The translations under genes were made by a program, and so were the position numbers. 64,000 nt of DNA, from NCBI GenBank assembly GCA_963718745.1, contig OY970370.1, forward strand, positions 248,001 through 312,000. Direction: 5' to 3'. The notes beneath the pieces are model-generated. The model was not told the DNA's origin and ran no database searches. It was given only the letters and a program-made list of their open reading frames with translations. Below are positions 1 through 64,000 of this stretch, one piece after another. How positions within the stretch are numbered: the first letter of the stretch is position 1; every line of letters starts with the position of its first letter. The DNA is from Fermentibacter sp963718745 [NCBI: Candidatus Fermentibacterota bacterium]. Lineage in GTDB: Bacteria > Fermentibacterota > Fermentibacteria > Fermentibacterales.

Positions 1-109
1 TGCAGAGGCGCTTTTCTACTGGGCCACCCCACCCAGGGGATCGCCCGCGATAGTCGACTTCGCCGAGACCGTGGACCGGACCCTCCGGGATCTCGGATAC
101 ATCAGGTAA
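1..109 (+). CDS. C-terminal fragment of an unidentified protein
   Basis: An open frame read from base 2 runs in from the left edge and stops at TAA 107-109, leaving 35 residues. The fragment ends in LRDLGYIR and uses the same GC-rich codons as the downstream genes. The next gene begins 36 bp later on the same strand, so the two may share a transcript. The tail loosely resembles the end of phosphate-type substrate-binding proteins, and it also ends in an LGY motif like the two small proteins at 18532 and 18932. Too little is visible to name it. Confidence 0.5.
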   Translation, partial: AEALFYWATPPRGSPAIVDFAETVDRTLRDLGYIR

Positions 110-145
110 CCGCCGGGAAGACCCCCGGAGACGGGAGCTGCCGGG

Positions 146-1012
146 ATGAGCACATTCACCGTAAGGATCCTGGAGAGGCGCGATCTCCTCAACTTCCTCT
201 CCGGCCATCTCCTGGGCTTCGCGCTGGACGACTTCTTCGACGGCGCATATCTCGGAGCCTTCGACGATTCCGGAGAACCCGCCGGTTTCATCTTCACCGG
301 ACACGACAGGGAGGAGGGGGAGGTCCTGATCGGCGTTCCACACGCCGTCCGGGGTCTGCCGCATGCGAGGGAACTGGAGCTGGTACTGGTGAAGGAAGCG
401 GTGCGGGCTGCTCTGGGAAGGGCGCAGACCGTTACGGCGGCGGTCTATTCGGACCAGGACCGCGAGGAGATGACCAGGCTCCAGGACATCTACAGGAGCA
501 TCGGCTTCAGGTACTCGAGGGACAGCACGATCCTCACGCGTTCGCTGGAGGATGTCGAACCTCCCGGGACCGCGCTCCGCAGCATCGGCCTGGACCGTAC
601 CGGTCCGGACCGCCTGGCCTCCATCGCGAGGGACTGCGCCGGCAGGACCGCCTGGGCGGAGATCGACTTCAACGGATACCTCTCGACCTGGAGCTCGGGA
701 GCGAGATTCGATGCCGATCTCTTCAGAGTGGTGCTCCAGGACGGAGAACCGGCTGGAGTCATGATGGCGAGACAGGACAGCCTCGACCAGAGAGAGGGCG
801 CGTTCTACTTCATAGGTGTCCTGCCCCATTTCAGGAGGCGGGGCATAGGTACCTCCATCCTCCAGACGGGCATGTCCATGCTCCGTGAGAGAGGCTGCGC
901 GAGGACGAGGCAGACGGTCCCGGCGGGGGACGGTCCGGCACTCATGCTGCTCGAGAAGGCCGGATACCAGGTTTCCGAATGGGCCAGGTACTTCCAGCTT
1001 TTCAGGAGCTGA
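146..1012 (+). CDS. GNAT-family N-acetyltransferase (two-domain type)
   Basis: This 288-residue protein is predicted to transfer an acetyl group from acetyl-CoA to an unknown amine. The C-terminal half is a GNAT fold: residues about 229-240 read FRRRGIGTSILQ, the acetyl-CoA pyrophosphate loop, and it is followed by the usual helix and an ALMLLEKAGY element. The N-terminal half is as long as a second GNAT domain but has no clear loop, so it is probably a degenerate copy. The ATG is preceded by GGGAG about 8 bp upstream. The 3' end overlaps the convergent gene at 1002 by 11 bp. The substrate cannot be told from the sequence. Confidence 0.75.
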   Translation: MSTFTVRILERRDLLNFLSGHLLGFALDDFFDGAYLGAFDDSGEPAGFIFTGHDREEGEVLIGVPHAVRGLPHARELELVLVKEAVRAALGRAQTVTAAVYSDQDREEMTRLQDIYRSIGFRYSRDSTILTRSLEDVEPPGTALRSIGLDRTGPDRLASIARDCAGRTAWAEIDFNGYLSTWSSGARFDADLFRVVLQDGEPAGVMMARQDSLDQREGAFYFIGVLPHFRRRGIGTSILQTGMSMLRERGCARTRQTVPAGDGPALMLLEKAGYQVSEWARYFQLFRS

Positions 1013-2003
1013 GGTCTGCGGCCCCAGAGCCCCCGTCCCGGCCGAGAACAGCCGCGACCGAGGCGAATACGGCATCGGGCCGTTCCACAACTGTCACTCC
1101 AGCGGACTCCAGGGCATTCCTCTTGGCCTCCCAGGTCTCTGCCTCGCTTCGGATCATGGCTCCCGCATGGCTCTGGGTGACCCCCGCGGACGTGAACTTC
1201 CCGCCGAGGAAGATCACGACCGGCTTTGATATCCTGCCCTCCGACACGGCAGCGGCCAGTTCGTTCTCCTGGGTGGTCCCGGTTTCACCGTAGCCGGCCA
1301 CGACCTTCGTCCGTGAGTCCTTCTCGAAGGCAAGCGCCGCTTCCAGCATGGTCGTGCCCGGGACGGGATCGCCCCCGACGCAGACAACCGCCGAGATCCC
1401 CGGACCGGTCTCTCCCCAGAGTTCTCCGTATCCGCCCCCCGGGAGCGGACCCGGGAGACGGGGTCTGCAGTGGAACGCACCCAGCAGCTGCGAGAGTCCT
1501 CCGGACCGGGAGATGATGCCGACGCATCCCGGGAGGTAGTTCTTCCTGGCCCAGGAGGCGTTGCCCCCGATAAGGCCGAAAAGGTAGCCTGCCGTGTCCA
1601 GCATCCCCACTGTGTTGGGTCCGATGATCCTGAAGCCTTCGACCACAGACTGTTCGCGCATCAGGGCTGCGTCGTGGGTTGCCACTCCGTCGGCCGTGTG
1701 AACCATGAAGCGTATGCCGCATGCGGCGGCGTCCCGGGTGGAGGCGAGAACCGCTCCTGCGGGTACGAAGAAGACCGCCGAGTTGATTCCGGGAAAGGCC
1801 GAGACGGCCTCGGAACAGGAGTCGAACACGGGGATCCCGTCCACCTCCTGACCACCCTTGCCGGGGGTCACTCCCGCGAGCACTGTCGTGCCGAACCCTG
1901 TCATCACGCGTGTAGTGCTCTGCCCCTGCTTGCCCGTGATGCCGAAGACGACCACCCTGGGCTCTGCAATGCCGGCGAGATGCTCGAGTATGCCTGCCAT
2001 CAT
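1002..2003 (-). CDS. Succinyl-CoA synthetase-type alpha subunit (NDP-forming acyl-CoA synthetase)
   Basis: This 333-residue SucD-family subunit would bind CoA and carry the phosphohistidine that links acyl-CoA cleavage to NTP formation. The N-terminal CoA-binding Rossmann segment reads GITGKQGQS (residues 21-29). The ligase half ends with SHAGAM, whose His279 is the expected phosphohistidine. It is about 40 residues longer than SucD, with a Pro/Gly-rich stretch after SRSGGLSQLLG. The start is the first of two ATGs at 2003; that ATG overlaps the stop of the beta gene as ATGA, which implies translational coupling. The frame stays open upstream to 2192, but that part lies inside the beta gene. 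Succinate is not assured as substrate: acetyl- or other acyl-CoA synthetases (ADP-forming) share the fold. Confidence 0.8.
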   Translation of the reverse strand: MMAGILEHLAGIAEPRVVVFGITGKQGQSTTRVMTGFGTTVLAGVTPGKGGQEVDGIPVFDSCSEAVSAFPGINSAVFFVPAGAVLASTRDAAACGIRFMVHTADGVATHDAALMREQSVVEGFRIIGPNTVGMLDTAGYLFGLIGGNASWARKNYLPGCVGIISRSGGLSQLLGAFHCRPRLPGPLPGGGYGELWGETGPGISAVVCVGGDPVPGTTMLEAALAFEKDSRTKVVAGYGETGTTQENELAAAVSEGRISKPVVIFLGGKFTSAGVTQSHAGAMIRSEAETWEAKRNALESAGVTVVERPDAVFASVAAVLGRDGGSGAADLSS

Positions 2004-3472
2004 TCCACCTCCGGCATGTCCAGTTGGATGAAGAGACCCTCCGCCCCCTCCAGGAGGCAGGCGGTCTCGCACATCAGGCAGCCCGTGCACCGGGTGCCCT
2101 CCCTGGGGGTCGGTCCGGCGGCATCTCCGCCCCACTGAAGGAATCCGACGGGGCAGGCCGAGAGGCAGGGTCGTGATGCACATCCTGCACATCTGCCGGC
2201 ATCGATGTGGAAGACACCCGGCGGCACCTGGACCGTGAAGGACGGGGGCACGCCCGGTCCCCGGACCTCCCGCGGAACACCGGTCCCGGCCTCCTCCAGG
2301 AAACTCTTCATCCTGTCCACCATGGCGTTGGGGAATACCTCGGACGGGAACGTCTCCACCCTCGCCCCGAGGGTGGGCGCAATCCTCGCGAAGAGCTCCC
2401 TGGCCCTGCCTTCATCCGTCCCGCCGAACCTGACCATGGTCGGGACGACGTCCGGACTCTCACGCATGGCCTTCCAGATCGCGGCGGCTATGTGGAGCTG
2501 GCTCTGGAAAGCCATTCCAGATCCGGTGAACAGCAGCAGGTCTGCGTCCTTCTGGGAAAGGACCGCACGGAGGAACCGATAGCTCTTGAATGCGGACAGA
2601 CCGCCTGAGGTGTCGGATTCGTTGAGGGCGAAGATGTCGTCCCTGCCGCCGACGGCCATCTCCCAGAGCATCTTGCCTCCACCTCCGCAGAGGTTCGTAG
2701 CCACGCGCACCGCGCCGGTCGCCGGCAGACTCCTGTTCTGCCTGAAGAAGGCCGTCCCTGCGGGATCGGATCTGTTTATGGCGTCGACGAGTTTCTCGAT
2801 CGGCGTGGAGTCCGACTGACCCGACGATCCGGTTCCGAAGAGATCCTCCTCGCCGCGCCTCACGGCTCTTTCCTCATACTCCGCCCTGCAGTCGACGACC
2901 AGGACTCTGCCGTCGGTGAGCACGGCCACGGGATTGGCCTCGATCACGAGCAGCCTGTACTCGATGAACACCCTGGCCATCCCGGCCAGGATCCCGGCGA
3001 CGGCCCGGTTCCAGGGAGAATCGGGCAGGGCCGCTTCCAGTTCTTCATGCGTCGGAGGAGTGGATAGCGGGAACCTTACGTCGACGAGAGAACCGGACCG
3101 GGACTCTATGCCGGAACCTCCGCTCCTGCTGAAGAGGATCCTGCCGCCGGGGAGCACGGAGGACGAACCACCGTCGAATATCACGGCGGCATAGAGTTCC
3201 TCTGCGATGTCCACGCCCTCCGTGGCCAGCACGCCTTCGCAGCGCTCCGCTCCGAGGAGCCGGGCGAGCTCGCCGGGCAGGGCACCGGGAGAGTCGATCC
3301 TTTTGACCAGCCCTGCGTTCTTGCGGCTCGTCGCACCCGGGATCTGCGCCTTCAGGAAGAGCGGACAGGTCATTCCGGCTACGGGTTCCGACGTCAGGAG
3401 GATTCCCGGGACGAGAGGAACCCCCGCGGCTTCGAGAAGCTTCCTTGTCCGGTATTCAGGGAGTGCAGGCAT
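2000..3472 (-). CDS. Succinyl-CoA synthetase-type beta subunit fused to a C-terminal 2x[4Fe-4S] ferredoxin domain
   Basis: This is a 490-residue ATP-grasp subunit of an NDP-forming acyl-CoA synthetase. Residues 1 to about 210 match the SucC ATP-grasp fold (EYRTRKLLEAAGVPL near the start, LVIEANPVAVL for the metal site). The middle, with TNLCGGGGKMLWEM, is the CoA-ligase half. Unlike SucC, it continues into a ferredoxin module with Cys428, 431, 436 and 440 (CX2CX4CX3CP) and Cys462, 465, 468 and 472 (CX2CX2CX3C), enough for two iron-sulfur clusters. The ATG at 3472 has GGAG 6-7 bp upstream and lies inside the 3' end of the radical SAM gene (17 bp overlap). The fusion suggests electron transfer linked to, or regulating, acyl-CoA metabolism; that is inference. 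Confidence 0.8.
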   Translation of the reverse strand: MPALPEYRTRKLLEAAGVPLVPGILLTSEPVAGMTCPLFLKAQIPGATSRKNAGLVKRIDSPGALPGELARLLGAERCEGVLATEGVDIAEELYAAVIFDGGSSSVLPGGRILFSRSGGSGIESRSGSLVDVRFPLSTPPTHEELEAALPDSPWNRAVAGILAGMARVFIEYRLLVIEANPVAVLTDGRVLVVDCRAEYEERAVRRGEEDLFGTGSSGQSDSTPIEKLVDAINRSDPAGTAFFRQNRSLPATGAVRVATNLCGGGGKMLWEMAVGGRDDIFALNESDTSGGLSAFKSYRFLRAVLSQKDADLLLFTGSGMAFQSQLHIAAAIWKAMRESPDVVPTMVRFGGTDEGRARELFARIAPTLGARVETFPSEVFPNAMVDRMKSFLEEAGTGVPREVRGPGVPPSFTVQVPPGVFHIDAGRCAGCASRPCLSACPVGFLQWGGDAAGPTPREGTRCTGCLMCETACLLEGAEGLFIQLDMPEVE

Positions 3473-4592
3473 GATCGTCTCCAAGGGCGGTGCCGGTGTC
3501 GGAACCGGGCCCGCCGTTCGTTCCTGTTCCTTTTCCTGGAGGAACCTCCCGCCGCCTTGCTGCGGCATCCTTCATCATCCTGTCGGTTCGCCTGACCGAT
3601 CTGAACCAGTCCAGGGCGACGGGCAGGGATAGTCCGTAGAGATAGTTGTACTCCGTGTAGCACCCGGCCACGCAGGCCTGGCAGGGCAGATCCCCGAGTG
3701 CTTTGAAAGCTTCCTCGAAGCCCATTTCGATGGCGCTGGGCGAATCCTTCCCCAGACCGATGAGGAGCGAGCAGGGGTAAAGGCGTCCGTCCGCGTCGAT
3801 GTTGCAGTACATCCTGGCGGCTCTGCAGGACACGCCGTGGAAACGGCCGGGCAGTGTCGTCCTGCCGTAGTCGGGCCATCTCATGAGGCTTTCGAGATAC
3901 CTCGCCGAATTCGCGATGGGAGCTCCCTCCCGCTTTCGTGCGAGCAGATGGCGGAAGGCTTCGGCGTACTCCGCGCCGGAGGGCATCATCCCAGTGGGGT
4001 TCCTGCCGAGCTTGTCGTTGTGGTGCAGGGTCTGGAAAGTAGTCATGAAGCCTTCGCGCCCGGCCGTCTCGAGGATTTCGTCGAGATGGCCGAGGTTGTT
4101 CCTGGTGAGGACGGTTATCGACCAGAGCCTGACCCTGCCCGCAGCGGTCTCGATCGCTGCCATGACCTTTGCGTGGCTTCCAGGCTGGCGGTTGGCATCG
4201 TGCGCCTTTTCAGGGCCGTCATAGGCGAGTACGAGGTGGTCTATCGCGCCCAGGATCTCCGGGCGCGAAGGGAGCAGGTAGCCGTTGGAATCGAGGCTCA
4301 CATAGATGCCCATCTTGCGGGCATGGGAGCAGATCTCGACAATGTCGCGCCGGGCGAGGGGTTCGCCGCCCCAAACGCCGATCCGCCTCGTGCCGGCCGC
4401 AGCCATCTGCGAGAGCAGGTCCAGCCACCTTTCGGTGGACAGGTCGGGCCTGCCCTGCTCGGGGATCTGGCAATACGCACACCTGCTCGGGCATCTGTCG
4501 GTGACCGAGATCATCACGTTCACCGGCCTCGATCTGCCCAGGAGACCCCCGAGCGCGTCCAGGCCCATCATCAACTGACCGGCGGTCTTCAT
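3456..4592 (-). CDS. Radical SAM protein with SPASM-like C-terminal cysteines
   Basis: This is a 378-residue radical SAM enzyme. The cluster motif CPSRCAYC gives Cys34, Cys38 and Cys41 (CX3CX2C), followed by the SAM-binding WGGEPL at about residues 74-79. The C-terminal third has more cysteines (CRAARMYCNIDADGRLYPC, then CQACVAGC), the pattern of a SPASM or twitch domain holding auxiliary clusters, as in peptide-modifying and MoaA/PqqE-like enzymes. The ATG at 4592 follows GGGAGG with 6 bp spacing; the frame is open further upstream but without a better start. It is the first gene of an operon with the acyl-CoA synthetase beta and alpha genes. No small precursor-peptide gene is visible beside it, so its substrate is unknown. 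Confidence 0.8.
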   Translation of the reverse strand: MKTAGQLMMGLDALGGLLGRSRPVNVMISVTDRCPSRCAYCQIPEQGRPDLSTERWLDLLSQMAAAGTRRIGVWGGEPLARRDIVEICSHARKMGIYVSLDSNGYLLPSRPEILGAIDHLVLAYDGPEKAHDANRQPGSHAKVMAAIETAAGRVRLWSITVLTRNNLGHLDEILETAGREGFMTTFQTLHHNDKLGRNPTGMMPSGAEYAEAFRHLLARKREGAPIANSARYLESLMRWPDYGRTTLPGRFHGVSCRAARMYCNIDADGRLYPCSLLIGLGKDSPSAIEMGFEEAFKALGDLPCQACVAGCYTEYNYLYGLSLPVALDWFRSVRRTDRMMKDAAARRREVPPGKGTGTNGGPGSDTGTALGDDHACTP

Positions 4593-4887
4593 GAAACGCC
4601 CTCCCAGGCACCCGGAATCGGCCGGTCCCGGCCATCCGGCACAACGGAGCCGGATCCCCGCCCGGGGGTTCGATACGCCGTACCGGTCACATCGAGTGAC
4701 ATCCGTAGAGCCCGGCACGCACGGGTGTTCCCACCCGACCTCCGGGCAACTGCATCCAAAGCCACGCGACCGGCTGCGCAGGATCGGACAGCGGTGTCGC
4801 GGAACCCGAATATACACGGATGGAATGTACCGTCGCCCGGGGATGTAGATACTCCGGACGGAGCGACCGTCCGCGATCTGTTCGACA
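4593..4887. other. Intergenic region with no recognised gene
   Basis: This spacer lies between two divergent genes. It holds no convincing reading frame. On the minus strand TATATT (complement of 4809-4814) could be a -10 element for the radical SAM operon, but no good -35 sits at the right distance. The rightward promoter lies just downstream at 4888. Confidence 0.5.
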
Positions 4888-4915
4888 TTGACACACGCCC
4901 CGCATTTGATAGAAT
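4888..4915 (+). promoter_or_regulatory. Predicted sigma70-type promoter of the secreted repeat protein
   Basis: TTGACA at 4888-4893 and TAGAAT at 4910-4915 are separated by 16 bp and lie 35 bp before the ATG at 4951. The same -10 hexamer TAGAAT occurs in front of both tRNA genes in this window. Confidence 0.65.
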
Positions 4916-4950
4916 CTCGGCGGGTGTCACACTATCCCTGGAGGAGGGAA

Positions 4951-5586
4951 ATGAAAAAAGCCTTGTTTGCACTGGCAGCTCTTTCTCTTGTGGCTTCCGC
5001 AGGAACGATCGAGATCACCAATGACACTGGCAGCTGGGACATCTACTACGCCTATATCTCCCCGTCCACTTCGGACGAGTGGGGCGACGACTGGCTGGGC
5101 AGCGAGATAATGAGCGTCGGCGAGGTCTGGGAGTTCCCGGTCACCAACGGAACCTGGGACATCAAGCTCGTTGACGAGGATGGCGACGAGTACATCCTGT
5201 ACAACGTCCAGGTCGCGGGCACCTGGCGCTGGAGCGTCACCCTGGACGACCTCGGCGAGAACTACTACTCCTCCGCGGTCATCGACGACAAGGGCGGAGT
5301 AGTCACCGCCGGCGGCGGCAGCGCACCCGTAACCGTCTACAACGACCTCGGCAGCTGGACCATCTACTACATCTACTGCAGCCCGTCCGCCAGCTCCGAC
5401 TGGGGCTCCGACTGGCTCGGCAGCGGCGTGGTCGCCCCGGGCGAGTCGTTCACGTTCTACGTCTCCGGCGCCGACTACTACGACATCTACTGCCAGGACG
5501 AGGACGGCGACACCTACTCCCTGTACGAGGTCTGGATCGACAGCAACGGTTTCTACTGGTCCGTGGACCTCGGCGATATCGACTGA
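4951..5586 (+). CDS. Secreted protein with two copies of an ITNDTGSWDIYY-type domain
   Basis: This 211-residue protein starts with a signal peptide (MKKALFALAALSLVASAG). It then has two repeats of about 90 residues. Each opens with a hydrophobic strand ending in N-D-x-G-S-W-x-I-Y-Y, continues with S-P-S-x-S-x-x-W-G-x-D-W-L-G-S, and ends with a D-E-D-G-D-x-Y motif. The two copies are separated by a Gly/Ala-rich linker near residue 113. I know this pattern only as an uncharacterised domain of bacterial secreted proteins; the acidic DEDGD loops could bind calcium. GGAGGAGGG at 4940-4948 is a strong ribosome site, with a promoter at 4888 and a terminator at 5608. The gene therefore looks like a single-gene, well-expressed unit. 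The lipoprotein at 23948 starts its mature part with the same IEITND motif. Confidence 0.75.
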   Translation: MKKALFALAALSLVASAGTIEITNDTGSWDIYYAYISPSTSDEWGDDWLGSEIMSVGEVWEFPVTNGTWDIKLVDEDGDEYILYNVQVAGTWRWSVTLDDLGENYYSSAVIDDKGGVVTAGGGSAPVTVYNDLGSWTIYYIYCSPSASSDWGSDWLGSGVVAPGESFTFYVSGADYYDIYCQDEDGDTYSLYEVWIDSNGFYWSVDLGDID

Positions 5587-5607
5587 CAGTTCCTCGACGG
5601 TTCCATG

Positions 5608-5640
5608 CCGGCCGCCCCCCGGGGCGGCCGGTTCCTTTTC
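5608..5640 (+). terminator. Rho-independent terminator
   Basis: CCGGCCGCCCC (5608-5618) pairs with GGGGCGGCCGG (5621-5631) and is followed by TTCCTTTTC. It lies 22 bp after the stop of the secreted protein and directly abuts the 3' end of the convergent nth gene. Confidence 0.8.
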
Positions 5641-6286
5641 AGGGCACGCCCTTCCTGGGACAGAGGTCTGCGAGTATGCATCCCGCGCATGCGGGGCGAA
5701 GAGCCTTGCAAACCCTCCGGCCGTGGAACCCCAGCGCATGGCTGAAGAGCGTCCTGGACGCCGGAGGAACGATCCGGGCCAGGTCATCCTCGATCCTGGC
5801 CGGATCAGTGGAGGATGACAGACCGAGCCTGAACGAGAGCCTCTTCACATGTGTGTCGACTATCAGTGCCGGTTTTCCGAAGAGCTCCGCCCGGACGACG
5901 TTGGCGGTCTTCCTCCCGACCCCGGGGATCTCGAGCAGTTCGTCGAACTCCTGCGGGACCTCGCCCCCATGCCTCGTGAGCAGCCATTCCGCCGCTCCGG
6001 TCACCGACGCCGCCTTGGACCTGAAGAAGCCGAGCGGATGGATGATCCTCTCCACGTCTGCCTTCCCGGCCTTCGCGAGACTCTCGAGGTCGGGGTACTC
6101 CGCCCAGAGGAGGGGAGCGACCCTGTTGACCGAATCATCCGTGGTCTGAGCGGACATTATTGTCGAGAGGAGGAGGCGGTACGGTACGCCTCCGTAATCG
6201 AGCATGCATCTCGCATCCGGATAGGCACCCGCGAGCAGGCCGGTTATCGCGGCGGCCCTCTCTGCCTTCCTCATCCCCGCCTCCAT
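5639..6286 (-). CDS. nth: Endonuclease III (DNA glycosylase/AP lyase)
   Basis: This 215-residue base-excision repair enzyme removes oxidised pyrimidines and nicks abasic sites. The helix-hairpin-helix reads EIPGVGRKTANVV; its Lys is the Schiff-base residue, and VDTHVKRL supplies the catalytic Asp. The C-terminal iron-sulfur loop is complete: Cys193, 200, 203 and 209 (CX6CX2CX5C). The length matches the family. The ATG at 6286 is used here, but the ATG four codons later (6274) is also possible. The gene ends inside the terminator of the convergent neighbour and is divergent from rfbC. Confidence 0.93.
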   Translation of the reverse strand: MEAGMRKAERAAAITGLLAGAYPDARCMLDYGGVPYRLLLSTIMSAQTTDDSVNRVAPLLWAEYPDLESLAKAGKADVERIIHPLGFFRSKAASVTGAAEWLLTRHGGEVPQEFDELLEIPGVGRKTANVVRAELFGKPALIVDTHVKRLSFRLGLSSSTDPARIEDDLARIVPPASRTLFSHALGFHGRRVCKALRPACAGCILADLCPRKGVP

Positions 6287-6384
6287 GTTTGCAGTACCGG
6301 TGAGGGGTTGTGTATGGTTGTCGCGTCAATCTAAACACTGATGCCGACATTGTCAGGAAGCGTCGCTGGACGGGGGAGCACCGC

Positions 6385-6939
6385 ATGGAATCAGGCACGG
6401 CGGGAGGGATCGGCGGAACCATGCTCTTCGAGCCCGGGACCTTCCCTGACTCGAGAGGCAGCTTCCGGGAGATGTTCCGATCGTCCTGGTTCGACGGAGT
6501 CTTCGGAACCGAGATCCAGATCAACTGCGCGAGCTCCAGGGCGTCCGTCCTCCGGGGGATGCACTACCACCTCCGCCAGCATGACCTCTGGCTCCCCACG
6601 GGCGGCGTCATGAAGGCCGCCCTGCTCGACCTTAGGCGGGATTCTCCGACTCTGGGCCGGTCAGTCGTCCTGGAGCTGGATTCGGCGGAGGGGCCGGCAC
6701 TCCTGATACCCCCGGGAGTCGCGCACGGATACCTCGCCGTGACCGACTGCACTCTGATCTACGTGGTCAACTCGTACTACGACGGCAGCGACGAGTACGG
6801 AGCCGCCTGGGACGATCCGGAGAACCTCGTCGACTGGGGGATCGCGGATCCCATCCTGAGCGACAGGGATTCGTGCAACCCTCCGCTCGCGGATGCCGGC
6901 CCTCTTGCGTTCAAAAGAGATGGAGGGAGAAAAGCCTGA
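6385..6939 (+). CDS. rfbC: dTDP-4-dehydrorhamnose 3,5-epimerase
   Basis: This 184-residue RmlC-family cupin epimerises dTDP-4-keto-6-deoxyglucose at C3 and C5 on the way to dTDP-L-rhamnose. Visible marks are DSRGSFREMF near the start, VLRGMHYH with the catalytic-site histidines 60 and 62, IPPGVAHGYLAV, and the tyrosines of VNSYYDGS. The ATG at 6385 follows GGGGGAG; an upstream in-frame ATG at 6310 lacks a ribosome site and adds non-family residues. The other rml genes are not in the window. It is translationally coupled (TGATG) to the following oadB-like gene, an unexpected partner. Confidence 0.88.
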   Translation: MESGTAGGIGGTMLFEPGTFPDSRGSFREMFRSSWFDGVFGTEIQINCASSRASVLRGMHYHLRQHDLWLPTGGVMKAALLDLRRDSPTLGRSVVLELDSAEGPALLIPPGVAHGYLAVTDCTLIYVVNSYYDGSDEYGAAWDDPENLVDWGIADPILSDRDSCNPPLADAGPLAFKRDGGRKA

Positions 6940-8183
6940 TGAACTGGGGACTCTACTTCCCCGATGCCGGCGAGGCGGCCATGATCGTCTTCGGCCTCGC
7001 GCTGGTCTTCTTCGCCGTCAGGAAGGGCTACGAGCCTCTTCTTCTCCTCCCGATAGGGCTCGGGATGGTCCTTGTGAACCTTCCACTCTCTCCGATGCGC
7101 GAGGCGGGCTCGTTCCTCGGAGTCCTCTACCACTACGGGATATCCAACGAGCTGTTCCCGCTGCTCATCTTCATCGCCATCGGCGCGATGCTGGACTTCA
7201 GGCCGCTGCTCGAGAGGCCGTGGCTCGTGGTCTTCGGTGCTGCGGGCCAGGTCGGGATATTCGGAGCGCTACTCGCAGCACTCATAGCCGGGTTCCCCCT
7301 CTTCGAGGCGGCCTCGATAGGCGTGATCGGGACGGCCGACGGTCCGACATCCATAGTGGTCGCATCGAGGCTCGCTCCCCGGATAGTCGGCTCGGTCACC
7401 CTCGCCGCCTACTCCTACATGGCCCTGGTTCCCCTGATCCAGCCGCCCATCATGAGGCTCATGACCACAAAGCGGGAACGCACCGTGAGGATGTCCTCGA
7501 CGGAGACGGGCATCCCGGGCGTCCTCCTCAAGATATTCCCCTACACGATCATCCTGATCAGCGCGATGCTGAGCCCGCTGAGCATCCCCCTGATAGGCAC
7601 CCTGATGTTCGGGAACATCCTGGCGACTTCCGGAGCCACCGAAAACCTCGCTTCGTCTGCCAGGAACACACTCTCCAGCCTCGTCACCCTCTTCCTCGGG
7701 ATCGCCGTCGGCTCGACGATGAGGGCGGACATATTCCTCCAGACCGAGACCCTTCTGATCTTCGGGCTGGGCCTTCTCGCGTTCATACTCTCCACCGCCT
7801 TCGGCGTGGGACTCGGCAAGCTGCTCCACGCCCTGGGAGTGAAGGTCAACCCGCTCATAGGAGCCGCTGGCCTCTCGTCCTTCCCGATGTCGGCGCGGCT
7901 GGTGCAGCAGCTCGGCCGCGAGGAGGACAAGGGCAACTTCCTCCTGATGCATGCGGTGAGCGCCAACGTGTCGGGTCAGATCGGCTCCGTCCTCGCCGGA
8001 GGAGTGCTGCTCGACCTCTGCCTTCGTTCGGGCGACACGACCGGGGTTTCAGAGGGGATCTCGATCCTGGCGGGGGGGATGGGCAAGGTGCTCCTGGGCC
8101 TTCTGATGATCGGGCTCACGGTACAGGTGATGAAGGGTTTTGCACGATTGAGGGGGAAGTCTGGTGCCGAAGGGGGGACTTGA
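6939..8183 (+). CDS. Na+-pumping decarboxylase beta subunit (OadB/GcdB/MmdB family)
   Basis: This 414-residue integral membrane protein has about ten hydrophobic segments. In biotin-dependent decarboxylases this subunit decarboxylates carboxybiotin and pumps two Na+ outward. Family marks are IGTADGPTS (residues about 128-136, with the essential Asp), GAAGLSSFPMSARLVQQ, and SANVSGQIGSVLAGG near the end (Asn and Ser of the second Na+ site). The start ATG overlaps the rfbC stop as TGATG, with GGAGGGA upstream. No alpha (carboxyltransferase), gamma or biotin-carrier gene is near, so partners must be elsewhere. The last 21 bp overlap the 3' end of the convergent tRNA-Leu gene. Confidence 0.85.
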   Translation: MNWGLYFPDAGEAAMIVFGLALVFFAVRKGYEPLLLLPIGLGMVLVNLPLSPMREAGSFLGVLYHYGISNELFPLLIFIAIGAMLDFRPLLERPWLVVFGAAGQVGIFGALLAALIAGFPLFEAASIGVIGTADGPTSIVVASRLAPRIVGSVTLAAYSYMALVPLIQPPIMRLMTTKRERTVRMSSTETGIPGVLLKIFPYTIILISAMLSPLSIPLIGTLMFGNILATSGATENLASSARNTLSSLVTLFLGIAVGSTMRADIFLQTETLLIFGLGLLAFILSTAFGVGLGKLLHALGVKVNPLIGAAGLSSFPMSARLVQQLGREEDKGNFLLMHAVSANVSGQIGSVLAGGVLLDLCLRSGDTTGVSEGISILAGGMGKVLLGLLMIGLTVQVMKGFARLRGKSGAEGGT

Positions 8184-8247
8184 ACCCCCACAAGGTTTCC
8201 CTTACTAGGTCCTGAACCTAGCGCGTCTGCCATTTCGCCACTTCGGC
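8163..8247 (-). tRNA. tRNA-Leu (anticodon CAG)
   Basis: The minus strand folds as a class II tRNA: acceptor stem GCCGAAG/CTTCGGC, anticodon stem CTAGG/CCTAG around loop TTCAGGA (anticodon CAG), a long variable arm, and T arm GGGGG-TTCAAGT-CCCCC. The 3' ACCA is encoded (8163-8166). It is 85 nt long with CCA and reads CUG codons. Its 3' end overlaps the last codons of the convergent oadB-like gene. Confidence 0.95.
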
Positions 8248-8259
8248 ACCGGGCGGGAA

Positions 8260-8288
8260 ATTCTAGCCCGGCGAAGCACGGGCGTCAA
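8260..8288 (-). promoter_or_regulatory. Predicted promoter of tRNA-Leu
   Basis: On the minus strand TTGACG (8288-8283) and TAGAAT (8265-8260) are separated by exactly 17 bp. The predicted start lies a few bases before the tRNA 5' end at 8247. The site overlaps the leader of the divergent smpB gene. Confidence 0.7.
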
Positions 8289-8302
8289 TAAGCGGAGTTG
8301 CC

Positions 8303-8755
8303 TTGAAGGAAACCATCGCTCGCAACAAGAGGGCCTTCCACGACTACGAAGTGCTGGACACCGTGGAGGTCGGACTCGTCCTCAGGGGGACCGAGGCGCG
8401 GTCCATCCGGGACGGCGGCTCGGGGCTCGCGGGCTCCTATGCCTCGTTCGACGACAGGAGCCAGCTCTGGGTGATCGGGATGCATGTACCCGAGTACCAC
8501 CAGGCAAGCGAGAACCATCCTCCCAACAGACGCCGCAAGCTCCTGGCCCACAGGCGCGAACTCGACCGTCTGAAGCGGAAGATCGAAGAGAAGGGCCTGA
8601 CCCTGATCCCGCTGGATCTCCACTATTCCAACGGGATCGTGAAGATGCTCCTCGGGATCTGCAGGGGCAAGAAGGAGCACGACAGGCGGGAGGACATAGC
8701 CAAGCGCGACGACCAGAGACGCATGGACGCGGCGATGAAGGCCAGGCGTGGCTGA
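8303..8755 (+). CDS. smpB: SsrA-binding protein SmpB
   Basis: This 150-residue partner of tmRNA brings it to stalled ribosomes (trans-translation). The start is a TTG with AGCGGAG about 6 bp upstream, giving MKETIARNKRAFHDYEV. Family marks are the early N-x-x-A-x-H-x-Y, GxxLxGTEaKSiR (here GLVLRGTEARSIR), the N-H-x-P-x-R-x-R-K-L-L block, and the basic C-terminal tail (KKEHDRRE...KRDDQRRMD). It is the first gene of a tight six-gene operon; its stop overlaps the GTG of the amidase gene. The ssrA RNA gene is not in the window. Confidence 0.93.
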   Translation: MKETIARNKRAFHDYEVLDTVEVGLVLRGTEARSIRDGGSGLAGSYASFDDRSQLWVIGMHVPEYHQASENHPPNRRRKLLAHRRELDRLKRKIEEKGLTLIPLDLHYSNGIVKMLLGICRGKKEHDRREDIAKRDDQRRMDAAMKARRG

Positions 8756-9890
8756 GCTCCTCCTCGTCCTCCTGACCCTTTCTTCCGCCCAGACTTCGCG
8801 CGTCGTGCCGAGAGCCGACGGAGCTCTCCTCGAAGTGACGTCCGACTCCGCGCTCGTCCCGGAACTGACCGCATCCGGTCGTTCCGTGCTTGTCGTGACG
8901 GGATTCCCATTCCCGCCCCCGCCTCCTCCCGGATCCCTCTGGATCGAGAGTATCGCAGTATCGGGGGACGGGATGACCCTGTCCGCCACAGGCTCGGACC
9001 TGGTATCCTCGGTGGACTGGGCCCTCAGTGCCGACAGCACTACGCTCCTCGTGTTCTTCAGATCCCGGGAGACATTCCGGCTCCCTTCCCTGTCATGGCT
9101 GGGACCTCCCTTCGAACCCGCCCCCCCTTCGGCTTCCGCATCCTCCGACTCCATCGCGATCGCCGCCCTGTCGTCCGGGTTGCCGGCCCCCTGGCTGGAG
9201 CATTTCGACTGCATCGTGCTGGACCCCGGGCACGGCGGGAGGGATCCTGGTGCAGTAGGGGCCGGAGGATCGGCCGAGAAGGACCGCAATCTGGAGATAG
9301 CACTTCTCGTCAGGGACCTCCTGTCCGTCAGCATGCCCTCCGTACGGGTCGTCATGACGAGGGAGGATGACAGGTACGTGTCCCTGGGGGAGAGGACGCG
9401 CCTTGCGAACCGGGAGAAGGCGGACCTGTTCGTCAGCATCCACTGCAATGCCAGCACCAGGCGCGAAGCGGGGGGGTTCGAGACCTTCTTCCTCAGTCTC
9501 GCACGGACCGACGAAGCAAGGGCGGTCGCGGCCATGGAGAACGGGGTCGTCGAGATGGACGAGGCCGCGGAGAGCGACTCCACTGCCGGTGCCCTGTCCT
9601 TCCTCCTCGCGGACCTCGCGCAGAACCTGTACCTCAGCCAGAGCAGCGGGCTGGCGGCGCTCGTCCAGCAGAGCCTCGCACGGGAATGGATCGAAGGTTC
9701 GGACAGGGGGGTCAAGCAGGCGGGCTTCTATGTCCTCAGGGGAGCCTGGATGCCTTCCATCCTCGTAGAGGTGGCCTTCATCTCGAACCCCGGGGAGGAG
9801 CGCCTCCTGCAGGATCTGGACTTCCGCTTCGGCACCGCCTCGGCTATTGTTGCTGGAATCGAGGCATTCGCAACCGTTCGGGGGAGATGA
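8748..9890 (+). CDS. N-acetylmuramoyl-L-alanine amidase (AmiC/Amidase_3)
   Basis: This 380-residue exported zinc hydrolase cuts the amide between MurNAc and the peptide stem. It has a short signal-like start (AELLLVLLTLSSAQ), then an N-terminal region of about 150 residues resembling an AMIN-type beta domain with a proline run, then the catalytic domain. Zinc-site motifs are VLDPGHGGRDPGA (about residue 157), the SIHCNA histidine (about 229), and VEVAFISNPGEE with the catalytic Glu (about 340). The GTG start overlaps the smpB stop by 8 bp. It heads a cell-wall group with the GerMN-like and murI genes. Confidence 0.88.
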   Translation: MAELLLVLLTLSSAQTSRVVPRADGALLEVTSDSALVPELTASGRSVLVVTGFPFPPPPPPGSLWIESIAVSGDGMTLSATGSDLVSSVDWALSADSTTLLVFFRSRETFRLPSLSWLGPPFEPAPPSASASSDSIAIAALSSGLPAPWLEHFDCIVLDPGHGGRDPGAVGAGGSAEKDRNLEIALLVRDLLSVSMPSVRVVMTREDDRYVSLGERTRLANREKADLFVSIHCNASTRREAGGFETFFLSLARTDEARAVAAMENGVVEMDEAAESDSTAGALSFLLADLAQNLYLSQSSGLAALVQQSLAREWIEGSDRGVKQAGFYVLRGAWMPSILVEVAFISNPGEERLLQDLDFRFGTASAIVAGIEAFATVRGR

Positions 9891-9891
9891 T

Positions 9892-10509
9892 TTGACCAAG
9901 CCCGGGTTGAGCAGGGACCCCCTCGTCAGGGGGATCATACTGGAACTGTGCGCCATAGCGGTGCTGTCGCTGATCCTGCTCGTCGGGCTCCGGCTCGCGA
10001 ACAGCAGGATGGGCCTTTCCGAGGCTGAGGCCGATCAGGAGGCGCTCGAAGGCGACATCCCCACGAGCGACTCCCTCGTCGTGCCCGACCTCGGAGGAAT
10101 CGATTCGGCCCGGACCCAGACCGTGGCGGAGGGACCGGAAGCATCCTGGCCGGTCACTCCGTGCTCCCTCTTCGTTTCAGGGACGTCCGACGCAGTCTCC
10201 GCGGAACTCCCGGAAGCCTCCAACCAGGAGGACATCGCTCTCGAGACGATGCTCCTCGTCGAAGCATGGGCCGGGCTCGCAGGCCTGGAGGAGACGCAGA
10301 TCGACCGCATCTACACATTCCGGAGGAGCGATACGCTCTATGTGGACCTGCCCAGGAGCTTCGACCCGGAAGGTCTCGCCAGGACGGTCGAGGGGCGTTT
10401 CGTGAACTACACCAGGCTCGTTCCGCTCGTCTCAGGCGCGACAATGGACGGATTCCAGGACGGTCTGCCCCTGCGCGGCGTCCCGAGCGACCCCGGGCAT
10501 GGACTCTAG
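9892..10509 (+). CDS. Membrane-anchored protein, GerMN-like
   Basis: This 205-residue protein has one N-terminal membrane segment (IILELCAIAVLSLILLVGL), then an acidic linker, then a globular domain. In that domain a helix (LETMLLVEAWAGL) precedes RSDTLYVDLPRSF. This pattern of helix then xxTLYVDLxxxF resembles GerMN/sporulation domains, and the place between amidase and rph-rdgB is where many Gram-negatives keep a GerMN gene. The resemblance is weak, so the name is an inference. The start is taken as TTG at 9892, one base after the amidase stop, with GGGGGAG upstream; no ATG fits. The stop overlaps the murI start by 11 bp. Confidence 0.6.
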   Translation: MTKPGLSRDPLVRGIILELCAIAVLSLILLVGLRLANSRMGLSEAEADQEALEGDIPTSDSLVVPDLGGIDSARTQTVAEGPEASWPVTPCSLFVSGTSDAVSAELPEASNQEDIALETMLLVEAWAGLAGLEETQIDRIYTFRRSDTLYVDLPRSFDPEGLARTVEGRFVNYTRLVPLVSGATMDGFQDGLPLRGVPSDPGHGL

Positions 10510-11314
10510 ACCGGCGATCGGAGTTTTCGACTCCGGCATCGGCGGACTAACCGTGGTGAGGGAGCTCATGCGCCAGCTCCCCGGAGAGTCCGTGATCTAC
10601 TTCGGCGACACGGCACGCGTCCCGTACGGCTCCAAATCCCCGGAGACCGTGATCCGCTTCTCGCTCGAGGATTCCGCATTCCTGCTCCGTAAGGGCGTCA
10701 AACTCCTTGTCGCTGCTTGCAATACGGCCTCCTCGGTCAGCATGCCCGCATTGAGGGAGTTCAGCTCGGTTCCGGTCATCGGAGTGATCGAGCCCGGGGC
10801 CGCTGCCGCCGCAAGGGCGACGAGGAACGGAATCGTCGGAGTGATCGGGACGAACGGGACCATTTCCAGCGGCGCCTATCAGAAAGCTCTCAGGAAGGCC
10901 GGCGGGATCAACGCCGTGATCGCCCAGCCCTGCCCGCTGCTCGTCCCGCTCGTGGAGGAGGGCTGGCTCGACCACAGGATCACCACTGCCGTGGTGGAGG
11001 AGTACATGGCGCCACTGATGCGCGAGAGGATCGACACCCTCGTCCTGGGCTGCACCCACTACCCTCTCCTGAAGCCGGTCTTCGGAAGAGTCCTGGGTCC
11101 GGGCGTGACCCTGGTGGATTCAGCGGAGGCAACAGCCTCCGTCGTCCGTGACATAATCGGCGCGCAGGATCCCGCAGATCAGGGAGCCTCGCCGCCCGAG
11201 GCCACCCATTCATTCTACGTGAGCGACATTCCGCTCAAGTTCCAGGAGATCGCCCAGAGGTTCCTGGGTCGCTCCATACCGCTAGTCACCCAGGTGGAGG
11301 TCGGGAATGCCTGA
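10499..11314 (+). CDS. murI: Glutamate racemase
   Basis: This 271-residue enzyme interconverts L- and D-glutamate for peptidoglycan. Its two catalytic cysteines are in AACNTASS and LGCTHYPLL. The N-terminus reads IGVFDSGIGGLTVVREL, and IYFGDTARVPYGSKS follows, all standard for MurI. The ATG lies inside the end of the previous gene, and the 3' end overlaps rph by 8 bp, so the operon is translationally coupled throughout. Confidence 0.95.
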   Translation: MDSRPAIGVFDSGIGGLTVVRELMRQLPGESVIYFGDTARVPYGSKSPETVIRFSLEDSAFLLRKGVKLLVAACNTASSVSMPALREFSSVPVIGVIEPGAAAAARATRNGIVGVIGTNGTISSGAYQKALRKAGGINAVIAQPCPLLVPLVEEGWLDHRITTAVVEEYMAPLMRERIDTLVLGCTHYPLLKPVFGRVLGPGVTLVDSAEATASVVRDIIGAQDPADQGASPPEATHSFYVSDIPLKFQEIAQRFLGRSIPLVTQVEVGNA

Positions 11315-12041
11315 AGGGCCAGTATCCAGACACGACGGAAGAGGCGAGAGGGATATCAGGGAGATCACCTTCGAGACGGCCTTCCAGCCCTCGCCGGACG
11401 GCAGCGTGCTTATCACCTGGGGGGAGACGCGGGTGCTCTGCTCAGCCTGCATCGAGAACAGGATCCCTCCCTTCATCGCCCCCCGGAGCGGGGGATGGGT
11501 CACGGCCGAGTACGACATGCTGCCCGGGAGCGGGAACCGCAGGGTGAGGCGCGACAGGGGAGGGGCGACCAAGGGCCGCAGCCAGGAGATCCAGAGGATC
11601 ATCGGAAGGAGCCTCAGGCAGGCCCTCGATCTCTCCAGGATGCCCGACAGGACCGTGACGATCGATTGCGACGTGCTCGTTGCGGACGGCGGGACGAGGG
11701 TCGCGGCCATCACGGGAGGCGCCGTCGCCCTGAGGCTTGCCATCAGGAGGATGCTCACCAGGGGTGACCTCGAAAACGATCCCTGGCTCGGCTTCGTCGG
11801 GGCGCTGAGCGTGGGGATGGTCGACGGCCGCGTCCTGCTCGACCTTTCCTACGAAGAGGATTCGAGGGCCGGAATGGACATGAACGTCGTCTGCACCTCC
11901 TCCGGACTCCTCGTGGAGCTCCAGGCGTCGGCCGAACACGAACCCGTAGGGATCGACACGGTTCTCGGGATGACATCGGGGGCGATCTCCTCGATCCTCG
12001 GCTACGTGATACCCGGACAGAAGCTGGCGGCCGGGGACTGA
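11307..12041 (+). CDS. rph: Ribonuclease PH
   Basis: This 244-residue phosphorolytic 3' exoribonuclease trims tRNA 3' ends. The single PH domain shows WGETRVLCSA, VTAEYDMLPGS, the Arg-rich TKGRSQEIQRIIGRSLRQ block, TIDCDVLVADGGTR, and SVGMVDGRVLLDLSYEED with its acidic catalytic residues. The length matches the family. The pairing with rdgB downstream is widely conserved in bacteria. Confidence 0.95.
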   Translation: MPEGPVSRHDGRGERDIREITFETAFQPSPDGSVLITWGETRVLCSACIENRIPPFIAPRSGGWVTAEYDMLPGSGNRRVRRDRGGATKGRSQEIQRIIGRSLRQALDLSRMPDRTVTIDCDVLVADGGTRVAAITGGAVALRLAIRRMLTRGDLENDPWLGFVGALSVGMVDGRVLLDLSYEEDSRAGMDMNVVCTSSGLLVELQASAEHEPVGIDTVLGMTSGAISSILGYVIPGQKLAAGD

Positions 12042-12643
12042 TGGATCTCGTCCTTGCTTCCGGGAATCCCGACAAACTCACCGAGGTGAGAGCGATCTTC
12101 GCAGGGGACGGTACGAGGATAATCCCGGTCACCGACATCGTTTCAGACTGGAACTGCGAGGAGACCGGGGAGTCCATAGAGGAGAACGCTCGTCTGAAGG
12201 CCCTGACGGCCGCCAGGGCGACATCCATGCCCTCCATCGCCGATGACACGGGTCTGTTCGTCTCCGCCCTCGGGGGTGCGCCGGGGGTGTACTCGGCAAG
12301 ATATGCCGGATCGGCTGCAAGCTATTCCGACAACGTCCAGAAGCTGATACGCGTCCTGACATGGGAGCGGGGGGAGTCGAGGTCGGCTGTCTTCAGGACG
12401 GCTGCAGCCTATGCCGATCCGTCGGGTGCGGTCGTCGTAGCGCTGGGGGAGGTGCCGGGCCTGATACTCGACGAGCCCAGGGGCGGCATGGGATTCGGAT
12501 ACGATCCCGTCTTCTTCGTCACCGCCCTGGGCTGCACCTACTCCGAATGCGCCCCGGAGGTCAAGAACCTCCACAGCCACAGAGCCCGAGCCTTCACGGC
12601 CCTGAGGGATGCCATCCCGGATCCCTGCCGGACCGCCGTGTGA
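12041..12643 (+). CDS. rdgB: XTP/dITP diphosphatase (HAM1/RdgB)
   Basis: This 200-residue enzyme hydrolyses non-canonical purine nucleoside triphosphates such as dITP and XTP to monophosphates. Family motifs are LASGNPDKLTE at the start, SIADDTGLFVSALGGAPGVY, SARYAG and GFGYDPVFF. The start overlaps the rph stop as TGATG. It is the last gene of the smpB operon; 61 bp separate it from the convergent cyclic-nucleotide-sensor gene. Confidence 0.95.
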   Translation: MDLVLASGNPDKLTEVRAIFAGDGTRIIPVTDIVSDWNCEETGESIEENARLKALTAARATSMPSIADDTGLFVSALGGAPGVYSARYAGSAASYSDNVQKLIRVLTWERGESRSAVFRTAAAYADPSGAVVVALGEVPGLILDEPRGGMGFGYDPVFFVTALGCTYSECAPEVKNLHSHRARAFTALRDAIPDPCRTAV

Positions 12644-12704
12644 TCGGACCGGAGCGGTTCGGGCCGGGAACGTCCTGAACCTGGAACAGGCATCATCGGC
12701 AGGG

Positions 12705-13244
12705 TCAGAACTCCAGAGCCGATTCGCTCGAACCCGGTGACAGTTCCATGTGGACGGCCCGGTGCATCTCCGCAGCGAGCTGGTGCATCTCGTCGCAGGA
12801 AGCTTCGCTTTCCTCGAAGGCCAGTATCGAGAGCGCCTCGTCGGCCTTCCTGAGCCTGGCCGACACGATCGAGGCAAGGCTGAAGAGCAGCCTCGAGGCG
12901 GTGTAGGGGTTCTTGAGGAGCAGCCGGGGGAAGTCCGAACGCTGGAAGCGCAGGAGTATCCCGTCGCTCTGGGAACGGACGCAGGCGGACCTGGGGGATC
13001 CGTCGAGGAACGAGAGTTCTCCGAAGACATCCCCCTTGTTCAGGAGCGCGAGCACGAAATCCTCTCCCGAAGTCTCCTCGTAGACTTTGAATACACCTGA
13101 GTCCACGACGTAGAGGTCGCCCCCGCCTTCACCCTTCCTGAGCACGGCAGTGCCGGCCGGGGACTCCACCCTGGTGCATTCCGCGAGGATCTCCTCCTCC
13201 TCGGATGTGCTGAGCTGAGGGAACACCCTCTTCCTGTCGGTCAT
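12705..13244 (-). CDS. Cyclic-nucleotide-binding-domain protein without HTH (copy 2)
   Basis: This 179-residue protein has a CRP-type beta-barrel: GTAVLRKGEGGGDLYVVDSG, then GDVFGELSFLDGSPRSA, the phosphate-binding cassette with its Glu and Arg. The C-terminal 60 residues are helical (SARLRKADEALSILAFEESEASCDEMHQLAAEM) and show no helix-turn-helix, so it is probably not a transcription factor. It lies 16 bp downstream of a paralog (13261-13791) with almost the same cassette and is co-transcribed with it. What it controls is not visible. Confidence 0.75.
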   Translation of the reverse strand: MTDRKRVFPQLSTSEEEEILAECTRVESPAGTAVLRKGEGGGDLYVVDSGVFKVYEETSGEDFVLALLNKGDVFGELSFLDGSPRSACVRSQSDGILLRFQRSDFPRLLLKNPYTASRLLFSLASIVSARLRKADEALSILAFEESEASCDEMHQLAAEMHRAVHMELSPGSSESALEF

Positions 13245-13260
13245 TTCAAACCCCCGGTGA

Positions 13261-13791
13261 CTAGAGCAGATCGCTTCCCGCGAGCCCCGCGGTCTGTGAA
13301 CGCGCTGAACTCCTTATACCCGAGATGAGGCGCCTCAATTCGGAGAGCTCCCTGTTGTCGCGCTCCCTTGCCATGCCTGCCATCTTCTCGTCGACGCTCC
13401 TGAGCCTGCCGGACATCATGCGTCCGAGGAAGACCAGGATGAGGAGGCCTAGATACGGATTGACCGACTGGAGGAGCGCAAAGCTCTGCCTGCTCATCCG
13501 GAGCACCTCGGATTCCCCTTCGGAGAGAACCGTGGCGGAGCGGGGGCTGCCGTCGAGGAACGACATCTCGCCGAATACGTCACCCTCTCCGAGTTGAGCC
13601 AGGAAGAAGTCCTCCCCGGTGCGCTGGTCCGTTACCTTGAGGACTCCCCGCAGGAGAACGAAGAAATCGCTTGAAGTCTCACCCTGCTTCACCAGGATGT
13701 CACGGTCGCCGACTTTCACCAGCTCGCAGAATGACTGGAAGGAACTGCTCTCGAGTGGGTGGAAATCGCCAAACATCTCCTGGGGATTCAT
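13261..13791 (-). CDS. Cyclic-nucleotide-binding-domain protein without HTH (copy 1)
   Basis: This 176-residue paralog of the protein at 12705 has the cassette GDVFGEMSFLDGSPRSA after a barrel containing DILVKQGETSSDFFVLLRG. A hydrophobic helix (YLGLLILVFLGRMMSG) leads into a charged, probably coiled-coil tail (RSVDEKMAGMARERDNRELSE split by an arginine-rich stretch). There is no DNA-binding domain. The ATG at 13791 has GGAGG 6 bp upstream. It is first of the two-gene operon and diverges from the GNAT gene at 13884. Confidence 0.75.
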   Translation of the reverse strand: MNPQEMFGDFHPLESSSFQSFCELVKVGDRDILVKQGETSSDFFVLLRGVLKVTDQRTGEDFFLAQLGEGDVFGEMSFLDGSPRSATVLSEGESEVLRMSRQSFALLQSVNPYLGLLILVFLGRMMSGRLRSVDEKMAGMARERDNRELSELRRLISGIRSSARSQTAGLAGSDLL

Positions 13792-13883
13792 ATTTCCTCC
13801 GCTCTGATATGTGTCGTTCCGAAGATCAGTCAGATTATGGGTAAAGATCGTGCCGGGCGGAACCTCCGCCCCGGAGGTGTGGA

Positions 13884-14717
13884 TTGAGTGCTCCAGTGCT
13901 GAGGGATGTCGTACCTGCGGACATCCCGGGACTTGCCGACATCTCTAGGAACACGTGGGACGGAGATGACTATCTCGAGTCCGTCACCGCGGACTGGATC
14001 GCCGACGGCGGTTTCGTCGCCGGGGAGATCGATGGCACACTGTTCGGCTGTTACAAGATATCGACCATGCCCGGTCCCGTGGCGTGGCTCGAGGGTCTGA
14101 GGGTGCATCCTGCGTTCAGGGGGAGGGGGCTCGGCAGACTCCTCGCGGAGGATTCCTTCGCAAGAGCCCTCCGTATGCGCGAGTCCGGCGAGGTCGACCA
14201 GGTCGAGTTCGAAACGTACTACCACAATTCCGAGAGCATCGCAATTGCATCATCCAGGGGTTTCGAGATCGTGGAGAAGTTCAGCCTCCTCTTCCTCCCG
14301 GTCGATCCGGACGCAGGGGAACCCGGATCTCAGCCGGTCCCGCTCCTGGCCGGGGATCTGGTTCCATACGGCGGGAGGGTGCCTCTCGGATGGAAGGCAT
14401 TTCTGAACTCACCCCGGCTGCCCGGCCTCCTCGGGGCATCCTGCAGCACGAGGGAGTCCGATGGGCTGAGGTTCTTCTCGAAACCCGGGGGTTCGCTGTT
14501 CACCCTGTGCTCGTCATCACTGTCCGATCCGGCCGGGGCGGGCGAGGCGATAGCCCGCGAAGCGAAGGCTTCGGGCTCCGACACCGCCGAGATCATGGTC
14601 CCCGAGAGCATGCATTCCGTCCATGACGCTTTGAGAAGGGCCGGCTGGAGCTACTGGGAGGATCCCCCGGAGCCGAATGCATGGGTCTTCAGGATGAGGG
14701 ACGATCTCCGGCCCTGA
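13884..14717 (+). CDS. GNAT-family N-acetyltransferase
   Basis: This 277-residue protein has an N-terminal GNAT domain: LEGLRVHPAFRGRGLGRLL is the acetyl-CoA loop (about residues 70-88, with R-x-x-G-x-G as RGRGLG). It is followed by YYHNSESIAIASSRGFEIV, the common GNAT beta6-7 end. The C-terminal 130 residues carry no clear loop and may be a second, inactive GNAT-like domain. The start is TTG at 13884, with GGAGG 6 bp upstream; no ATG is available before the domain. Its 3' end overlaps the convergent gene at 14689 by 29 bp. Confidence 0.75.
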   Translation: MSAPVLRDVVPADIPGLADISRNTWDGDDYLESVTADWIADGGFVAGEIDGTLFGCYKISTMPGPVAWLEGLRVHPAFRGRGLGRLLAEDSFARALRMRESGEVDQVEFETYYHNSESIAIASSRGFEIVEKFSLLFLPVDPDAGEPGSQPVPLLAGDLVPYGGRVPLGWKAFLNSPRLPGLLGASCSTRESDGLRFFSKPGGSLFTLCSSSLSDPAGAGEAIAREAKASGSDTAEIMVPESMHSVHDALRRAGWSYWEDPPEPNAWVFRMRDDLRP

Positions 14718-15348
14718 TCACCAGTTCGAGGACCCCGGCTCGCCTCGAGTATCTGGCGGCCGTCAGGCTGTCCCGGGTTCCCGAACCCTCCTCCATGATC
14801 CATGTGCTTATGAGGGCGGCATTCCGCAGCTCGACCGGATGCGGGTCCGGGAGCCCCGGTGCCCGCACGGCCCTGGAGTACTCCAGGCAGGCCTGCAGCC
14901 TTTCGCGGGGCTGCCCCGTTCCGGTCCGCCATCTGATGACGACGTTCTGCCAAAGCAGATCGAGGTTGCCGGGGCAGTTCTCGATCCCCTCCTCGAGCAG
15001 CCTCAACCCCTCGGCGGTGCTGCCCAGATTGACCGCGAGCTGGTACGCCCCGTCCTGGTATGCCTGCCAGAAGTCGGGCTTCAGCCTCACTATGAGCCAT
15101 ATCTGGGGCAGATAGTCACGTATGGCGGTCCAGTCGTAGCCTTGGTAAGTCATGATGTGGTGGTAGTCATCAAGCTCCAGGTAGAGGACCTCGGCCAGTA
15201 TCAGCCTGATCTCGTCCAGTCCCCTGTCCGCCGGCTCGAGAACGCCTGCTGATCCAGCAGGCCTGATCGCCTCGAGAGGTCCTGACATGACGAGGGCGGC
15301 GACGAGGAAGATCCCTGCCGCAAGGAGGGGGAGTGCCGTCCTTGTCAC
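14689..15348 (-). CDS. Membrane-anchored TPR-like protein of the ABC module
   Basis: This 219-residue protein has an N-terminal membrane segment (ALPLLAAGIFLVAALVMSG). It is followed by a periplasmic helical region: DYHHIMTYQGYDWTAIRDYLP, then a repeat QAYQDGAYQLAVNLGSTAEGL with TPR-like spacing. Proteins of this kind are found as unnamed TPR proteins next to ABC-2 exporters. The GTG at 15348 overlaps the stop of the upstream small gene as GTGA, making it the last of four coupled genes. Confidence 0.65.
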   Translation of the reverse strand: MTRTALPLLAAGIFLVAALVMSGPLEAIRPAGSAGVLEPADRGLDEIRLILAEVLYLELDDYHHIMTYQGYDWTAIRDYLPQIWLIVRLKPDFWQAYQDGAYQLAVNLGSTAEGLRLLEEGIENCPGNLDLLWQNVVIRWRTGTGQPRERLQACLEYSRAVRAPGLPDPHPVELRNAALISTWIMEEGSGTRDSLTAARYSRRAGVLELVIRAGDRPSS

Positions 15349-15605
15349 TTCCTGCGCCTCGCTCCCGAGATCAGGAGTATGCCGCAGGCCATGCCCGAGA
15401 GCAGTGCCGAATCCCGCGCCAGGTATCGCCAGCGTTCGCGGGAGGCCCAGGGCTGGCTGAAGAACCATTCGGTCCCGTGGTTTTCCTCGCCTTCAGGGTG
15501 CATGTGGACGTCGGGCGCAAAGGTGCTCGAATCCTCGTGCCCTTCGTGCGTGTGCTCCCCGCCGCCCAGACCGAGCACGGCCGTCATCGCCAGGAGTCCG
15601 AACAT
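15345..15605 (-). CDS. Small His-rich membrane protein
   Basis: This 86-residue protein has a signal-like start (MFGLLAMTAVLGLGG), a histidine- and acid-rich middle (GEHTHEGHEDS, then VHMHPEGEENHGTE) and a C-terminal hydrophobic segment followed by RRRK. Seven histidines in about 30 residues suggest metal binding (Zn, Cu or Ni) in the periplasm; this is inference. It is coupled by ATGA to the permease before it and by GTGA to the TPR gene after it, so it belongs to the ABC module. Confidence 0.65.
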   Translation of the reverse strand: MFGLLAMTAVLGLGGGEHTHEGHEDSSTFAPDVHMHPEGEENHGTEWFFSQPWASRERWRYLARDSALLSGMACGILLISGARRRK

Positions 15606-16360
15606 CACTTGAGGTCCCTCCTGCGGAAGACGGCCAGGGCGAGCGACAGCATGAACGCCGTATAGGAGAAGCCGTACATGGAGGCCAGGAGGAAGTAGCC
15701 TGTCGGCACGGGTATCCTGTGTGCGACCGGATCCTTGATGTGGAACACGTCCATGTGTGGCAGCAGAAGCCTGAGGACCCCCATGGCGCCCTGCGCCCCC
15801 GGGACCAGGTCCGCGAACTGGCTGGCGCTCATCTGGCACAGGATGAACAGGAGCAGCGTCAGCGGAGCGTTGAGGGGCGGGGATGTCCAGAAGCTGAAGA
15901 AGAAGACCACCGCCAGGAGGAACCAGCCCTCGGCGACGAGGAGCAGGGTCGCAGGCAGGAGCGCGGCGGGGACGAAGTAACCGTTTGCCGCTAGAATCCC
16001 TGCAAGCGAGGCGCACCATGTCACCAGCGCCGCGGTCTGAACCAGGGCGGCGCCCAGGTATCGCCCCATGAGGTACTGCCCCCGGGACAGCGGAACGGCC
16101 AGCAGGGGCATGATCGTCCTGGATTCGTGATCCCTGGGGAACAGGTTGGCGGCCAGGCCGATCGCCAGAAGGAGCGAACCCATCTCTATGCCGAAGAGGC
16201 CCATGTCGAGCATGAAACGGCCCTCTCCGGTCACGTCGAACGAAGGGATGGAGCCGATCCCGGCGAGGGCTATGATGGTGACGAGCCCTATGCCCCAGAC
16301 GGTCCGCCTCCTGAACAGGCCGTGGAGGGTCATGAGGGAGAAGCTCCACACGGCGGTCAC
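15605..16360 (-). CDS. ABC-2 type permease (NosY-like)
   Basis: This 251-residue membrane protein has about six hydrophobic segments. The MPLLAVPLSRGQYLMGRYLG stretch is typical of NosY/ABC-2 permeases (P-L-S-R-x-x-Y-x-x-G-K/R). The GTG at 16360 overlaps the ATPase stop as GTGA. It works with the ATPase at 16357, probably as an exporter or membrane-assembly complex. The His-rich and TPR proteins that follow are likely accessory subunits. The cargo is unknown. Confidence 0.8.
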   Translation of the reverse strand: MTAVWSFSLMTLHGLFRRRTVWGIGLVTIIALAGIGSIPSFDVTGEGRFMLDMGLFGIEMGSLLLAIGLAANLFPRDHESRTIMPLLAVPLSRGQYLMGRYLGAALVQTAALVTWCASLAGILAANGYFVPAALLPATLLLVAEGWFLLAVVFFFSFWTSPPLNAPLTLLLFILCQMSASQFADLVPGAQGAMGVLRLLLPHMDVFHIKDPVAHRIPVPTGYFLLASMYGFSYTAFMLSLALAVFRRRDLK

Positions 16361-17229
16361 TCCCTGCCTCCTTCGCCGGTTGCGCTGAGAAAGACTTCCT
16401 CGAGGGTACGGATCTGCCTCTCCACCTGGAGAATCTCCCCTCCCGACGCCCTGATCCGGTCTATCCCGTCCTGGAGGGCCGCCTGCTCGACCAGGATCTC
16501 CTCCAGCCCCGGGCCTCCGGTCCTGTAGACGATCCTCTGCATGTTCTGCGAGCTGAGCAGGGCTTCCATGGAGCCCTCCCTGACCACCCTGCCGCCCGAG
16601 AGTATCAGGGCGCGCGAACAGACCGTCTCGATATCCGACAGGATGTGGGAGGACAGGAAGCAGCACGCCCCCCTTCCGTTCTCCTCCAGGAGTATGTCCC
16701 TGAACTCCTTCCTCGCCAGAGGATCGAACCCGCTGGTGGGTTCGTCCATCAGCAGCAGGTCGGGAGAGCCCTGGATGGCCAGGGCCAGACTCAGCTTCTG
16801 CCGCATGCCCTTGGAGAGCTTCCTGATCCTGGCGTCCTTCCAGCGCTCGAGCCCGACCCTGCCCAGGATCCGGGCGGTTTCCCGGGGACTCCAGCTGATC
16901 CCCCTCATCGAAGCGAAGAATCCCAGGTACTCGGCAGGGGTGAAGGCATCGTCATAGTCAGGGTTCTCCGGGATGTAGCCCATCCTCCGGCGGGCACCAG
17001 CCGAGGCGGGCGGAAGCCCGAACACCTCAATCCTGCCCGAGGACGGAGCCAGCAGCCCGAGGATGCACTTCATGGCAGTGGTCTTGCCGGCGCCGTTGGG
17101 ACCCAGGAATCCGACCATCTCGCCGGGCACGAGCTCGAACGAGACATCTGCCAGAGCCTGGAAGCTGCCGATGCCGCGCTGCTTCGGATACTTCTTGGAG
17201 AGACCCGCGACTGAAAGCGTAGGGCCCAT
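16357..17229 (-). CDS. ABC transporter ATP-binding protein
   Basis: This 290-residue ATPase is the first gene of a four-gene leftward operon. Walker A is GPNGAGKTT, the signature is LSKGMRQKL, Walker B is LLLMDEPTSGFDP, and the switch His is in SSHILSD. The C-terminal extension of about 75 residues after VREGSMEALL is common in ABC-2 exporter ATPases. It pairs with the permease gene that overlaps its stop codon. Confidence 0.9.
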   Translation of the reverse strand: MGPTLSVAGLSKKYPKQRGIGSFQALADVSFELVPGEMVGFLGPNGAGKTTAMKCILGLLAPSSGRIEVFGLPPASAGARRRMGYIPENPDYDDAFTPAEYLGFFASMRGISWSPRETARILGRVGLERWKDARIRKLSKGMRQKLSLALAIQGSPDLLLMDEPTSGFDPLARKEFRDILLEENGRGACCFLSSHILSDIETVCSRALILSGGRVVREGSMEALLSSQNMQRIVYRTGGPGLEEILVEQAALQDGIDRIRASGGEILQVERQIRTLEEVFLSATGEGGRE

Positions 17230-17374
17230 TCGAACTCCGTTCGGACAGGGTATGGACAGCGCCTAATATCATCGGGACGACAGGGCGCGGAAACCCTATA
17301 TCCGGGGGTTCCGCCGATGCTATCATCGGGGGATTCCGGCCTGTTTCCGGGCCGGACTACCGGAAGGAGCACGG

Positions 17375-18535
17375 ATGCCCTCGCAACCACATGGCGGCCG
17401 GCTGATAGACAGACAGGCGGATGCCGCCGCAAGCCCGGAACTGCTGGAGGAGGCGCAGTCTCTTCCGTTCATACCCCTGAACGACAGGGAGGTCTGCGAT
17501 CTGGAGATGCTGGGATCCGGTGCGATGAGCCCCCTGGAGGGCTTCATGCGCCGGGCCGAGTACGAGCTGGTGAGGGATGAGATGCGGCTGCCGCAGGGAC
17601 CTGTATGGAGCCTGCCAGTCACACTCTCGCTCAAACCAGGGATCGGCGAGCCGGCACCCGGAACCCGCATGGCCCTCCGTGACGGCGAGGGAAGAGTGCG
17701 CGGGCTGATCGACATCGAAGAGGTCTTTTCGGCCGACCTGTCCCTGGAGGCGAGGCGGACCCTTCTCACCGACGACCCGGCCCATCCCGGCGCGGCCTAT
17801 CTCCTCGGCCTGACGGGCAGATACGCGGGCGGCCGCATAACCAGCATCAGATCACGTGGAGAGGAGACATTCCAGCGCTACAGGCTGGAGCCCCGGGAGA
17901 CGAGAGTCCTGTTCCGGTCCCTCGGCTGGGACACTATCGTGGCTTTCCAGACGAGGAATCCCGTCCACAGGGCTCACGAGTACATCCAGAAGAGCGCCCT
18001 GGAGATCGCCGACGGGCTGCTGCTGCATCCCCTCGTCGGATCGACCAAGGACGACGACATCCCGGCCGACGTCAGGATGGCCTGCTACGAGGTCCTCCTC
18101 GAAGGTTACTTCCCGAGGTCGAGGGCCGTCATGAGCGTCTTCCCCGCCGCGATGAGATACGCCGGTCCGCGGGAGGCCATCTTCCATGCCCTGGTCCGGA
18201 AGAACTACGGTTGCACCCACTTCATCGTCGGGCGAGACCATGCCGGAGTCGGGAGCTACTACGGGACTTACGACGCCCAGCTCATCTTCAGGAACTTCAG
18301 CCCTGCCGAACTCGGAATCGAGCCGCTCTGCTTCGAGCACTCCTTCTTCTGTACGAAATGTGGCTCGATGGCCACCACGAAGACCTGCCCGCACTCGGAC
18401 GAGATGCATATCGTGCTGTCCGGCAAGAAGGTGCGGGAGATGCTCGCCGCCGGGGAGATCCCCCCGACCGAGTTCACCAGGCCGGAGATAGCCGCCATAC
18501 TCGTCAGATGGGCCTCCGGAAAGGGTGGTAGATGA
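17375..18535 (+). CDS. sat: Sulfate adenylyltransferase (ATP sulfurylase)
   Basis: This 386-residue monofunctional enzyme makes adenosine 5'-phosphosulfate from ATP and sulfate, or the reverse. The PUA-like N-domain is followed by the active-site motif QTRNPVHRAHEY (about residue 191) and GRDHAGVG (about 287). A zinc ribbon follows (CTKCGSMATTKTCPH, about 326), as in the dissimilatory and archaeal-type Sat. AAGGAG lies 5 bp before the ATG. The gene overlaps a CysC-like gene that has lost its P-loop. No aprAB, cysH or cysDN is visible, so the fate of APS is unknown from this window. Confidence 0.93.
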   Translation: MPSQPHGGRLIDRQADAAASPELLEEAQSLPFIPLNDREVCDLEMLGSGAMSPLEGFMRRAEYELVRDEMRLPQGPVWSLPVTLSLKPGIGEPAPGTRMALRDGEGRVRGLIDIEEVFSADLSLEARRTLLTDDPAHPGAAYLLGLTGRYAGGRITSIRSRGEETFQRYRLEPRETRVLFRSLGWDTIVAFQTRNPVHRAHEYIQKSALEIADGLLLHPLVGSTKDDDIPADVRMACYEVLLEGYFPRSRAVMSVFPAAMRYAGPREAIFHALVRKNYGCTHFIVGRDHAGVGSYYGTYDAQLIFRNFSPAELGIEPLCFEHSFFCTKCGSMATTKTCPHSDEMHIVLSGKKVREMLAAGEIPPTEFTRPEIAAILVRWASGKGGR

Positions 18536-18924
18536 TGCGGGGAACAATAATATCCGTGACCGGAGGCGATGCCGACGGTCCTGCGCTCGACAGGCTCGGA
18601 GCCGAGCTGGCAGCGCGTGGCGCACGGGTCGAGGTCATACACTCCACGAGCACTTCCGGGCTCTGCGGCGGGCAGGCCCTTCCCGCATGCATGGCACTTG
18701 CACGACACGGGGTGACCGTCGTCACATCCATATGCGGGATACATCCGGACGAAGCGGCAACCCTTGTCGAGACTGACCTCGGCGAGATCACAGATCCGCA
18801 GCGTTTCGACGATTTCATCCGAAGACTCGAGCTCTCCGGGGATGTTCCTCCTCCGGCGCATCAGCACGGCGCGGAGGAGGAGGAGGCCATAAGGGCCAGG
18901 CTCCGCGAGCTCGGATACCTCTAG
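18532..18924 (+). CDS. APS-kinase-like protein lacking the P-loop
   Basis: This 130-residue protein is coupled to sat by ATGA. Its layout follows APS kinase (CysC): a first strand ending in TG, a helix LGAELAARGARVEVI, then MALARHGVTVVTSICGIHPDEA, which matches the CysC segment with VIVxxISPxR. The tail EEAIRARLRELGYL is also CysC-like. The nucleotide loop GLSGSGKST is replaced by GGDADGPAL (residues 11-19), without Lys or Ser/Thr, and the DGD of the substrate site is absent. It therefore cannot be a normal kinase; a regulatory or scaffold role for Sat is inference. The relation rests on visual alignment only. Confidence 0.6.
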   Translation: MMRGTIISVTGGDADGPALDRLGAELAARGARVEVIHSTSTSGLCGGQALPACMALARHGVTVVTSICGIHPDEAATLVETDLGEITDPQRFDDFIRRLELSGDVPPPAHQHGAEEEEAIRARLRELGYL

Positions 18925-18931
18925 GAGGGCC

Positions 18932-19129
18932 ATGAAGACTCTGAAGCTGAAACTCGATGATGCCCTCGCAGAGAGGCTGGACAAGACTGCCACCCTGATC
19001 GGCTACTCCTCTGCGGAGGAGTTCGCGCTGCACGTGCTCGTCCGCGAGATGGACAAGCTCGCGCCTGAACAGGGCGAATCAGAGGAGGACATCAGGAGGA
19101 AGCTCGCGGGTCTCGGCTACATGGCCTAG
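18932..19129 (+). CDS. Small ribbon-helix-helix-like protein with LGY tail
   Basis: This 65-residue protein is preceded by GGAGGG 7 bp upstream and lies 7 bp after the APS-kinase-like gene. The first 40 residues (MKTLKLKLDDALAERLDKTA and onward) have the beta-strand plus two-helix pattern of CopG/RHH proteins. The remaining 25 are acidic and end EEDIRRKLAGLGYMA, very like the tail of the preceding protein. It could be a small DNA-binding regulator or a protein-interaction partner; the sequence does not decide. The 3' end overlaps the convergent gene by 4 bp. Confidence 0.6.
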   Translation: MKTLKLKLDDALAERLDKTATLIGYSSAEEFALHVLVREMDKLAPEQGESEEDIRRKLAGLGYMA

Positions 19130-19917
19130 CGCCGCCTGCGCATGGCCGCAAGGTACCATGCGATGGCGCCTGCACTCGAGCAGGCAAGATGGATCGCCAG
19201 CCAGCCGACTCTTGTCCCTGCGATCCGGTACGCAGCCGGTTCGAGGCCTATCGTCCCGCTGAACTCCGGGCCGCTTCCGTCGAGGATCTGTATCGAGGGA
19301 TCGAGAAGGCTCGCCGCAGTCACCCGCGTCGAGAACCCTGACGGCAGAGGTCTGCCCGCGATGCCTTCCCCTATCTCTATTTCGCGCCCTTCCAGATCGA
19401 GGAGACCCCTTCCCGCCACCCTGAAGGCTGCCGTCGTGGGGGAGGTCCCCCTCACGACCGGGGGCAGGACCACTGCGCCGCGCCCCCGGATTTCCTCGAA
19501 CCTGTCCGTAGAGGCGGTCTGAACGATCACCACGGCAGTGTCTCCCGGCATCCGGCGTCCGAACCTCGCCTCCAGCTGCCCGTAGGAGATCAGGAACGGG
19601 ACGGAGGCCAGCAGCACGGGCGGCGTGAGCGCCAGCAGGAAGATCAGCGTCCTCCACAGGGAGGACAGAGCAAGGGACAGGACCGAGCGCGGATCGTCCA
19701 TGTGGAGGAGCATGCCCGCTATCCTCGCGAATGCCGAGCGCCTGAGCCCGTCGAGGCTGCGGGGGGATGCCAGGCGGAAGGCCTCCGCCATCGGAATGCC
19801 GCAGAGCGCGGAAATCGTCGCGAGCCCGCCAGGAGGAGTCATAAGGGGTGCCGGGCGCGCCAGGAGATCGAAGAGCATCGTCACGAGGCCTGCGAGCGTG
19901 TGCAGTGCGTCACCCAT
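19126..19917 (-). CDS. Membrane protein of AP-superfamily loci
   Basis: This 263-residue protein is of unknown function. It has an N-terminal amphipathic or hydrophobic part (LVTMLFDLLARPAPLM), a central membrane helix (SLWRTLIFLLALTPPVLLASV) followed by P-F-L-I-S-Y-G-Q-L-E-A-R-F-G, an extracytoplasmic beta-rich region and a C-terminal helix (WLAIHLACSSAGAIAWYLA) before RRRR. The P-F-x-x-x-x-x-Q-L-x-x-R-F-G block is one I associate with uncharacterised membrane proteins near COG3379-type phosphohydrolases. It overlaps the preceding AP-superfamily gene by 8 bp and so belongs to that operon. Confidence 0.6.
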   Translation of the reverse strand: MGDALHTLAGLVTMLFDLLARPAPLMTPPGGLATISALCGIPMAEAFRLASPRSLDGLRRSAFARIAGMLLHMDDPRSVLSLALSSLWRTLIFLLALTPPVLLASVPFLISYGQLEARFGRRMPGDTAVVIVQTASTDRFEEIRGRGAVVLPPVVRGTSPTTAAFRVAGRGLLDLEGREIEIGEGIAGRPLPSGFSTRVTAASLLDPSIQILDGSGPEFSGTIGLEPAAYRIAGTRVGWLAIHLACSSAGAIAWYLAAMRRRR

Positions 19918-21868
19918 CGAGCAGAACCCTCCCGGGGGGCTCGGTCGAGGATCCCAGGAAACGGCACGCTGTCCGGCCGATATCCCTCAGTGCGGGATCC
20001 TGACAGCCGGCCTGCCTGTTCGTAATCAGCACCCCTGGAACGACTTCGGGGTCCATGCAGTGATCACCGCTCCAAAGATCGGTGTTGTCCGTTATCACAT
20101 CCGTGCCATAGCCGCCCAGCGCAGTGTCCCATGACGACCTGAATCCGGACGCATAGCCCACGATCATGTCGGGGGCATGCTCCGGGACATCCACGCCGGG
20201 GGACCTTTCGATGATCAGGACCCGGCTCACGGGATGCATCCCGGTCAGCGGATCGACTGCGGCTTCCAGATCGCCCGCGATCCTCCGCAGGAGCTCGCCG
20301 GCCACGGTGGGATCGACGATGCCCCCGGGCTCCCTGCCGCGAAGATTCAGATAGAGGCTGTTGATGCCGAGCCCGTATGCTGATGTCCCGCTCCAGTCGG
20401 TTCCATGGAACATCTCCTCCCTGGCGGCGACCGGATCGGAAAGCCGGGCGTATCCTTCAGCAGCAAGCCAGCCGTTGAGGTTGAAGCACCTCCTGAAGGG
20501 CGAGAAGCCGTGATCGGAGAAGACTGCCAGCATGGTTTCGCCGTCCAGCAGCTCCATCACTTCGCCGATGGCTCCGTCGAGCATCGAGTACAGGCGCGGG
20601 ATGATGCCCCTTGCCTCCCTCTGCACCGAGTCGTGCACGGGGCTCGCGCTGTCGATGTCGCGATAGAACATGTGTACGTTGAGGTCGAGAGTGCTGAAAT
20701 AGAAGAAGAACAGCCCCTCGCTGAAGTGATCCAGGCCGTTCCGCAGCAGGGAGAGCTGTTCTCCGAACAGATCGTGCGCCTGCTGAAGGTAGGAGACATC
20801 GTCCAGAACGCCCCTCGACAGCGCCTTGGTGTCCTCCGGGAAGCCCTTGGTGTGGTAGGGTCCCAGATCCCATGCGAGGTCCGCCGAGTACCCGGACGGG
20901 GCCGAGATCGGGAGGGAGGGTCTGGAGGGATCCATGTTCAGGGGAGTGACGTAGAGTTCGAGATAGGGCGAGACCGATCGGAGATGGAAACGGGCCATGG
21001 CTCGAACCTCGGAGAGGCCGCCCAGGAATCTGAATCGGACCGGGACCCAGCCGCTCCACTCGCCGACACCCAGAACCGCCGATCCGCTCCCGGTCTCGAT
21101 CAGGACTCCACCCGAAGCCGAATCGGCGGTCACCGACAGTTCGACACGGGCTGCGGTCCCGTCCGTGCGGAAGGAGTCGGGCGGCCCTTCCAGCGGGCAC
21201 GCGTACCTTCCTCCGGTGCCCCTCACGGCTACCGTGACCCCTCCGGATGTATCGTCGCTGATCATCATCGGGTTGTCCGTGAAGAAAGTGAAGCTGCCCT
21301 GACTGCCTCTGACGTCCGGAGTTCCCAGTCCGCACAGAATCCTCGCACCGTGGGCCGAGACCGGCGGGAAATCGACGGGGAGCTTGATGAGATCCACCGG
21401 GATGCCGTCATCCGTCAGACACTTCCAGAAGGGAGCGCCCTGCCTCAGGAGCCTGACGGACGGATTCCCGAGCGGGATCGACAGGTCCCCCAGCCTGAAG
21501 GCGGCTCCGCCCGGCTCGACAGCCGATGTGGAGAGGTAGGGGGCGAGCGTGACGGGATCCCTGTGTACGAAATCGAAGATGCCGTGCTCCATGGGACCAG
21601 TTCCGGTGATGAAGCTGGACCACGCGACCGGGCTCTGGGGGGGAAACTCGGTGGCAAGCCTGCCCATCCAGCCCATCCGGGCCAGCCTCGAGCAGTTGGG
21701 CATCAGCCCTCTGTCCATGAAGGTCCGCGTCAGACCGGGATCCATGCCGTCCACTCCTATGAGCAGAACCTTCCTCCCGTCCCTGGCGAACACCCTTCCA
21801 CAGGAAGAGGCCGCCAGCGCAGCCAGCGGAGCGAGAGCAGCCATCTTGAGGAACTGACGCCTCTTCAT
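19910..21868 (-). CDS. Alkaline-phosphatase-superfamily phosphohydrolase, Tat-exported
   Basis: This 652-residue protein has a twin-arginine signal (KRRQFLKMAALAPLAALAASS) with a Cys right after it, so it may be a Tat lipoprotein. The metal sites of the type I phosphodiesterase/sulfatase fold are present: LLIGVDGMDP, then the nucleophile region SPVAWSSFITG, FSDHGFSPF and SGDHCMDPEVVPG. It fits COG3379 (predicted AP-superfamily phosphohydrolase/phosphomutase). The start is ATG 21868, overlapping the upstream stop as TGATG; a GTG precedes it by one codon. It is paired with a membrane-anchored homolog upstream. The substrate could be a phospho- or sulfo-ester. Confidence 0.82.
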   Translation of the reverse strand: MKRRQFLKMAALAPLAALAASSCGRVFARDGRKVLLIGVDGMDPGLTRTFMDRGLMPNCSRLARMGWMGRLATEFPPQSPVAWSSFITGTGPMEHGIFDFVHRDPVTLAPYLSTSAVEPGGAAFRLGDLSIPLGNPSVRLLRQGAPFWKCLTDDGIPVDLIKLPVDFPPVSAHGARILCGLGTPDVRGSQGSFTFFTDNPMMISDDTSGGVTVAVRGTGGRYACPLEGPPDSFRTDGTAARVELSVTADSASGGVLIETGSGSAVLGVGEWSGWVPVRFRFLGGLSEVRAMARFHLRSVSPYLELYVTPLNMDPSRPSLPISAPSGYSADLAWDLGPYHTKGFPEDTKALSRGVLDDVSYLQQAHDLFGEQLSLLRNGLDHFSEGLFFFYFSTLDLNVHMFYRDIDSASPVHDSVQREARGIIPRLYSMLDGAIGEVMELLDGETMLAVFSDHGFSPFRRCFNLNGWLAAEGYARLSDPVAAREEMFHGTDWSGTSAYGLGINSLYLNLRGREPGGIVDPTVAGELLRRIAGDLEAAVDPLTGMHPVSRVLIIERSPGVDVPEHAPDMIVGYASGFRSSWDTALGGYGTDVITDNTDLWSGDHCMDPEVVPGVLITNRQAGCQDPALRDIGRTACRFLGSSTEPPGRVLLDG

Positions 21869-23853
21869 CACCCCTCTTCTCCGAGAAGCGAACTGCCTTC
21901 GATGTGCGCGGGCTTGTCCAGACCCAGCGCCCTGAGCGCGGTTGGTGCTATGTCCGCGATGGTTGCCGGACCGCTTAGCTTCCTGTTCGAGGCAAGGATG
22001 CCGGGAACGAGCCTGTGGTCATGACAGTGGTCTCCCGACCAGCGCAGCTCGTTCCTGTAGAAGAGTGACGAGCCGGTTCCGCCGGTCACGCAGTTCCAGG
22101 ACGCCCTGAAGCCCCTGTCCATCCCGATGATCAGGTCCGGCGCCCTCCCGATGTAGGGTCCGTTGTAGACCTCCTTCGCCCTGAACACCTTCCGGACGGG
22201 CTTCGTTCCGTCAGGTGCGACCAGGGACAGGAGCTTCTCCTCGATGGAGGCCATCAGACTCTCCGCGTCTTCTGGTTCGACCGATCCGTGCCCCTCGCGG
22301 CCCCGGAGGTTCAGCATGATGCCGGCCAGACCCATGGAGTAGGCGGAGGAGCGGTCCCAGTCTATCGATGAGAGGTCCTGCAGAGGAGGTTCGGATCCCT
22401 CGCGCGGCACGAGGAACCCGTGCTCGAACAGGAACCTGTTCATGTCCAGGCACCAGTCGAAGGAAGTGAATCCGTGATCGGACATCACGATCAGGATGTC
22501 GTTCCGCCCCATGACCGAGAGGGTCTCTCCGACGAGGGAGTCCATCCTCTCGTACATGTCGCCCACCGGCGTGCCCCTGCCGGTCCCGGCGGCCCAGGCG
22601 ATGTGCTGGATCCTGTCCGAAGTATCGAAAACGCAGATCAGCAAACCCTTCCTGATCCTCCGCAGGCCGTCCCGGAACATCGCCAGGCGCTCCGCGAAGA
22701 TCGACCATGCGCAAACCAGGAACTGCTTTTCGTCGAGTGCACCGTTCATGAGCGCCCATGTGTCCTCGGCGAGCCCGAGGGTGGCATACGGGCCTGCGGC
22801 TCCGGTCAGGTACTTCGAGTAAAGGAGCGGACTGGAGATCGGGAAGGGAGGCGACCACGGGTCGGGATGCACGGCCGAGACATAGAGGCGGGGACTGCCA
22901 CCCTCGACGCCGAGGCACAGCCTGACGATCCCTCGGACGGGGGAGGAGCTCCCTGCAGAACGGAATGCTATATGCACCCATTCCGTGACCTTTCCCGGAA
23001 CCAGATCTACTCGGGCGGCAGCACCGATCCTGGCGGTCCACCGGTTCCCCCTGCGGCGGAGCGTCACCAGGAGCGCGCGGCTCCCGGTCGGCGGACCCTC
23101 CAGGAATCCAGTCCAGACATTGTCGCCATTAGCTTCGAGGGGCCTGTGCACGCCACCCGAGGGATCCGGTCCATCCGCTCCGAAGAGGGTGTAGGTACCC
23201 TGAGAGCCCTTCAGGTCGGGGACGCACATCCCGCTGAGGAGGAATCCGTCGAGGCTCTCCGGAGGGTAGGTTATGGGGACCCTGATCACAGCCGAGCGAA
23301 CCCCGAAAGCTCTCAGTTCCTGCCAGAACGGCATGGATCTCCGGAGGCTCCTCGAGACGCTCCTGCCCCTGGCGGTCTTCGCTGTCTCGACCGAGGAGAG
23401 GGTCGGCACATACCTGCGCCTGTCAGGCGCCAGGAAGTCGAAGATCCCGTGCCTGCCAGGGTTGACACCCGTCTGGAAAGTTGTCCATGCCACGGGGGAG
23501 ATGCCGGGACAGGTCGTCTCCAGGTCCATGAAGGATCCGTCAGCCGCCAGTCCTGCGAGGTGGGGCATCCTCCCCTCCGCCATCAGGCGGCGGGCCACCT
23601 CGGGGGACAGCCCGTCGAGGCCGAGGATCACCACTCTGCCGGCAAGAGGCCGGTTCGGGAGCCTGGAGCGGAGAATCCTCCGGCGGAGCGAGATGAAGGG
23701 CCACAGGAGGAGCGACAGCATGGAGACTATCAACGCGTTGAGGACGGCGAGGAACGATGTCGCTATCCCGAAACCCGCCCCGGGGCCGACGTAGGCCTCG
23801 CAGATCCCTGTCAGAACTGCCAGCGGCAGCAGAAGTCGAACGATGCGTCTCAG
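21868..23853 (-). CDS. Alkaline-phosphatase-superfamily phosphohydrolase, membrane-anchored
   Basis: This protein of about 661 residues starts with membrane helices around EAYVGPGAGFGIATSF and LLLWPFISLRRRILR, a leader typical of COG3379 membrane enzymes. The catalytic domain follows with VILGLDGLSP, ISPVAWTTFQTG (nucleophile Thr/Ser), MSDHGFTSFDW and SGDHCHDHRLVPG, giving a full set of metal ligands. No ATG is suitably placed. A CTG at 23853 with GAGGAGG 5 bp upstream is the best start, and a TATAAT box lies about 30 bp before it. The open frame continues further but through the divergent promoter region. The 3' end couples to the Tat homolog. Confidence 0.78.
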   Translation of the reverse strand: MRRIVRLLLPLAVLTGICEAYVGPGAGFGIATSFLAVLNALIVSMLSLLLWPFISLRRRILRSRLPNRPLAGRVVILGLDGLSPEVARRLMAEGRMPHLAGLAADGSFMDLETTCPGISPVAWTTFQTGVNPGRHGIFDFLAPDRRRYVPTLSSVETAKTARGRSVSRSLRRSMPFWQELRAFGVRSAVIRVPITYPPESLDGFLLSGMCVPDLKGSQGTYTLFGADGPDPSGGVHRPLEANGDNVWTGFLEGPPTGSRALLVTLRRRGNRWTARIGAAARVDLVPGKVTEWVHIAFRSAGSSSPVRGIVRLCLGVEGGSPRLYVSAVHPDPWSPPFPISSPLLYSKYLTGAAGPYATLGLAEDTWALMNGALDEKQFLVCAWSIFAERLAMFRDGLRRIRKGLLICVFDTSDRIQHIAWAAGTGRGTPVGDMYERMDSLVGETLSVMGRNDILIVMSDHGFTSFDWCLDMNRFLFEHGFLVPREGSEPPLQDLSSIDWDRSSAYSMGLAGIMLNLRGREGHGSVEPEDAESLMASIEEKLLSLVAPDGTKPVRKVFRAKEVYNGPYIGRAPDLIIGMDRGFRASWNCVTGGTGSSLFYRNELRWSGDHCHDHRLVPGILASNRKLSGPATIADIAPTALRALGLDKPAHIEGSSLLGEEG

Positions 23854-23881
23854 GCGATCCTCCTCGGTTGATGCAGGCGGT

Positions 23882-23912
23882 ATTATACTCGCCGGATCAA
23901 GAGATCGTTCAA
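23882..23912 (-). promoter_or_regulatory. Predicted promoter of the AP-superfamily operon
   Basis: On the minus strand TATAAT (23887-23882) is a perfect -10 element about 30 bp before the proposed CTG start. TTGAAC lies 19 bp upstream, a wide but possible -35. The region also serves as the leader of the divergent lipoprotein gene. Confidence 0.5.
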
Positions 23913-23947
23913 AGGACGACCTTTTCTCCTGGACCGGGAGGTGCCAG

Positions 23948-24280
23948 ATGATCAGAAGGCTCCTGGCTGTGTCCCTGCTAGCGGCACTCCTTGCGGGTTG
24001 CGGCGGTGCGAACATCGAGATCACGAACGATTCTGGAAGCCCCATTTCCGGGGTCAGGATAAGCGCAGCTGGAACCGTCTCCGAGTGGGACCTCGTCAAT
24101 CACGCCCAGACCGTATCAGCCGCTCTGACAGCCCCGCTCACGGGAGTGATTGCGGTCACGTACACCTCGGGCGCGATGACCTACTCCGACACCATCGCGG
24201 TTCCCGAAGGGTGCGAGAGCCCCTCCTCCGTATCCATCTGGATATCCGGAGATGCGACAAGCATAAAGTACGACCTCTGA
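23948..24280 (+). CDS. Small lipoprotein with IEITND motif
   Basis: This 110-residue lipoprotein has the signal MIRRLLAVSLLAALLAGC with an LLAGC lipobox (Cys18). The mature part starts GGANIEITNDSGSPISGV, the same opening as the secreted repeat protein at 4951, then forms one short beta-rich domain (AVTYTSGAMTYSDTIAVPEG). No DEDGD loop is present, so the relation may be limited to this first strand. GGGAGG stands 6-7 bp before the ATG. The function is unknown; it lies between the AP-superfamily operon and the activase gene. Confidence 0.7.
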   Translation: MIRRLLAVSLLAALLAGCGGANIEITNDSGSPISGVRISAAGTVSEWDLVNHAQTVSAALTAPLTGVIAVTYTSGAMTYSDTIAVPEGCESPSSVSIWISGDATSIKYDL

Positions 24281-24341
24281 CGAACCTCCTTCCGGAGCGA
24301 GCACGCCCCCGACGGAATGCGGACAGAGTGCTGGAGAAGAA

Positions 24342-27300
24342 ATGCACCCGGATGCCATACTCGGAATCGACCTCGGTTCTGTCAGCGTCAAGCTCGCAGT
24401 CGTAGAGAACGGCTCGATAGCACGAACCGTCTACAGGCGTCACCTCGGCAGACCGTACGAGACTCTCGCGCTTCTCCTCCCCGGGCTGGAAGGCTGGCAG
24501 ACGATGCCGGTCTGCCTGACGGGTTCGGCGGCGCGCGGCCCGGCCGCCGCCTCCGGGAGGAGGCCCGTGAACGAGGTCGTGGCCCTGGCTGCCGCGGTCT
24601 CCTCGCTCCATCCCGAACTGGGCTCGGTGATAGAGATGGGCGGCCAGGACTCCAAGCTCCTCCTGTTCAGGCACGAGGGCAGAACCAGCGTTTTCGACGA
24701 CTTCTCGATGAACTCCGTCTGCGCTGCCGGAACGGGTTCCTTCCTGGACCAGCAGGCCGCCCGCCTGGGCATGGACGCAGAGGAGCTCGGGCGCCTCGCC
24801 CTCAGATGCTCGCGTCCGCCCAGGGTTGCCGGACGATGCAGCGTCTTCGCCAAGTCCGACATGATCCACCTGCAGCAGATCGGCACTCCTCCCGAGGACA
24901 TCGTGGCAGGACTCTGCCTGGCCGTGGCCAGGAACTTCAAGAGCATAATCGCGGGCGGTAAGGAGTTCCGGCCGCCCGTCGGCTTCGTGGGCGGAGTCGC
25001 AGCCAATGCCGGCATGGTGAGGGCCTTCGGAGAGGTTCTTTCCGGTTTCAGCGGGGGAGTGACCGTCCCCCTCCATTTCGCTCTCCTGACTGCGGCCGGT
25101 GCGGCCATGTGCGCGGAACCGGACCAGCTGTTCATCCCCGGAGACGGCTTCCTCGCGAGGCTCGGGGAACTGAACAGCCGATTCGAAGCCGGGAGGAGCC
25201 ATCCGCCGCTCATCTCCCGCCGCGGTTCGAAGCCGGTGAACAGCCTCGGCAGGCCGGAAACCGGCGGTGGATTCCACATAGGCATCGACGTCGGATCCAT
25301 AAGCACGAATCTCGCAGCTCTCGACGAGTCCGGCGGCCTGGTGGCCCGGGAGTACCTCATGACTGCGGGCAGGCCGCTCGAAGCCGTCAAGACAGGGCTC
25401 GCGCTGATCCGGGACTCGATCGGACCGGATGCGACCGTTCTCTCCGCAGGCGTGACCGGATCGGGCCGGTACATGATAGGCGACTTCACCGGGGCAGACA
25501 CTGTGGTCAACGAGATCACCGCACAGGCCATGGCGGCCGTCGCCGCATGTCCGGACGTCGACACCGTCTTCGAGATCGGCGGCCAGGATTCCAAGTACAT
25601 CCGCATCGAAGGCGGCAGGGTGATCGACTTCGAGATGAACAAGGTCTGCGCCGCTGGAACCGGATCATTTCTCGAGGAACAGGCCGAGAAGCTGGGCCTC
25701 GGGATCCGCGAGTTCGGTCCGGTGGCGCTGGAGGCTCCGGCGCCCTCCGAGCTGGGCGAGAGGTGCACCGTCTTCATGGAGAGCGACGTGGTCTCCCATC
25801 AGGCCGGAGGCGCGTCGGTGGAGGACATAGTCGGAGGCCTCTGCTATTCCATCGCGCAGAACTACCTGCACAGGGTGGTGGGCGACAGGAAGCCGGGCGC
25901 CAGGATTCTCTTCCAGGGCGGAACCGCTCACAACGACGGGGTCGTGGCCGCCTTCAACGCCATCCTGGGCCGTGAAGTCGTCATTCCTCCCCACCATGAC
26001 GTCACGGGGGCGATAGGTGCAGCCCTGATCGCCCGGGACCGATCGGGCGGCAGACCCTCCTCCTTCAGGGGTTTCGGGCTGGCGGACGCGGCCTACACCC
26101 AGACGAGCTTCACGTGCGAGGGCTGTCCCAACCGTTGCGAGATCCATTCAGTCCACTTCGAGGACGACCGGAAGCTCTTCTACGGAGGCAGGTGCGAGAA
26201 GTACGAGGTTGACCGGAAATCAGGCCCCGCGAAGGGCCGGAATCTCTTTCCGGATCGCGAGAGGCTGCTCCTCGGAGACTATTCGGAGCCTTCTTCCGAT
26301 GCCGATCCGGCCCGGCTCATAGGCATCCCCAGAGCGCTGTGGTTCTGGGAGTTCTTCCCGTTCTTCAGGTCTTTCTTCGAGACCCTCGGCTTCGGTGTGG
26401 TCCTGTCCTCGCCGTCGACGGGGAAGACCGTCCACAGAGGTGTCGAGAACGTGGCTGCGGAGACCTGCTTCCCCGTGAAGATAGCCCACGGGCATGTGCT
26501 CGATCTCGTAGAGCGTGGAATCGACAGGATATTCATACCTTCGATCCTCAGGGCCTTCCCGCACGAGGAGTTCGAGGAGGCGCAGAACTGCCCCTACGTC
26601 TCCGGATCCCCCTACGTGATAGAGTCCTCGCTCGATCTCGCCGGCAGAGGAGTGGAGGTGCTCTCGCCCGCACTCGACTTCACGGGGCAGATCTCCGACT
26701 GGAGGGCCGAACTCGGATCGCTCGCCGAGTCTCTCGGTTGTCCCCCGGAGGAGGCCGCCCGCGCAGTGGAGCGCGCGCTCGAGGCGCAGGAGAGGTTCGA
26801 GAGGGAAACATCCGAGGCTGGCAGAGAAGCTCTTGCCGGGATCCCGGAGACCGATACCATCCTTGCCGTGGTCAGCAGACCCTACAACGGCTGCGACCCG
26901 GCGGTGAGCTCGGATCTTCCGGTCAAGCTCTCCAGGATGGGTGTCCACGTGATGCCAGCCGAGATGCTGGATCTGCCGATGCGTGATGCATCGGAGAGAT
27001 TTCCCGGGATGTACTGGCATTACGGCCAGAAGATAATCGCATCCGCGCTGGCGATCAGGCGGGACCCCCGCATACATGCGGTCTATCTGACCAACTTCGG
27101 TTGCGGCCCCGATTCCTTCATACTCCACTCCTTCGCTTCCGCTATGGAGGGCACGCCCTTCCTGACTCTCGAGGCCGACGAGCATTCGGCGGATGCAGGG
27201 ATGATAACGCGCTGCGAGGCCTTCCTCGATTCGCTCTCCACATCCCCGGAGCCTGGCGCTCCCGCTGCTTCGCGGCACGGAGCCGCACCGTCGAGGGTAT

Positions 27301-28592
27301 CGGCGGAGGGAAGGACGATCTGGGTCCCGAGGCTCGGCCCGGGTACGCGTCTCGTTGCGGCCGCAGCCAGGCGCAGGGGGTTGGATGCACGGGAGATGCC
27401 GGAGACCGACGCCGAGTCGGTAGCGCTGGGAAGGACCGTGACCTCGGGCAAGGAGTGCTATCCCGCCATAATAACTTCGGGCAACATGCTCAAGGTGCTT
27501 GCGACGAACGATCCCGACAAGGTCGCCTTCTTCATGGGCACCGCCTCCGGGCCGTGCCGTTTCGGCCAGTACTGCGCATTCCACAGGATACTCCTGGACA
27601 GGTCCGGATACTCTTCCGTCCCGATCATCACATCGTCGTCGAAGGATTCGTACACTTCCATCGACGGCCTCGATTCCCCGTCATTCCAGGTCGACCTCCT
27701 CAGAGGGACCGTATGCGCGGACATCATGAAGGCGGCCTACAGGAGGACGAGCCCCTACGAGACCAGGAAGGGTGATGCTCTCAGGGCGTACAACACGGGG
27801 ACGGCCCTGCTCGAGAAGGCGATGGAGACGGGTGACGGCCTGAAGGAGGCCTTGTCCCGGGCTGCATCCATGTTCGAGGGAGTGACCGTTTCCGGAGTCG
27901 ACAGACCCAGGGTCCTCGTCTTCGGAGAGATCTATGTGCGGAGCGATCCGTATGCCAATTCCTGGACCGAGGACAGGATCGAGGCCCTCGGGGGAGAGGT
28001 TCTCCCGACATGGGTGCTGGAGTGGTTCGAATTCGTGAATCACACCTTCCTCAGGAGGTCGATGAGGAAGCGGAGGTTCAGGGACATCATGACCGCGACG
28101 GCCAAGGGTATGCTGATAAGGCATGTGAGAGGCGAGATGGAACGCCCCTTCAGAAGGCTGCTTGCCGGAAGGCACCATCCCTCCTCCGCCGAGGTGCTCT
28201 CGGCCGCCAGGCCCTACATGAAGGAGAACATCGGGGGAGAGGCCATCCTCTGCATCGGAGCCCCGATCGCGCTGTCGCGAAGGGGTGCGATAGACGGAGC
28301 GGTCAACGTCCTTCCGTTCACATGCCTGCCGGGTACGATCGTGACCGCTGTTTCCAAGCGGCTCAGGAAGGATCTGCCGGACCTGCCGTGGCTGAACCTC
28401 GCCTTCGACGGCCAGGAGGACACCGACAACGACGCCAGGCTCGAGGCATTCATGTACCAGGTGAGGGGAGGCTCCGACGCAGGGGGCCACAGTAGATCCG
28501 AGCCCCGGGGATTGCCGGCACGCGCCGGTTCGGGGGAGAAGGCGGCCATCCGGACAGCATACGGGAAAGGACGGGAGCCCGATGGAACATGA
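24342..28592 (+). CDS. Giant acyl-CoA dehydratase activase (two BadF/HgdC ASKHA domains plus DUF2229/HgdB-like region)
   Basis: This 1416-residue protein joins two ATPase domains of the 2-hydroxyglutaryl-CoA dehydratase activator family to a long C-terminal part. Domain 1 starts GIDLGSVSVKLAVVE (about residue 8) and has GGQDSK and MNSVCAAGTGSF. Domain 2 starts GIDVGSISTNLAAL (about 314) and has GGQDSKYIRI and MNKVCAAGTGSF. Both keep the Cys of CAAGTG and the later Cys (GRCSVF, ERCTVF) that bind the bridging [4Fe-4S] cluster in HgdC. A Cys group CEGCPNRC (about 593) opens the DUF2229-type region and is followed by HgdB-like sequence with further cysteines. This architecture is known in many anaerobes, but the substrate is not. 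Its stop overlaps the aminopeptidase gene. Confidence 0.88.
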   Translation: MHPDAILGIDLGSVSVKLAVVENGSIARTVYRRHLGRPYETLALLLPGLEGWQTMPVCLTGSAARGPAAASGRRPVNEVVALAAAVSSLHPELGSVIEMGGQDSKLLLFRHEGRTSVFDDFSMNSVCAAGTGSFLDQQAARLGMDAEELGRLALRCSRPPRVAGRCSVFAKSDMIHLQQIGTPPEDIVAGLCLAVARNFKSIIAGGKEFRPPVGFVGGVAANAGMVRAFGEVLSGFSGGVTVPLHFALLTAAGAAMCAEPDQLFIPGDGFLARLGELNSRFEAGRSHPPLISRRGSKPVNSLGRPETGGGFHIGIDVGSISTNLAALDESGGLVAREYLMTAGRPLEAVKTGLALIRDSIGPDATVLSAGVTGSGRYMIGDFTGADTVVNEITAQAMAAVAACPDVDTVFEIGGQDSKYIRIEGGRVIDFEMNKVCAAGTGSFLEEQAEKLGLGIREFGPVALEAPAPSELGERCTVFMESDVVSHQAGGASVEDIVGGLCYSIAQNYLHRVVGDRKPGARILFQGGTAHNDGVVAAFNAILGREVVIPPHHDVTGAIGAALIARDRSGGRPSSFRGFGLADAAYTQTSFTCEGCPNRCEIHSVHFEDDRKLFYGGRCEKYEVDRKSGPAKGRNLFPDRERLLLGDYSEPSSDADPARLIGIPRALWFWEFFPFFRSFFETLGFGVVLSSPSTGKTVHRGVENVAAETCFPVKIAHGHVLDLVERGIDRIFIPSILRAFPHEEFEEAQNCPYVSGSPYVIESSLDLAGRGVEVLSPALDFTGQISDWRAELGSLAESLGCPPEEAARAVERALEAQERFERETSEAGREALAGIPETDTILAVVSRPYNGCDPAVSSDLPVKLSRMGVHVMPAEMLDLPMRDASERFPGMYWHYGQKIIASALAIRRDPRIHAVYLTNFGCGPDSFILHSFASAMEGTPFLTLEADEHSADAGMITRCEAFLDSLSTSPEPGAPAASRHGAAPSRVSAEGRTIWVPRLGPGTRLVAAAARRRGLDAREMPETDAESVALGRTVTSGKECYPAIITSGNMLKVLATNDPDKVAFFMGTASGPCRFGQYCAFHRILLDRSGYSSVPIITSSSKDSYTSIDGLDSPSFQVDLLRGTVCADIMKAAYRRTSPYETRKGDALRAYNTGTALLEKAMETGDGLKEALSRAASMFEGVTVSGVDRPRVLVFGEIYVRSDPYANSWTEDRIEALGGEVLPTWVLEWFEFVNHTFLRRSMRKRRFRDIMTATAKGMLIRHVRGEMERPFRRLLAGRHHPSSAEVLSAARPYMKENIGGEAILCIGAPIALSRRGAIDGAVNVLPFTCLPGTIVTAVSKRLRKDLPDLPWLNLAFDGQEDTDNDARLEAFMYQVRGGSDAGGHSRSEPRGLPARAGSGEKAAIRTAYGKGREPDGT

Positions 28593-29874
28593 GGATCTGA
28601 TCGAATTCCTGACCTCTTCACCGACTTCCGGTCACGCCGTTTCATGCGCGGCTGCCCTCCTCGAAGAGGCTGGATTCGAGAGGGCGACCGAGGCTCGGAT
28701 TTGGGAGGAACCTCTCCCTGCATCATTCTTCGTCATTCGTGAACCGGGTTCGCTTGTCGCGGTGAGGAGAGGCGCGCTGCCCCCAATGGAGGGTGGATTC
28801 GGAATCGCATGCGCCCACACCGACTTCCCGGGACTCAGGCTGCGCAGCAATCCGGTGAGGTCCCTGCACGGGCACTCGATGCTCTCTGCAGAGATCTACG
28901 GCTCTCCCATACTATCGACGTGGTTCGACCGCGACCTCGGCATAGCTGGAACGGCCCTGGCCAGATCCTCGGACGGATCACTGTCGAGGAGGCTGTTCAG
29001 GATCCCGGGTTCTACAGCGCGCATCTCGATGCCCGCCATCCATCTGAACCGCGGGATGAACGAGGAGGGGTTCACCTTCAACAAGGAGGAGCACCTTCCA
29101 GCTCTGGCCTCGGTATCGGGTCTCACCAATGACGACCTCGCCGGGGCGATAGCAGCTGCCTGCGCCCTGCCCGCCGGGGAGCTCGCGGGATGGACCGCCC
29201 ATCTGGTCGACACCCAGCCACCTGCGATCGGCGGATTCCGGGGAGAATTCATCCATGCACAGGGGCTGGACGATCTGGCGATGTGCCATGCCGGCCTCCG
29301 GGCGCTCATCGCCTCCTCCTCTCCCGGAAGGACCGCGGTCCTCTGCCTCCTCGACGCCGAGGAGGTGGGCTCCGAAACGGAATCAGGCGCTCTCTCCAGA
29401 TTTCTGGACACGGTCCTGGAGAATCTCGCCGGTGACAGACGAAGTTACGGACTGGCGCTCCTGAGGAGCATCCTCGTTTCGATCGACGGCGCCCACGGAC
29501 TGAACCCGGCCTGGGAGTCGAAGTACGAGCGCGGAAACCGCCCCGTCATGAACTCCGGTCCCGTCATCAAGTCCAACGCCCAGGCCAGGTACGCCACAGG
29601 CGCGCTCAGTGAAGCCTACTTCAGGGCATGCGCCGCCGCGGCCGGCTCGCCCGTCCAGTCCTATGCCGGGAGGAACGACATCCCGTGCGGCAGCACGGTA
29701 GGTCCGAAGATCGCTTCGCGGCTGGGCATCCCCGCCGTGGATGCAGGCAATCCGATACTCTCGATGCACTCGATCCGGGAATGCACCGGCACCGGCGACC
29801 ATGGCAGGATGTCGGGGATACTCGAGGAGCACTTCGCCGGGAGGCATGCGTGCCTCGCCGGAGGAGTGCGCTGA
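28582..29874 (+). CDS. M18-family aminopeptidase
   Basis: This 430-residue cytosolic zinc aminopeptidase is of the aspartyl-aminopeptidase type and removes N-terminal acidic or other residues. Metal-site motifs are ACAHTDFPGLRLR (His, Asp), DAEEVGSETESGA (catalytic and metal Glu), SIDGAHGLNPAW and NPILSMHSIRE near the end. The N-terminus (LIEFLTSSPTSGHAV) is the family start. The ATG has GGGAG upstream and lies 11 bp inside the activase gene. The length matches the family. Confidence 0.9.
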   Translation: MEHEDLIEFLTSSPTSGHAVSCAAALLEEAGFERATEARIWEEPLPASFFVIREPGSLVAVRRGALPPMEGGFGIACAHTDFPGLRLRSNPVRSLHGHSMLSAEIYGSPILSTWFDRDLGIAGTALARSSDGSLSRRLFRIPGSTARISMPAIHLNRGMNEEGFTFNKEEHLPALASVSGLTNDDLAGAIAAACALPAGELAGWTAHLVDTQPPAIGGFRGEFIHAQGLDDLAMCHAGLRALIASSSPGRTAVLCLLDAEEVGSETESGALSRFLDTVLENLAGDRRSYGLALLRSILVSIDGAHGLNPAWESKYERGNRPVMNSGPVIKSNAQARYATGALSEAYFRACAAAAGSPVQSYAGRNDIPCGSTVGPKIASRLGIPAVDAGNPILSMHSIRECTGTGDHGRMSGILEEHFAGRHACLAGGVR

Positions 29875-29908
29875 CGGAGGCTGCGCCCGGGGATGAAGCC
29901 CTGCCTTC

Positions 29909-30748
29909 TCAGGCCAGGTCGATCCTCCTGAAGCGTTCCGCAGCGAGCCAGAAGACGGCCACAACCCAGACCAGGGCATAGGCGATCTGCCACGGGGGCG
30001 GAGGCGCGCCCACTCCCATCATCGTGATCATCTGTTCGACTGCGGAGTCGTCCGGCCTGAGCCCGGCCATCGTCAGCCTCAGGAGAGGGTCTGCCGGAAA
30101 GATGAGGAAGCTCACCGTCGAGGCGATCTTCAACGCAGCGGCTATGGTGGCCTGCGGAATCGCCTCCGACATCTGCCCGACGCTGCCCAGGAAGTTCGCT
30201 ATCCCCGCCACTGCGAGACTGATGATCACGGATGCTATCCTGGGGAGGAAGAGCGATACGATCAATACCAGAGCCAGGTTGACCGCGGTCCAGACCATGG
30301 GGCATGCGACCGCATACAGGGCTCCGGAAGGGGTGAACGGCAGGAATGCCAGCATCGCCGTCGATGTGCCCCAGAAGAGGACCGCCGTCACGAGGCAGCA
30401 GATCGAGAGGGAAGCCAGGCTCATCCCCGCGAAGAACTCGAACCTCGATACCGGCTGCGCGATCCAGTAGCCTGCGCGCCCGGCGCTGATCTCCTCGGAG
30501 AGCAGGGAGCTGCCGAGGATCATTATGAACCCGGTTGCCAGGGTGGCCGCCATCGGAATCGTCATGAAGATCACTCCGACGGCGGCATCGGCTGCGCTGG
30601 CGCCCGAACCCGGGCCTTCCTGCACCATCGACAGGAAGAAGGATATGAGCAGGGGATAGAAGGCGGAGAGAACTATGGGGATCGTTATCAGCCTGTTCCG
30701 CGAGAGCTGCCTCATACCCGCCGAAAAAACCGCCGCGACTCTCTTCAT
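29909..30748 (-). CDS. ABC-2 type permease
   Basis: This 279-residue membrane protein has about six hydrophobic segments. The SSLLSEEISAGRAGYWIAQPVSRFEFFAG stretch (split here by family position) is the usual ABC-2 element following the second helix. It is coupled by ATGA to the ATPase gene upstream. Together they form a two-gene exporter of unknown cargo. The 3' end faces the M18 gene 34 bp away. Confidence 0.8.
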   Translation of the reverse strand: MKRVAAVFSAGMRQLSRNRLITIPIVLSAFYPLLISFFLSMVQEGPGSGASAADAAVGVIFMTIPMAATLATGFIMILGSSLLSEEISAGRAGYWIAQPVSRFEFFAGMSLASLSICCLVTAVLFWGTSTAMLAFLPFTPSGALYAVACPMVWTAVNLALVLIVSLFLPRIASVIISLAVAGIANFLGSVGQMSEAIPQATIAAALKIASTVSFLIFPADPLLRLTMAGLRPDDSAVEQMITMMGVGAPPPPWQIAYALVWVVAVFWLAAERFRRIDLA

Positions 30749-31644
30749 CGCCCGCTCCCTCCAGCCAGCCGGAGGAACAGGTCCTCGAGGCTCTCGAACC
30801 TCAGCTCGACGGCTGTGAACCGCATGCCCGACGCGGCAGCCAGCGCGACGAGGGCGGGGAACCCCTCCTCGTCGACCGAAGCCTCCACCCCCTGCGCGCA
30901 GGGGAACACCTCGTAGCCTGAACGGGCGAGCAGACCGCCCATCTCCTCCGGACTGCCCGTCTCTATCCTTGCCCTCCCCGTCCGCCTGACCAGGGAGGAC
31001 AGTTCGCCTGAAGCGACTATCAGCCCGTTCTTCATGAAGGCGGCCATCTGACAGACCGCCTCGACCTCCCCGAGCAGATGGGAGTTGATGATTATGGTAG
31101 AACCGCGCGAGGCCTGCTCCCTGACCATCCCCCTCAGTGCGATCCTCGCCTCCGGGTCCAGCCCGTTCGAGGGCTCGTCCAGGAAGAGCATGTCAGGAGA
31201 GCCTGCGAATGCCAGCGCGATTGCAGTCCTCTGGACCTGTCCGCGTGACATCCTGGAGAAGGGGCGGTTCAAGAGATCGGCGCAGAAGAGCTGCTCGCCC
31301 CGCTCCGACAGTTCGGCCAGGCTCCCGTGGCCTCTCAAGCCGCACAGCATCGAATGAAGGAGCCGGGGAGTGAGGTTGCCGGGAAACCGTATTATCTCGG
31401 GCAGATAGCGGACGGAAGCCCGCGAGGAAGGAATCCTCGAATCGACTCCGTCGACCAGTGCGATTCCCGAATCGGGCCTGACCAGGGTCAGCACCGATTT
31501 CATGAAGGTGCTCTTGCCAGCGCCGTTGCTTCCCAGGAGAGCGAAGACCGCGCCCTTCGGGATGTCCAGAGTAAGCGGCTTCAGGGCTTCGATCCGGCCA
31601 TACCGCTTCGAAAGACCCTCGACACTCAGGGCTGCAGATATCAT
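30745..31644 (-). CDS. ABC transporter ATP-binding protein
   Basis: This is a 299-residue ATPase. Walker A reads GSNGAGKST (Ser in place of the usual Pro), the signature is SRGQVQRT (Arg-Gly where SGGQ is usual), Walker B is MLFLDEPSNGLDP, and the switch His is in NSHLLGE. A C-terminal domain of about 80 residues follows. The ATG at 31644 lacks a clear ribosome site, so the message may have a very short leader. It is the first gene of a pair with the permease at 29909 and diverges from the gene at 31696. Confidence 0.86.
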   Translation of the reverse strand: MISAALSVEGLSKRYGRIEALKPLTLDIPKGAVFALLGSNGAGKSTFMKSVLTLVRPDSGIALVDGVDSRIPSSRASVRYLPEIIRFPGNLTPRLLHSMLCGLRGHGSLAELSERGEQLFCADLLNRPFSRMSRGQVQRTAIALAFAGSPDMLFLDEPSNGLDPEARIALRGMVREQASRGSTIIINSHLLGEVEAVCQMAAFMKNGLIVASGELSSLVRRTGRARIETGSPEEMGGLLARSGYEVFPCAQGVEASVDEEGFPALVALAAASGMRFTAVELRFESLEDLFLRLAGGSGR

Positions 31645-31695
31645 AGCTTGTGTCCGTTTCGCAGATTCGGGAATACCAGGAGAGGAACATCGGAG

Positions 31696-32655
31696 ATGGG
31701 ACGCATCCGGGCAAGAGTGGTCCTGGCCGTGGCAGCGGGAGCGCTGGTCACGTGGCTCATGCTGGGCGGTCCCTCGGGCAGGGCGGGGGAGCGCATCGCT
31801 GCGATCTCGTCCACCCTCTCGTCGACAGACCTGTCGATGCTCCTGCCTGCTGTCGTCCTCTATGCCTGCAGCCTGACCGCCAGGGCAGCCAGGCTCAGCC
31901 TGCTGGGATCGGGAGGGATGAGCGCAGGCAGAGCTCTGCAGATGACAGCCATCCATGCCGGGCTCGGCCACATCCTGCCCCTCCGCCTCTCGGACATCGC
32001 GCTGGTCGGCCTGCTCAGAGGCTATGCCTCCGTCCCCGCGGGGCGCGGGACAGGCATGGTCATCCTGTCCAAGCTCATGGACGTTTCGTCCCTCGGCCTG
32101 GTCATCTCCTCTGCGTTCCTCTTCGGAGCGGGGACGAGGGTGACCCTGGCGGCTTTCGCGGCCATGGTCGCTGGTGCCGCCGGCATCCTGCTCCTCCCGC
32201 TGCTGCCAGGGGTGGCATCGAGGATCCACGGCAGGTTTTCGAGGAATCCCCGGATCAGAGGCTTCCTCTCCTCCCTCGACGAGGCTGCCTGGATCTGGAG
32301 GAGGAACAGGAGCAGATTCCTCCGTGCGGCACTGATGTCCGTGGCTGCCTGGGCATCCAAGCTGCTGATGTTCGTCTGCCTCGCCAGGGCCGTGGGGCTG
32401 GTGGAGCCCGCGTTCTGGCAGATTTTCTTTGCGGGCGGAGTGACCGACCTTATAATGGCCCTGCCGGTTCACGGCCTCTTCAGCCTGGGCACGGCCGAAG
32501 CCGGCTGGACCGCAGGATTCGCAGTCCTGGGAGTCACAGGAGAAGAGATCCTGACGGCAGGTTTCGGAGTGCACATCCTCTGGATGCTGATGGCTTTCGC
32601 GGGTATTCTCGGCGCGGTCCCCCTTCTCGGGCGCGACCGTCGGAAGACTGATTGA
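31696..32655 (+). CDS. LPG-synthase/flippase-type membrane protein (UPF0104 family)
   Basis: This 319-residue protein has about seven to eight membrane helices. The pattern ARAARLSLLGSGGMSAGRAL, then HILPLRLSDIALVGLL, with a charged cytoplasmic loop (RNRSRFLRAAL) matches the membrane part of lysylphosphatidylglycerol synthase and its standalone relatives. No aminoacyl-transferase domain is attached. Such proteins are thought to move lipids or lipid-linked sugars. It is coupled to the FAD-binding gene downstream (TGATG). Confidence 0.7.
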   Translation: MGRIRARVVLAVAAGALVTWLMLGGPSGRAGERIAAISSTLSSTDLSMLLPAVVLYACSLTARAARLSLLGSGGMSAGRALQMTAIHAGLGHILPLRLSDIALVGLLRGYASVPAGRGTGMVILSKLMDVSSLGLVISSAFLFGAGTRVTLAAFAAMVAGAAGILLLPLLPGVASRIHGRFSRNPRIRGFLSSLDEAAWIWRRNRSRFLRAALMSVAAWASKLLMFVCLARAVGLVEPAFWQIFFAGGVTDLIMALPVHGLFSLGTAEAGWTAGFAVLGVTGEEILTAGFGVHILWMLMAFAGILGAVPLLGRDRRKTD

Positions 32656-33986
32656 TGATCACTTCCAGAACGGGCAGCAGGAGGATCATTGTGGGTGCCG
32701 GCGTGGCCGGCCTGACTCTCGCCGAGAGGCTCTGCTCCTCGGGCGGGAACGATCTCGTCGTCCTGGAGAGGGAGAAGGAGCCGGGAGGGCTCGCGAGGAC
32801 CTTTCGCAGGGATGATTTCAGCTTCGATATCGGCCCGCACAGGTTCCACACTTCGGACACCGCCGTCCAGGCGTACCTGCTCGAGATCCTGGGATCCGAG
32901 ATAGCGACCATCCCCAGAGCCAGCAGCGTGTTCCTGGGCGGGAAATACCACGACTGGCCCCTTTCCCTCGGTGGCGTCACCAGGCTCCCTCTCGGGATGC
33001 TCCTGCCCTCGTTCCTCGACCTCTTCAGGCTTGGATCCCACGAACCCCCGGCCTCCTTCGCCGATCACATCATCGCGAGATACGGCCGCAACCTCTACCG
33101 GTTCTTCTTCAGGGACTACACGCGCAAGTTCACGGGGCTGGACGGCTCCCTCCTCCACACGGACTGGGCCGCCGCAGGGGTCGACCGCGCCGTGATCGAC
33201 AAGAAGGTCAAGGCGGACAGCCTCCTCTCGCTGGCAGGGAGCCTCCTCTTCCCGAGCCCTGTCACCACCAGCTTCATCTATCCGGAGAGGGGTGGAATCC
33301 AGCGCTTCCCACGGATCCTCACCGCGAGGATCGAGGCTGCCGGGGGAGAGGTGCGGCTGTCGCAGGAGGCCGTCGCCCCAGAGGTCGACGGCGGAGTCGT
33401 TAGAGGTGTCCGTATGGCCGACGGCAGCGTGCTCGAAGCCTCCGAAGTCTTCTGGTCCGCTCCTCTGACGGCGGCCGTGCCGGGGCTCGAGCTCCGGTTC
33501 CTGAACACGATCGTCTACAACATCGCACTGAAGAGCAGGATGAAAACGGCATACCAGTGGTGTTACTTCGGCGAGCCGGGGATATCCTTCAGCCGGCTCT
33601 CCGTCCCGAGGAACTTCAGCGAGTCGATGGTTCCGCACGGCGCCGACAGCCTGGTCGCGGAAGTCACCTGCTCCGAAGGAGATCCGGTCTGGGAGTCCCC
33701 TTCCTCGCTGATACCCGTGCTGATGGAGGATCTGGCCAGGGTGGGGGCGGCCGACCCATCCGACATCCTGTTCGTCGCCCCTGAGAGGATAAGGGAGAGC
33801 TACCCGGTCTATACCCTCGACTATCGGGAGAAGCTCGCCGGAATCCGGCCAGCCAGTGGATTGAAGCTTCTGGGCCGCTCCGGTACCTTCTGGTACAACA
33901 ACATGGATCACTCGATCTCCCAGGGGCTCGCGATGGCCACCGGCGGAGACGTGGCCAGGGACTTCTGGAATACTCCCCATTCTTGA
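32655..33986 (+). CDS. FAD-dependent amine-oxidase/protoporphyrinogen-oxidase-like protein
   Basis: This 443-residue flavoprotein has an N-terminal dinucleotide-binding motif IIVGAGVAGLTLAERL, then E-R-E-x-x-P-G-G-L-A-R-T and FDIGPHRFHT. That combination is seen in PPOX-like and UDP-galactopyranose-mutase-like enzymes. The end has MDHSISQGLAMATGGDVA, the second FAD-contact segment. It is probably involved in sugar-nucleotide or cell-envelope lipid chemistry, in line with the membrane protein it is coupled to; this is inference. The ATG at 32655 overlaps the previous stop, and a TTG one codon earlier is also in frame. Confidence 0.72.
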   Translation: MITSRTGSRRIIVGAGVAGLTLAERLCSSGGNDLVVLEREKEPGGLARTFRRDDFSFDIGPHRFHTSDTAVQAYLLEILGSEIATIPRASSVFLGGKYHDWPLSLGGVTRLPLGMLLPSFLDLFRLGSHEPPASFADHIIARYGRNLYRFFFRDYTRKFTGLDGSLLHTDWAAAGVDRAVIDKKVKADSLLSLAGSLLFPSPVTTSFIYPERGGIQRFPRILTARIEAAGGEVRLSQEAVAPEVDGGVVRGVRMADGSVLEASEVFWSAPLTAAVPGLELRFLNTIVYNIALKSRMKTAYQWCYFGEPGISFSRLSVPRNFSESMVPHGADSLVAEVTCSEGDPVWESPSSLIPVLMEDLARVGAADPSDILFVAPERIRESYPVYTLDYREKLAGIRPASGLKLLGRSGTFWYNNMDHSISQGLAMATGGDVARDFWNTPHS

Positions 33987-34007
33987 CATCCATCCCGCAT
34001 CAGCCGA

Positions 34008-34150
34008 TCTTGCCTTCCGTGCGAACGCAGGAAGGCGGTGCAAATCCGCCACGGTGGCGCCACTGTAACCGGGGACTCCTTCCGAATGCCACTGCCCTCC
34101 GGGGCGGGAAGGCCGGCAGGGGGATGATCCGGAAGTCAGGATACTGCGCC
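34008..34150 (+). promoter_or_regulatory. Cobalamin riboswitch
   Basis: The core elements are all present in order: GGTGCAAATCCGCC (34037-34050), CGCCACTGTAACCGGGGA (34058-34075), GCCACTG (34088-34094), then GGGAAGG (34106-34112) and the B12 box GGAAGTCAGGATAC (34131-34144). It precedes a BtuB-like receptor gene, the classic target. TTGACA at 33983-33988 could be the -35 of its promoter, but the -10 at the right distance is poor. Confidence 0.93.
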
Positions 34151-34200
34151 GCGTGAAGCGAGGCTTGTCTCTCCGCTCCAGGGAGATCCTCGCGTCCGCC

Positions 34201-34227
34201 CTCGTCCGCACGAAGAACGCGGAGGAG
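34201..34227 (+). promoter_or_regulatory. Hairpin covering the ribosome site of the BtuB-like gene
   Basis: CTCGTCCGC (34201-34209) can pair with GCGGAGGAG (34219-34227) in eight of nine positions. The second arm is the ribosome binding site directly before ATG 34229. This fits a translational expression platform for the cobalamin riboswitch just upstream. Confidence 0.6.
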
Positions 34228-34228
34228 G

Positions 34229-36199
34229 ATGCGGTTGCTGCTCTTTTCGATAGTCCTCGCATCGCTTGCGATTTCGTCGCCCCGACTGGATTCGTCCGTC
34301 AGGGTCGTCGACACTTCCGGTCTCGCCGTCGCCGGTGCCGTGATGTCGGATACCTCGTCAACCTTCATCAGCGACGGACAGGGACTATTCCATCCCGCTC
34401 CGCCCGCTGGACTCGCGGTCACCATCCGTGCGATGGGCTACTCATCGTGGACCGGGCCTGTCCCCGCGGACGGGACGGTCATCCTGACCCCGGATGCCAT
34501 ACCCAGCGGAGTGACGATCCCTGTCGGGGCGAGACGGGTGACGGCCACCTCGGCCGGGATCCAGACAGTCGAGATAGGTGGCGGGGACCTTCCCGGCACG
34601 GGGCTCGCGGGCGCCCACTCGCTCGAGATCCTATCCCCCGGGCTGTCCGTTCGCGAGTACGGCGGGGCGGTCTCGGTGCTCTCCTTCTCCATAAGGGGAT
34701 CGGATCCTTCACAGATCGGCTGGAGCATCGACGGACACCGGGTGAGGAGCGCCATGGACGGATCGCCTGCGATAGCTCTCCTCGACGGGCTCTTCGGTTC
34801 GATCCGCCTCGCGAGGGGAGGGGGCTCGGCCTACAGCGAGGGCGGTCTCGCCGGCACGGTCGAGCTGCAGACTCCTGACGCCGGCTCGCCCCCCGTCCTC
34901 TTCCTCGGCATGGACTCCCGGAAAGGCTCCTGGTTCGGCGGATCCAGTACTATCGGCAATCGCCTGAGGCTGGCCTGCTCTTTCTCCCGCCCCGTCGGAC
35001 CGGGGGGAGGTCGCGGGCGGACGGCCGGGGTGCTCGCTTCCTTCGAGAACGAGGGGTTCGCATCGGGAACGCTCGTCACGAGCGCCGCAGGCGATGCCGA
35101 GAGCCCGGACTGGGCGGTCTCCCAGGACGCTTCGATCAGCCGTTCCTCCATCGATTCATGGTTTTCCTGTGCCCTGGGAGGCTTCAGCCTGGATGGCGGC
35201 GGCCACCTCGGCGGTACGGGCTACTCGGCCGACTTCCCGGACACGGTACGCGACCGGCACGCGGAAGGCTCCGTCGAGTCAGGCGCCGGCTTCCGCATCG
35301 AAGGGACCTCCTGGGAGCTCGATCTTTCTTCGGACGCGAGATGGGAGTGGGTCTCGGGAACTGCTCTCGGGACCAGGAGGAGGATGCTCGCCTCGGTCGG
35401 AGCAGCAGCCCGCTCCTCGGCCCTGGGTATGCTCTCGACTGCGGCGATGAGGGTGGAGAGCGATCCGTCCGGCGGGACCCGCCTGGGGGCGAGAGCCGGC
35501 GCGGGGATGCCCGTGACGGGGGAGATCGTGATGGAGGTCTCTGTCTCGAGCAGCTTCAGGAGACCCACCTTCAACGAGCTTTACTGGCCGAGGGACCCCT
35601 TCGCGGAGGGCAATCCGGATCTCGTGCCGGAAACGTCCACGGAGCTGGACATGACCGCACGGTACTCCTCCGGGGGGACCGAGGCATCCGTATCCGTCTT
35701 CTCGGCATCCTGCGGCGACCTCATCGTATGGACTCCCTCGGCCGACGGCCTGTGGAGGCCGGGGAACGTCTCCCGGGCCCTCCGCAGGGGAATAGAGCTG
35801 TCAGGTCTCGGTTCATACGGAATGCTCTCTCTCAGAGGCTCTATCACGCTCCAGGAAGTGAAGGACGTGACCGGGGGCTCGACGAGCGAGGGCATGCTGC
35901 TTCCATACAGACCCTCCATGACCGCCGGCTGCCTCATCGGAGCGGACCTGGGTCATGCCACCGCGGGCGTCTCGGCGTCGTACACCGGAAGGCGCTACAT
36001 CAATGCGGCCAATACCATCGCCCTTCCCGCCTACGCGCTCTTCGGAGCCTCCATGGAGATGCCGGTGCGGTGGATCGAAGGCCTGTCGCTGGAGCTGTCG
36101 GGCGTTAATCTGCTCGATCTGGAGTACGAGGAGACCAACGGGTATCCGGGGCGCGGAGCCACCGTGATGCTCGAACTCAGATGGGAGGGGAACAGGTGA
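34229..36199 (+). CDS. TonB-dependent cobalamin receptor (BtuB-like)
   Basis: This 656-residue outer-membrane receptor has a signal peptide (MRLLLFSIVLASLAISS), a carboxypeptidase-regulatory-like N-terminal domain (SSVRVVDTSGLAVAGAVMSD) and a plug. The plug contains LSVREYGGAVSVLSFSIRGS, IDGHRVRS and the GGGSAYSEGGLAGTVEL end. A beta-barrel follows with SSFRRPTFNELYWP and LVPETSTELDMTARYS, and it closes with ELSGVNLLDLEYEETNGYPG. Regulation by the cobalamin riboswitch makes B12 or another corrinoid the likely cargo. TonB-ExbBD and BtuFCD genes are not in the window. The stop overlaps the next gene as GTGA. Confidence 0.88.
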   Translation: MRLLLFSIVLASLAISSPRLDSSVRVVDTSGLAVAGAVMSDTSSTFISDGQGLFHPAPPAGLAVTIRAMGYSSWTGPVPADGTVILTPDAIPSGVTIPVGARRVTATSAGIQTVEIGGGDLPGTGLAGAHSLEILSPGLSVREYGGAVSVLSFSIRGSDPSQIGWSIDGHRVRSAMDGSPAIALLDGLFGSIRLARGGGSAYSEGGLAGTVELQTPDAGSPPVLFLGMDSRKGSWFGGSSTIGNRLRLACSFSRPVGPGGGRGRTAGVLASFENEGFASGTLVTSAAGDAESPDWAVSQDASISRSSIDSWFSCALGGFSLDGGGHLGGTGYSADFPDTVRDRHAEGSVESGAGFRIEGTSWELDLSSDARWEWVSGTALGTRRRMLASVGAAARSSALGMLSTAAMRVESDPSGGTRLGARAGAGMPVTGEIVMEVSVSSSFRRPTFNELYWPRDPFAEGNPDLVPETSTELDMTARYSSGGTEASVSVFSASCGDLIVWTPSADGLWRPGNVSRALRRGIELSGLGSYGMLSLRGSITLQEVKDVTGGSTSEGMLLPYRPSMTAGCLIGADLGHATAGVSASYTGRRYINAANTIALPAYALFGASMEMPVRWIEGLSLELSGVNLLDLEYEETNGYPGRGATVMLELRWEGNR

Positions 36200-37176
36200 A
36201 GGGTCTGACGATCGTCGCTCTGCCCGCAGCACTGGTGTTCTGCTGCTGCGATTCGTCAACGGGGCCGTCCGATCCGGGCCAGGGGCCGGGTGTCGCATGG
36301 TTCAACGGCCTGGGATACACGGTCGACATCTTCTATCCAGAGGACGGCACGCTCGTCCAGGGCGCCTTCGTCACCGGCGAAGCGCCGAACGACATCGTAT
36401 TCGTGAACGGGCAGCTGATGGCGATAGTCAACTCGACTTCCTCCAGCGTGTCCTTCGTCGATCCATCCCGGCCCGGCACGGTCTGGAAGGAGCTGTCCCT
36501 GCAGTCGGGATGCAATCCCTACTCGGCCTGCGCCGGCGGGAACCGGCTCTACGTGGCTGCACTCCTCAGCGGGAGCGTCTTCGTGATCGACCTCGATTCG
36601 CTCGAGGTGGTGGACGAGTTCCCCGGCGTGCCCAATGCGAGCGGGATCGCCCTGGCATCAGGGCTCCTCTTCGTCAGCAGCGGCAACTACCCGTCCTCCT
36701 GCGAGCCGGGGACGCGGGTTCTCGATCCGCTGACCGGATCGATCCTCGACACCATCCCGACTCCAGAGAACACCCATCTGCTCAGGTACTTCCCCCAGAC
36801 CGGGATGATCCACGCCCTCTCGACCACATTCGAAGGAGACGGGGCCATAACCATCATCGATCCATCCGTCCCGGAGATCGCAGGCACTGTATCCACCGGC
36901 GGCACGCCCGGCCTCCCATGCGCGTTCGGCGACCTGTTCGTCGCTGGAGACGGATGGTCGTCCACATCGGTCTTCGTCTACGACGAGGGCTCCGCATATC
37001 CCGAGGCGGTCGAGACCGGCTTCGGAGTGACCGGAGTCGTCGCCACGGGTGACACTCTCTACATGACATCCTTCGCTTCCGATGCGGTTCTCGTGATGGA
37101 CGGCTCGACCTGGACGGCGATCGACACTCTCCAGGCTGGCGACGGCCCCCAGGGAATCCTGATAATCCCGGAGTAG
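36196..37176 (+). CDS. YncE-like beta-propeller protein, probable lipoprotein, in the B12 operon
   Basis: This 326-residue protein starts at GTG 36196, coupled to the receptor gene; GGGAGGGG lies upstream. A hydrophobic leader ends in VFCCCDSSTG, so lipidation on one of three cysteines is likely though the lipobox is not standard. The rest is made of repeats such as NDIVFVNGQLMAIVN, ENTHLLRYF and QGILIIPE, the blades of a seven-bladed YncE/NHL propeller. Being under the cobalamin riboswitch it may bind corrinoid or help the receptor; that role is inference. Confidence 0.72.
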   Translation: MKGLTIVALPAALVFCCCDSSTGPSDPGQGPGVAWFNGLGYTVDIFYPEDGTLVQGAFVTGEAPNDIVFVNGQLMAIVNSTSSSVSFVDPSRPGTVWKELSLQSGCNPYSACAGGNRLYVAALLSGSVFVIDLDSLEVVDEFPGVPNASGIALASGLLFVSSGNYPSSCEPGTRVLDPLTGSILDTIPTPENTHLLRYFPQTGMIHALSTTFEGDGAITIIDPSVPEIAGTVSTGGTPGLPCAFGDLFVAGDGWSSTSVFVYDEGSAYPEAVETGFGVTGVVATGDTLYMTSFASDAVLVMDGSTWTAIDTLQAGDGPQGILIIPE

Positions 37177-37202
37177 CTCCGACGGAGCAGGGGAGGGACG
37201 GG

Positions 37203-39539
37203 ATGAAGAGATGTGACATGCACGTGCACTCGATGTACTCGAGGGCGACCGGATACTGGTTCCTCCGCGCGCTCCAGGCGCCCGAGAGCTTCACTCCTCC
37301 GGAGCTCCTCTACGAGAAGGCCAGGGAGAGGGGGATGGACTTCGTCACTATCACCGACATCAACACGATCGAGGGTGTGTCGAAGATCCTGGACCTGCCG
37401 GGAGTCTTCACGGGGGAGGAGATCAGGACCTACCTCCACGGCAGCAGGGCGACAGTTCACCTGCTCGTCTACGGATTCGACCCGGCCGACCACGAGGAGA
37501 TGTGCAGGCTCCGGGAGAGTTTCGAGGAGCTCACGGAGTTCTTCTGCCACAGGAATCTCCCGTTCGCCCTCGCGCATCCGTTCCATTCAGAGGGAACTGC
37601 GCTGGACTACGGAGATCTCTCCGCCGTCATGAAGAGATGCCCGATTATCGAGTCCCTCAACGGGAGCAGGCTCCAGGCCGAGAACGCACTGGTCGCCCCG
37701 GTCGCCAGGGGCTCGAGGGGAGAACCGTCCTTCAGCGGGTTCATCGGCGGTTCCGACGACAGATGCGGGCGGTTCGTAGGCAATACCTTCACTTCCGTCT
37801 CCGGCGCCTCCACGCCGGGCGAGTTCCTCGCCGAGGTCCTGGCTGGCAGAGGAGTGCCGGGCGGCTCGAGCGGCACCGCGATCAGATCCGCCTACTCCAC
37901 ATACTCGATCGCCTATTCCTTCTACAGGGAGAGGCTCCAGGCGCAGAAGCTCCCCCTCTTCGCCTCCGCAGCCGCGGACAGGATGTTCACCCCCGACAGG
38001 ACAGAGCCGCCGACGCTCTGGCAGAAGGCCGATCTGGCCCTCCACTCCCTCTACCACAGAACGCTCTCGTCACCCGATCCCGGCCCCGAGAGCTTCCTCC
38101 TGGAGGAGCTCCTGGAGATAGGCAAGGACCTCTGGGCGCGCGGCGAGCACAGGGGAGAGGACATCGACGAGCGGACCTTCCGGATCTTCAGCAACACGAC
38201 GAACAGGCTGATCGACCGCCTGTCCGGCCTCCTGTTCAGGAGGATCTCGGACGGGAAGTTCCTGGAGGCCTTCGAGGCCGTTTCGGCCCTCCTGCCGGTC
38301 CTCCTCCTAAACGCGCCATATCCCATGTCCTTCTTCAACATGAGGAAGGGCCGCCGCACCGCGTCGGAGTTCGCTTCACTGACTCCGGGATGCGTGGTTC
38401 CGGGGGGCAGCGGGGCGAGGGTGTGGTTCACGGATACGATCGATGATCTCAACGGGGTGTCGAGGACTCTGCAGAAGTTCAGCCGTCTCGCGGTGGACAG
38501 CGGGAGGCGCCTCGCGGTGGCGGCGTGCCAGTCGAGACCGCTCTCCTTCGAGGGCTGGGTGGTCAACTTCCCGCCGGTACGCGAATTCCCCGTACCCGAC
38601 TACGAATCCAAGCTGCTCTCGATCCCGCCTTTCCTCGAGCTGCTCAGGTTCGTCGAGGACAACGACTTCGAGGCCATCTACATCTCTACTCCGGGGCCGG
38701 TCGGACTTTCCGGCCTGCTCATAGCGAAACTCCTGGGGATCCCTGCCTTCGGCATCTACCACACGGACCTGCCCCGGCATGTCTATCAGATCGCGCAGGA
38801 CGGCCACATGGGCGAGTTCGCGGCGACGGCGATGGGCTGGTTCTACTCCGCGACCGATCTCGTGATGGTCCCGAGCAGGTATTACATGGACGAGCTGGAG
38901 AAGCTGGGCGTACCCAGGTCCAGGATGACGATCTTCCCCCGGGGCATAGATCTGGATGCGTTCTCGCCCGATTGGCGCGACGAGGGATTCTTCACGAGGT
39001 TCGGCGGAGTGCCGGGCTCGGTCAAGCTCGTCTACGTCGGCAGGATCTCCAGGGAGAAGGACCTGGACGTCCTGGCGGAGGCATTCCTCCTGGCCAGGGA
39101 GGAGTTCGGATCGCTCGAGCTGTTCCTCGTCGGCGACGGCCCCTACCTCGGTGAGCTGACCCTCAGGCTGAGCGGGAAGGGCTGCCACTTCTGCGGGATA
39201 CTCCGCGGGGAGGATCTGTCCAGGGCTTACGCCTCCGGCGACATCTTCGTCTTCCCCAGTACCACGGACACGTTCGGGAACGTAGTGCTGGAGGCCCACG
39301 CGGCGGGAACACCAGCCGTGGTGACCGACATGGGCGGCCCGATGGAGATCATAGAGCCCGGCACCACGGGTCTCGTGGCGAAGGGGAGGGATGTCCGCAG
39401 TTTCGCGGACGCCGTACTGGAACTGGCCAGGGACGGCGGGAGGCGGATCGCGATGGGTTCCGCCGCGAGGCAGCTGGCATCGAAGAGAACCTGGGAGAAG
39501 GCCTTCGACACGGTCTGGAGCGCGAAAGCCGCAGACTGA
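37203..39539 (+). CDS. Fusion of a PHP metal-dependent phosphoesterase domain and a GT4 glycosyltransferase
   Basis: This is a 778-residue protein. Residues 1 to about 260 are a PHP domain: CDMHVHSMYSR at the start, FVTITDINTI, TGEEIRTYL, and ALAHPFHSEG with further metal-binding His. Residues about 400-778 are a GT-B glycosyltransferase of family 4: YHTDLPRHVY, FPRGIDLDAFSP, YVGRISREKDLDVLAEAF, and the nucleotide-sugar EX7E motif in FGNVVLEAHAAGTPAVV. Such enzymes often build mannosyl- or glucosyl-lipids. The two activities in one chain suggest making and trimming of a phospho-sugar product. A strong hairpin lies 24 bp after the stop. Confidence 0.82.
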   Translation: MKRCDMHVHSMYSRATGYWFLRALQAPESFTPPELLYEKARERGMDFVTITDINTIEGVSKILDLPGVFTGEEIRTYLHGSRATVHLLVYGFDPADHEEMCRLRESFEELTEFFCHRNLPFALAHPFHSEGTALDYGDLSAVMKRCPIIESLNGSRLQAENALVAPVARGSRGEPSFSGFIGGSDDRCGRFVGNTFTSVSGASTPGEFLAEVLAGRGVPGGSSGTAIRSAYSTYSIAYSFYRERLQAQKLPLFASAAADRMFTPDRTEPPTLWQKADLALHSLYHRTLSSPDPGPESFLLEELLEIGKDLWARGEHRGEDIDERTFRIFSNTTNRLIDRLSGLLFRRISDGKFLEAFEAVSALLPVLLLNAPYPMSFFNMRKGRRTASEFASLTPGCVVPGGSGARVWFTDTIDDLNGVSRTLQKFSRLAVDSGRRLAVAACQSRPLSFEGWVVNFPPVREFPVPDYESKLLSIPPFLELLRFVEDNDFEAIYISTPGPVGLSGLLIAKLLGIPAFGIYHTDLPRHVYQIAQDGHMGEFAATAMGWFYSATDLVMVPSRYYMDELEKLGVPRSRMTIFPRGIDLDAFSPDWRDEGFFTRFGGVPGSVKLVYVGRISREKDLDVLAEAFLLAREEFGSLELFLVGDGPYLGELTLRLSGKGCHFCGILRGEDLSRAYASGDIFVFPSTTDTFGNVVLEAHAAGTPAVVTDMGGPMEIIEPGTTGLVAKGRDVRSFADAVLELARDGGRRIAMGSAARQLASKRTWEKAFDTVWSAKAAD

Positions 39540-39562
39540 GGTCCATTCCTGGTTTCAGATCA

Positions 39563-40178
39563 CTCATTCCGGCGGAGCCGGAATGAGCAGGTAGCACATC
39601 GCTCCAGTTCCGCGAGGCGGAACTGGTTTGTGGCACAACAGCATGGTTCCCGCAGGGAACCTGCAAGTGTGCGTGCATGTCACTATAGGCTTGACCGCTC
39701 TCGCAGGTCCGCTTCGCGGACCGTGCTGTCGCTAGACTCATCCCGCTTCGCGGGATTCGAGATCTGTCGGGCCAGGTCGTTTCTGCTCTTACAGAAACGA
39801 CCGATGCGAGAGTGCGTGCCAATAACAACAGGCTTGACCGCTTTCGCAGGTCCGCTCCGCGGACCGTGCTGTCGCTAGACTCATCCCGCTGCGCGGGATT
39901 CGAGATCTGTCGGGCCAGGTCGTTTCTACTCTTACAGAAACGACCGATGCGAGTGTGCGTGCATGTCACTATAGGCTTGACCGCTCTCGCATCACTCATT
40001 CCGGCGGAGCCGGAATGAGCGGTAGCACAACAGCACGGTTCCCGCAGGGAACCTGCAAGTGTGCGTGCCATGATATTTGGAAGTACGCTCAGGCCCTTTC
40101 GCGATCCGCCGATCCTGGTATTCGCACTATGGCGGGTCACTGTCGGGCCTGGTCATTCCCGCAGGCGCGGAAATGACC
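39563..40178. repeat. Array of short perfect hairpins in a 143-bp tandem repeat
   Basis: This gene-free stretch of about 640 bp holds at least ten short palindromes with mostly three-base loops. Examples are CTCATTCCGGC/GCCGGAATGAG (39563-39587 and 39995-40019), CCAGTTCCGC/GCGGAACTGG (39604-39626), and GGTTCCC/GGGAACC (39645-39661 and 40037-40053). Others are GGTCCGC/GCGGACC (39706-39722 and 39849-39865), ATCCCGC/GCGGGAT (39740-39756 and 39883-39899), and GGTCGTTTCT/AGAAACGACC (39918-39945). A unit beginning GGCTTGACCGCT recurs at 39688, 39832 and 39974 (periods 144 and 142 bp). A last hairpin (40151-40178) lies just 3' of tRNA-Pro. I see no gene here. Confidence 0.8.
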
Positions 40179-40181
40179 GAA

Positions 40182-40258
40182 TGGTCGGGGCGGCCGGATT
40201 CGAACCGGCGACCCCCTGCTCCCAAAGCAGGTGCGCTACCGGGCTGCGCCACGCCCCG
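40182..40258 (-). tRNA. tRNA-Pro (anticodon TGG)
   Basis: The minus strand folds as tRNA-Pro: acceptor CGGGGCG/CGCCCCG, D arm with AGCCCGGTAGCGCA, anticodon stem CCTGC/GCAGG around TTTGGGA (anticodon TGG), and T loop TTCGAAT. ACCA is encoded (40182-40185). It is 77 nt with CCA. Confidence 0.96.
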
Positions 40259-40266
40259 ACCCGTCC

Positions 40267-40295
40267 ATTCTATACTCTTTGCGACCTTCGTTCAA
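40267..40295 (-). promoter_or_regulatory. Predicted promoter of tRNA-Pro
   Basis: On the minus strand TTGAAC (40295-40290) and TAGAAT (40272-40267) are 17 bp apart. The predicted start is only a few bases before the tRNA 5' end (40258). Confidence 0.7.
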
Positions 40296-40383
40296 GCCCG
40301 GACAGAGTTGACCGTGGGCTTCGGCGAGACGATCTTCGAAGCATCTGGCCGGTATCCGGATAACCCGAAACAGGAGCTCCACC

Positions 40384-41991
40384 ATGCGTATTCCACCGGT
40401 GATCCTCATCCTTGCCCTGACCTCGTCCTCGTTCGCATACCACTCCGTCTGGGTCAGCCGGGTGGGTCTTCCGGACATCCGGGTCCTGCAGGCCGAAGGG
40501 TTCGACATCGAGTACTTCCGGGATGGAAGAGCAAGGATCTATGTCGACGAGGCGGGCGAAAGCAAACTGCTCGGCATGGGCTATCTCCCGATCGCGGATT
40601 CCTCGCCTGCTCCGCTTCTTCCCTATCCCTCCCTCGCCGCTGTCGAAGACTCCCTCGACGCGATAGTCGCCAGGCACCCCGACATCTGCCGCCTCGAGAA
40701 CATCGGCACCAGCTACGGCGGCCGGCCCATCTATGCGGTCGTCGTATCCGACAACGTCCAGAACGAGGAGATCGAGCCCGAATTCCGCGTCGTCGGAGCG
40801 ATCCACGGCGACGAGAAGACGGGTGCGATGGTGGCCCTGAACTACCTCACCAATCTCGCCGACTTCTCCGACTCCAGTCCGATGTGCGAGTATCTGGTCG
40901 AGACCGCGGAGACATGGGTGATCCCCGTCATGAACCCCGACGGATACTTCTCCAACTCCAGATACAACGGCAACGGCATAGACCTGAACAGGAACCTGAG
41001 CTACCAGTGGCAGCCCGGCGCAGGAGGCGGCCCCAGCCCGTTCTCCGAACCGGAAACGCGCGCCCTCAGAGACGTCACCATGCCTGACTGGCCCGCACTG
41101 ACCGGACTCACGAACCCGTTCTGCGCCAGCCTGTCCCTCCACGGCGGCGCCGCCTGCTTCAACTACGTATGGAACTACTCCTCCGCGTCCGTTCCCGACA
41201 CTTCGCTGGTGGTCGAGATGGGCGCCGACTACGCCGGTCTGTGCGGCATACCCGGATTCTGGGTCACCGAAGGATGGGCCTGGTACGTCATCACGGGCGA
41301 CGTGAACGACTGGAGCTACGGCGAGTACGGCGGAATCGACCACACGGTCGAGGTGCACGACAACAAGCAGTATTCCGACTGGCCATGGGTGTGCTCCGCC
41401 CACTACATGTCGATGCTCGACTTCTTCAACAGCAGCACCTACGGCTTCTGGGGAACGGTCACGAACAGCTACGGGACTCCCCTGGACGCCGCGATCCAGG
41501 TCACCAGAACGGACGGATCAGACAGCGAACCCATGCGATTCTGCAGGACCGATACCGAGATGGGTGACTACGCCAAGCCTGCGCTCCCGGGTACATACCA
41601 GGTCACGGCCAGCGTGGCCGGATTCGCCCCGCAGACCGTGGCAGGCGTCGTGCTGGGAGCATCCCAGCGCGTCGAAGTGAGTTTCGTCTTCGACCAGACC
41701 GGCATCGGGGGAGACCCCGAGGGAACGGTTCCCGGGCTTTCGATAACAGCCTCCTCCAACCCGTCGTCGGGTCCCGTCATCCTCATCTGCGGGACGGGGC
41801 TTGAGGGCAGCCTCACAATTTTCGATATTACCGGCCGTTCGGTCTTCGCAGCCGACATCCCGGCGGGCGGAACCGGAATCACTTGGAACGGAAGAGCCCT
41901 GGACGGCGCTCCAGTGCCCGCGGGCGTGTACATTGCAAGGCTCACAGACGGCAGCGGAGCCGTGTCCACCAGGCTCGTCCGTCAGAACTAG
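40384..41991 (+). CDS. Secreted M14 zinc carboxypeptidase with FlgD-like sorting domain
   Basis: This 535-residue exported peptidase has a signal peptide ([18 protein letters not shown]), a short propeptide-like part, then the M14 domain. Zinc and catalytic residues are His and Glu of AIHGDEKTG (about residue 140), the Asn-Arg site NGIDLNRNL, the third zinc ligand in LSLHGG (about 255), and the catalytic Glu in HTVEVHD (about 322). A carboxypeptidase-regulatory-like beta domain ([19 protein letters not shown]) follows. The end is a FlgD-like or type-A sorting domain ([12 protein letters not shown]...[16 protein letters not shown]). It is the first gene after tRNA-Pro, on the opposite strand. 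Confidence 0.88.
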
Positions 41992-42002
41992 GAAGGTATC
42001 CG

Positions 42003-42254
42003 ATGGCACACAAGAAATCCGGCTCGAGCTCCAGGAACGGCAGGGACACCGCCGGCAGGAGACTCGGCGTCAAGGCACCGGCCGGCAGCTTCGTCACGGC
42101 CGGGACCATCATCCTCAGGCAGAGAGGCACTCCGATCCATCCCGGCACCAACGTCGGACTCGGTTCGGACGACACGCTCTTCGCCACCATCGACGGCATA
42201 GTGCACTTCCATACTCTCAGGAGCAGGAGGGTCGCTTCCGTACTCCCCGAGTGA
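42003..42254 (+). CDS. rpmA: 50S ribosomal protein L27
   Basis: This 83-residue protein has the classic start [20 protein letters not shown] and then [23 protein letters not shown]. It starts directly with MAHKK, so no N-terminal cleavage extension is present. AGGAAGG lies 7 bp before the ATG. L27 is normally next to rplU (L21) and obg; here it stands alone between a secreted peptidase and hutI. The C-terminus ([13 protein letters not shown]) is slightly shortened or variant. Confidence 0.95.
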
Positions 42255-42255
42255 C

Positions 42256-43563
42256 GTGCAGAACCACTCAGATCAGGCTGACTTCCTGCTGGTTCATGCC
42301 GTCCAGCTGCTGACGATTCCAGGCGGTCCCGCTCCCCGCAGAGGCGGCGCGGTTCGTCATGTCGGCGCAATACCTGACGGAGCCCTTGCCTGCCGGGGCG
42401 GCAGGATCGTATGGGCCGGCCCCACGGACGAGGTGACGAACTCCGTGATGCTCGCACCGGACGCTCTAACGCTCGATGCGGGGGGCCGTGTCGTAATGCC
42501 CGGGTTCGTCGATCCCCACACCCATCCTGTCTTCGTGGGTACGAGGGAGGCCGAGTTCGGCATGAGGGCCTCCGGTATGACCTACCAGCAGATAGCTGAC
42601 GCCGGCGGGGGCATAGCGTCCACCGTGCGCTCGACCCGTTCGGCCGGCAGGTCGGATCTCGCCCGCGGACTTTCGCGCAACCTCACCGACATGCTGCGGT
42701 TCGGCACGACGACGGTCGAGGTGAAGAGCGGCTACGCTCTCGACAGGGACGGCGAGATCGAGTCCCTCGAGCTGGTCGCCGAGGCCTCCCGGACCTCCCC
42801 GCAGACCCTCGTACCGACTTTCATGGGGCCGCATGCGGTCCCTCCCGAGTTCGCCGGAAGACCCGGCGACTACATGACCTTCGTGATCGACGAGGTGCTG
42901 CCCGAAGTCGTGCGCAGGAAGCTCGCGCACTTCGCAGATGTCTTCTGCGAGCAGGGAGCCTTCGACCTCCTCCAGAGCGCCAGGTTCATGGATGCGGCTC
43001 TCTCGGCGGGACTCGGCGTCCGGATCCACGCCGACGAGTTCACTTCCGGAGGAGGCGCGGAACTCGCGGCCTCCCGGGGTGCCCATAGCGCGGACCACCT
43101 CCTCATGGCATCGGACGCAGGGGTCAGCGCACTGGCCTCGTCGCAGACCGTGGCTGTTCTCCTGCCGGGAACGGCTTTCTTCCTCGGACTGTCCTTCCCC
43201 GACGGCAGGAGGTTCCTCGACTCGGGAGCAGCCGTCGCCCTCGCCACAGATTTCAACCCGGGAAGCTGCTACTGCCCCTCGATGCCCTTCATCCTGAGCA
43301 CAGCCGTCTGCAGGTGCGGGTTCGCGATCGAGGAGGCCATAGTCTGCTCCACCGCCAACGCAGCCTCGAGCCTGGGTCTCGGTGGAGTCAAGGGCACCCT
43401 GCAGGCCGGTGCGGATGCCGATTTCACGATCTGGAACCTGGATGACTACAGGGGGATACCCTATCATCTCGCCGCGCCTGATATTCACTCGGTTCACATC
43501 TCCGCGAGGCCCGCCTGGAGCATGGCGGATGGAACACTTGGACGGGCGATGGGCGATGGCTGA
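42256..43563 (+). CDS. hutI: Imidazolonepropionase
   Basis: This 435-residue metal-dependent amidohydrolase opens imidazolone-5-propionate to N-formimino-L-glutamate in histidine breakdown. Motifs are FVDPHTHPVFVGTREAEF (metal His pair), ADAGGGIASTVRSTR, TTTVEVKSGYALD, IHADEF, HSADHLLMAS and ATDFNPGS with the catalytic Asp. The start is GTG 42256, one base after the rpmA stop. The other hut genes are absent here. The 3' end overlaps the TPR gene by 8 bp. Confidence 0.92.
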   Translation: MQNHSDQADFLLVHAVQLLTIPGGPAPRRGGAVRHVGAIPDGALACRGGRIVWAGPTDEVTNSVMLAPDALTLDAGGRVVMPGFVDPHTHPVFVGTREAEFGMRASGMTYQQIADAGGGIASTVRSTRSAGRSDLARGLSRNLTDMLRFGTTTVEVKSGYALDRDGEIESLELVAEASRTSPQTLVPTFMGPHAVPPEFAGRPGDYMTFVIDEVLPEVVRRKLAHFADVFCEQGAFDLLQSARFMDAALSAGLGVRIHADEFTSGGGAELAASRGAHSADHLLMASDAGVSALASSQTVAVLLPGTAFFLGLSFPDGRRFLDSGAAVALATDFNPGSCYCPSMPFILSTAVCRCGFAIEEAIVCSTANAASSLGLGGVKGTLQAGADADFTIWNLDDYRGIPYHLAAPDIHSVHISARPAWSMADGTLGRAMGDG

Positions 43564-45304
43564 CATTTCTCTGAAGAAGAAGGCTCACGACCTCCTCCAG
43601 AAAGGCAAGCTGGACAGCGCTCTGCGTGTCTTCCAGGCCATCCTGAAGGAGGACCCCGAAGAGGCATCGGTTCATAACAGCGCAGGCGACGTCCTTCTAA
43701 AGCTGAAGCGCAAGGACGACGCTCTGGTTCATTTCGGCAAGGCTTCCGAGCTGTACATGAAGGACGGGCTCCACATGGTGGCCCTCTCCGTCAGCCGAAA
43801 GGCCCTCCGTGCCGAACCCGCATTCTATTCCGCCCACTTCGTCATGGGCGCCTGTTTCGACGAGCAGAACAAGCCGGACCAGGCGAGGCGCGAATACGTA
43901 GCATACCTGAAGGGCGCGCCGGACAAGAACGAACCTCTTGTCCTAAATGCGCTTACAGCTCTCACGAGACTCGATCCGGAGGACAGGAACTGGGTCCTTC
44001 GCCTCGCGAGAGTAGCATTCGTCCAGAAAAAGGAGAGCATCCTCGACCGCTGCGTATCCATGGCGGCGGAGAGGGGATTCCCCGAGCACCGCAAGATGGT
44101 GAGCATGCTCGAGGAGCTCCGTCAGGAGATGAGGCCCGCAGAGATCACAGAGCCTGAGATCGGGATAGAACAGGTCGCGTTCGACTCCGGTGACTTCATC
44201 GAGGCGGAGGAGGTCGAGGAGGAGGATCCCGAAGTACCCCAGAGGAAGCGGATAGGGGAGTACTTCGTCGCAGACGGACTCCTGAAGGCGAGCGACGTTC
44301 TCAGGGGCCTCGAGATCCAGCTGGCATCCAGGGATCACAAGCGACTCGGCGACGTCCTGGTGGACATGGGGCTCGTCTCGACCCGCCAGGTGAGGGAAGC
44401 CCTCTCCAAGCAGGTGCTGGACATGAAGCAGCGCCTGGAGAAACGCCCCGGCGACGCGCTCGGCTTCGTCGAGCTGGGCAACCTGCTTCTCGATGTCAGC
44501 GATTTCTATGGAGCCGTCGAGGGCTACCTCAAGGCAGCGGAGATCTACAGAGCCACGGGCAGGGAGAAGATGGTCTTCGAGCTGCTCGAAGGCGTTCTCG
44601 ACATCTGTCCCGAATCCCTGGCCGCCGCACGGGAACTGGTCCGTACCCGTACCTCGCTGGGTCCGGAGGGCCAGGCGAGGTCTCTCTACAGGCTCGCGGT
44701 GGCCTACCTGCTGAATGACAGCCCTCATGAAGCGGTTGCCGCACTGGAGGCATCGGTGCAGGCCGATCCGGATTTCGCGATGGCCGTGACATTGCTCGAG
44801 GGGGTGCGCCCCGGCCTCGCCGATGCGGACAATTATGCGGACATCGCATCCATTCTCGCGGATATCGACAGGATGTTCGACGCCGATTCGGCGAGAGCCC
44901 TGGCCGCGCTCGTGAAGGAGTTCCAGGACGGGATAGACGAGGCGATAGCCTCCGACGACTACAACACCCACTACGACCTCGGCATAGCCTACCGGGAGAT
45001 GGGTCTCCTCCGGGAGGCCGTCGACGAGTTCAACCAGGTGCTCACCAGCCCCGACCACAGGATAAAGGCCAGAGAGATGCTGGGCAGATGCTATCTGGGC
45101 ATGGGCAGACACGACGAGGCGGAGGAGCACTTCCAGAAGGGCATGACCCTGGCCGGCAAGGATACCGTGGCCCTCGTCGGCTTCCATCTCAATCTCTCCC
45201 GGGTGTTCGAAGCGACCGGCAGGATGAGGCAGGCGGAAGCCGAGAGGATGGCTGCGGAGAGGATCGACCCCGCGCTGGTCAGAATACAGGACCGTGTCGA
45301 ATAG
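43556..45304 (+). CDS. TPR protein with a central MshEN/GSPII_E-N-like domain
   Basis: This 582-residue cytoplasmic scaffold has N-terminal TPR units (AHDLLQKGKLDSALRVFQAI, then DDALVHFGKASELYMKDG). A Glu-rich linker follows (EAEEVEEEDPEV). Next comes RIGEYFVADGLLKASDVLRG and RLGDVLVDMGLVSTRQVREA, two copies of the L-G-x-x-L-v-x-x-G-l-l-s-x-x-q-v-x-x-A-l pattern of type II secretion ATPase N-domains (c-di-GMP-binding in MshEN). More TPRs (YNTHYDLGIAYREMGLLREA) end it. A link to pili, secretion or second-messenger sensing is possible but not shown. It is coupled to hutI. Confidence 0.75.
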   Translation: MADISLKKKAHDLLQKGKLDSALRVFQAILKEDPEEASVHNSAGDVLLKLKRKDDALVHFGKASELYMKDGLHMVALSVSRKALRAEPAFYSAHFVMGACFDEQNKPDQARREYVAYLKGAPDKNEPLVLNALTALTRLDPEDRNWVLRLARVAFVQKKESILDRCVSMAAERGFPEHRKMVSMLEELRQEMRPAEITEPEIGIEQVAFDSGDFIEAEEVEEEDPEVPQRKRIGEYFVADGLLKASDVLRGLEIQLASRDHKRLGDVLVDMGLVSTRQVREALSKQVLDMKQRLEKRPGDALGFVELGNLLLDVSDFYGAVEGYLKAAEIYRATGREKMVFELLEGVLDICPESLAAARELVRTRTSLGPEGQARSLYRLAVAYLLNDSPHEAVAALEASVQADPDFAMAVTLLEGVRPGLADADNYADIASILADIDRMFDADSARALAALVKEFQDGIDEAIASDDYNTHYDLGIAYREMGLLREAVDEFNQVLTSPDHRIKAREMLGRCYLGMGRHDEAEEHFQKGMTLAGKDTVALVGFHLNLSRVFEATGRMRQAEAERMAAERIDPALVRIQDRVE

Positions 45305-45380
45305 CCTTGGTGCGCGCGGAGAACCCGTGCGCCTCGAGAGCCCGGCTGCCGCATCGAAGCAATCACCTCCCTGATTTGTC

Positions 45381-46181
45381 ATGATCGAAACCATCCCGTT
45401 CTGGCTCGCCGCGATCCTCCTCCTCTGCGCGCTCTTCCTCGCCGAATTCTTCAGGCGGAGGCTGAATTCCTCGCAACGCAGGAACGCCTCCCTGAAGAGG
45501 GATCTGGACGGCGCACTCTCAGAGCTCGAATCGGCAGCCAACCTCAGATCGGAGCTCCTCTCGAGGATAGGTCAGTCCCTCAGGAAGCCCCTCGAGTCGA
45601 TCCGCTCCGCCACCGACGAGATATCCAGGCCTCTCGAGTGCCCCGAATGGATGAAGGAGCAGCTTGGCCTCCTGTCCAAGGAGATCGACAACATCGGCAA
45701 GTTCATCGACCTCATCGGAGAGATCGTCACTCTGGACAAGCTGTCCGAGAGATCCTCGACTCCGCCGCTTTCGGGAGAGACCCTGACGGACCTCGAACGC
45801 GTCCTAACGGACGTCGTCCAGGCAGCATCAGGAAGGCTCGCCGAGCGGGGGATATCGATGACGGTGGCGATGGATCCCGAGGTCATGGTGAGGGGAGACG
45901 AGAGCTATCTCAGGCAGGCTCTCGACGCGATCATATCCGAGACCGAGCGCTTCGCCGGCAAGGGGAGCATCGTGCATGTCGACCTTGCCGCCGGGGAGGG
46001 AACCGCCCGCCTCTCTCTGGACTACAGAGGGCCTGGAAACCCCGACGCCTCGTCCTCTCTCCTCTCCCTGGAGCTGGCGAGGCAGATAATCGCCGGACAC
46101 GGAGGATGGATACAGGAAGCCGCGAGAAAGGGCCAGTTCACGGTGGAGCTGCCCATCAGAGGACCGCGGACGGATGGATGA
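45381..46181 (+). CDS. Histidine-kinase-like membrane protein lacking the phospho-acceptor histidine
   Basis: This 266-residue protein has one N-terminal membrane helix (FWLAAILLLCALFLAEFF), a coiled coil, and a segment LLSRIGQSLRKPLESIRSA that lines up with the H-box FLANMSHELRTPLNAI. The His is Gln65. The ATPase half ends in SLELARQIIAGHGGWIQE, like the G2-box region; the N-box Asn is also not evident (YLRQALDAIISETERFA). It is therefore likely a pseudo-kinase or sensor without autophosphorylation. No response regulator is near. The ATG has no clear ribosome site. Confidence 0.65.
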   Translation: MIETIPFWLAAILLLCALFLAEFFRRRLNSSQRRNASLKRDLDGALSELESAANLRSELLSRIGQSLRKPLESIRSATDEISRPLECPEWMKEQLGLLSKEIDNIGKFIDLIGEIVTLDKLSERSSTPPLSGETLTDLERVLTDVVQAASGRLAERGISMTVAMDPEVMVRGDESYLRQALDAIISETERFAGKGSIVHVDLAAGEGTARLSLDYRGPGNPDASSSLLSLELARQIIAGHGGWIQEAARKGQFTVELPIRGPRTDG

Positions 46182-46197
46182 TCGCCGGGAGTGGACG

Positions 46198-47556
46198 ATG
46201 AACAGAGAGATCTTCAGAAAGTACGACATCAGGGGAGTCTTCCCCGATGACCTGGACGACCGGACGGTACGGACCATCGGCGCGGGCGCAGGAGCCCTTG
46301 CCGGGAACGGTGGAGTCCTTGCCGTCGGCAGGGACTGCAGGCTCTCCGGCAGGCACCTCTTCGAGCAGCTTGCCATCGGAGCGGGGGGAGCCGGTTGCCG
46401 GATAGTGGATCTCGGCGAGCAGACGACCCCCATGACCTACTTCGCCGCTCATTCGCTCGGTGCCGACGCGACAGTGATGATCACCGGGAGTCACAATCCT
46501 CCGGAATACAACGGCTTCAAGATCATGAAGGGGCTTCACACCCTCTCCGGCGACGAGATATCCAGGCTTGCGGACACCCCTCCGTCCAGGGCGGAGGAGA
46601 TGCCCGTGATCGAGAAGGTCGACATCCTGGAGGAGTACCTGGACAGGCTCCGGTCGGAGTTCTGCCTGGCCCGCTCCCTGAAGGTCGTGGTGGATGCGGG
46701 CAACGGCACGGGAGGTCCTCCGGCCTGCCGGATGCTAACCGACCTGGGCTGCAGGGTGATCCCCCTCCACTGCATGATGGATGGCACATTCCCAGCTCAT
46801 CACCCGGATCCGACAGTCGAGGCGAACCTTTCCGACCTCAGGAAGGCTGTCCTGACCAGCGGGGCGGACCTGGGTATAGCCTTCGACGGTGACGCCGACC
46901 GCCTCGGGATCGTAGACGAAAAGGGCCGGACCGTCTACGGGGACAGGATCCTCACTGTCCTCGCACGGGCGGTTCTGGCAACCAATCCGGGAGCAGCGGT
47001 CATCTCAGAGGTGAAGGCATCCGGCGTCTTCTACGAGCAGGTCGCGCTGGCGGGTGGGAGGCCGGTCATGTCCGCGACGGGCCACTCCATCATCAAGCAG
47101 AGGATGCTCGACGAGAACGCCCTCCTGGCGGGAGAGATGAGCGGGCACATCTTCTTCAGGGACAGGTATTACGGATTCGACGACGCCCTCTATGCCGCCC
47201 TGAGGCTCATCGAGATACTCGCCGCAAGCGGCGGGACGATGTCCGATCTTACCGCGGACCTCCCGGAACTCCATTCGACCCCGGAGCTGAGGGAGAACTG
47301 CCCGGACCGGATCAAGTTCAGGATCGTGGACATGGTCAGGGATTCGATCGCGGGGAGGTTTCCCGTGACCGACATCGACGGTGTGCGCGTGGACTTCCCG
47401 TCGGGCTGGGGCCTGCTGCGGGCTTCCAACACGCAGCCCGTGCTGGTGATGCGATTCGAGGCCGGAAGCGCGGATGCGCTGGCGTACTGCGAGAAATTCA
47501 TCAGAAACGAGATCGAAGAAGCCAGGAGGAGACTCGATGTCCAGACAGACGATTGA
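46198..47556 (+). CDS. Phosphomannomutase/phosphoglucomutase
   Basis: This 452-residue alpha-D-phosphohexomutase interconverts hexose 6- and 1-phosphates for nucleotide-sugar synthesis. Domain marks are FRKYDIRGV at the start, the phosphoserine loop TGSHNPPEYNGFK, the metal loop AFDGDADRLG, the sugar loop GEMSGH, and the phosphate-binding RASNTQP near the end. GGGAG precedes ATG 46198; an ATG at 46174 in frame lacks a site. It could serve the rhamnose and glycosyltransferase genes elsewhere in the window. It overlaps the moxR gene by 20 bp. Confidence 0.9.
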   Translation: MNREIFRKYDIRGVFPDDLDDRTVRTIGAGAGALAGNGGVLAVGRDCRLSGRHLFEQLAIGAGGAGCRIVDLGEQTTPMTYFAAHSLGADATVMITGSHNPPEYNGFKIMKGLHTLSGDEISRLADTPPSRAEEMPVIEKVDILEEYLDRLRSEFCLARSLKVVVDAGNGTGGPPACRMLTDLGCRVIPLHCMMDGTFPAHHPDPTVEANLSDLRKAVLTSGADLGIAFDGDADRLGIVDEKGRTVYGDRILTVLARAVLATNPGAAVISEVKASGVFYEQVALAGGRPVMSATGHSIIKQRMLDENALLAGEMSGHIFFRDRYYGFDDALYAALRLIEILAASGGTMSDLTADLPELHSTPELRENCPDRIKFRIVDMVRDSIAGRFPVTDIDGVRVDFPSGWGLLRASNTQPVLVMRFEAGSADALAYCEKFIRNEIEEARRRLDVQTDD

Positions 47557-48529
47557 GGATACCGAGAGGAGGATCGCCGAGCTTTCTCCGCAGATCGAGA
47601 AGCTCAAGGACACGTTCTCGAAAGTGGTCGTAGGGCAGGAGGATTTCAGGCTCGGTCTGCTGACGGCGCTCTTCTGCGACGGCCACGTCCTGATCGAGGG
47701 CGTGCCCGGGCTGGCGAAGACCCTGGCCGCCAGGACCCTCGCCTCATGTGTCAGCGCAGCCTTCTCCAGGATCCAGTTCACTCCCGACCTCCTGCCGGCC
47801 GATCTGACGGGAACGATGATCTATCTGCCGGAGAAGGCGGCCTTCGAGGCGCGCAGAGGTCCGGTGTTCACCCAGATACTCCTGGCCGACGAGATCAACA
47901 GGGCTCCCGCAAAGGTCCAGAGCGCCCTCCTCGAGGCGATGCAGGAGAGGCAGGTCACCTTCGGCGGCAACACCCATCCTCTTCCGAGACCATTCTTCGT
48001 CATGGCAACGCAGAACCCGATAGAGCAGGAGGGCACCTACCCCCTCCCTGAAGCCCAGATAGACAGGTTCCTCCTGAAACTCAGAATCGACTACCCCTCG
48101 CAGGAGGAGGAGCTGGAGATCATCACCAGGATGGGATCGAGCCGGCCCCCAACTGCGGAACCCGTCATCACACCCGATGACGTCCTCCGTATACAGCGCC
48201 TCTCCGCCGAAGTCAGCGTCGAGCGGAGCGTGATGGAGTACATAGTCAGGCTCGTCTCCGCCACCAGGTTCCCGAAACAGGCCGGCTTCTCCGAGCTCGC
48301 AGGTCTGATAAGCTACGGAGCGAGTCCGAGAGCCTCCCTCGGCCTCCAGGCCGCGGCCAGGGCGAGAGCACTTCTCTCGGGGCAGGGGTTCGTCACCCCC
48401 GACCAGGTCAAGGAAGTCGCTCCGGACGTCCTGAGGCACAGGATAATCCGGTCCTTCGAGGCGGAAGCCGAAGAGGTCGGTGTCGAAGAGATAATCGAGA
48501 CCATCCTGGGCAGAGTGCCGGTCAAGTAG
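47537..48529 (+). CDS. MoxR-family AAA+ ATPase
   Basis: This 330-residue ATPase is first of a Bat (aerotolerance) operon. Walker A is GVPGLAKT (about residue 54), Walker B is LLADEINRAPAK, sensor 1 lies in ATQNPIEQEGTYPLPEAQ, and sensor 2 in SPRASLGL. MoxR proteins act as chaperones that mature their VWA partners. GGAGGAG precedes the ATG, which lies within the end of the mutase gene. It is followed by DUF58 and four bat-like genes with overlapping or very close ends. Confidence 0.92.
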   Translation: MSRQTIEDTERRIAELSPQIEKLKDTFSKVVVGQEDFRLGLLTALFCDGHVLIEGVPGLAKTLAARTLASCVSAAFSRIQFTPDLLPADLTGTMIYLPEKAAFEARRGPVFTQILLADEINRAPAKVQSALLEAMQERQVTFGGNTHPLPRPFFVMATQNPIEQEGTYPLPEAQIDRFLLKLRIDYPSQEEELEIITRMGSSRPPTAEPVITPDDVLRIQRLSAEVSVERSVMEYIVRLVSATRFPKQAGFSELAGLISYGASPRASLGLQAAARARALLSGQGFVTPDQVKEVAPDVLRHRIIRSFEAEAEEVGVEEIIETILGRVPVK

Positions 48530-48539
48530 CGGGGCTCTC

Positions 48540-49424
48540 GTGGAAAACGCGCATTCACTCCTGAAGAGGGTCAGGCGGATCGAGATAACGACCCGCAGGC
48601 TCGTGGACCAGCTCATGGGTGGAGCGTACCGCTCCGCATTCAGGGGCCGCGGGATGGAGTTCTCCGATCTGCGCACCTACCAGGAGGGCGACGACCCGAG
48701 GCTGATCGAGTGGAACGTGACGGCGCGCACCGGCATCCCCCATGTAAAACTCATGACCGAGGAGAGGGAGCTCCAGGTCATGATCCTCGTCGACCTCTCG
48801 GGGAGCCTGAAGTTCGGTTCGATGAACCTCACCAAGGAGGAGCGAGTGGCGGAGACCGCCGCTCTCCTCGCGCTCGCCGCCGTCCGCACCGGCGACAGGG
48901 TGGGGATGATCACCTTCGCCTCCGACGTCGTCGACTACATCCCTCCCGACAAGGGGCGGAACCATGCGCTCGCCGTGGTCCAGAGGATCCTCGCCTCCCG
49001 CGGGAGACAGGAGGAGGCCGACATGGACCCGGCTCTCGCATTCCTGGGCCGTGTGATACACCGGAAAGCCCTGCTCTTCGTGATAAGCGACTTCAGGTTC
49101 AAGGGCTCGTCCAAACTCCTCAAGGCCGCCTCCAGGCGGCATGACCTCGTCGGGATCCATGTGTTCGACCCCAGGGAGGTCAACATGCCGGACATCGGCA
49201 TGATCCGATTCAGGGATCCGGAGACCGGGAGCACCCGTGTGGTCGATACCGGCTCCGCCTCCTGGCGGAAGGCCTTCTCCTCCAGGGTGATGCAGCTGAA
49301 TGCGGAACGGGAGGCCCTCTCGAGGAGCTGCGGTTTCGACCTCGTGAGCATCTCCACCTCCGACGACCTGGTCCTCCCTCTCAGGCGCTTCTTCGATCTC
49401 CGCCGCAGGAGGAGGGGGCACTGA
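48540..49424 (+). CDS. DUF58 protein
   Basis: This is a 294-residue protein. The DUF58 signature RGMEFSDLRTYQEGDDPRLIEW is present (longer than can be shown whole; it covers residues about 38-60), followed by WNVTARTGIPHVK. A VWA-like fold then has the partial MIDAS ILVDLSGSL. The start is GTG 48540, 11 bp after the moxR stop. DUF58 proteins are standard partners of MoxR in Bat operons, probably as substrates of the chaperone. Confidence 0.88.
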   Translation: MENAHSLLKRVRRIEITTRRLVDQLMGGAYRSAFRGRGMEFSDLRTYQEGDDPRLIEWNVTARTGIPHVKLMTEERELQVMILVDLSGSLKFGSMNLTKEERVAETAALLALAAVRTGDRVGMITFASDVVDYIPPDKGRNHALAVVQRILASRGRQEEADMDPALAFLGRVIHRKALLFVISDFRFKGSSKLLKAASRRHDLVGIHVFDPREVNMPDIGMIRFRDPETGSTRVVDTGSASWRKAFSSRVMQLNAEREALSRSCGFDLVSISTSDDLVLPLRRFFDLRRRRRGH

Positions 49425-50251
49425 TACTCCAGGCATCGCTCCTTCTCTGTACGGCACTCTCCGGCGCCGGGCTCGGCGTCCCGGTCAGGGTCGAGTACGA
49501 CGTCCCCGCCGGGTGGAGCTTCGAAACGCTCGAATCCGGCGAGGACTGGTCCGTCCTCTCCGCCGACTCGGCCGGTTTCGTCATAGTCCCCCTGGCGCTG
49601 GACACGCTGATGCTCCCCGGACTGTCGGCCACGAACGGCATCGACACCCTGACGATTGCTCCACCCGTCCTGGTTGTGGACAGAACCATGCCGGACTCGG
49701 TCTATGACGCCGCACTGTTCCCGGCACCCCTGCGGATGGACATCCCCCCGGGTTTCCCGGAGGACTATCTGGAGAAACTCGCATTCTGGGAGACCTGGGG
49801 ACCGAGGCCCGGAGGCTTCCCCTGGATACCGGTCGCTGCAGCGGTGGTTCTGGCTTCGGCCGCAGCCTTCATACTCGGAAGACGCAGGAGGCGGACACCG
49901 GCACCCGCGGTCGGAGTTGCGGCCGTCCCCTCGAGTTTCTCCGACAGGGTGCTCGCTCTGCTCGAGAGCCCCCATCTTGCATCCGGCGACTACAGATCCC
50001 TCTACAGGGAGCTCGATGCCCTTCTGAGATGGCTCGAGAGCTCCCGCTCCGGAATCGACGTAGGCGCGATGACACACAGTCAGATCAGGAAAGCCCTCTC
50101 CGCAAGGGGTGGATTCGATGACCTCCTGACCGGCTCGGCCGGACTCGTGCGGGAGATCGCCCTGCAGAGATATGCCGGGTGGGGGAGCACCCGGGAGAAG
50201 GCACAGGCAGACATCAGGATGCTGGCATCCCTCGGGGGTGGATCCGGATGA
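49421..50251 (+). CDS. BatA-operon accessory protein (DUF4381-like) with signal and one membrane helix
   Basis: This 276-residue protein has a signal-like start (ILQASLLLCTALSGAGLG), an extracytoplasmic beta domain, one membrane helix (IPVAAAVVLASAAAFILG) before RRRRR, and a cytoplasmic helical domain with YRSLYRELDALLRWLESS. The order matches the protein found between DUF58 and BatA in many bacteria. No ATG, GTG or TTG fits. CTG at 49421 overlaps the DUF58 stop as CTGA and has GGAGGAGGGGG just upstream, so a CTG start is proposed. Confidence 0.68.
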   Translation: MILQASLLLCTALSGAGLGVPVRVEYDVPAGWSFETLESGEDWSVLSADSAGFVIVPLALDTLMLPGLSATNGIDTLTIAPPVLVVDRTMPDSVYDAALFPAPLRMDIPPGFPEDYLEKLAFWETWGPRPGGFPWIPVAAAVVLASAAAFILGRRRRRTPAPAVGVAAVPSSFSDRVLALLESPHLASGDYRSLYRELDALLRWLESSRSGIDVGAMTHSQIRKALSARGGFDDLLTGSAGLVREIALQRYAGWGSTREKAQADIRMLASLGGGSG

Positions 50252-51177
50252 CCAGGTTCGCAATCTGGCCCGTACTGGCCGTCTTCCCGCTCTTCCTGCT
50301 GCTCCTCTCGATCCTCGTCCGGAGGAGGCGCTCTCCCTCGCAGTGCTACACGGGTCCGTTCGATGCCGGTCCTTCGAAGTCCACCGGATTCGGCGCCATG
50401 ATACCCTCCCTTGCGGGGCTCCTCCTCATCGCCCTGGCGGCAGCAAGGCCGCAGAGCGGCTTCGAGAGGCTCCCGGACGCGGGCGAGGGGGTCGATCTGA
50501 TAATCACGCTCGACGTCTCGACCAGCATGCTCGAACAGGACTATTCTCCCAACAGGCTCGAGGCCGCCAAGGAGGCCGCGCTGACCTTCATCGAGGGCAG
50601 GCCCACCGACAGGATAGGCCTCGTCCTATATGCGGCGGAACCCCTGGCGCTCTGCCCCCCGACCCTGGACCACGGCACTCTCGCCAGGTTCATAAGGAAG
50701 TCGGGCATAGGCACCCTCGAGGACGGAACCGCCATAGGAGCAGGCCTGGCGGTTGCCGCCAGGGAGCTGGAAGGCTCCCAGACATCCAGGCGGGTCATCA
50801 TCCTCCTCTCGGACGGGATGGAGAATGCCGGGACGGTCGATCCCATCCAGGTCGCGAACGCGATCAGGACTCTCCACGGCGACAGCCTGCGCGTCTACAC
50901 GGTCGCCATCGGCACAAGCAACAACTCCTACGGAGTGGACGTCGAGACCCTGTCGAGGATCGCCACGATCACGGGCGGCCGCCTGTTCGACACCGGGAGC
51001 CCCTCCGACCTCGAGGATGTGTATGCAGCCATCGACTCGCTCGAAGCCTCCACTCTGCCCCCCGAGGGGCTGTTCGTCTACCGGGATCTCTATCTTCCAT
51101 ATCTGATTGCAGGACTGATCCTCCTGGCCCTGGGCGAATACTTCAGATGGAGGCGCTGGAAGGTGGCGGGAGACTGA
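50248..51177 (+). CDS. batA: BatA-like VWA-domain membrane protein
   Basis: This 309-residue protein has N-terminal helices (FAIWPVLAVFPLFLLLLSI and MIPSLAGLLLIALAAA), a VWA domain with a full MIDAS (TLDVSTSM, then TAIGAGLA and LLSDGMEN), and a C-terminal membrane helix before RWRRWK. The ATG overlaps the preceding stop as ATGA. Bat proteins form a membrane complex linked to stress or aerotolerance in Bacteroides and Leptospira; the exact role here is unknown. Confidence 0.88.
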   Translation: MTRFAIWPVLAVFPLFLLLLSILVRRRRSPSQCYTGPFDAGPSKSTGFGAMIPSLAGLLLIALAAARPQSGFERLPDAGEGVDLIITLDVSTSMLEQDYSPNRLEAAKEAALTFIEGRPTDRIGLVLYAAEPLALCPPTLDHGTLARFIRKSGIGTLEDGTAIGAGLAVAARELEGSQTSRRVIILLSDGMENAGTVDPIQVANAIRTLHGDSLRVYTVAIGTSNNSYGVDVETLSRIATITGGRLFDTGSPSDLEDVYAAIDSLEASTLPPEGLFVYRDLYLPYLIAGLILLALGEYFRWRRWKVAGD

Positions 51178-52157
51178 TGTCGTTCGAACGCCCACTCCTG
51201 CTGCTGCTTGCGCTGGCCGCCCCCCTGGGCTGGTGGGTGCGCCAGCGATGGCTCGATTCCGAGAACAAGCGGCTGAGGGAGTTCGTCAGGCCTGTCATGT
51301 GGGAGCGAGTGGAGATATCGCCGCCTCCCCCGAGAACGCTCTCGCGCCTCCTCTGGAGCCTTTCCGTGATGCTGTTCGCCGTCGCCGCGGCCGGTCCGCT
51401 CTGGGGGGGGGCTTCCACCGTCCTGCCCTCCGGCGGGGACAACATCTCGATCGCACTCGACGTATCCGCCTCGATGGCTTCGCTCGACGAAACCCCATCG
51501 AGGATGGGAAGGGCGGTTTCCGAGATCATCGGCCTGATGGATGCATTCCCCGGAGTGCGGTTCAGCCTGGTGCTGTTCTCTTCTCAGGCGAGGCTGGCCG
51601 TGCCCGGCACCCTCGACAGGGATTTCCTCGCCTCCAGGATACCGCTCGATCCCCGGGACGAGAGCTCGCTTCCGGCCGGCACCGAACTGGGCACCCTCGT
51701 GGACGTGATGTCGACCTCTCTGCCCGAGGAGGATCTGGAGACGAGGGTCGGGATCATCTTCAGCGACGGGGGTTTCCACGACTTCTCCGTCGAGAGATCT
51801 GTCTCGGCGGCTTCGGAGGCCGGGCTCGTGCTCGTCTGTGCAGGGCTCGGAGGACTGGATTCCGTACCGCTGCCCGACGGTTCCGGGGGATGGCGGATCC
51901 TGGGCGGGGATACGGTCCGGACCGCACTCTGCGAAGAGCCTCTCCGGGAGATCGCGGAAAGGTCGGGCGGATTCTATGTGAGGCTCTCGGAAACCGACGA
52001 CCTCCCGGCTCTGGTGGGGGAACTCCTCTCCGGTAAAAGGGCGGAGATGGCGTCGAAGGTATCGGGTGGTTCGGGCGGCCGCAGGTTCTACCTCTTCCTG
52101 ATTGCCGGCCTGGCCCTGGCGGCAGCCGCCCTGATCCTCGAATCGAGGGGCAGATGA
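51177..52157 (+). CDS. batB: BatB-like VWA-domain membrane protein
   Basis: This 326-residue paralog of the preceding protein has N-terminal helices (LLLLLALAAPLGWWV, LLWSLSVMLFAVAAAG), a VWA domain with IALDVSASM, AGTELGTL and IIFSDGG as MIDAS elements, and a C-terminal helix (FYLFLIAGLALAAAALIL). The start overlaps the batA stop as TGATG, and its stop overlaps the next ATG. Confidence 0.88.
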   Translation: MSFERPLLLLLALAAPLGWWVRQRWLDSENKRLREFVRPVMWERVEISPPPPRTLSRLLWSLSVMLFAVAAAGPLWGGASTVLPSGGDNISIALDVSASMASLDETPSRMGRAVSEIIGLMDAFPGVRFSLVLFSSQARLAVPGTLDRDFLASRIPLDPRDESSLPAGTELGTLVDVMSTSLPEEDLETRVGIIFSDGGFHDFSVERSVSAASEAGLVLVCAGLGGLDSVPLPDGSGGWRILGGDTVRTALCEEPLREIAERSGGFYVRLSETDDLPALVGELLSGKRAEMASKVSGGSGGRRFYLFLIAGLALAAAALILESRGR

Positions 52158-52933
52158 TCCTCCTTCTCCTCCTTCTCGCCCTTCCGGGCCAGAGACCCCT
52201 CGCCGACCTGTACCTCGAGGCTTCCGAGGCATTCGAGGCCGGCGATCACGAGCGGGCTCTGGCGGCATTCGAAGAGATAGCCGTCAGGATGCCGGGTTTC
52301 GAGAGAACGCGGTACAACCTTGCCGCGTGCCATTTCGCGCTGGGCGGCTTCGCAGGGGCGGACTCGCTCGTCTCGACTCTGTCGACCTGTGCGGGGGAGG
52401 ACACCCTCGGTTCCGCCCGTGCCGCAACCCTCCTGGCCTCATCTGTCGAAGCAGAGGACCGCGCCGGAGTCGAGAGGGCCGCAGGGATGCTGCGGGAGCT
52501 TCTCGGTGACGGATCCGCGAACGGATGCGACGTATCGAATCTGGAAGCCGCCCTCAACTGGCTGGATGACCATCCTCCCGAGGACGAGCAGCAGGACCAG
52601 CAGGACCAGGAGGATCAGGAAGACCAGCAGGATCAGGAGGACCAGGAGGATCAGGAGGACCAGCAGGATCAGGAGGATCAGCAGGATCAGGAGGACCAGC
52701 AGGATCAGGAGGATCAGGAGGACCAGCAGGACCAGCAGGATCAGGAGGATCAGCAGGATCAGGAAGACCAGCAGGACCAGCAGGATGGATCGGACTCCCC
52801 GGACGAAGTCGATCCTCTCACCGGCATGACTGAGGATCAGGCCAGGATGCTCCTCGACCTCGTACAGGAGGCTTCGCCCTCCGACAGTCTCAGAGGACAG
52901 CCAGCCGGTGCGGCCGGAGGCCCCGACTGGTGA
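52154..52933 (+). CDS. batC: BatC-like TPR protein with a long Asp/Gln/Glu repeat
   Basis: This 259-residue protein has a signal-like start (MILLLLLLALPGQRPLAD) and TPR units (LYLEASEAFEAGDHERALAAF, then FERTRYNLAACHFALGG). From about residue 144 to 212 there is a low-complexity tract built from DQ, DQQ and EDQ units. The end has a short TGMTEDQARMLLDLVQEAS helix. BatC proteins are TPR proteins at this place in the operon; a TPR plus charged repeat is known but the length of this tract is notable. Coupled ATGA and GTGA overlaps link it to batB and batD. Confidence 0.8.
   Translation: MILLLLLLALPGQRPLADLYLEASEAFEAGDHERALAAFEEIAVRMPGFERTRYNLAACHFALGGFAGADSLVSTLSTCAGEDTLGSARAATLLASSVEAEDRAGVERAAGMLRELLGDGSANGCDVSNLEAALNWLDDHPPEDEQQDQQDQEDQEDQQDQEDQEDQEDQQDQEDQQDQEDQQDQEDQEDQQDQQDQEDQQDQEDQQDQQDGSDSPDEVDPLTGMTEDQARMLLDLVQEASPSDSLRGQPAGAAGGPDW
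52586..52789 (+). repeat. Short-period coding repeat (CAG/GAC/GAG/GAT codons)
   Basis: About 200 bp consist almost only of CAGCAGGAC, CAGGAGGAT and CAGGAAGAC-type nine-base units. They encode Gln, Asp and Glu inside the BatC-like gene. Such a tract is prone to replication slippage in nine-base steps, which would keep the frame. Confidence 0.85.
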
Positions 52934-54462
52934 TCCAGCTCCTTCTCATGACATTTTTCGTGACAGGCCAGCCGCAGGTCGCGGTCGAGCACCCGGATTC
53001 GGTCGAGGTCGGAAGCGGCTTCACCTTCTCGCTTTCGTCCAACGATCCCGCGTGCACCTCCCTGTCGGCCGAACCGGTCTTCTCCGAAGGCCTCTCCTTT
53101 GTCGCAAGCAGGTCCATGCGCAGTTCGAGATATGTCGACGGCGTCATGGAGGCCACCTGCAGGCTCGAACTCCTTTTCGAAGCCTCGTACGATGGGCTCC
53201 AGACTATCGGCCCCATGCACATCACGGCGGGCGGCAGGATCTTCACGCTTCCTGCAGAGACCGTCTTCGTCGCGGGCAGGGGAGGGCTCTCACACTCGGC
53301 CCGCGAGGCGGGGAAACCCCTCCTGATCGAGATCGAGGTCCCGGATGGGCCGGTCTACCCCGGAGCCCCGTTCGATGTCTCCTACTACCTCGTGTCCAGG
53401 ATCATGGTGAAGAACGTCCAGACCGGATGGGGTCCACCGGAGAACGGCGTCGCGAGGCTGGTCGACTCGCCCGAGACTCTCGTCTGGCAGGTTCTGTCCG
53501 GAGCCAGGCGCAGCAGGATGATCACCCTGGAGATAACCGCCGCCTCCGACGGCGCCGTCCGACTCCCGGTCATGACAGCCAACGTTTGGGAGGCGGGGGA
53601 GATGTTCTACGGCGAAGGGCCTCTTCACACCCTGCAGAGCGATACACTCCTCCTCGATGTCTCACCGTTCCCGGCAGAGGGGATGCCGCGCGACTTCGCA
53701 GGAACCGTGGACAGTGTCTCGTTCTCCCTCCGCGAGACGACATGCGGATCCAGGGATCATCTCCTGCTTCTCGAGGCCACCGGTCCGGGCGTGAGATCCA
53801 TGAGAAGCCTGCCCGATCCGTCCGTCGCGGGTCCGGCCACGCTCACGCCGATCGGCAGGGAGACCCGCGTGGGAGAGGATACCCTTCGCAGGAGCTATCT
53901 GGCGGTACCAGGCGATACCGGGCTCCTGTGCCTCGGAGGCGACAGCCTGCCATGGTTCGACCCGGAGGCGGCACGCTACAGATTCTCAGCGATACCTGCA
54001 TGTTCGATCAGTATCGAATACCTCCCTGCGGGATGCGACTCCCTGGTGAGCGCCTCGATGGGGGATCCGGCGGACGAGAGGGCCTCGCTGACCGTCGTCC
54101 TTGCCATCCTGGGGACTGCGGCCGCCCTCACCGTCCTGATGCTCCTGCGGAGACGGAACGGCGCCTCGAAGGAGATCGAGGATGCGGGCGACATGGAGGA
54201 GCTCCTCTCGGCTTTCGAGTGGGAGCTGGCCATGCTCCTCACGGGAGGGTCGAGGAGCTGCCTGGGCCGGGACGAGGCCGTCGAGATGATGGCCGAGCAG
54301 GGGATGCCGCTCCTGCTGCAGCGGCGTGTGCAGAGACTCTGGAAGGATCTGGAGCAGGCTCTGGCCGGCGGCAAGCCCAATGCCTCTGTACTCCAGAAAC
54401 TGGGGTCGGAGTGCGCGGAAACCCGGGATGATGTTCGGAGGGCACTCCGGAAAGGAACCTGA
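52930..54462 (+). CDS. batD: BatD-like membrane protein
   Basis: This 510-residue protein has a signal-like start (IQLLLMTFFVTGQP), a large extracytoplasmic beta-rich region with EVGSGFTFSL, YPGAPFDVSYYLVSR and related BatD features, then one membrane helix (ASLTVVLAILGTAAALTVLML) before RRR, and a cytoplasmic helical tail. The GTG at 52930 overlaps the batC stop as GTGA. It is the last gene of the operon. Confidence 0.82.
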   Translation: MIQLLLMTFFVTGQPQVAVEHPDSVEVGSGFTFSLSSNDPACTSLSAEPVFSEGLSFVASRSMRSSRYVDGVMEATCRLELLFEASYDGLQTIGPMHITAGGRIFTLPAETVFVAGRGGLSHSAREAGKPLLIEIEVPDGPVYPGAPFDVSYYLVSRIMVKNVQTGWGPPENGVARLVDSPETLVWQVLSGARRSRMITLEITAASDGAVRLPVMTANVWEAGEMFYGEGPLHTLQSDTLLLDVSPFPAEGMPRDFAGTVDSVSFSLRETTCGSRDHLLLLEATGPGVRSMRSLPDPSVAGPATLTPIGRETRVGEDTLRRSYLAVPGDTGLLCLGGDSLPWFDPEAARYRFSAIPACSISIEYLPAGCDSLVSASMGDPADERASLTVVLAILGTAAALTVLMLLRRRNGASKEIEDAGDMEELLSAFEWELAMLLTGGSRSCLGRDEAVEMMAEQGMPLLLQRRVQRLWKDLEQALAGGKPNASVLQKLGSECAETRDDVRRALRKGT

Positions 54463-54548
54463 CCCGGCCGGCCCGCATGAACCGGCTCCGGATGGAACGT
54501 GAATCAGTGTAGTGCGTCCCTGTTCCCCGCCACGGTAATTCCCACCCG

Positions 54549-54577
54549 TTGACAGACAGACCCGAATGGATAACAAT
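54549..54577 (+). promoter_or_regulatory. Predicted promoter of the first BNR-like gene
   Basis: TTGACA (54549-54554) is followed after 16-17 bp by TAACAAT (54571-54577), about 80 bp before the ATG. The second paralog has a similar arrangement at 56360. Confidence 0.5.
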
Positions 54578-54657
54578 CATGAAGAGTAGCCGATCCGGTT
54601 GCATAGTCGACCATTGGGGTCTGAGAACAGGCGGCTTCACCGCCGGGGAGGGAAATG

Positions 54658-56280
54658 ATGAAAATTGTCCTTTCATCGATGCTGCTGTTCGCGGCAGCGG
54701 CGTGGAGTTCGGACTCTGCGGCCGACAATCCCGACGGAGTGGTGTTCGGGTCCAGCTACGGCTCCATCCCCGCAGAAGACCTGGCAGATCCGAACGACCC
54801 GACCTACGTGCCGGGCCAGGTATCACCCCTCGAGGGCATCCTGCCTCCGCTGAGGGATGAGGGTTCCGTCGCGCTCCCTGGGGACGGGTATGACTGGGAT
54901 ATGGATCGCTTGATCTACGGCGGAGTGGTCGGCTCCAGCCAGGACTTCGACGTCGACCCGACCACAGGCTACCTCTACGCCGCACTCGACACGTACCATA
55001 CGGCGGGTGACAGCATCAGGGTATACCGCTCGACCGACGGCGGCCTGACATGGGCCAGCTGGGGCGTGTGCACCAACACCGACGGCGGGCTCCTCAATGC
55101 CAAGATCCGTGTAGTGCAGACCGGCGGCTTCACCTGGGTCTGCGTGCTCTGCCTCTATGACGAACCGGACGGACTCGACGAACTCTACCTCCGCAGGTGG
55201 CATGTAGACGGCTCCGCCGGGGCATGGGACCTCGTCGACAACGATGTTGTCTTTGCCGACATGGACGGCGACATAGGATCATCCGGCTACCTCTACGTGA
55301 CCTACGTCCCCGACGGCACCGGGGAGGACATCTGGGCGGCCAGGAACGCGCTCACCGGTTCCGGCTGGGTCAACAACGTCTCCCTCTTCGTCGATCCCGG
55401 CACCACCCCTTACCCCGCGATCTCTGCCGGAGCCGGCGGCGACGTCGCTGTGACATTCATAGACACCAGGGTCACGACGAACGACGAGGTGCGGATCAAG
55501 CGCTCCACCGACTCCGCCTCCACATGGCTGGGCTCCGCCCAGGTCAGCAACAACTCGAGCGGACTCGAGCTCGAGAACTGCGACATCGCCCTCAGCCGCG
55601 GCACATCCGGCTGGATCTCGGTCGACTACTCCAACGGAAACCTCGGTTACTACTACACTACCGACACAGGCAGCACCTGGACCTATGGAAGCGTTTTCGC
55701 CGGAGCCGGTGACGAGTTCATGTCCTCTCTGCGCGGAACCAAGGGGACCGGAAGCGTAACCCTCGCCTACAACACGGACCCGGGGGATTTCGTGTACTTC
55801 ACCTGGGCAAGCTCCAGCAATCCCAGTAGCTTCAGCACTCCCGCCCAGATAAACGACCAGGCCGCCACAGACCTCTGGGGGCCCACCGCCGGCTGGCTGT
55901 CCACCGGCACATACTCTGCCGTGGCATACACCAGAGTTTCCGATTATTCCCTCTACTTCGACGATTTCGGCAACGTCGGCATCGAGGACGGCCCTGCCGC
56001 CGGCTTCTCCGGCCTGGGCATCGCTCCCAACCCGTTCATGGATCTTGCCACGATCAGCTTCAGTCTCGAATCCGGCGCGCCCGTCCATGTCGACATCTTC
56101 GACATGAGCGGCCGCCTGGTGCACACTCTCGCCGACGGAGCCTCCATGGCCTCAGGAAGCCACGAACTCACCTGGGACGGCAGTGACGCATCCGGCGCAC
56201 CCGTTCCCGGTGGCGTGTACATCTGCCGCATGACCACGCCCGGCTCCTCCGAGAGCCTCAGGATTGCTCTGGTCAGGTAG
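54658..56280 (+). CDS. Secreted BNR/sialidase-like propeller protein with FlgD-like sorting domain (copy 1)
   Basis: This 540-residue exported protein has a signal peptide (KIVLSSMLLFAAAAWS), a propeller with Asp-box turns (YRSTDGGLTWASW, KRSTDSASTWLGSA, YTTDTGSTWTYG), and a C-terminal sorting domain (IAPNPFMDLATISFSL, then FDMSGRLVHTLADG and PVPGGVYICRM). No sialidase catalytic residues can be assigned, so it may bind rather than cut glycans. The second of two ATGs (54658) has better spacing to GGGGAGG than the first. It is followed by a near-identical paralog at 56478. Confidence 0.78.
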   Translation: MKIVLSSMLLFAAAAWSSDSAADNPDGVVFGSSYGSIPAEDLADPNDPTYVPGQVSPLEGILPPLRDEGSVALPGDGYDWDMDRLIYGGVVGSSQDFDVDPTTGYLYAALDTYHTAGDSIRVYRSTDGGLTWASWGVCTNTDGGLLNAKIRVVQTGGFTWVCVLCLYDEPDGLDELYLRRWHVDGSAGAWDLVDNDVVFADMDGDIGSSGYLYVTYVPDGTGEDIWAARNALTGSGWVNNVSLFVDPGTTPYPAISAGAGGDVAVTFIDTRVTTNDEVRIKRSTDSASTWLGSAQVSNNSSGLELENCDIALSRGTSGWISVDYSNGNLGYYYTTDTGSTWTYGSVFAGAGDEFMSSLRGTKGTGSVTLAYNTDPGDFVYFTWASSSNPSSFSTPAQINDQAATDLWGPTAGWLSTGTYSAVAYTRVSDYSLYFDDFGNVGIEDGPAAGFSGLGIAPNPFMDLATISFSLESGAPVHVDIFDMSGRLVHTLADGASMASGSHELTWDGSDASGAPVPGGVYICRMTTPGSSESLRIALVR

Positions 56281-56359
56281 GACTTGATACCGGTAACTCA
56301 CCTGAAGGCGCGCGGTACAGGTGGTGGGATTGCCTCGCGTCTCCGACAGACGTTCCGAT

Positions 56360-56388
56360 TTGACATCGGTTCCCGGATGGATGAAAAT
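56360..56388 (+). promoter_or_regulatory. Predicted promoter of the second BNR-like gene
   Basis: TTGACA (56360-56365) is followed after 16-17 bp by TGAAAAT (56382-56388), about 90 bp before the ATG at 56478. This suggests that the paralogs have separate promoters. Confidence 0.45.
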
Positions 56389-56477
56389 CCGTAGGGTGTC
56401 CGCAGACGGGAGCCCCGGCAGACATGCCGGCCCGCTGAACGGACATATGGCAACAGTGCATAAATGGAGGGAGACTC

Positions 56478-58118
56478 ATGTTGTTCAGAGGATTGTTCCC
56501 GGTCGTCCTCGCGATGCTGCTCGTCTGTGCAGCAGCTGCAGGAGCCGAAGGCTCGTCCGCGGACCTGCCGGATGGAGCCGCCGTAGCTCCGAACCACGGA
56601 TCCATATCTTGCGAGAGCCTTGCCAACCCGAACGACCCGACCTACGTGCCGGGCCAGGTATCACCCCTCGAGGGCATCCTGCCTCCGCTGAGGGATGAGG
56701 GTTCCGTTCACTGGGACGAGTTCGACTGGGGTACTGACAACCTCATCTACTCGAGCAGCGGAGGAGTGGGGAACAGCCAGGACTTCGACGTCGACCCCGC
56801 AACAGGCTACCTCTACGCCGCATTCGACACGTACCATACGACGGGTGACAGCATCAGGGTATACCGCTCGACCGACAGCGGCCTGACATGGGCCAGCTGG
56901 GGCGTGTGCACCAACACCGACGGCGCACTCGGCAACGCCAGGGTCCGCGTAGTGACTACGGGCGGCTTCACCTGGGTCTGCGTGCTCTGCCTCTATGACG
57001 AACCGGACGGACTCGACGAACTCTACCTCCGCAGGTGGCATGTAGACGGCTCCGCCGCGGCATGGGACCTCGTCGACGACGACGTGGTCTTCGCCGACAT
57101 GGACGGCGACATAGGATCATCCGGCTACCTCTACGTGACCTACGTCCCCGACGGCACCGGAGAGGACATCTGGGCGGCCAGGAACGCGCTCACCGGTTCC
57201 GGCTGGGTCAACAACGCCTCCCTCTTCGTCGACCCCGGCACCACCCCTTACCCCGCGATCTCTGCCGGAGCCGGCGGCGACGTCGCTGTGACATTCATCG
57301 ACACCAGGGTCACGACGAACGACGAGGTGCGCATCAAGCGCTCCGAGGACTCCGCCGCCACATGGCTGGGCTCCGCCCAGGTCAGCAACAACGGAAGCGG
57401 ATTCGAGCTCGAGTACTGTGACATCGCCCTCAGCCGCAGCACTTCCGGCTGGATCACGGTCGACTACTCCAACGGAAACCTCGGTTACTACTACTCTACC
57501 GATACAGGCAGCACCTGGACCTATGGAAACGTTTTCGCCGGAGCCGGTGACGAGTACATGTCCTCTCTGCGCGGAACCAAGGGGACCGGCAGCGTAACCG
57601 TCGCCTACAACACGGACCCGGGGGATTTCGTGTACTTCACCTGGGCAAGTTCCAGCAATCCCAGTAGCTTCAGCACTCCCGTCCAGATAAACGACCAGGC
57701 CGCCACCGGCATCTGGGGTCCCACCGCCGGCTGGCTGTCCACCGGCACATACTCAGCCGTGGCATACACCAGAGGTTCCGGTTATTCTCTCTACTTCGAC
57801 AACTTCGGCAACACGGGCATCGAGGACGGCCCTGCCGCCGGCTTCTCCGGCCTGGGCATCGCTCCCAACCCGTTCATGGATCTTGCCACGATCAGCTTCA
57901 GTCTCGAATCCGGCGCGCCCGTCCATGTCGACGTCTTCGACATGAGCGGCCGCCTCGTCCACACGCTCGCCGACGGAGCCTCCATGGCCTCCGGGAGCCA
58001 CGAGCTCACCTGGGACGGCAGTGACGCATCCGGCGCACCCGTTCCCGGTGGCGTGTACATCTGCCGCATGACCACGCCCGGCTCATCCGAGAGCCTCAGA
58101 ATGGTGCTGGTCAGGTAG
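56478..58118 (+). CDS. Secreted BNR/sialidase-like propeller protein with FlgD-like sorting domain (copy 2)
   Basis: This 546-residue paralog of the protein at 54658 has a signal peptide (RGLFPVVLAMLLVCAAAAGA) and a first 35 mature residues that differ from copy 1. From NPNDPTYVPGQVSPLEGILP onward the two are nearly identical, with only scattered substitutions. Asp boxes and the sorting domain are kept. GGAGGGA precedes the ATG. The sharp change from divergent to near-identical suggests recent duplication or gene conversion. A GC-rich hairpin at 58163 may terminate transcription. Confidence 0.78.
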   Translation: MLFRGLFPVVLAMLLVCAAAAGAEGSSADLPDGAAVAPNHGSISCESLANPNDPTYVPGQVSPLEGILPPLRDEGSVHWDEFDWGTDNLIYSSSGGVGNSQDFDVDPATGYLYAAFDTYHTTGDSIRVYRSTDSGLTWASWGVCTNTDGALGNARVRVVTTGGFTWVCVLCLYDEPDGLDELYLRRWHVDGSAAAWDLVDDDVVFADMDGDIGSSGYLYVTYVPDGTGEDIWAARNALTGSGWVNNASLFVDPGTTPYPAISAGAGGDVAVTFIDTRVTTNDEVRIKRSEDSAATWLGSAQVSNNGSGFELEYCDIALSRSTSGWITVDYSNGNLGYYYSTDTGSTWTYGNVFAGAGDEYMSSLRGTKGTGSVTVAYNTDPGDFVYFTWASSSNPSSFSTPVQINDQAATGIWGPTAGWLSTGTYSAVAYTRGSGYSLYFDNFGNTGIEDGPAAGFSGLGIAPNPFMDLATISFSLESGAPVHVDVFDMSGRLVHTLADGASMASGSHELTWDGSDASGAPVPGGVYICRMTTPGSSESLRMVLVR

Positions 58119-58162
58119 ATACAGGGCTTCCGGCATCCACAGGGGTGCCGGATCGCGCGGCT

Positions 58163-58190
58163 GCGCCCCCCTGCGAAAGCGGGGGGGCGC
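58163..58190 (+). terminator. GC-rich hairpin after the BNR-like gene
   Basis: GCGCCCCCC (58163-58171) pairs with GGGGGGCGC (58182-58190) around TGCGAAAGCG. It lies 45 bp after the stop. There is no clean T-run, so termination is only probable. Confidence 0.5.
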
Positions 58191-58193
58191 TTC

Positions 58194-58462
58194 GCTCATT
58201 TCCGAGTCATCGGAAATGAGCAGGCCTGACAGCTGTCCGCCATGATCCGTTCATCCCGAATGGCGGGCAGCGAGAAGGCCCGAAGCGTTCTTCCTCAGAC
58301 GACACCCGAAGGACCATGTCCCGAGTCATCGGAAATGAGCAGGCCTGACAGCTGTCCGCCATGATCCGTTCATCCCGAATGGCGGGCAGCGAGAAGGCCC
58401 GAAGCGCTCTTCCTCAGACGACACCCGAAGGACCATGTCCCGAGTCATCGGAAATGAGCAGT
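58194..58462. repeat. 119-bp tandem repeat (2.2 copies) with hairpin
   Basis: The sequence from CGAGTCATCGGAAATGAG recurs at 58203, 58322 and 58441, an exact 119-bp period, with only one substitution seen between the first two units. The left edge forms a perfect 12-bp hairpin GCTCATTTCCGA/TCGGAAATGAGC (58194-58221). No gene is seen in 58119-58526 apart from this repeat and the hairpin at 58163. Confidence 0.85.
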
Positions 58463-58526
58463 CCTCTGTACGCCATCATTCCTATGATAGTTGCAGGATT
58501 CTCTTGGAGAGAGGTCAGACAGTCGC

Positions 58527-58916
58527 ATGTTCGTCACTCCAGCAGAAGCATTCGAACTGCTGCAGAAGGATGCCGTCCTCGTGGACCTGCGAAGCGAACT
58601 GTCCCTGAACGGCAGATCCTTCGGAGGCTGCGAGCAGATCCGCATCCGCTTCAGCGATCTCGCCCTCGAATCGGGGAGGATACCGGCCGGCCGCCCGGTC
58701 GTTCTTGCGGACTGCGCAGGCACGAGGAGCGTTCGCGCATTCCACATGCTGAGGGAGCTGGGGTATTCTGAACTTTTCGTCCTGACAGGCGGGATGGTCG
58801 AATGGGAACGCGACGGGCTGCCTGTGACAATCGACAGGAACGAGGAGCTTGCAGGCGGGTGCGCCTGCAGGCTGAGACCTGGGGGGCGTTTCAGGAGGAG
58901 GCCGGGAGGGTGCTGA
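58527..58916 (+). CDS. Rhodanese-domain protein
   Basis: This 129-residue single-domain sulfurtransferase has the typical VLVDLRSELSLNGR strand-loop, active-site loop LADCAGTRSVRA with Cys63 and a following Arg, and FVLTGGMVEWERDGLPV at the end. It would carry sulfur as a cysteine persulfide. After the domain there is a short Arg/Gly tail with three more cysteines (CACRLRPGG and a final C). The ATG has no well-spaced ribosome site; GGAGAGAGG lies 14 bp upstream. It sits alone between two repeat arrays. Confidence 0.75.
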   Translation: MFVTPAEAFELLQKDAVLVDLRSELSLNGRSFGGCEQIRIRFSDLALESGRIPAGRPVVLADCAGTRSVRAFHMLRELGYSELFVLTGGMVEWERDGLPVTIDRNEELAGGCACRLRPGGRFRRRPGGC

Positions 58917-58922
58917 TCTGAG

Positions 58923-59480
58923 TTATTTAGAGATGGTGCTGGATCTGAGCATGAAGCAGAGCCGACAGTGCCCTGATCCTGCTGCTCAGCGTTACTGCTC
59001 AAATCCCTACGAGACGATGTTATGTAAAGATGGTGCTGGACCTGGGCATGAAACAAAGCCGACAGTATCCTGATCCTGCTGCTCAGCGTTACTGCTCAAA
59101 TCCCGACGAGACGATATCATGTAAAGATGGTGCTGGACCTGGGCATGAAGCAGAGCCGACAGTGCCCTGATCCTGCTGCTCAGCGTTACTGCTCAAATCC
59201 CTACGAGACGATGTTATGTAAAGATGGTGCTGGACCTGGGCATGAAACAAAGCCGACAGTATCCTGATCCTGCTGCTCAGCGTTACTGCTCAAATCCCTA
59301 CGAGACGATGTTATGTAAAGATGGTGCTGGACCTGGGCATGAAGCAGAGCCGACAGTGCCCTGATCCTGCTGCTTCTCTGCGTTGCTGTTCAAATAACGA
59401 CGAGAATGATATTATGTAAAGATGGTGCTGGACCTGAGCATGAAGCAGAGCCGACAGCACCGTAATTTTTACATAATATC
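58923..59480. repeat. 97-bp tandem repeat array, about 5.6 copies
   Basis: GATGGTGCTGGA recurs at 58932, 59029, 59126, 59223, 59320 and 59421, giving four periods of 97 bp and a last of 101. Two variants alternate: ATGAAGCAGAGCC...GTGCC in copies 1, 3 and 5, and ATGAAACAAAGCC...GTATCC in copies 2 and 4. The array ends in a perfect inverted repeat: GATATTATGTAAA (59408-59420) with TTTACATAATATC (59468-59480). Inside it GGTGCTG pairs with CAGCACC. No protein gene is supported here; 97 is not a multiple of three, so no frame carries through. Confidence 0.88.
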
Positions 59481-59511
59481 CCTTATCGGACATCGCATCC
59501 CCCTTGAACAC

Positions 59512-59543
59512 CGGCCGGGAAACAATACCTTGTTCCCCGGCCG
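59512..59543 (-). terminator. Possible terminator hairpin of the leftward rpsA-mtaB-coaE-TPR cluster
   Basis: CGGCCGGGAAACAA (59512-59525) pairs with TTGTTCCCCGGCCG (59530-59543) with one G-T wobble and a four-base loop. It lies just after the stop of the TPR gene. No T-run follows, so the role is uncertain. Confidence 0.45.
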
Positions 59544-59575
59544 ACCCGGTCCTCCAGTGTGTCCCGGATGGAGGA

Positions 59576-60304
59576 CTATTCCATCCACTCGATCCTGGCG
59601 AGCTGGTATTCGTCGAATTCGGTCGTATCGCGGCGAAGCTCCATGGAACGGTCCAGGCTGGTTCGCGCAGCCTCGAGGTCCCCGACGCTCATGGAAAGCC
59701 TCGAGAGTCCCGCCAGCGCTTCGGCGGCCATCAGAGGATAGTCAGCCGAATCCGCCGCTACCTCTGAGTAGTTCTCCCAGGCGATGGTCCTGTCCTGGTC
59801 GCCGCCGCGGTTCTCGAGAGCGATTCCCAGGTGGAGCCTGGCGCTCTGAGCGGTCATCCTGTCCGGTCGAGCTCCGAGAAGGGACTGCATCGTCTCGATG
59901 ACATCCCCCTCGCGTCCGAGCATGATCCCGGCCTTCGCAGCGAGGATGGCGGCTCTGCGTCCCCATTCCCTGTTCTGGTTCCTGTCATATACTTCATTTG
60001 CGAGGAGATACGCCTGATTGAGGGCTGAGGCGGCTTCTTCGGGTCTGCCTGAGACCGCGAGCTGCTCGGCCTGCTCGAAGAGTGTTTCTGCTAGGATGTA
60101 GCGGGCCATGCTATCGGCGTTCTGCTTCCTGCCGGATGAGATTACGCTCTGGACGACCAGCAGCGCTACCAGGAAGACTACGCAGCCGATCGCGACCTCT
60201 TTCACATGCGTGCGGAGGAATTCCCAGGCCGTCGAGAGTCTTTCGGCCACCGGATCCCGCTTGAGTTCTGTCTTGGTGAGACGTTTCCTCGTTCTGTGAG
60301 CCAT
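59576..60304 (-). CDS. Membrane-anchored TPR protein
   Basis: This 242-residue protein has a basic N-terminus (MAHRTRKRLTKTELKRD), one membrane helix (EVAIGCVVFLVALLVVQSV), then TPR-like helices (AETLFEQAEQLAVSGRPEEA, AGIMLGREGDVIETMQSLLG, AAEALAGLSRLSMSVGDLEA). The topology and size match the TPR_21/YfgM-type proteins that act near the Sec translocon. ATG 60304 with GGAGG 4 bp upstream is chosen over the GTG one codon earlier. It follows coaE by 18 bp. Confidence 0.72.
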   Translation of the reverse strand: MAHRTRKRLTKTELKRDPVAERLSTAWEFLRTHVKEVAIGCVVFLVALLVVQSVISSGRKQNADSMARYILAETLFEQAEQLAVSGRPEEAASALNQAYLLANEVYDRNQNREWGRRAAILAAKAGIMLGREGDVIETMQSLLGARPDRMTAQSARLHLGIALENRGGDQDRTIAWENYSEVAADSADYPLMAAEALAGLSRLSMSVGDLEAARTSLDRSMELRRDTTEFDEYQLARIEWME

Positions 60305-60322
60305 CACTCCTCCGTCATCATC

Positions 60323-60937
60323 CTATTGATGCATTTCGATGATTTGCCCCAGGACACAGCGGACCTGGTCGGCAAGCATCTCCGGCGCGGAACCGGAACC
60401 GTTGTAGATCACCCAATCTGCCTTATTGATCTTCTCCGTCAAGGGTGTCTGGCTCTCCAGGCGCCTTCGCGCGTCCTCCCGGTCGATTCCATCCCGCGCC
60501 ATCGACCGGCTGATGCAGACATCCCTCTCGCAGGCGATCACTATCATCCGGTCGACCAGCGTGTCGATGCCGAGTTCGAACAGCTGCGAGCCTTCGAGGA
60601 TGAACAATCCGTCCGCGCCACGGAGCGATGTCGCACAGTACCCGGCCCACCGCCTCATGACGGGATGCATCACGGATTCCAGACCCGCCAGCGCGTCGCG
60701 GTCGACGAACACGATCCCCCGGAGGAGCCGCCTGGCCTGCTTCCCGGTCAGCTGCTCCAGCCCGTCCAGACCCAGCTTCCTTCCGACTCGCAGCCTCATC
60801 TCTCTCTTCTCCATGAGCCGGTGTCCCGTGGCATCGAAGCTGCATACCCCCCGCACGCGTTCGTCCTCCGCAAAGAGCTTCGCGACCGTACTCTGACCGG
60901 ATCCGCCCGAACCCGTTATGCCCAGCAGTATCGCCAT
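60323..60937 (-). CDS. coaE: Dephospho-CoA kinase with an altered P-loop
   Basis: This 204-residue protein of the CoaE family phosphorylates dephospho-CoA at the 3' OH in the last step of CoA synthesis. Marks are VMHPVMRRW (the HP of the substrate site), SRSMARDGIDREDARRRLESQ split across the lid, and ADWVIYNGSG near the end. The P-loop reads TGSGGSGQST: Gln15 (codon CAG) stands where Lys is otherwise required. One base change from AAG would explain it, so it may be a sequencing error, a real variant or an inactive copy. It starts one base after the mtaB stop. Confidence 0.78.
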   Translation of the reverse strand: MAILLGITGSGGSGQSTVAKLFAEDERVRGVCSFDATGHRLMEKREMRLRVGRKLGLDGLEQLTGKQARRLLRGIVFVDRDALAGLESVMHPVMRRWAGYCATSLRGADGLFILEGSQLFELGIDTLVDRMIVIACERDVCISRSMARDGIDREDARRRLESQTPLTEKINKADWVIYNGSGSAPEMLADQVRCVLGQIIEMHQ

Positions 60938-60938
60938 G

Positions 60939-62138
60939 CTATCCCGGTTCCTGATCGGATTGGCAGTTGAGTATCTCCGACGGTGACGGCCTCATGACGA
61001 TCATTTCCCCCGGCTGCGAACCGGGAGGTGCCGAGAGTGCTACATAGTTGTCTGTAAGAGCAACATGCCTGTTCCGCATCCGCCTGCCCTCTACCAGAGC
61101 CTGGAGCTCCACGCCCGCCTGTGCGAGCTCGAAACTCCTCCTGTTGGAGTCGGAGGCCGCCCTCAGGAGGCGTGCCCTCTCCCCCGCGTCGGTGGACGCA
61201 TCGCCGTACCGGGCGTATGAAGCCGTCCAGGGTCGCGGCGAGTAGGGGAACACGTGGGCGTAATCCAGCAGACCAGCCTCTAGGAGCCTGAGGCTGGCTT
61301 CGAAATCGCTCTCGGTCTCGCCGGGGAAGCCTGTTATGAGGTCGCTCCCGATGATGCCGCCCGGGAAGAGCCTCCGGGCCTCCGTCGCCAGCCGCTCCAC
61401 ATCCTCACCGGAGCATTGTCTTCCCATTCTCGAGAGGACGGCTGTGCTCCCGCTCTGGAAGGCAAAGTGGAGGTGCCGGCACATCCCCGGCAATGCAAGC
61501 CTGCCGAGCACTCCCCCGTCCAGCCCCATCGGTTCGACCGATCCGAGCCTGACTCTGAAGCCACCTGTCGCGAGGAGATCTCCTGCCAGGTCCGCCAGAC
61601 CGTATGACCCGCCCAGATCCCGGCCGTAGGAGGCGAGATCCACCCCTGTCAGCACGATCTCCCTCATGCCGGCCGCGGCCATCCGCCCGGCTTCCATGAG
61701 GATGCTCTCCCGCGAAAAGCTCCTGGAGGCTCCCCTTGCCTTCGGGACGATGCAGTAGGTGCAGTTGTTGGAGCATCCGTCCTGGATCTTCAGGAGCCCC
61801 CTGCTGCGGGACGAATCGCACGGGGTGGATATGCTCCTGTCCCCGCAGGACCTCGTCTCGATACGCGAATCTCCGCCGTAGTCCTCCGGGAAGAGCCGGG
61901 AGGCGCACCCCGTGAGCACCACGTGCGCTGAAGTACATTTCAGCAGCCGCCTTGCCGCCTTCCTCGACTTGGACCTGCTCCTCGCGGTGACGCAGCAGGT
62001 CCCGAGGAAGACGACGTCAGCCAGTTCCGGTGAATCGACCACCTCGCCACCGCACCGCGAGGCCTCCTCGGAGGCGAGCCATTCCGTCTCACAGGCGTTC
62101 AGCCTGCAACCGACGTTGACATGTCCTACCCTCATCAT
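60939..62138 (-). CDS. mtaB: tRNA t6A37 methylthiotransferase MtaB-like (MiaB family)
   Basis: This 399-residue radical SAM enzyme adds a methylthio group to t6A37 of tRNA. The N-terminal UPF0004 domain has three cluster cysteines (C11 in VGCRLNACE, C48 in LGTCCVT, C78 in TGCAS). The radical SAM motif CSNNCTYC gives Cys122, 126 and 129. Later motifs EIVLTGVDLASYG and GSDLITGFPGETESDF fit MtaB/MiaB. The C-terminal TRAM-like region is short. Two adjacent ATGs (62138, 62135) are possible starts; neither has a strong ribosome site. Confidence 0.88.
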   Translation of the reverse strand: MMRVGHVNVGCRLNACETEWLASEEASRCGGEVVDSPELADVVFLGTCCVTARSRSKSRKAARRLLKCTSAHVVLTGCASRLFPEDYGGDSRIETRSCGDRSISTPCDSSRSRGLLKIQDGCSNNCTYCIVPKARGASRSFSRESILMEAGRMAAAGMREIVLTGVDLASYGRDLGGSYGLADLAGDLLATGGFRVRLGSVEPMGLDGGVLGRLALPGMCRHLHFAFQSGSTAVLSRMGRQCSGEDVERLATEARRLFPGGIIGSDLITGFPGETESDFEASLRLLEAGLLDYAHVFPYSPRPWTASYARYGDASTDAGERARLLRAASDSNRRSFELAQAGVELQALVEGRRMRNRHVALTDNYVALSAPPGSQPGEMIVMRPSPSEILNCQSDQEPG

Positions 62139-62162
62139 GGAAAGAGCCGCGTCAGGGAGCCG

Positions 62163-62190
62163 GGCGGGAGACGGCGTACCGCCTCCCGCC
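62163..62190 (-). terminator. Hairpin after rpsA
   Basis: GGCGGGAG and CTCCCGCC form an 8-bp stem (62163-62170 with 62183-62190), with further GCGG/CCGT-type pairing inside. It lies 11 bp after the rpsA stop in the leftward direction and before mtaB. Without a T-run it may attenuate rather than end transcription. Confidence 0.4.
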
Positions 62191-62201
62191 GCTCGCTGGC
62201 T

Positions 62202-64000
62202 CTATTCCTTCTCTGCCTCGTCGTCAGCGGGTGCCGCCACGGCGGCAGGAGCCTCCGCGACGGGCTCTGACTCGACTGCGACTGGCTCTGACTCGACTGC
62301 GACCGGCTCGGGCTCGATCAGAGGGCGTCCGCCCTCCTCGTCATAGATGGTCGCACGCGGCGGGAGCTGGATCGGCTCGGCGGGAGGCCTGCTCTCCAGC
62401 TTCGTTCTGAACTCGCTGAGCTCCTCCATCGGTCTGCCGTTGAAGTAGCTCCTGACGCTCAGGACTATTCGCCTGCTGCTGGGGACGACTTCTATGACCC
62501 TGAGGGGAAGGTCGTCACTTATCCTGAGAACCTTCTCCGGGTGCTCGAGGGTCTCCCAGCCAAGCTGGCTCAGAGGGACGAAACCCTCGATGGAGTCGCC
62601 GAGGTCCACCACTACGCCGCGCTCGAGGAGCTGTACGACCGAACCGTGGACTTCAGTGCCCTCGGGCAGCTTCTGGTCCATGGTCTCCCAGGGGTTGTCC
62701 GTCGTCTGCTTGAGGCCGAGGGAGATCCTGTGGTTCTCCCTGTCGATGCTCAGCACGACCACCTTCAGGTTGTCGCTCTTGGAGAGGACCTCCGACGGGT
62801 GCGTCACCCTGCGGGTCCAGCTCATGTCACTGATGTGGACGAGACCGTCGATCCCGTCCTCGATCTGCACGAACGCCCCGAAGTTGGTGAGGTTGCGGAC
62901 GGTTCCCTCGACCACCGAGCCGACCGGATACCGCTCCTCGATCGTGTCCCAGGGATTTTCCTGCGTCTGGCGCAGTCCGAGGGAGATCTTCCTCTCCTCT
63001 TCGTTCACGTTCAGGACCACGGCCTCGAGATCGTCACCGACGCTGAGGATCTTGGACGGATGCCGGACGTGCTTGGTCCAGGACATCTCGGACACATGGA
63101 TGAGACCCTCCACACCGGGTTCCAGCTCGATGAAAGCGCCGTAATCGGTTATGCTGGCAACTTTTCCGCTGACGATGGCACCCTTGGGATACCTCTCGGC
63201 GACACCCTCCCAGGGGAAGGGCTGCAGCTGCTTGAGGCCCAGCGATATGCGCTCGCGGTCACGGTCGAACTTGAGAACCTTGACCTCGATCTCGTCACCG
63301 ATGTTGACGAGCTGGCTCGGGTGCCTGACCCGTCCCCAGCTCATGTCGGTGATGTGGAGGAGACCGTCGATCCCGCCGAGGTCGACGAATGCGCCGAAGT
63401 CGGTGATGTTCTTCACTACGCCGGTGCGGACCTGATCCTCCTCGAGCTCGCGGATCAGCTTCTCCTTCAGCTCCGAACGGGCCTCCTCGAGGACCTGCCG
63501 CCTGCTGACGACTATGTTCCGGCGCCTCTTGTTGAGCTTGATCACGCGGAACTCGAGCTTCTGGTTGAGGAACTTCTCCAGGTTGGGAACCTGCCTGAGT
63601 GCGACCTGGGATCCGGGCAGGAACGCGTCCACGCCCATGATCCTCACGACGAGGCCGCCCTTGATCCTCTTCAGGACAGTGCCCTCCAGGATCGTGCTGT
63701 TGTCGTAGGCTGCCTTGATGTCGGACCAGACCCTGTGGAAGTGTGCCTTCTCCTTGGAGACGCTCACCCTGCCGTCCTGGTCTTCGAGGGTCTCGATGTA
63801 GACATCTACCTTCTGACCCGGGACTATCTCCTCGTCCTCGCGGAACTCGGACAGGGGGATCACGCCCTCGCTCTTGTAGCCGATGTCCACCACGACCTCG
63901 TTGCCGACTCTCTGCAGGATCGTGCCCGAGAGGATCGTACCGACCCTGACCTCGGTCGTGGTGATGGTTCCGTCATACGTTTCCTCGAGCTGCTTACGCT
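62202..64000 (-). CDS. rpsA: 30S ribosomal protein S1 (5' end outside the window)
   Basis: About 598 residues are visible and the frame is open to the right edge, so the N-terminus is missing. Repeated S1 RNA-binding domains are clear: [20 protein letters not shown] near the edge, then [51 protein letters not shown] and [18 protein letters not shown]. There are about six in total. The [18 protein letters not shown] part shows that the gene continues past the valine codon at 63893. The C-terminal tail is acidic with a VAVESEP repeat. It heads the mtaB-coaE-TPR group. Confidence 0.93.

What the first reader, a model, noticed from the sequence alone, without database searches (positions are those of the whole stretch)
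1002..4592. Acyl-CoA synthetase (NDP-forming) with a ferredoxin domain, in an operon with a radical SAM enzyme
Seen: the beta subunit has eight cysteines in two ferredoxin-like groups (Cys428-440 and 462-472) after a complete ATP-grasp/ligase part. It overlaps a SPASM-type radical SAM gene and the alpha gene. SucC and acetyl-CoA synthetase beta subunits normally have no iron-sulfur domain. Inference: substrate-level phosphorylation could be coupled to or gated by electron transfer, or the radical SAM protein could modify the synthetase or its substrate. A linked operon of this kind is not one I recognise.
Basis: partly seen in the sequence, partly recalled or inferred. Interest (0 to 1): 0.68.

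Follow-up and report, generated by a model that had tools for sequence, protein, structure and literature searches.

The report
Citryl-CoA-synthetase-like enzyme with ferredoxin domain
Fermentibacteria carry an enzyme pair related to those that split or make citrate with ATP, one half of which ends in an iron-sulfur (ferredoxin) domain and lies, in every Fermentibacteria copy examined, behind a radical SAM gene; it is probably a citrate-handling enzyme of a new build rather than a machine that moves electrons.

Summary
Beta (2000-3472, minus strand) has an intact ATP-grasp/CoA-ligase part and eight ferredoxin-type cysteines, between a radical SAM gene (3456-4592) and alpha (1002-2003). The radical SAM gene is directly upstream in 27 of 27 Fermentibacteria loci. 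Only C440, C462, C465 and C468 are invariant (30 of 30 rows, window included): by the textbook fold, the ligands of one [4Fe-4S] cluster; all eight persist in 3 of 30. In a Myxococcota and a Phycisphaerae contig the pair follows, without that radical SAM gene, a citryl-CoA-lyase-like gene, two aconitase-family enzymes and an isocitrate-dehydrogenase-family gene; a distant Myxococcota relative fuses alpha to a citryl-CoA lyase. Fermentibacterota mostly lack the citrate synthase family (found in 7 of 42) and lack CitF and CitG (0 of 42), but have a CitE-family gene, a CitD-CitE-like fusion in the six examined, that co-occurs with the pair (29 of 30 versus 4 of 12). Best reading: a citryl-CoA-synthetase-type ligase with a non-catalytic, probably regulatory or structural Fe-S domain. 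Substrate, Fe-S content and radical SAM role are untested. New variant of a known kind.

The parts
3456..4592 (-). Radical SAM gene (378 aa), three AdoMet-cluster Cys (C34, C38, C41) and six further invariant Cys in the C-terminal part (C256, C263, C274, C304, C307, C311)
   Evidence: Pfam Radical_SAM E 1.6e-18; Cys invariant in 25 of 25 and 28 of 28 rows; none of the 25 NCBIfam models shown (of 48 that match) reaches its cut-off
2000..3472 (-). Beta subunit (490 aa): SucC/citryl-CoA-synthetase-type ATP-grasp and CoA-ligase part plus C-terminal ferredoxin domain
   Evidence: fold model pLDDT 84 (pTM 0.55, so domain placement is unsure), residues 2-396 match citryl-CoA synthetase 6hxq_B (Z 26.1), ATP-citrate lyase 6hxj_A (25.5) and SCS 3ufx_G (25.3), a tie
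2003..2260 (-). Ferredoxin domain of beta, residues about 405-490
   Evidence: Fer4_6 E 2.8e-5; profile match to solved 4Fe-4S proteins at 420-475
2069..2155 (-). Codons of the invariant one-cluster set C440, C462, C465, C468
   Evidence: 30 of 30 rows that reach this part, window included
2057..2191 (-). Codons of the second-cluster set C428, C431, C436, C472, kept together only in the window, L001 and L025 (and in distant G553)
   Evidence: 4, 3, 16 and 3 of 30; G553
1002..2003 (-). Alpha subunit (333 aa): CoA_binding plus Ligase_CoA
   Evidence: Pfam CoA_binding E 3e-17, Ligase_CoA E 1.4e-7; model pLDDT 87, pTM 0.88
1167..1169 (-). Codon of H279 (numbering from ATG 2003), aligned with the phosphohistidine loop (SHAGA here, GHAGA in SCS)
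   Evidence: alignment; H279 invariant in 16 of 16; that this His is phosphorylated in SCS is recalled
1404..1481 (-). About 18-residue family-specific insertion after SRSGGLSQLL, containing invariant F-H-C-R
   Evidence: absent from SCS alpha chains (gap); F-H-C-R in all 30 rows and all 16

Best explanation
Beta and alpha form an NDP-forming acyl-CoA ligase of the SCS / citryl-CoA-synthetase / ATP-citrate-lyase superfamily that most likely interconverts citrate (or a close tricarboxylate) + CoA + ATP with citryl-CoA + ADP + Pi through a phosphohistidine. The C-C bond step is done by a separate lyase: a citrate-synthase-fold citryl-CoA lyase next door in Myxococcota and Phycisphaerae, and probably the unlinked CitD-CitE-like fusion in Fermentibacteria. 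The pair would then cleave citrate with ATP, or run backwards and make citrate while gaining ATP, in bacteria that mostly lack citrate synthase. The ferredoxin domain is old in the family, is expected to bind one [4Fe-4S] cluster in most members (two in the window's lineage) and is not part of the ligase chemistry; it most likely serves stability, partner docking or redox/oxygen control. The radical SAM gene (and DUF362 gene) is a Fermentibacteria-specific add-on of unknown task. Shown: sequence, conservation, gene order, co-occurrence. Inferred: substrate, direction, lyase partner, cluster binding and its role.
For: Gene context in L018 (with L058) and L021 (with L060): IDH-family, HD, aconitase-family twice, citryl-CoA-lyase-like, beta-Fd, alpha, with KorAB-like genes in L060; the same genes lie in L026's genome on two contigs that break inside the lyase gene (L062, L026). 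L018's lyase-like protein has H. thermophilus citryl-CoA lyase 6hxp as best solved match (E 9e-34 against 9e-18 for the best citrate synthase). Distant relative G553 has the same C-terminal domain with eight Cys, its beta passes Pfam Citrate_bind (30.7 bits, cut-off 26.8) and its alpha is fused to a lyase domain that passes two NCBIfam citryl-CoA lyase subfamily cut-offs (249.7 of 245; 243.1 of 212). Alpha has SRSGGLS, C. limicola ATP-citrate lyase KSGGLS, four solved SCS chains SRSGT. Fermentibacterota: citrate synthase family in 7 of 42 genomes, aconitase family 39 of 42, CitE family 33 of 42, a CitD-CitE-like fusion in the three proteins scanned and six aligned, CitF 0 of 42, CitG 0 of 42; pair and CitE family co-occur in 29 of 30 against 4 of 12, p 3e-5, while acetate kinase as control does not follow the pair (p 0.7). 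Cluster ligands.
Against: No assay. The window's beta does not match Pfam Citrate_bind at E 0.01, and by sequence both subunits score nearest SCS; structural ranks are tied. L018's lyase-like protein is below the NCBIfam citryl-CoA lyase cut-offs (best 180.6 of 245). The cluster's aconitase- and IDH-family proteins fit homoaconitase/homoisocitrate models as well as or better than aconitase/isocitrate ones, one aconitase passing the 'homoaconitate hydratase family' subfamily cut-off, so homocitrate is possible. The CitE-type proteins are below the CitE equivalog cut-off (236-253 of 443) and unlinked to the operon. Co-occurrence may partly reflect MAG incompleteness and kinship: genomes without the pair are smaller (p 0.026), and among genomes of 2.3 Mb or more the table is 25/1/3/3, p 0.015. 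4 of 30 genomes with the pair also have citrate synthase. One search, a single-protein search, cannot show absence of citrate synthase: it found nothing in G015, where the family search found one.
Confidence: 0.5

Rival explanations
1. It is a succinyl-CoA (or other dicarboxylate) synthetase for substrate-level phosphorylation in fermentation, with an odd C-terminal Fe-S domain; the citrate genes near the Myxococcota and Phycisphaerae copies are only general TCA neighbours.
For: Both subunits score nearest SCS chains by sequence (beta 3ufx_B E 1.6e-23, alpha 2yv2_A E 4.6e-63); SCS belongs to the same TCA segment as KOR and IDH (general knowledge).
Against: Below the NCBIfam SCS cut-offs (beta 50 of 370, alpha 187 of 336 bits); SGG instead of SGT and a conserved insertion in alpha; adjacency or fusion with citryl-CoA lyases.
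Confidence: 0.25
2. Redox-gated or electron-coupled enzyme: the cluster passes electrons to or from ferredoxin, KOR or the radical SAM protein and switches the ligase on or off.
For: One cluster's ligand set is invariant (30 of 30 rows); a KorAB-like 2-oxoacid:ferredoxin oxidoreductase lies in the same gene cluster in L060; Fermentibacteria are suggested to be strict anaerobes (passage in PMC5763382).
Against: The ligase reaction has no redox step (general knowledge of the family); planctomycete relatives keep the domain without three of the four invariant ligands; the full second-cluster set, which a two-cluster relay would need, is missing in 27 of 30 rows.
Confidence: 0.2
3. The radical SAM enzyme matures the synthetase or makes its substrate.
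For: Directly upstream in 27 of 27 Fermentibacteria loci, from 23 bases inside beta to 46 bases before it.
Against: Beta-alpha pairs with the same invariant residues occur in Myxococcota, Phycisphaerae and Riflebacteria with no such gene beside them (L018, L021, L024; L026 held only 228 bases upstream) and no close homolog in those four genomes (0 at E 1e-15 in three, one 31% match in the fourth).
Confidence: 0.12
4. Homocitrate, methylcitrate or another C6-C7 tricarboxylate is the true substrate.
For: In L018 the 422-aa aconitase-family protein passes the 'homoaconitate hydratase family' subfamily cut-off (515 of 386); L060's IDH-family protein scores best with homoisocitrate dehydrogenase models (259 of 540); a saccharopine-dehydrogenase-like gene lies upstream of G553's pair.
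Against: No homoaconitase or homoisocitrate dehydrogenase equivalog cut-off is met; an NAD-isocitrate dehydrogenase is the best solved match and homoisocitrate dehydrogenase the second; in Fermentibacterota the co-occurring lyase family is CitE-like.
Confidence: 0.2

Closest known systems
Citryl-CoA synthetase (CcsAB) plus citryl-CoA lyase (Ccl) of Hydrogenobacter thermophilus (6hxq, 6hxp)
   Same: Fold of beta over residues 2-396; two-subunit ligase with a separate citrate-synthase-fold lyase in L018 and L021
ATP-citrate lyase (AclBA; Chlorobium 6hxj, human ACLY)
   Same: SGGLS loop in alpha; distant family member G553 has the alpha-lyase fusion and the Citrate_bind domain
   Different: Window alpha is not fused to a lyase; Citrate_bind not matched in the window's beta; extra ferredoxin domain
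Succinyl-CoA synthetase (SucCD)
   Same: Domain content, phosphohistidine loop, best sequence scores
   Different: Far below the SCS equivalog cut-offs; insertion in alpha, ferredoxin domain in beta
Citrate lyase (CitDEF)
   Same: Fermentibacteria hold a CitD-CitE-like fusion (three scanned, six aligned)
   Different: CitF and CitG not found in 42 of 42 genomes, so it cannot be the usual enzyme
NDP-forming acetyl-CoA synthetase (ACD)
   Same: Same superfamily; weak alpha match (62 of 567 bits); distant relatives G553 and L045 do pass Pfam ATP-grasp_5 (62.6 and 65.2 of 27.6 bits), though ATP-grasp_2 scores them higher (175.9 and 123.5)
   Different: No ATP-grasp_5 match in the window's beta

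Membership tests
Citryl-CoA synthetase / ATP-citrate lyase | SCS-type beta fold | tested here: met
   beta Z 26.1 to 6hxq_B, but tied with SCS 25.3, so it does not tell the two apart
Citryl-CoA synthetase / ATP-citrate lyase | Citrate-binding domain signature (Pfam Citrate_bind) in beta | tested here: not met
   no match at E 0.01 in the window's beta; passes the cut-off only in distant relative G553, below it in L045
Citryl-CoA synthetase / ATP-citrate lyase | citryl-CoA lyase adjacent or fused | tested here: not met
   none in the window; met in L018, L021, L054 and L055
Citryl-CoA synthetase / ATP-citrate lyase | activity with citrate | not testable with these tools
   needs an assay
Succinyl-CoA synthetase | NCBIfam SucC and SucD equivalog scores | tested here: not met
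   50 of 370 and 187 of 336 bits
Succinyl-CoA synthetase | phosphohistidine loop in alpha | tested here: met
   SHAGA aligned with GHAGA, H279 invariant in 16 of 16
Ferredoxin domain, 2[4Fe-4S] type | eight ligand cysteines in two motifs | tested here: met
   present in the window; but all eight in only 3 of 30 rows, one-cluster set in 30 of 30
Ferredoxin domain, 2[4Fe-4S] type | bound clusters | not testable with these tools
   needs purified protein
NDP-forming acetyl-CoA synthetase (ACD) | ATP-grasp_5 beta domain | tested here: not met
   not among Pfam matches of the window's beta; it is matched in distant G553 and L045
Radical SAM with SPASM domain | CxxxCxxC AdoMet motif | tested here: met
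   C34, C38, C41 in 25 of 25 rows; Pfam Radical_SAM
Radical SAM with SPASM domain | SPASM domain | tested here: inconclusive
   six invariant C-terminal Cys, no Pfam SPASM match at E 0.01
Citrate lyase (CitDEF) | CitF transferase and CitG prosthetic-group synthase | tested here: not met
   0 of 42 and 0 of 42 Fermentibacterota genomes; the same searches ring in 3 and 5 of 14 control genomes

The most novel reading that the evidence does not exclude
Fermentibacteria run an ATP-coupled, reversible citrate synthase/lyase of hybrid build: an Fe-S-carrying citryl-CoA synthetase takes the place of CitF, a CitD-CitE fusion freed from its prosthetic group does the C-C bond chemistry on the CoA thioester, and the [4Fe-4S] cluster sets the direction or activity by redox state, with the radical SAM and DUF362 genes as a lineage-specific control or maturation unit.
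Probability: 0.2. Interest if true: 0.75.

Novelty: new variant of a known kind. Interest (0 to 1): 0.5.

Why it matters
Succinyl-CoA synthetase, citryl-CoA synthetase and ATP-citrate lyase are textbook enzymes not known (as far as my limited searches go) to carry an iron-sulfur domain. A family in which one cluster's ligands are invariant would add Fe-S or redox control to an ATP-coupled step of central carbon metabolism. It also offers a testable answer to how a phylum that mostly lacks the citrate synthase family yet keeps the aconitase family handles citrate.

Tried and rejected
Tried and dropped: (1) acetate-forming ADP-linked synthetase as the role in Fermentibacteria: the acetate kinase family is matched in 42 of 42 genomes, though in 12 of them only by short or distant matches, so the gap it would fill is small; and the ACD beta domain is not matched in the window. 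(2) Eight conserved cysteines: four are conserved. (3) The radical SAM gene as a general partner: not found outside Fermentibacteria. (4) Citrate-synthase replacement by strict complementarity: pair and citrate synthase are not anti-correlated (4 of 30 against 3 of 12, p 0.39). (5) Plasmid relatives: only two malate-CoA ligase hits at 26%. (6) L032 was an ordinary SucCD pair, beta 22% identical. (7) The CitD serine that bears the prosthetic group could not be placed safely: five of six CitD-CitE sequences read KSD where L077 reads KAD (which serine it is, is recalled). (8) Ranking SCS, citryl-CoA synthetase and ATP-citrate lyase by fold: tied. (9) A tree of beta (35 rows, L002 and L031 left out as truncated) puts the Myxococcota, Riflebacteria and Phycisphaerae copies among Fermentibacteria, but the outgroup branch is very long and the root unsure. 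(10) 'The lyase-like gene is the only citrate-synthase-like gene of Phycisphaerae G012': dropped, because the same call missed the citrate synthase of G015.

Rows dropped before counts: L032 left out of all family counts; L002 and L031 lack the ferredoxin part (30 of 32 rows counted); the radical SAM N-terminal Cys count omits truncated L003, L007 and L022 (25 of 28 rows); the DUF362 count omits L003, L007, L022 and L028, whose contigs end too early (24 of 28).
Full report
What is there. The window comes from a relative of Candidatus Fermentibacter: its beta protein is 70-73% identical to Fermentibacteria contigs L001 and L002. No whole genome is held for it. On the minus strand run a radical SAM gene (4592-3456), beta (3472-2000) and alpha (2003-1002), each overlapping the next. 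Beta is a SucC-type ATP-grasp/CoA-ligase protein with a C-terminal ferredoxin domain; alpha is SucD-type. The predicted fold of beta (mean pLDDT 84, pTM 0.55, 17 sequences) matches citryl-CoA synthetase, ATP-citrate lyase and SCS beta chains over residues 2-396 with Z 25-26, a tie; the last ~95 residues hold the ferredoxin domain, matched by profile to solved 4Fe-4S proteins.

Conservation. One scan of the genome collection (84,980 species by the tool's description) with the window's beta gave 32 loci: 27 Fermentibacteria, one Myxococcota, two Phycisphaerae, one Riflebacteria and one ordinary SucC (L032). The scan needs an exact match to one of six eight-residue peptides, so distant members are missed. 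With a profile, 30 of 42 Fermentibacterota genomes have it, one match each except G837, where it is split between two contigs. In a sample of Planctomycetota 4 of 392 at E 1e-30 (one of them L021's genome, three distant), in the Riflebacteria phylum 1 of 39 (L024's own), in a sample of Myxococcota 2 of 377 at E 1e-28 (one of them L018's, one distant). Searches scored only three or four candidates a genome in most genomes, so their counts are lower bounds.

Cysteines. C440, C462, C465 and C468 are invariant in 30 of 30 rows that reach the domain (window included); C428, C431, C436 and C472 are Cys in 4, 3, 16 and 3 of 30. In the classic 2[4Fe-4S] fold (recalled) the first set is all the ligands of one cluster and the second all those of the other. 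So one cluster's set is kept by all and the other's only by the window, L001 and L025. The distant Myxococcota protein G553 has all eight, which suggests that the two-cluster form is ancestral. Three distant planctomycete proteins keep the domain by alignment (L045 against G553: 31% identity, E 9e-9) but have lost C440, C462 and C465 as well as C431 and C436; they keep C428, C468 and C472. Other invariant Cys: C195 and C262 of beta (32 of 32), C180 and C209 of alpha in numbering (30 of 30).

Ligase part. Alpha keeps the phosphohistidine loop (SHAGA) and has an insertion of about 18 residues with invariant F-H-C-R after SRSGGLSQLL. Four solved SCS chains read SRSGT there; Chlorobium ATP-citrate lyase reads KSGGLS. 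Between seven Fermentibacteria rows and the four rows of other phyla, alpha is 61-72% and beta 46-60% identical, so alpha is under strong constraint and the substrate is probably the same in both groups.

Gene context, Fermentibacteria. The radical SAM gene ends between 23 bases inside and 46 bases before beta in 27 of 27 loci. A DUF362 gene precedes it in 20 of 24 loci with enough sequence, the window included; the window, L001, L002 and L029 lack it (one of the 20 was scanned, PF04015 E 3e-31). The four other loci have no such radical SAM gene: none beside L018, L021 and L024, none close in the four genomes.

Gene context, other phyla. In L018/L058 (Myxococcota) and L021/L060 (Phycisphaerae) the pair ends a same-strand cluster: IDH-family, HD-domain, aconitase-family (601 and 607 aa), aconitase-family large and small, citryl-CoA-lyase-like, beta, alpha. 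In the second Phycisphaerae genome the same genes lie on two contigs, one ending inside the lyase gene (L062) and one starting 228 bases before beta (L026), so adjacency there is likely but not seen. In L060 KorAB-like genes (2-oxoacid:acceptor oxidoreductase models, 388 of 411 and 183 of 402 bits) precede the cluster. L018's lyase-like protein has citryl-CoA lyase 6hxp as best solved match but stays below the NCBIfam citryl-CoA lyase cut-offs. In G553 (L054) alpha is fused to a lyase domain that passes two such cut-offs, beta passes Pfam Citrate_bind, a saccharopine-dehydrogenase-like gene lies upstream and an HD gene downstream. In planctomycete L055 the order is beta, alpha, citryl-CoA lyase (263 of 212 bits), GNAT-like, HD. 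In the Riflebacteria locus the pair stands alone as far as the ORFs read. Citryl-CoA synthetase plus lyase is the known two-step citrate cleavage of one form of the reductive TCA cycle (passage in PMC9802188).

Fermentibacteria metabolism. Citrate synthase family 7 of 42 genomes, one of them a short match; aconitase family 39 of 42; HpcH/CitE family 33 of 42. The CitE-like protein is about 400 aa with a CitD/MdcD-type carrier domain at its N-terminus (PF06857 25.9-45.8 bits, cut-off 25.1; TIGR01588 236-253 bits, cut-off 443; three proteins scanned; six aligned). CitF and CitG were found in 0 of 42. Pair and CitE family occur together in 29 of 30 genomes with the pair and in 4 of 12 without (p 3e-5). 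Controls: acetate kinase (long matches) against the pair p 0.7; citrate synthase p 0.39; genomes without the pair are smaller (p 0.026), and with genomes of at least 2.3 Mb the association is 25/1/3/3, p 0.015. So part of it may be incompleteness or kinship.

Reading. The family is best placed with the citryl-CoA-forming ligases. In Fermentibacteria the missing citrate-synthase-fold lyase would be replaced by the CitD-CitE-like protein; without CitG its carrier domain cannot get the usual prosthetic group by the known route, so it would act on the CoA thioester. Such a reaction can run both ways: a 1987 paper, seen only as a title in the reference list of PMC12137691, reports acetate oxidation with ATP synthesis involving ATP-citrate lyase in Desulfobacter postgatei. 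In fermenters that mostly lack citrate synthase, making citrate for glutamate while gaining ATP is attractive; the opposite, citrate breakdown, is equally open.

The Fe-S domain. The ligase chemistry needs no electrons. Loss of one cluster's set in most members, and of three of the four remaining ligands in planctomycetes, says the domain is not a through-going wire. A single, strictly kept cluster in anaerobes fits a structural, docking or redox/oxygen-sensing role. That last step is inference.

Literature. Searches for a ferredoxin domain with succinyl-CoA synthetase, acyl-CoA synthetase or ATP-citrate lyase (2 and 1 papers), for citryl-CoA synthetase with citryl-CoA lyase (25 of 39 listed), for two of citryl-CoA synthetase, 4Fe-4S, CitE and radical SAM (10 of 718 listed, a loose query), and for lyase with homoaconitase and saccharopine dehydrogenase (1 paper) showed no description of this fusion or operon in the listings; I read passages of four papers only. 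The main F. daniensis genome paper is not held, so absence from print is not established.

Noticed in passing
L018:436-1011, L060:4700-5275 (-), L062:5011-5622 (-), L054:5025-5570, L055:5657-6241 (-): A small HD-domain protein recurs in the citrate-type gene clusters with both close and distant members of the ligase family (L018, L054 and L055 scanned as PF01966; the others likened by eye); its role is unknown.
   Followed up: partly
L074:1168-2379, L075:190-1392, L076:789-1991, L077:8599-9792, L078:7333-8538, L080:9312-10520: CitD-CitE-like fusion in Fermentibacteria without CitF or CitG (0 of 42 each), in several contigs beside small proteins with paired 4Fe-4S motifs and a DsbD/UreH-like membrane protein (my reading of the sequence).
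   Followed up: partly
L054:3337-5034: Alpha subunit fused to a citryl-CoA lyase domain next to a ferredoxin-tailed beta: an ATP-citrate-lyase layout with a ferredoxin domain, in a Myxococcota genome.
   Followed up: partly
L030:7491-8459: The alpha gene of this Aegiribacteria contig has an in-frame stop at residue 292 of 322; real or an assembly error is unknown.
   Followed up: no
window 4888-5586 (+): Small protein with two repeats (NDTGSW..YY.Y.SPS.S..WG.DWLG), divergent from the operon; a family of this look is present in 15 loci around the operon (the window's copy likened by eye).
   Followed up: no
window 33988-34167 (+): Cobalamin riboswitch (82.7 bits) upstream of the ORF at 34229-36199.
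   Followed up: no
window 54655-56280 and 56478-58118 (+): Two adjacent similar-looking proteins (541 and 546 aa, shared NDPTYVPGQVSPLEGILPP stretch), probably a tandem duplication.
   Followed up: no
window 24342-28592 (+): Long ORF (1416 aa) whose start reads like a BadF/HgdC-type CoA-dehydratase activator (recalled resemblance only).
   Followed up: no
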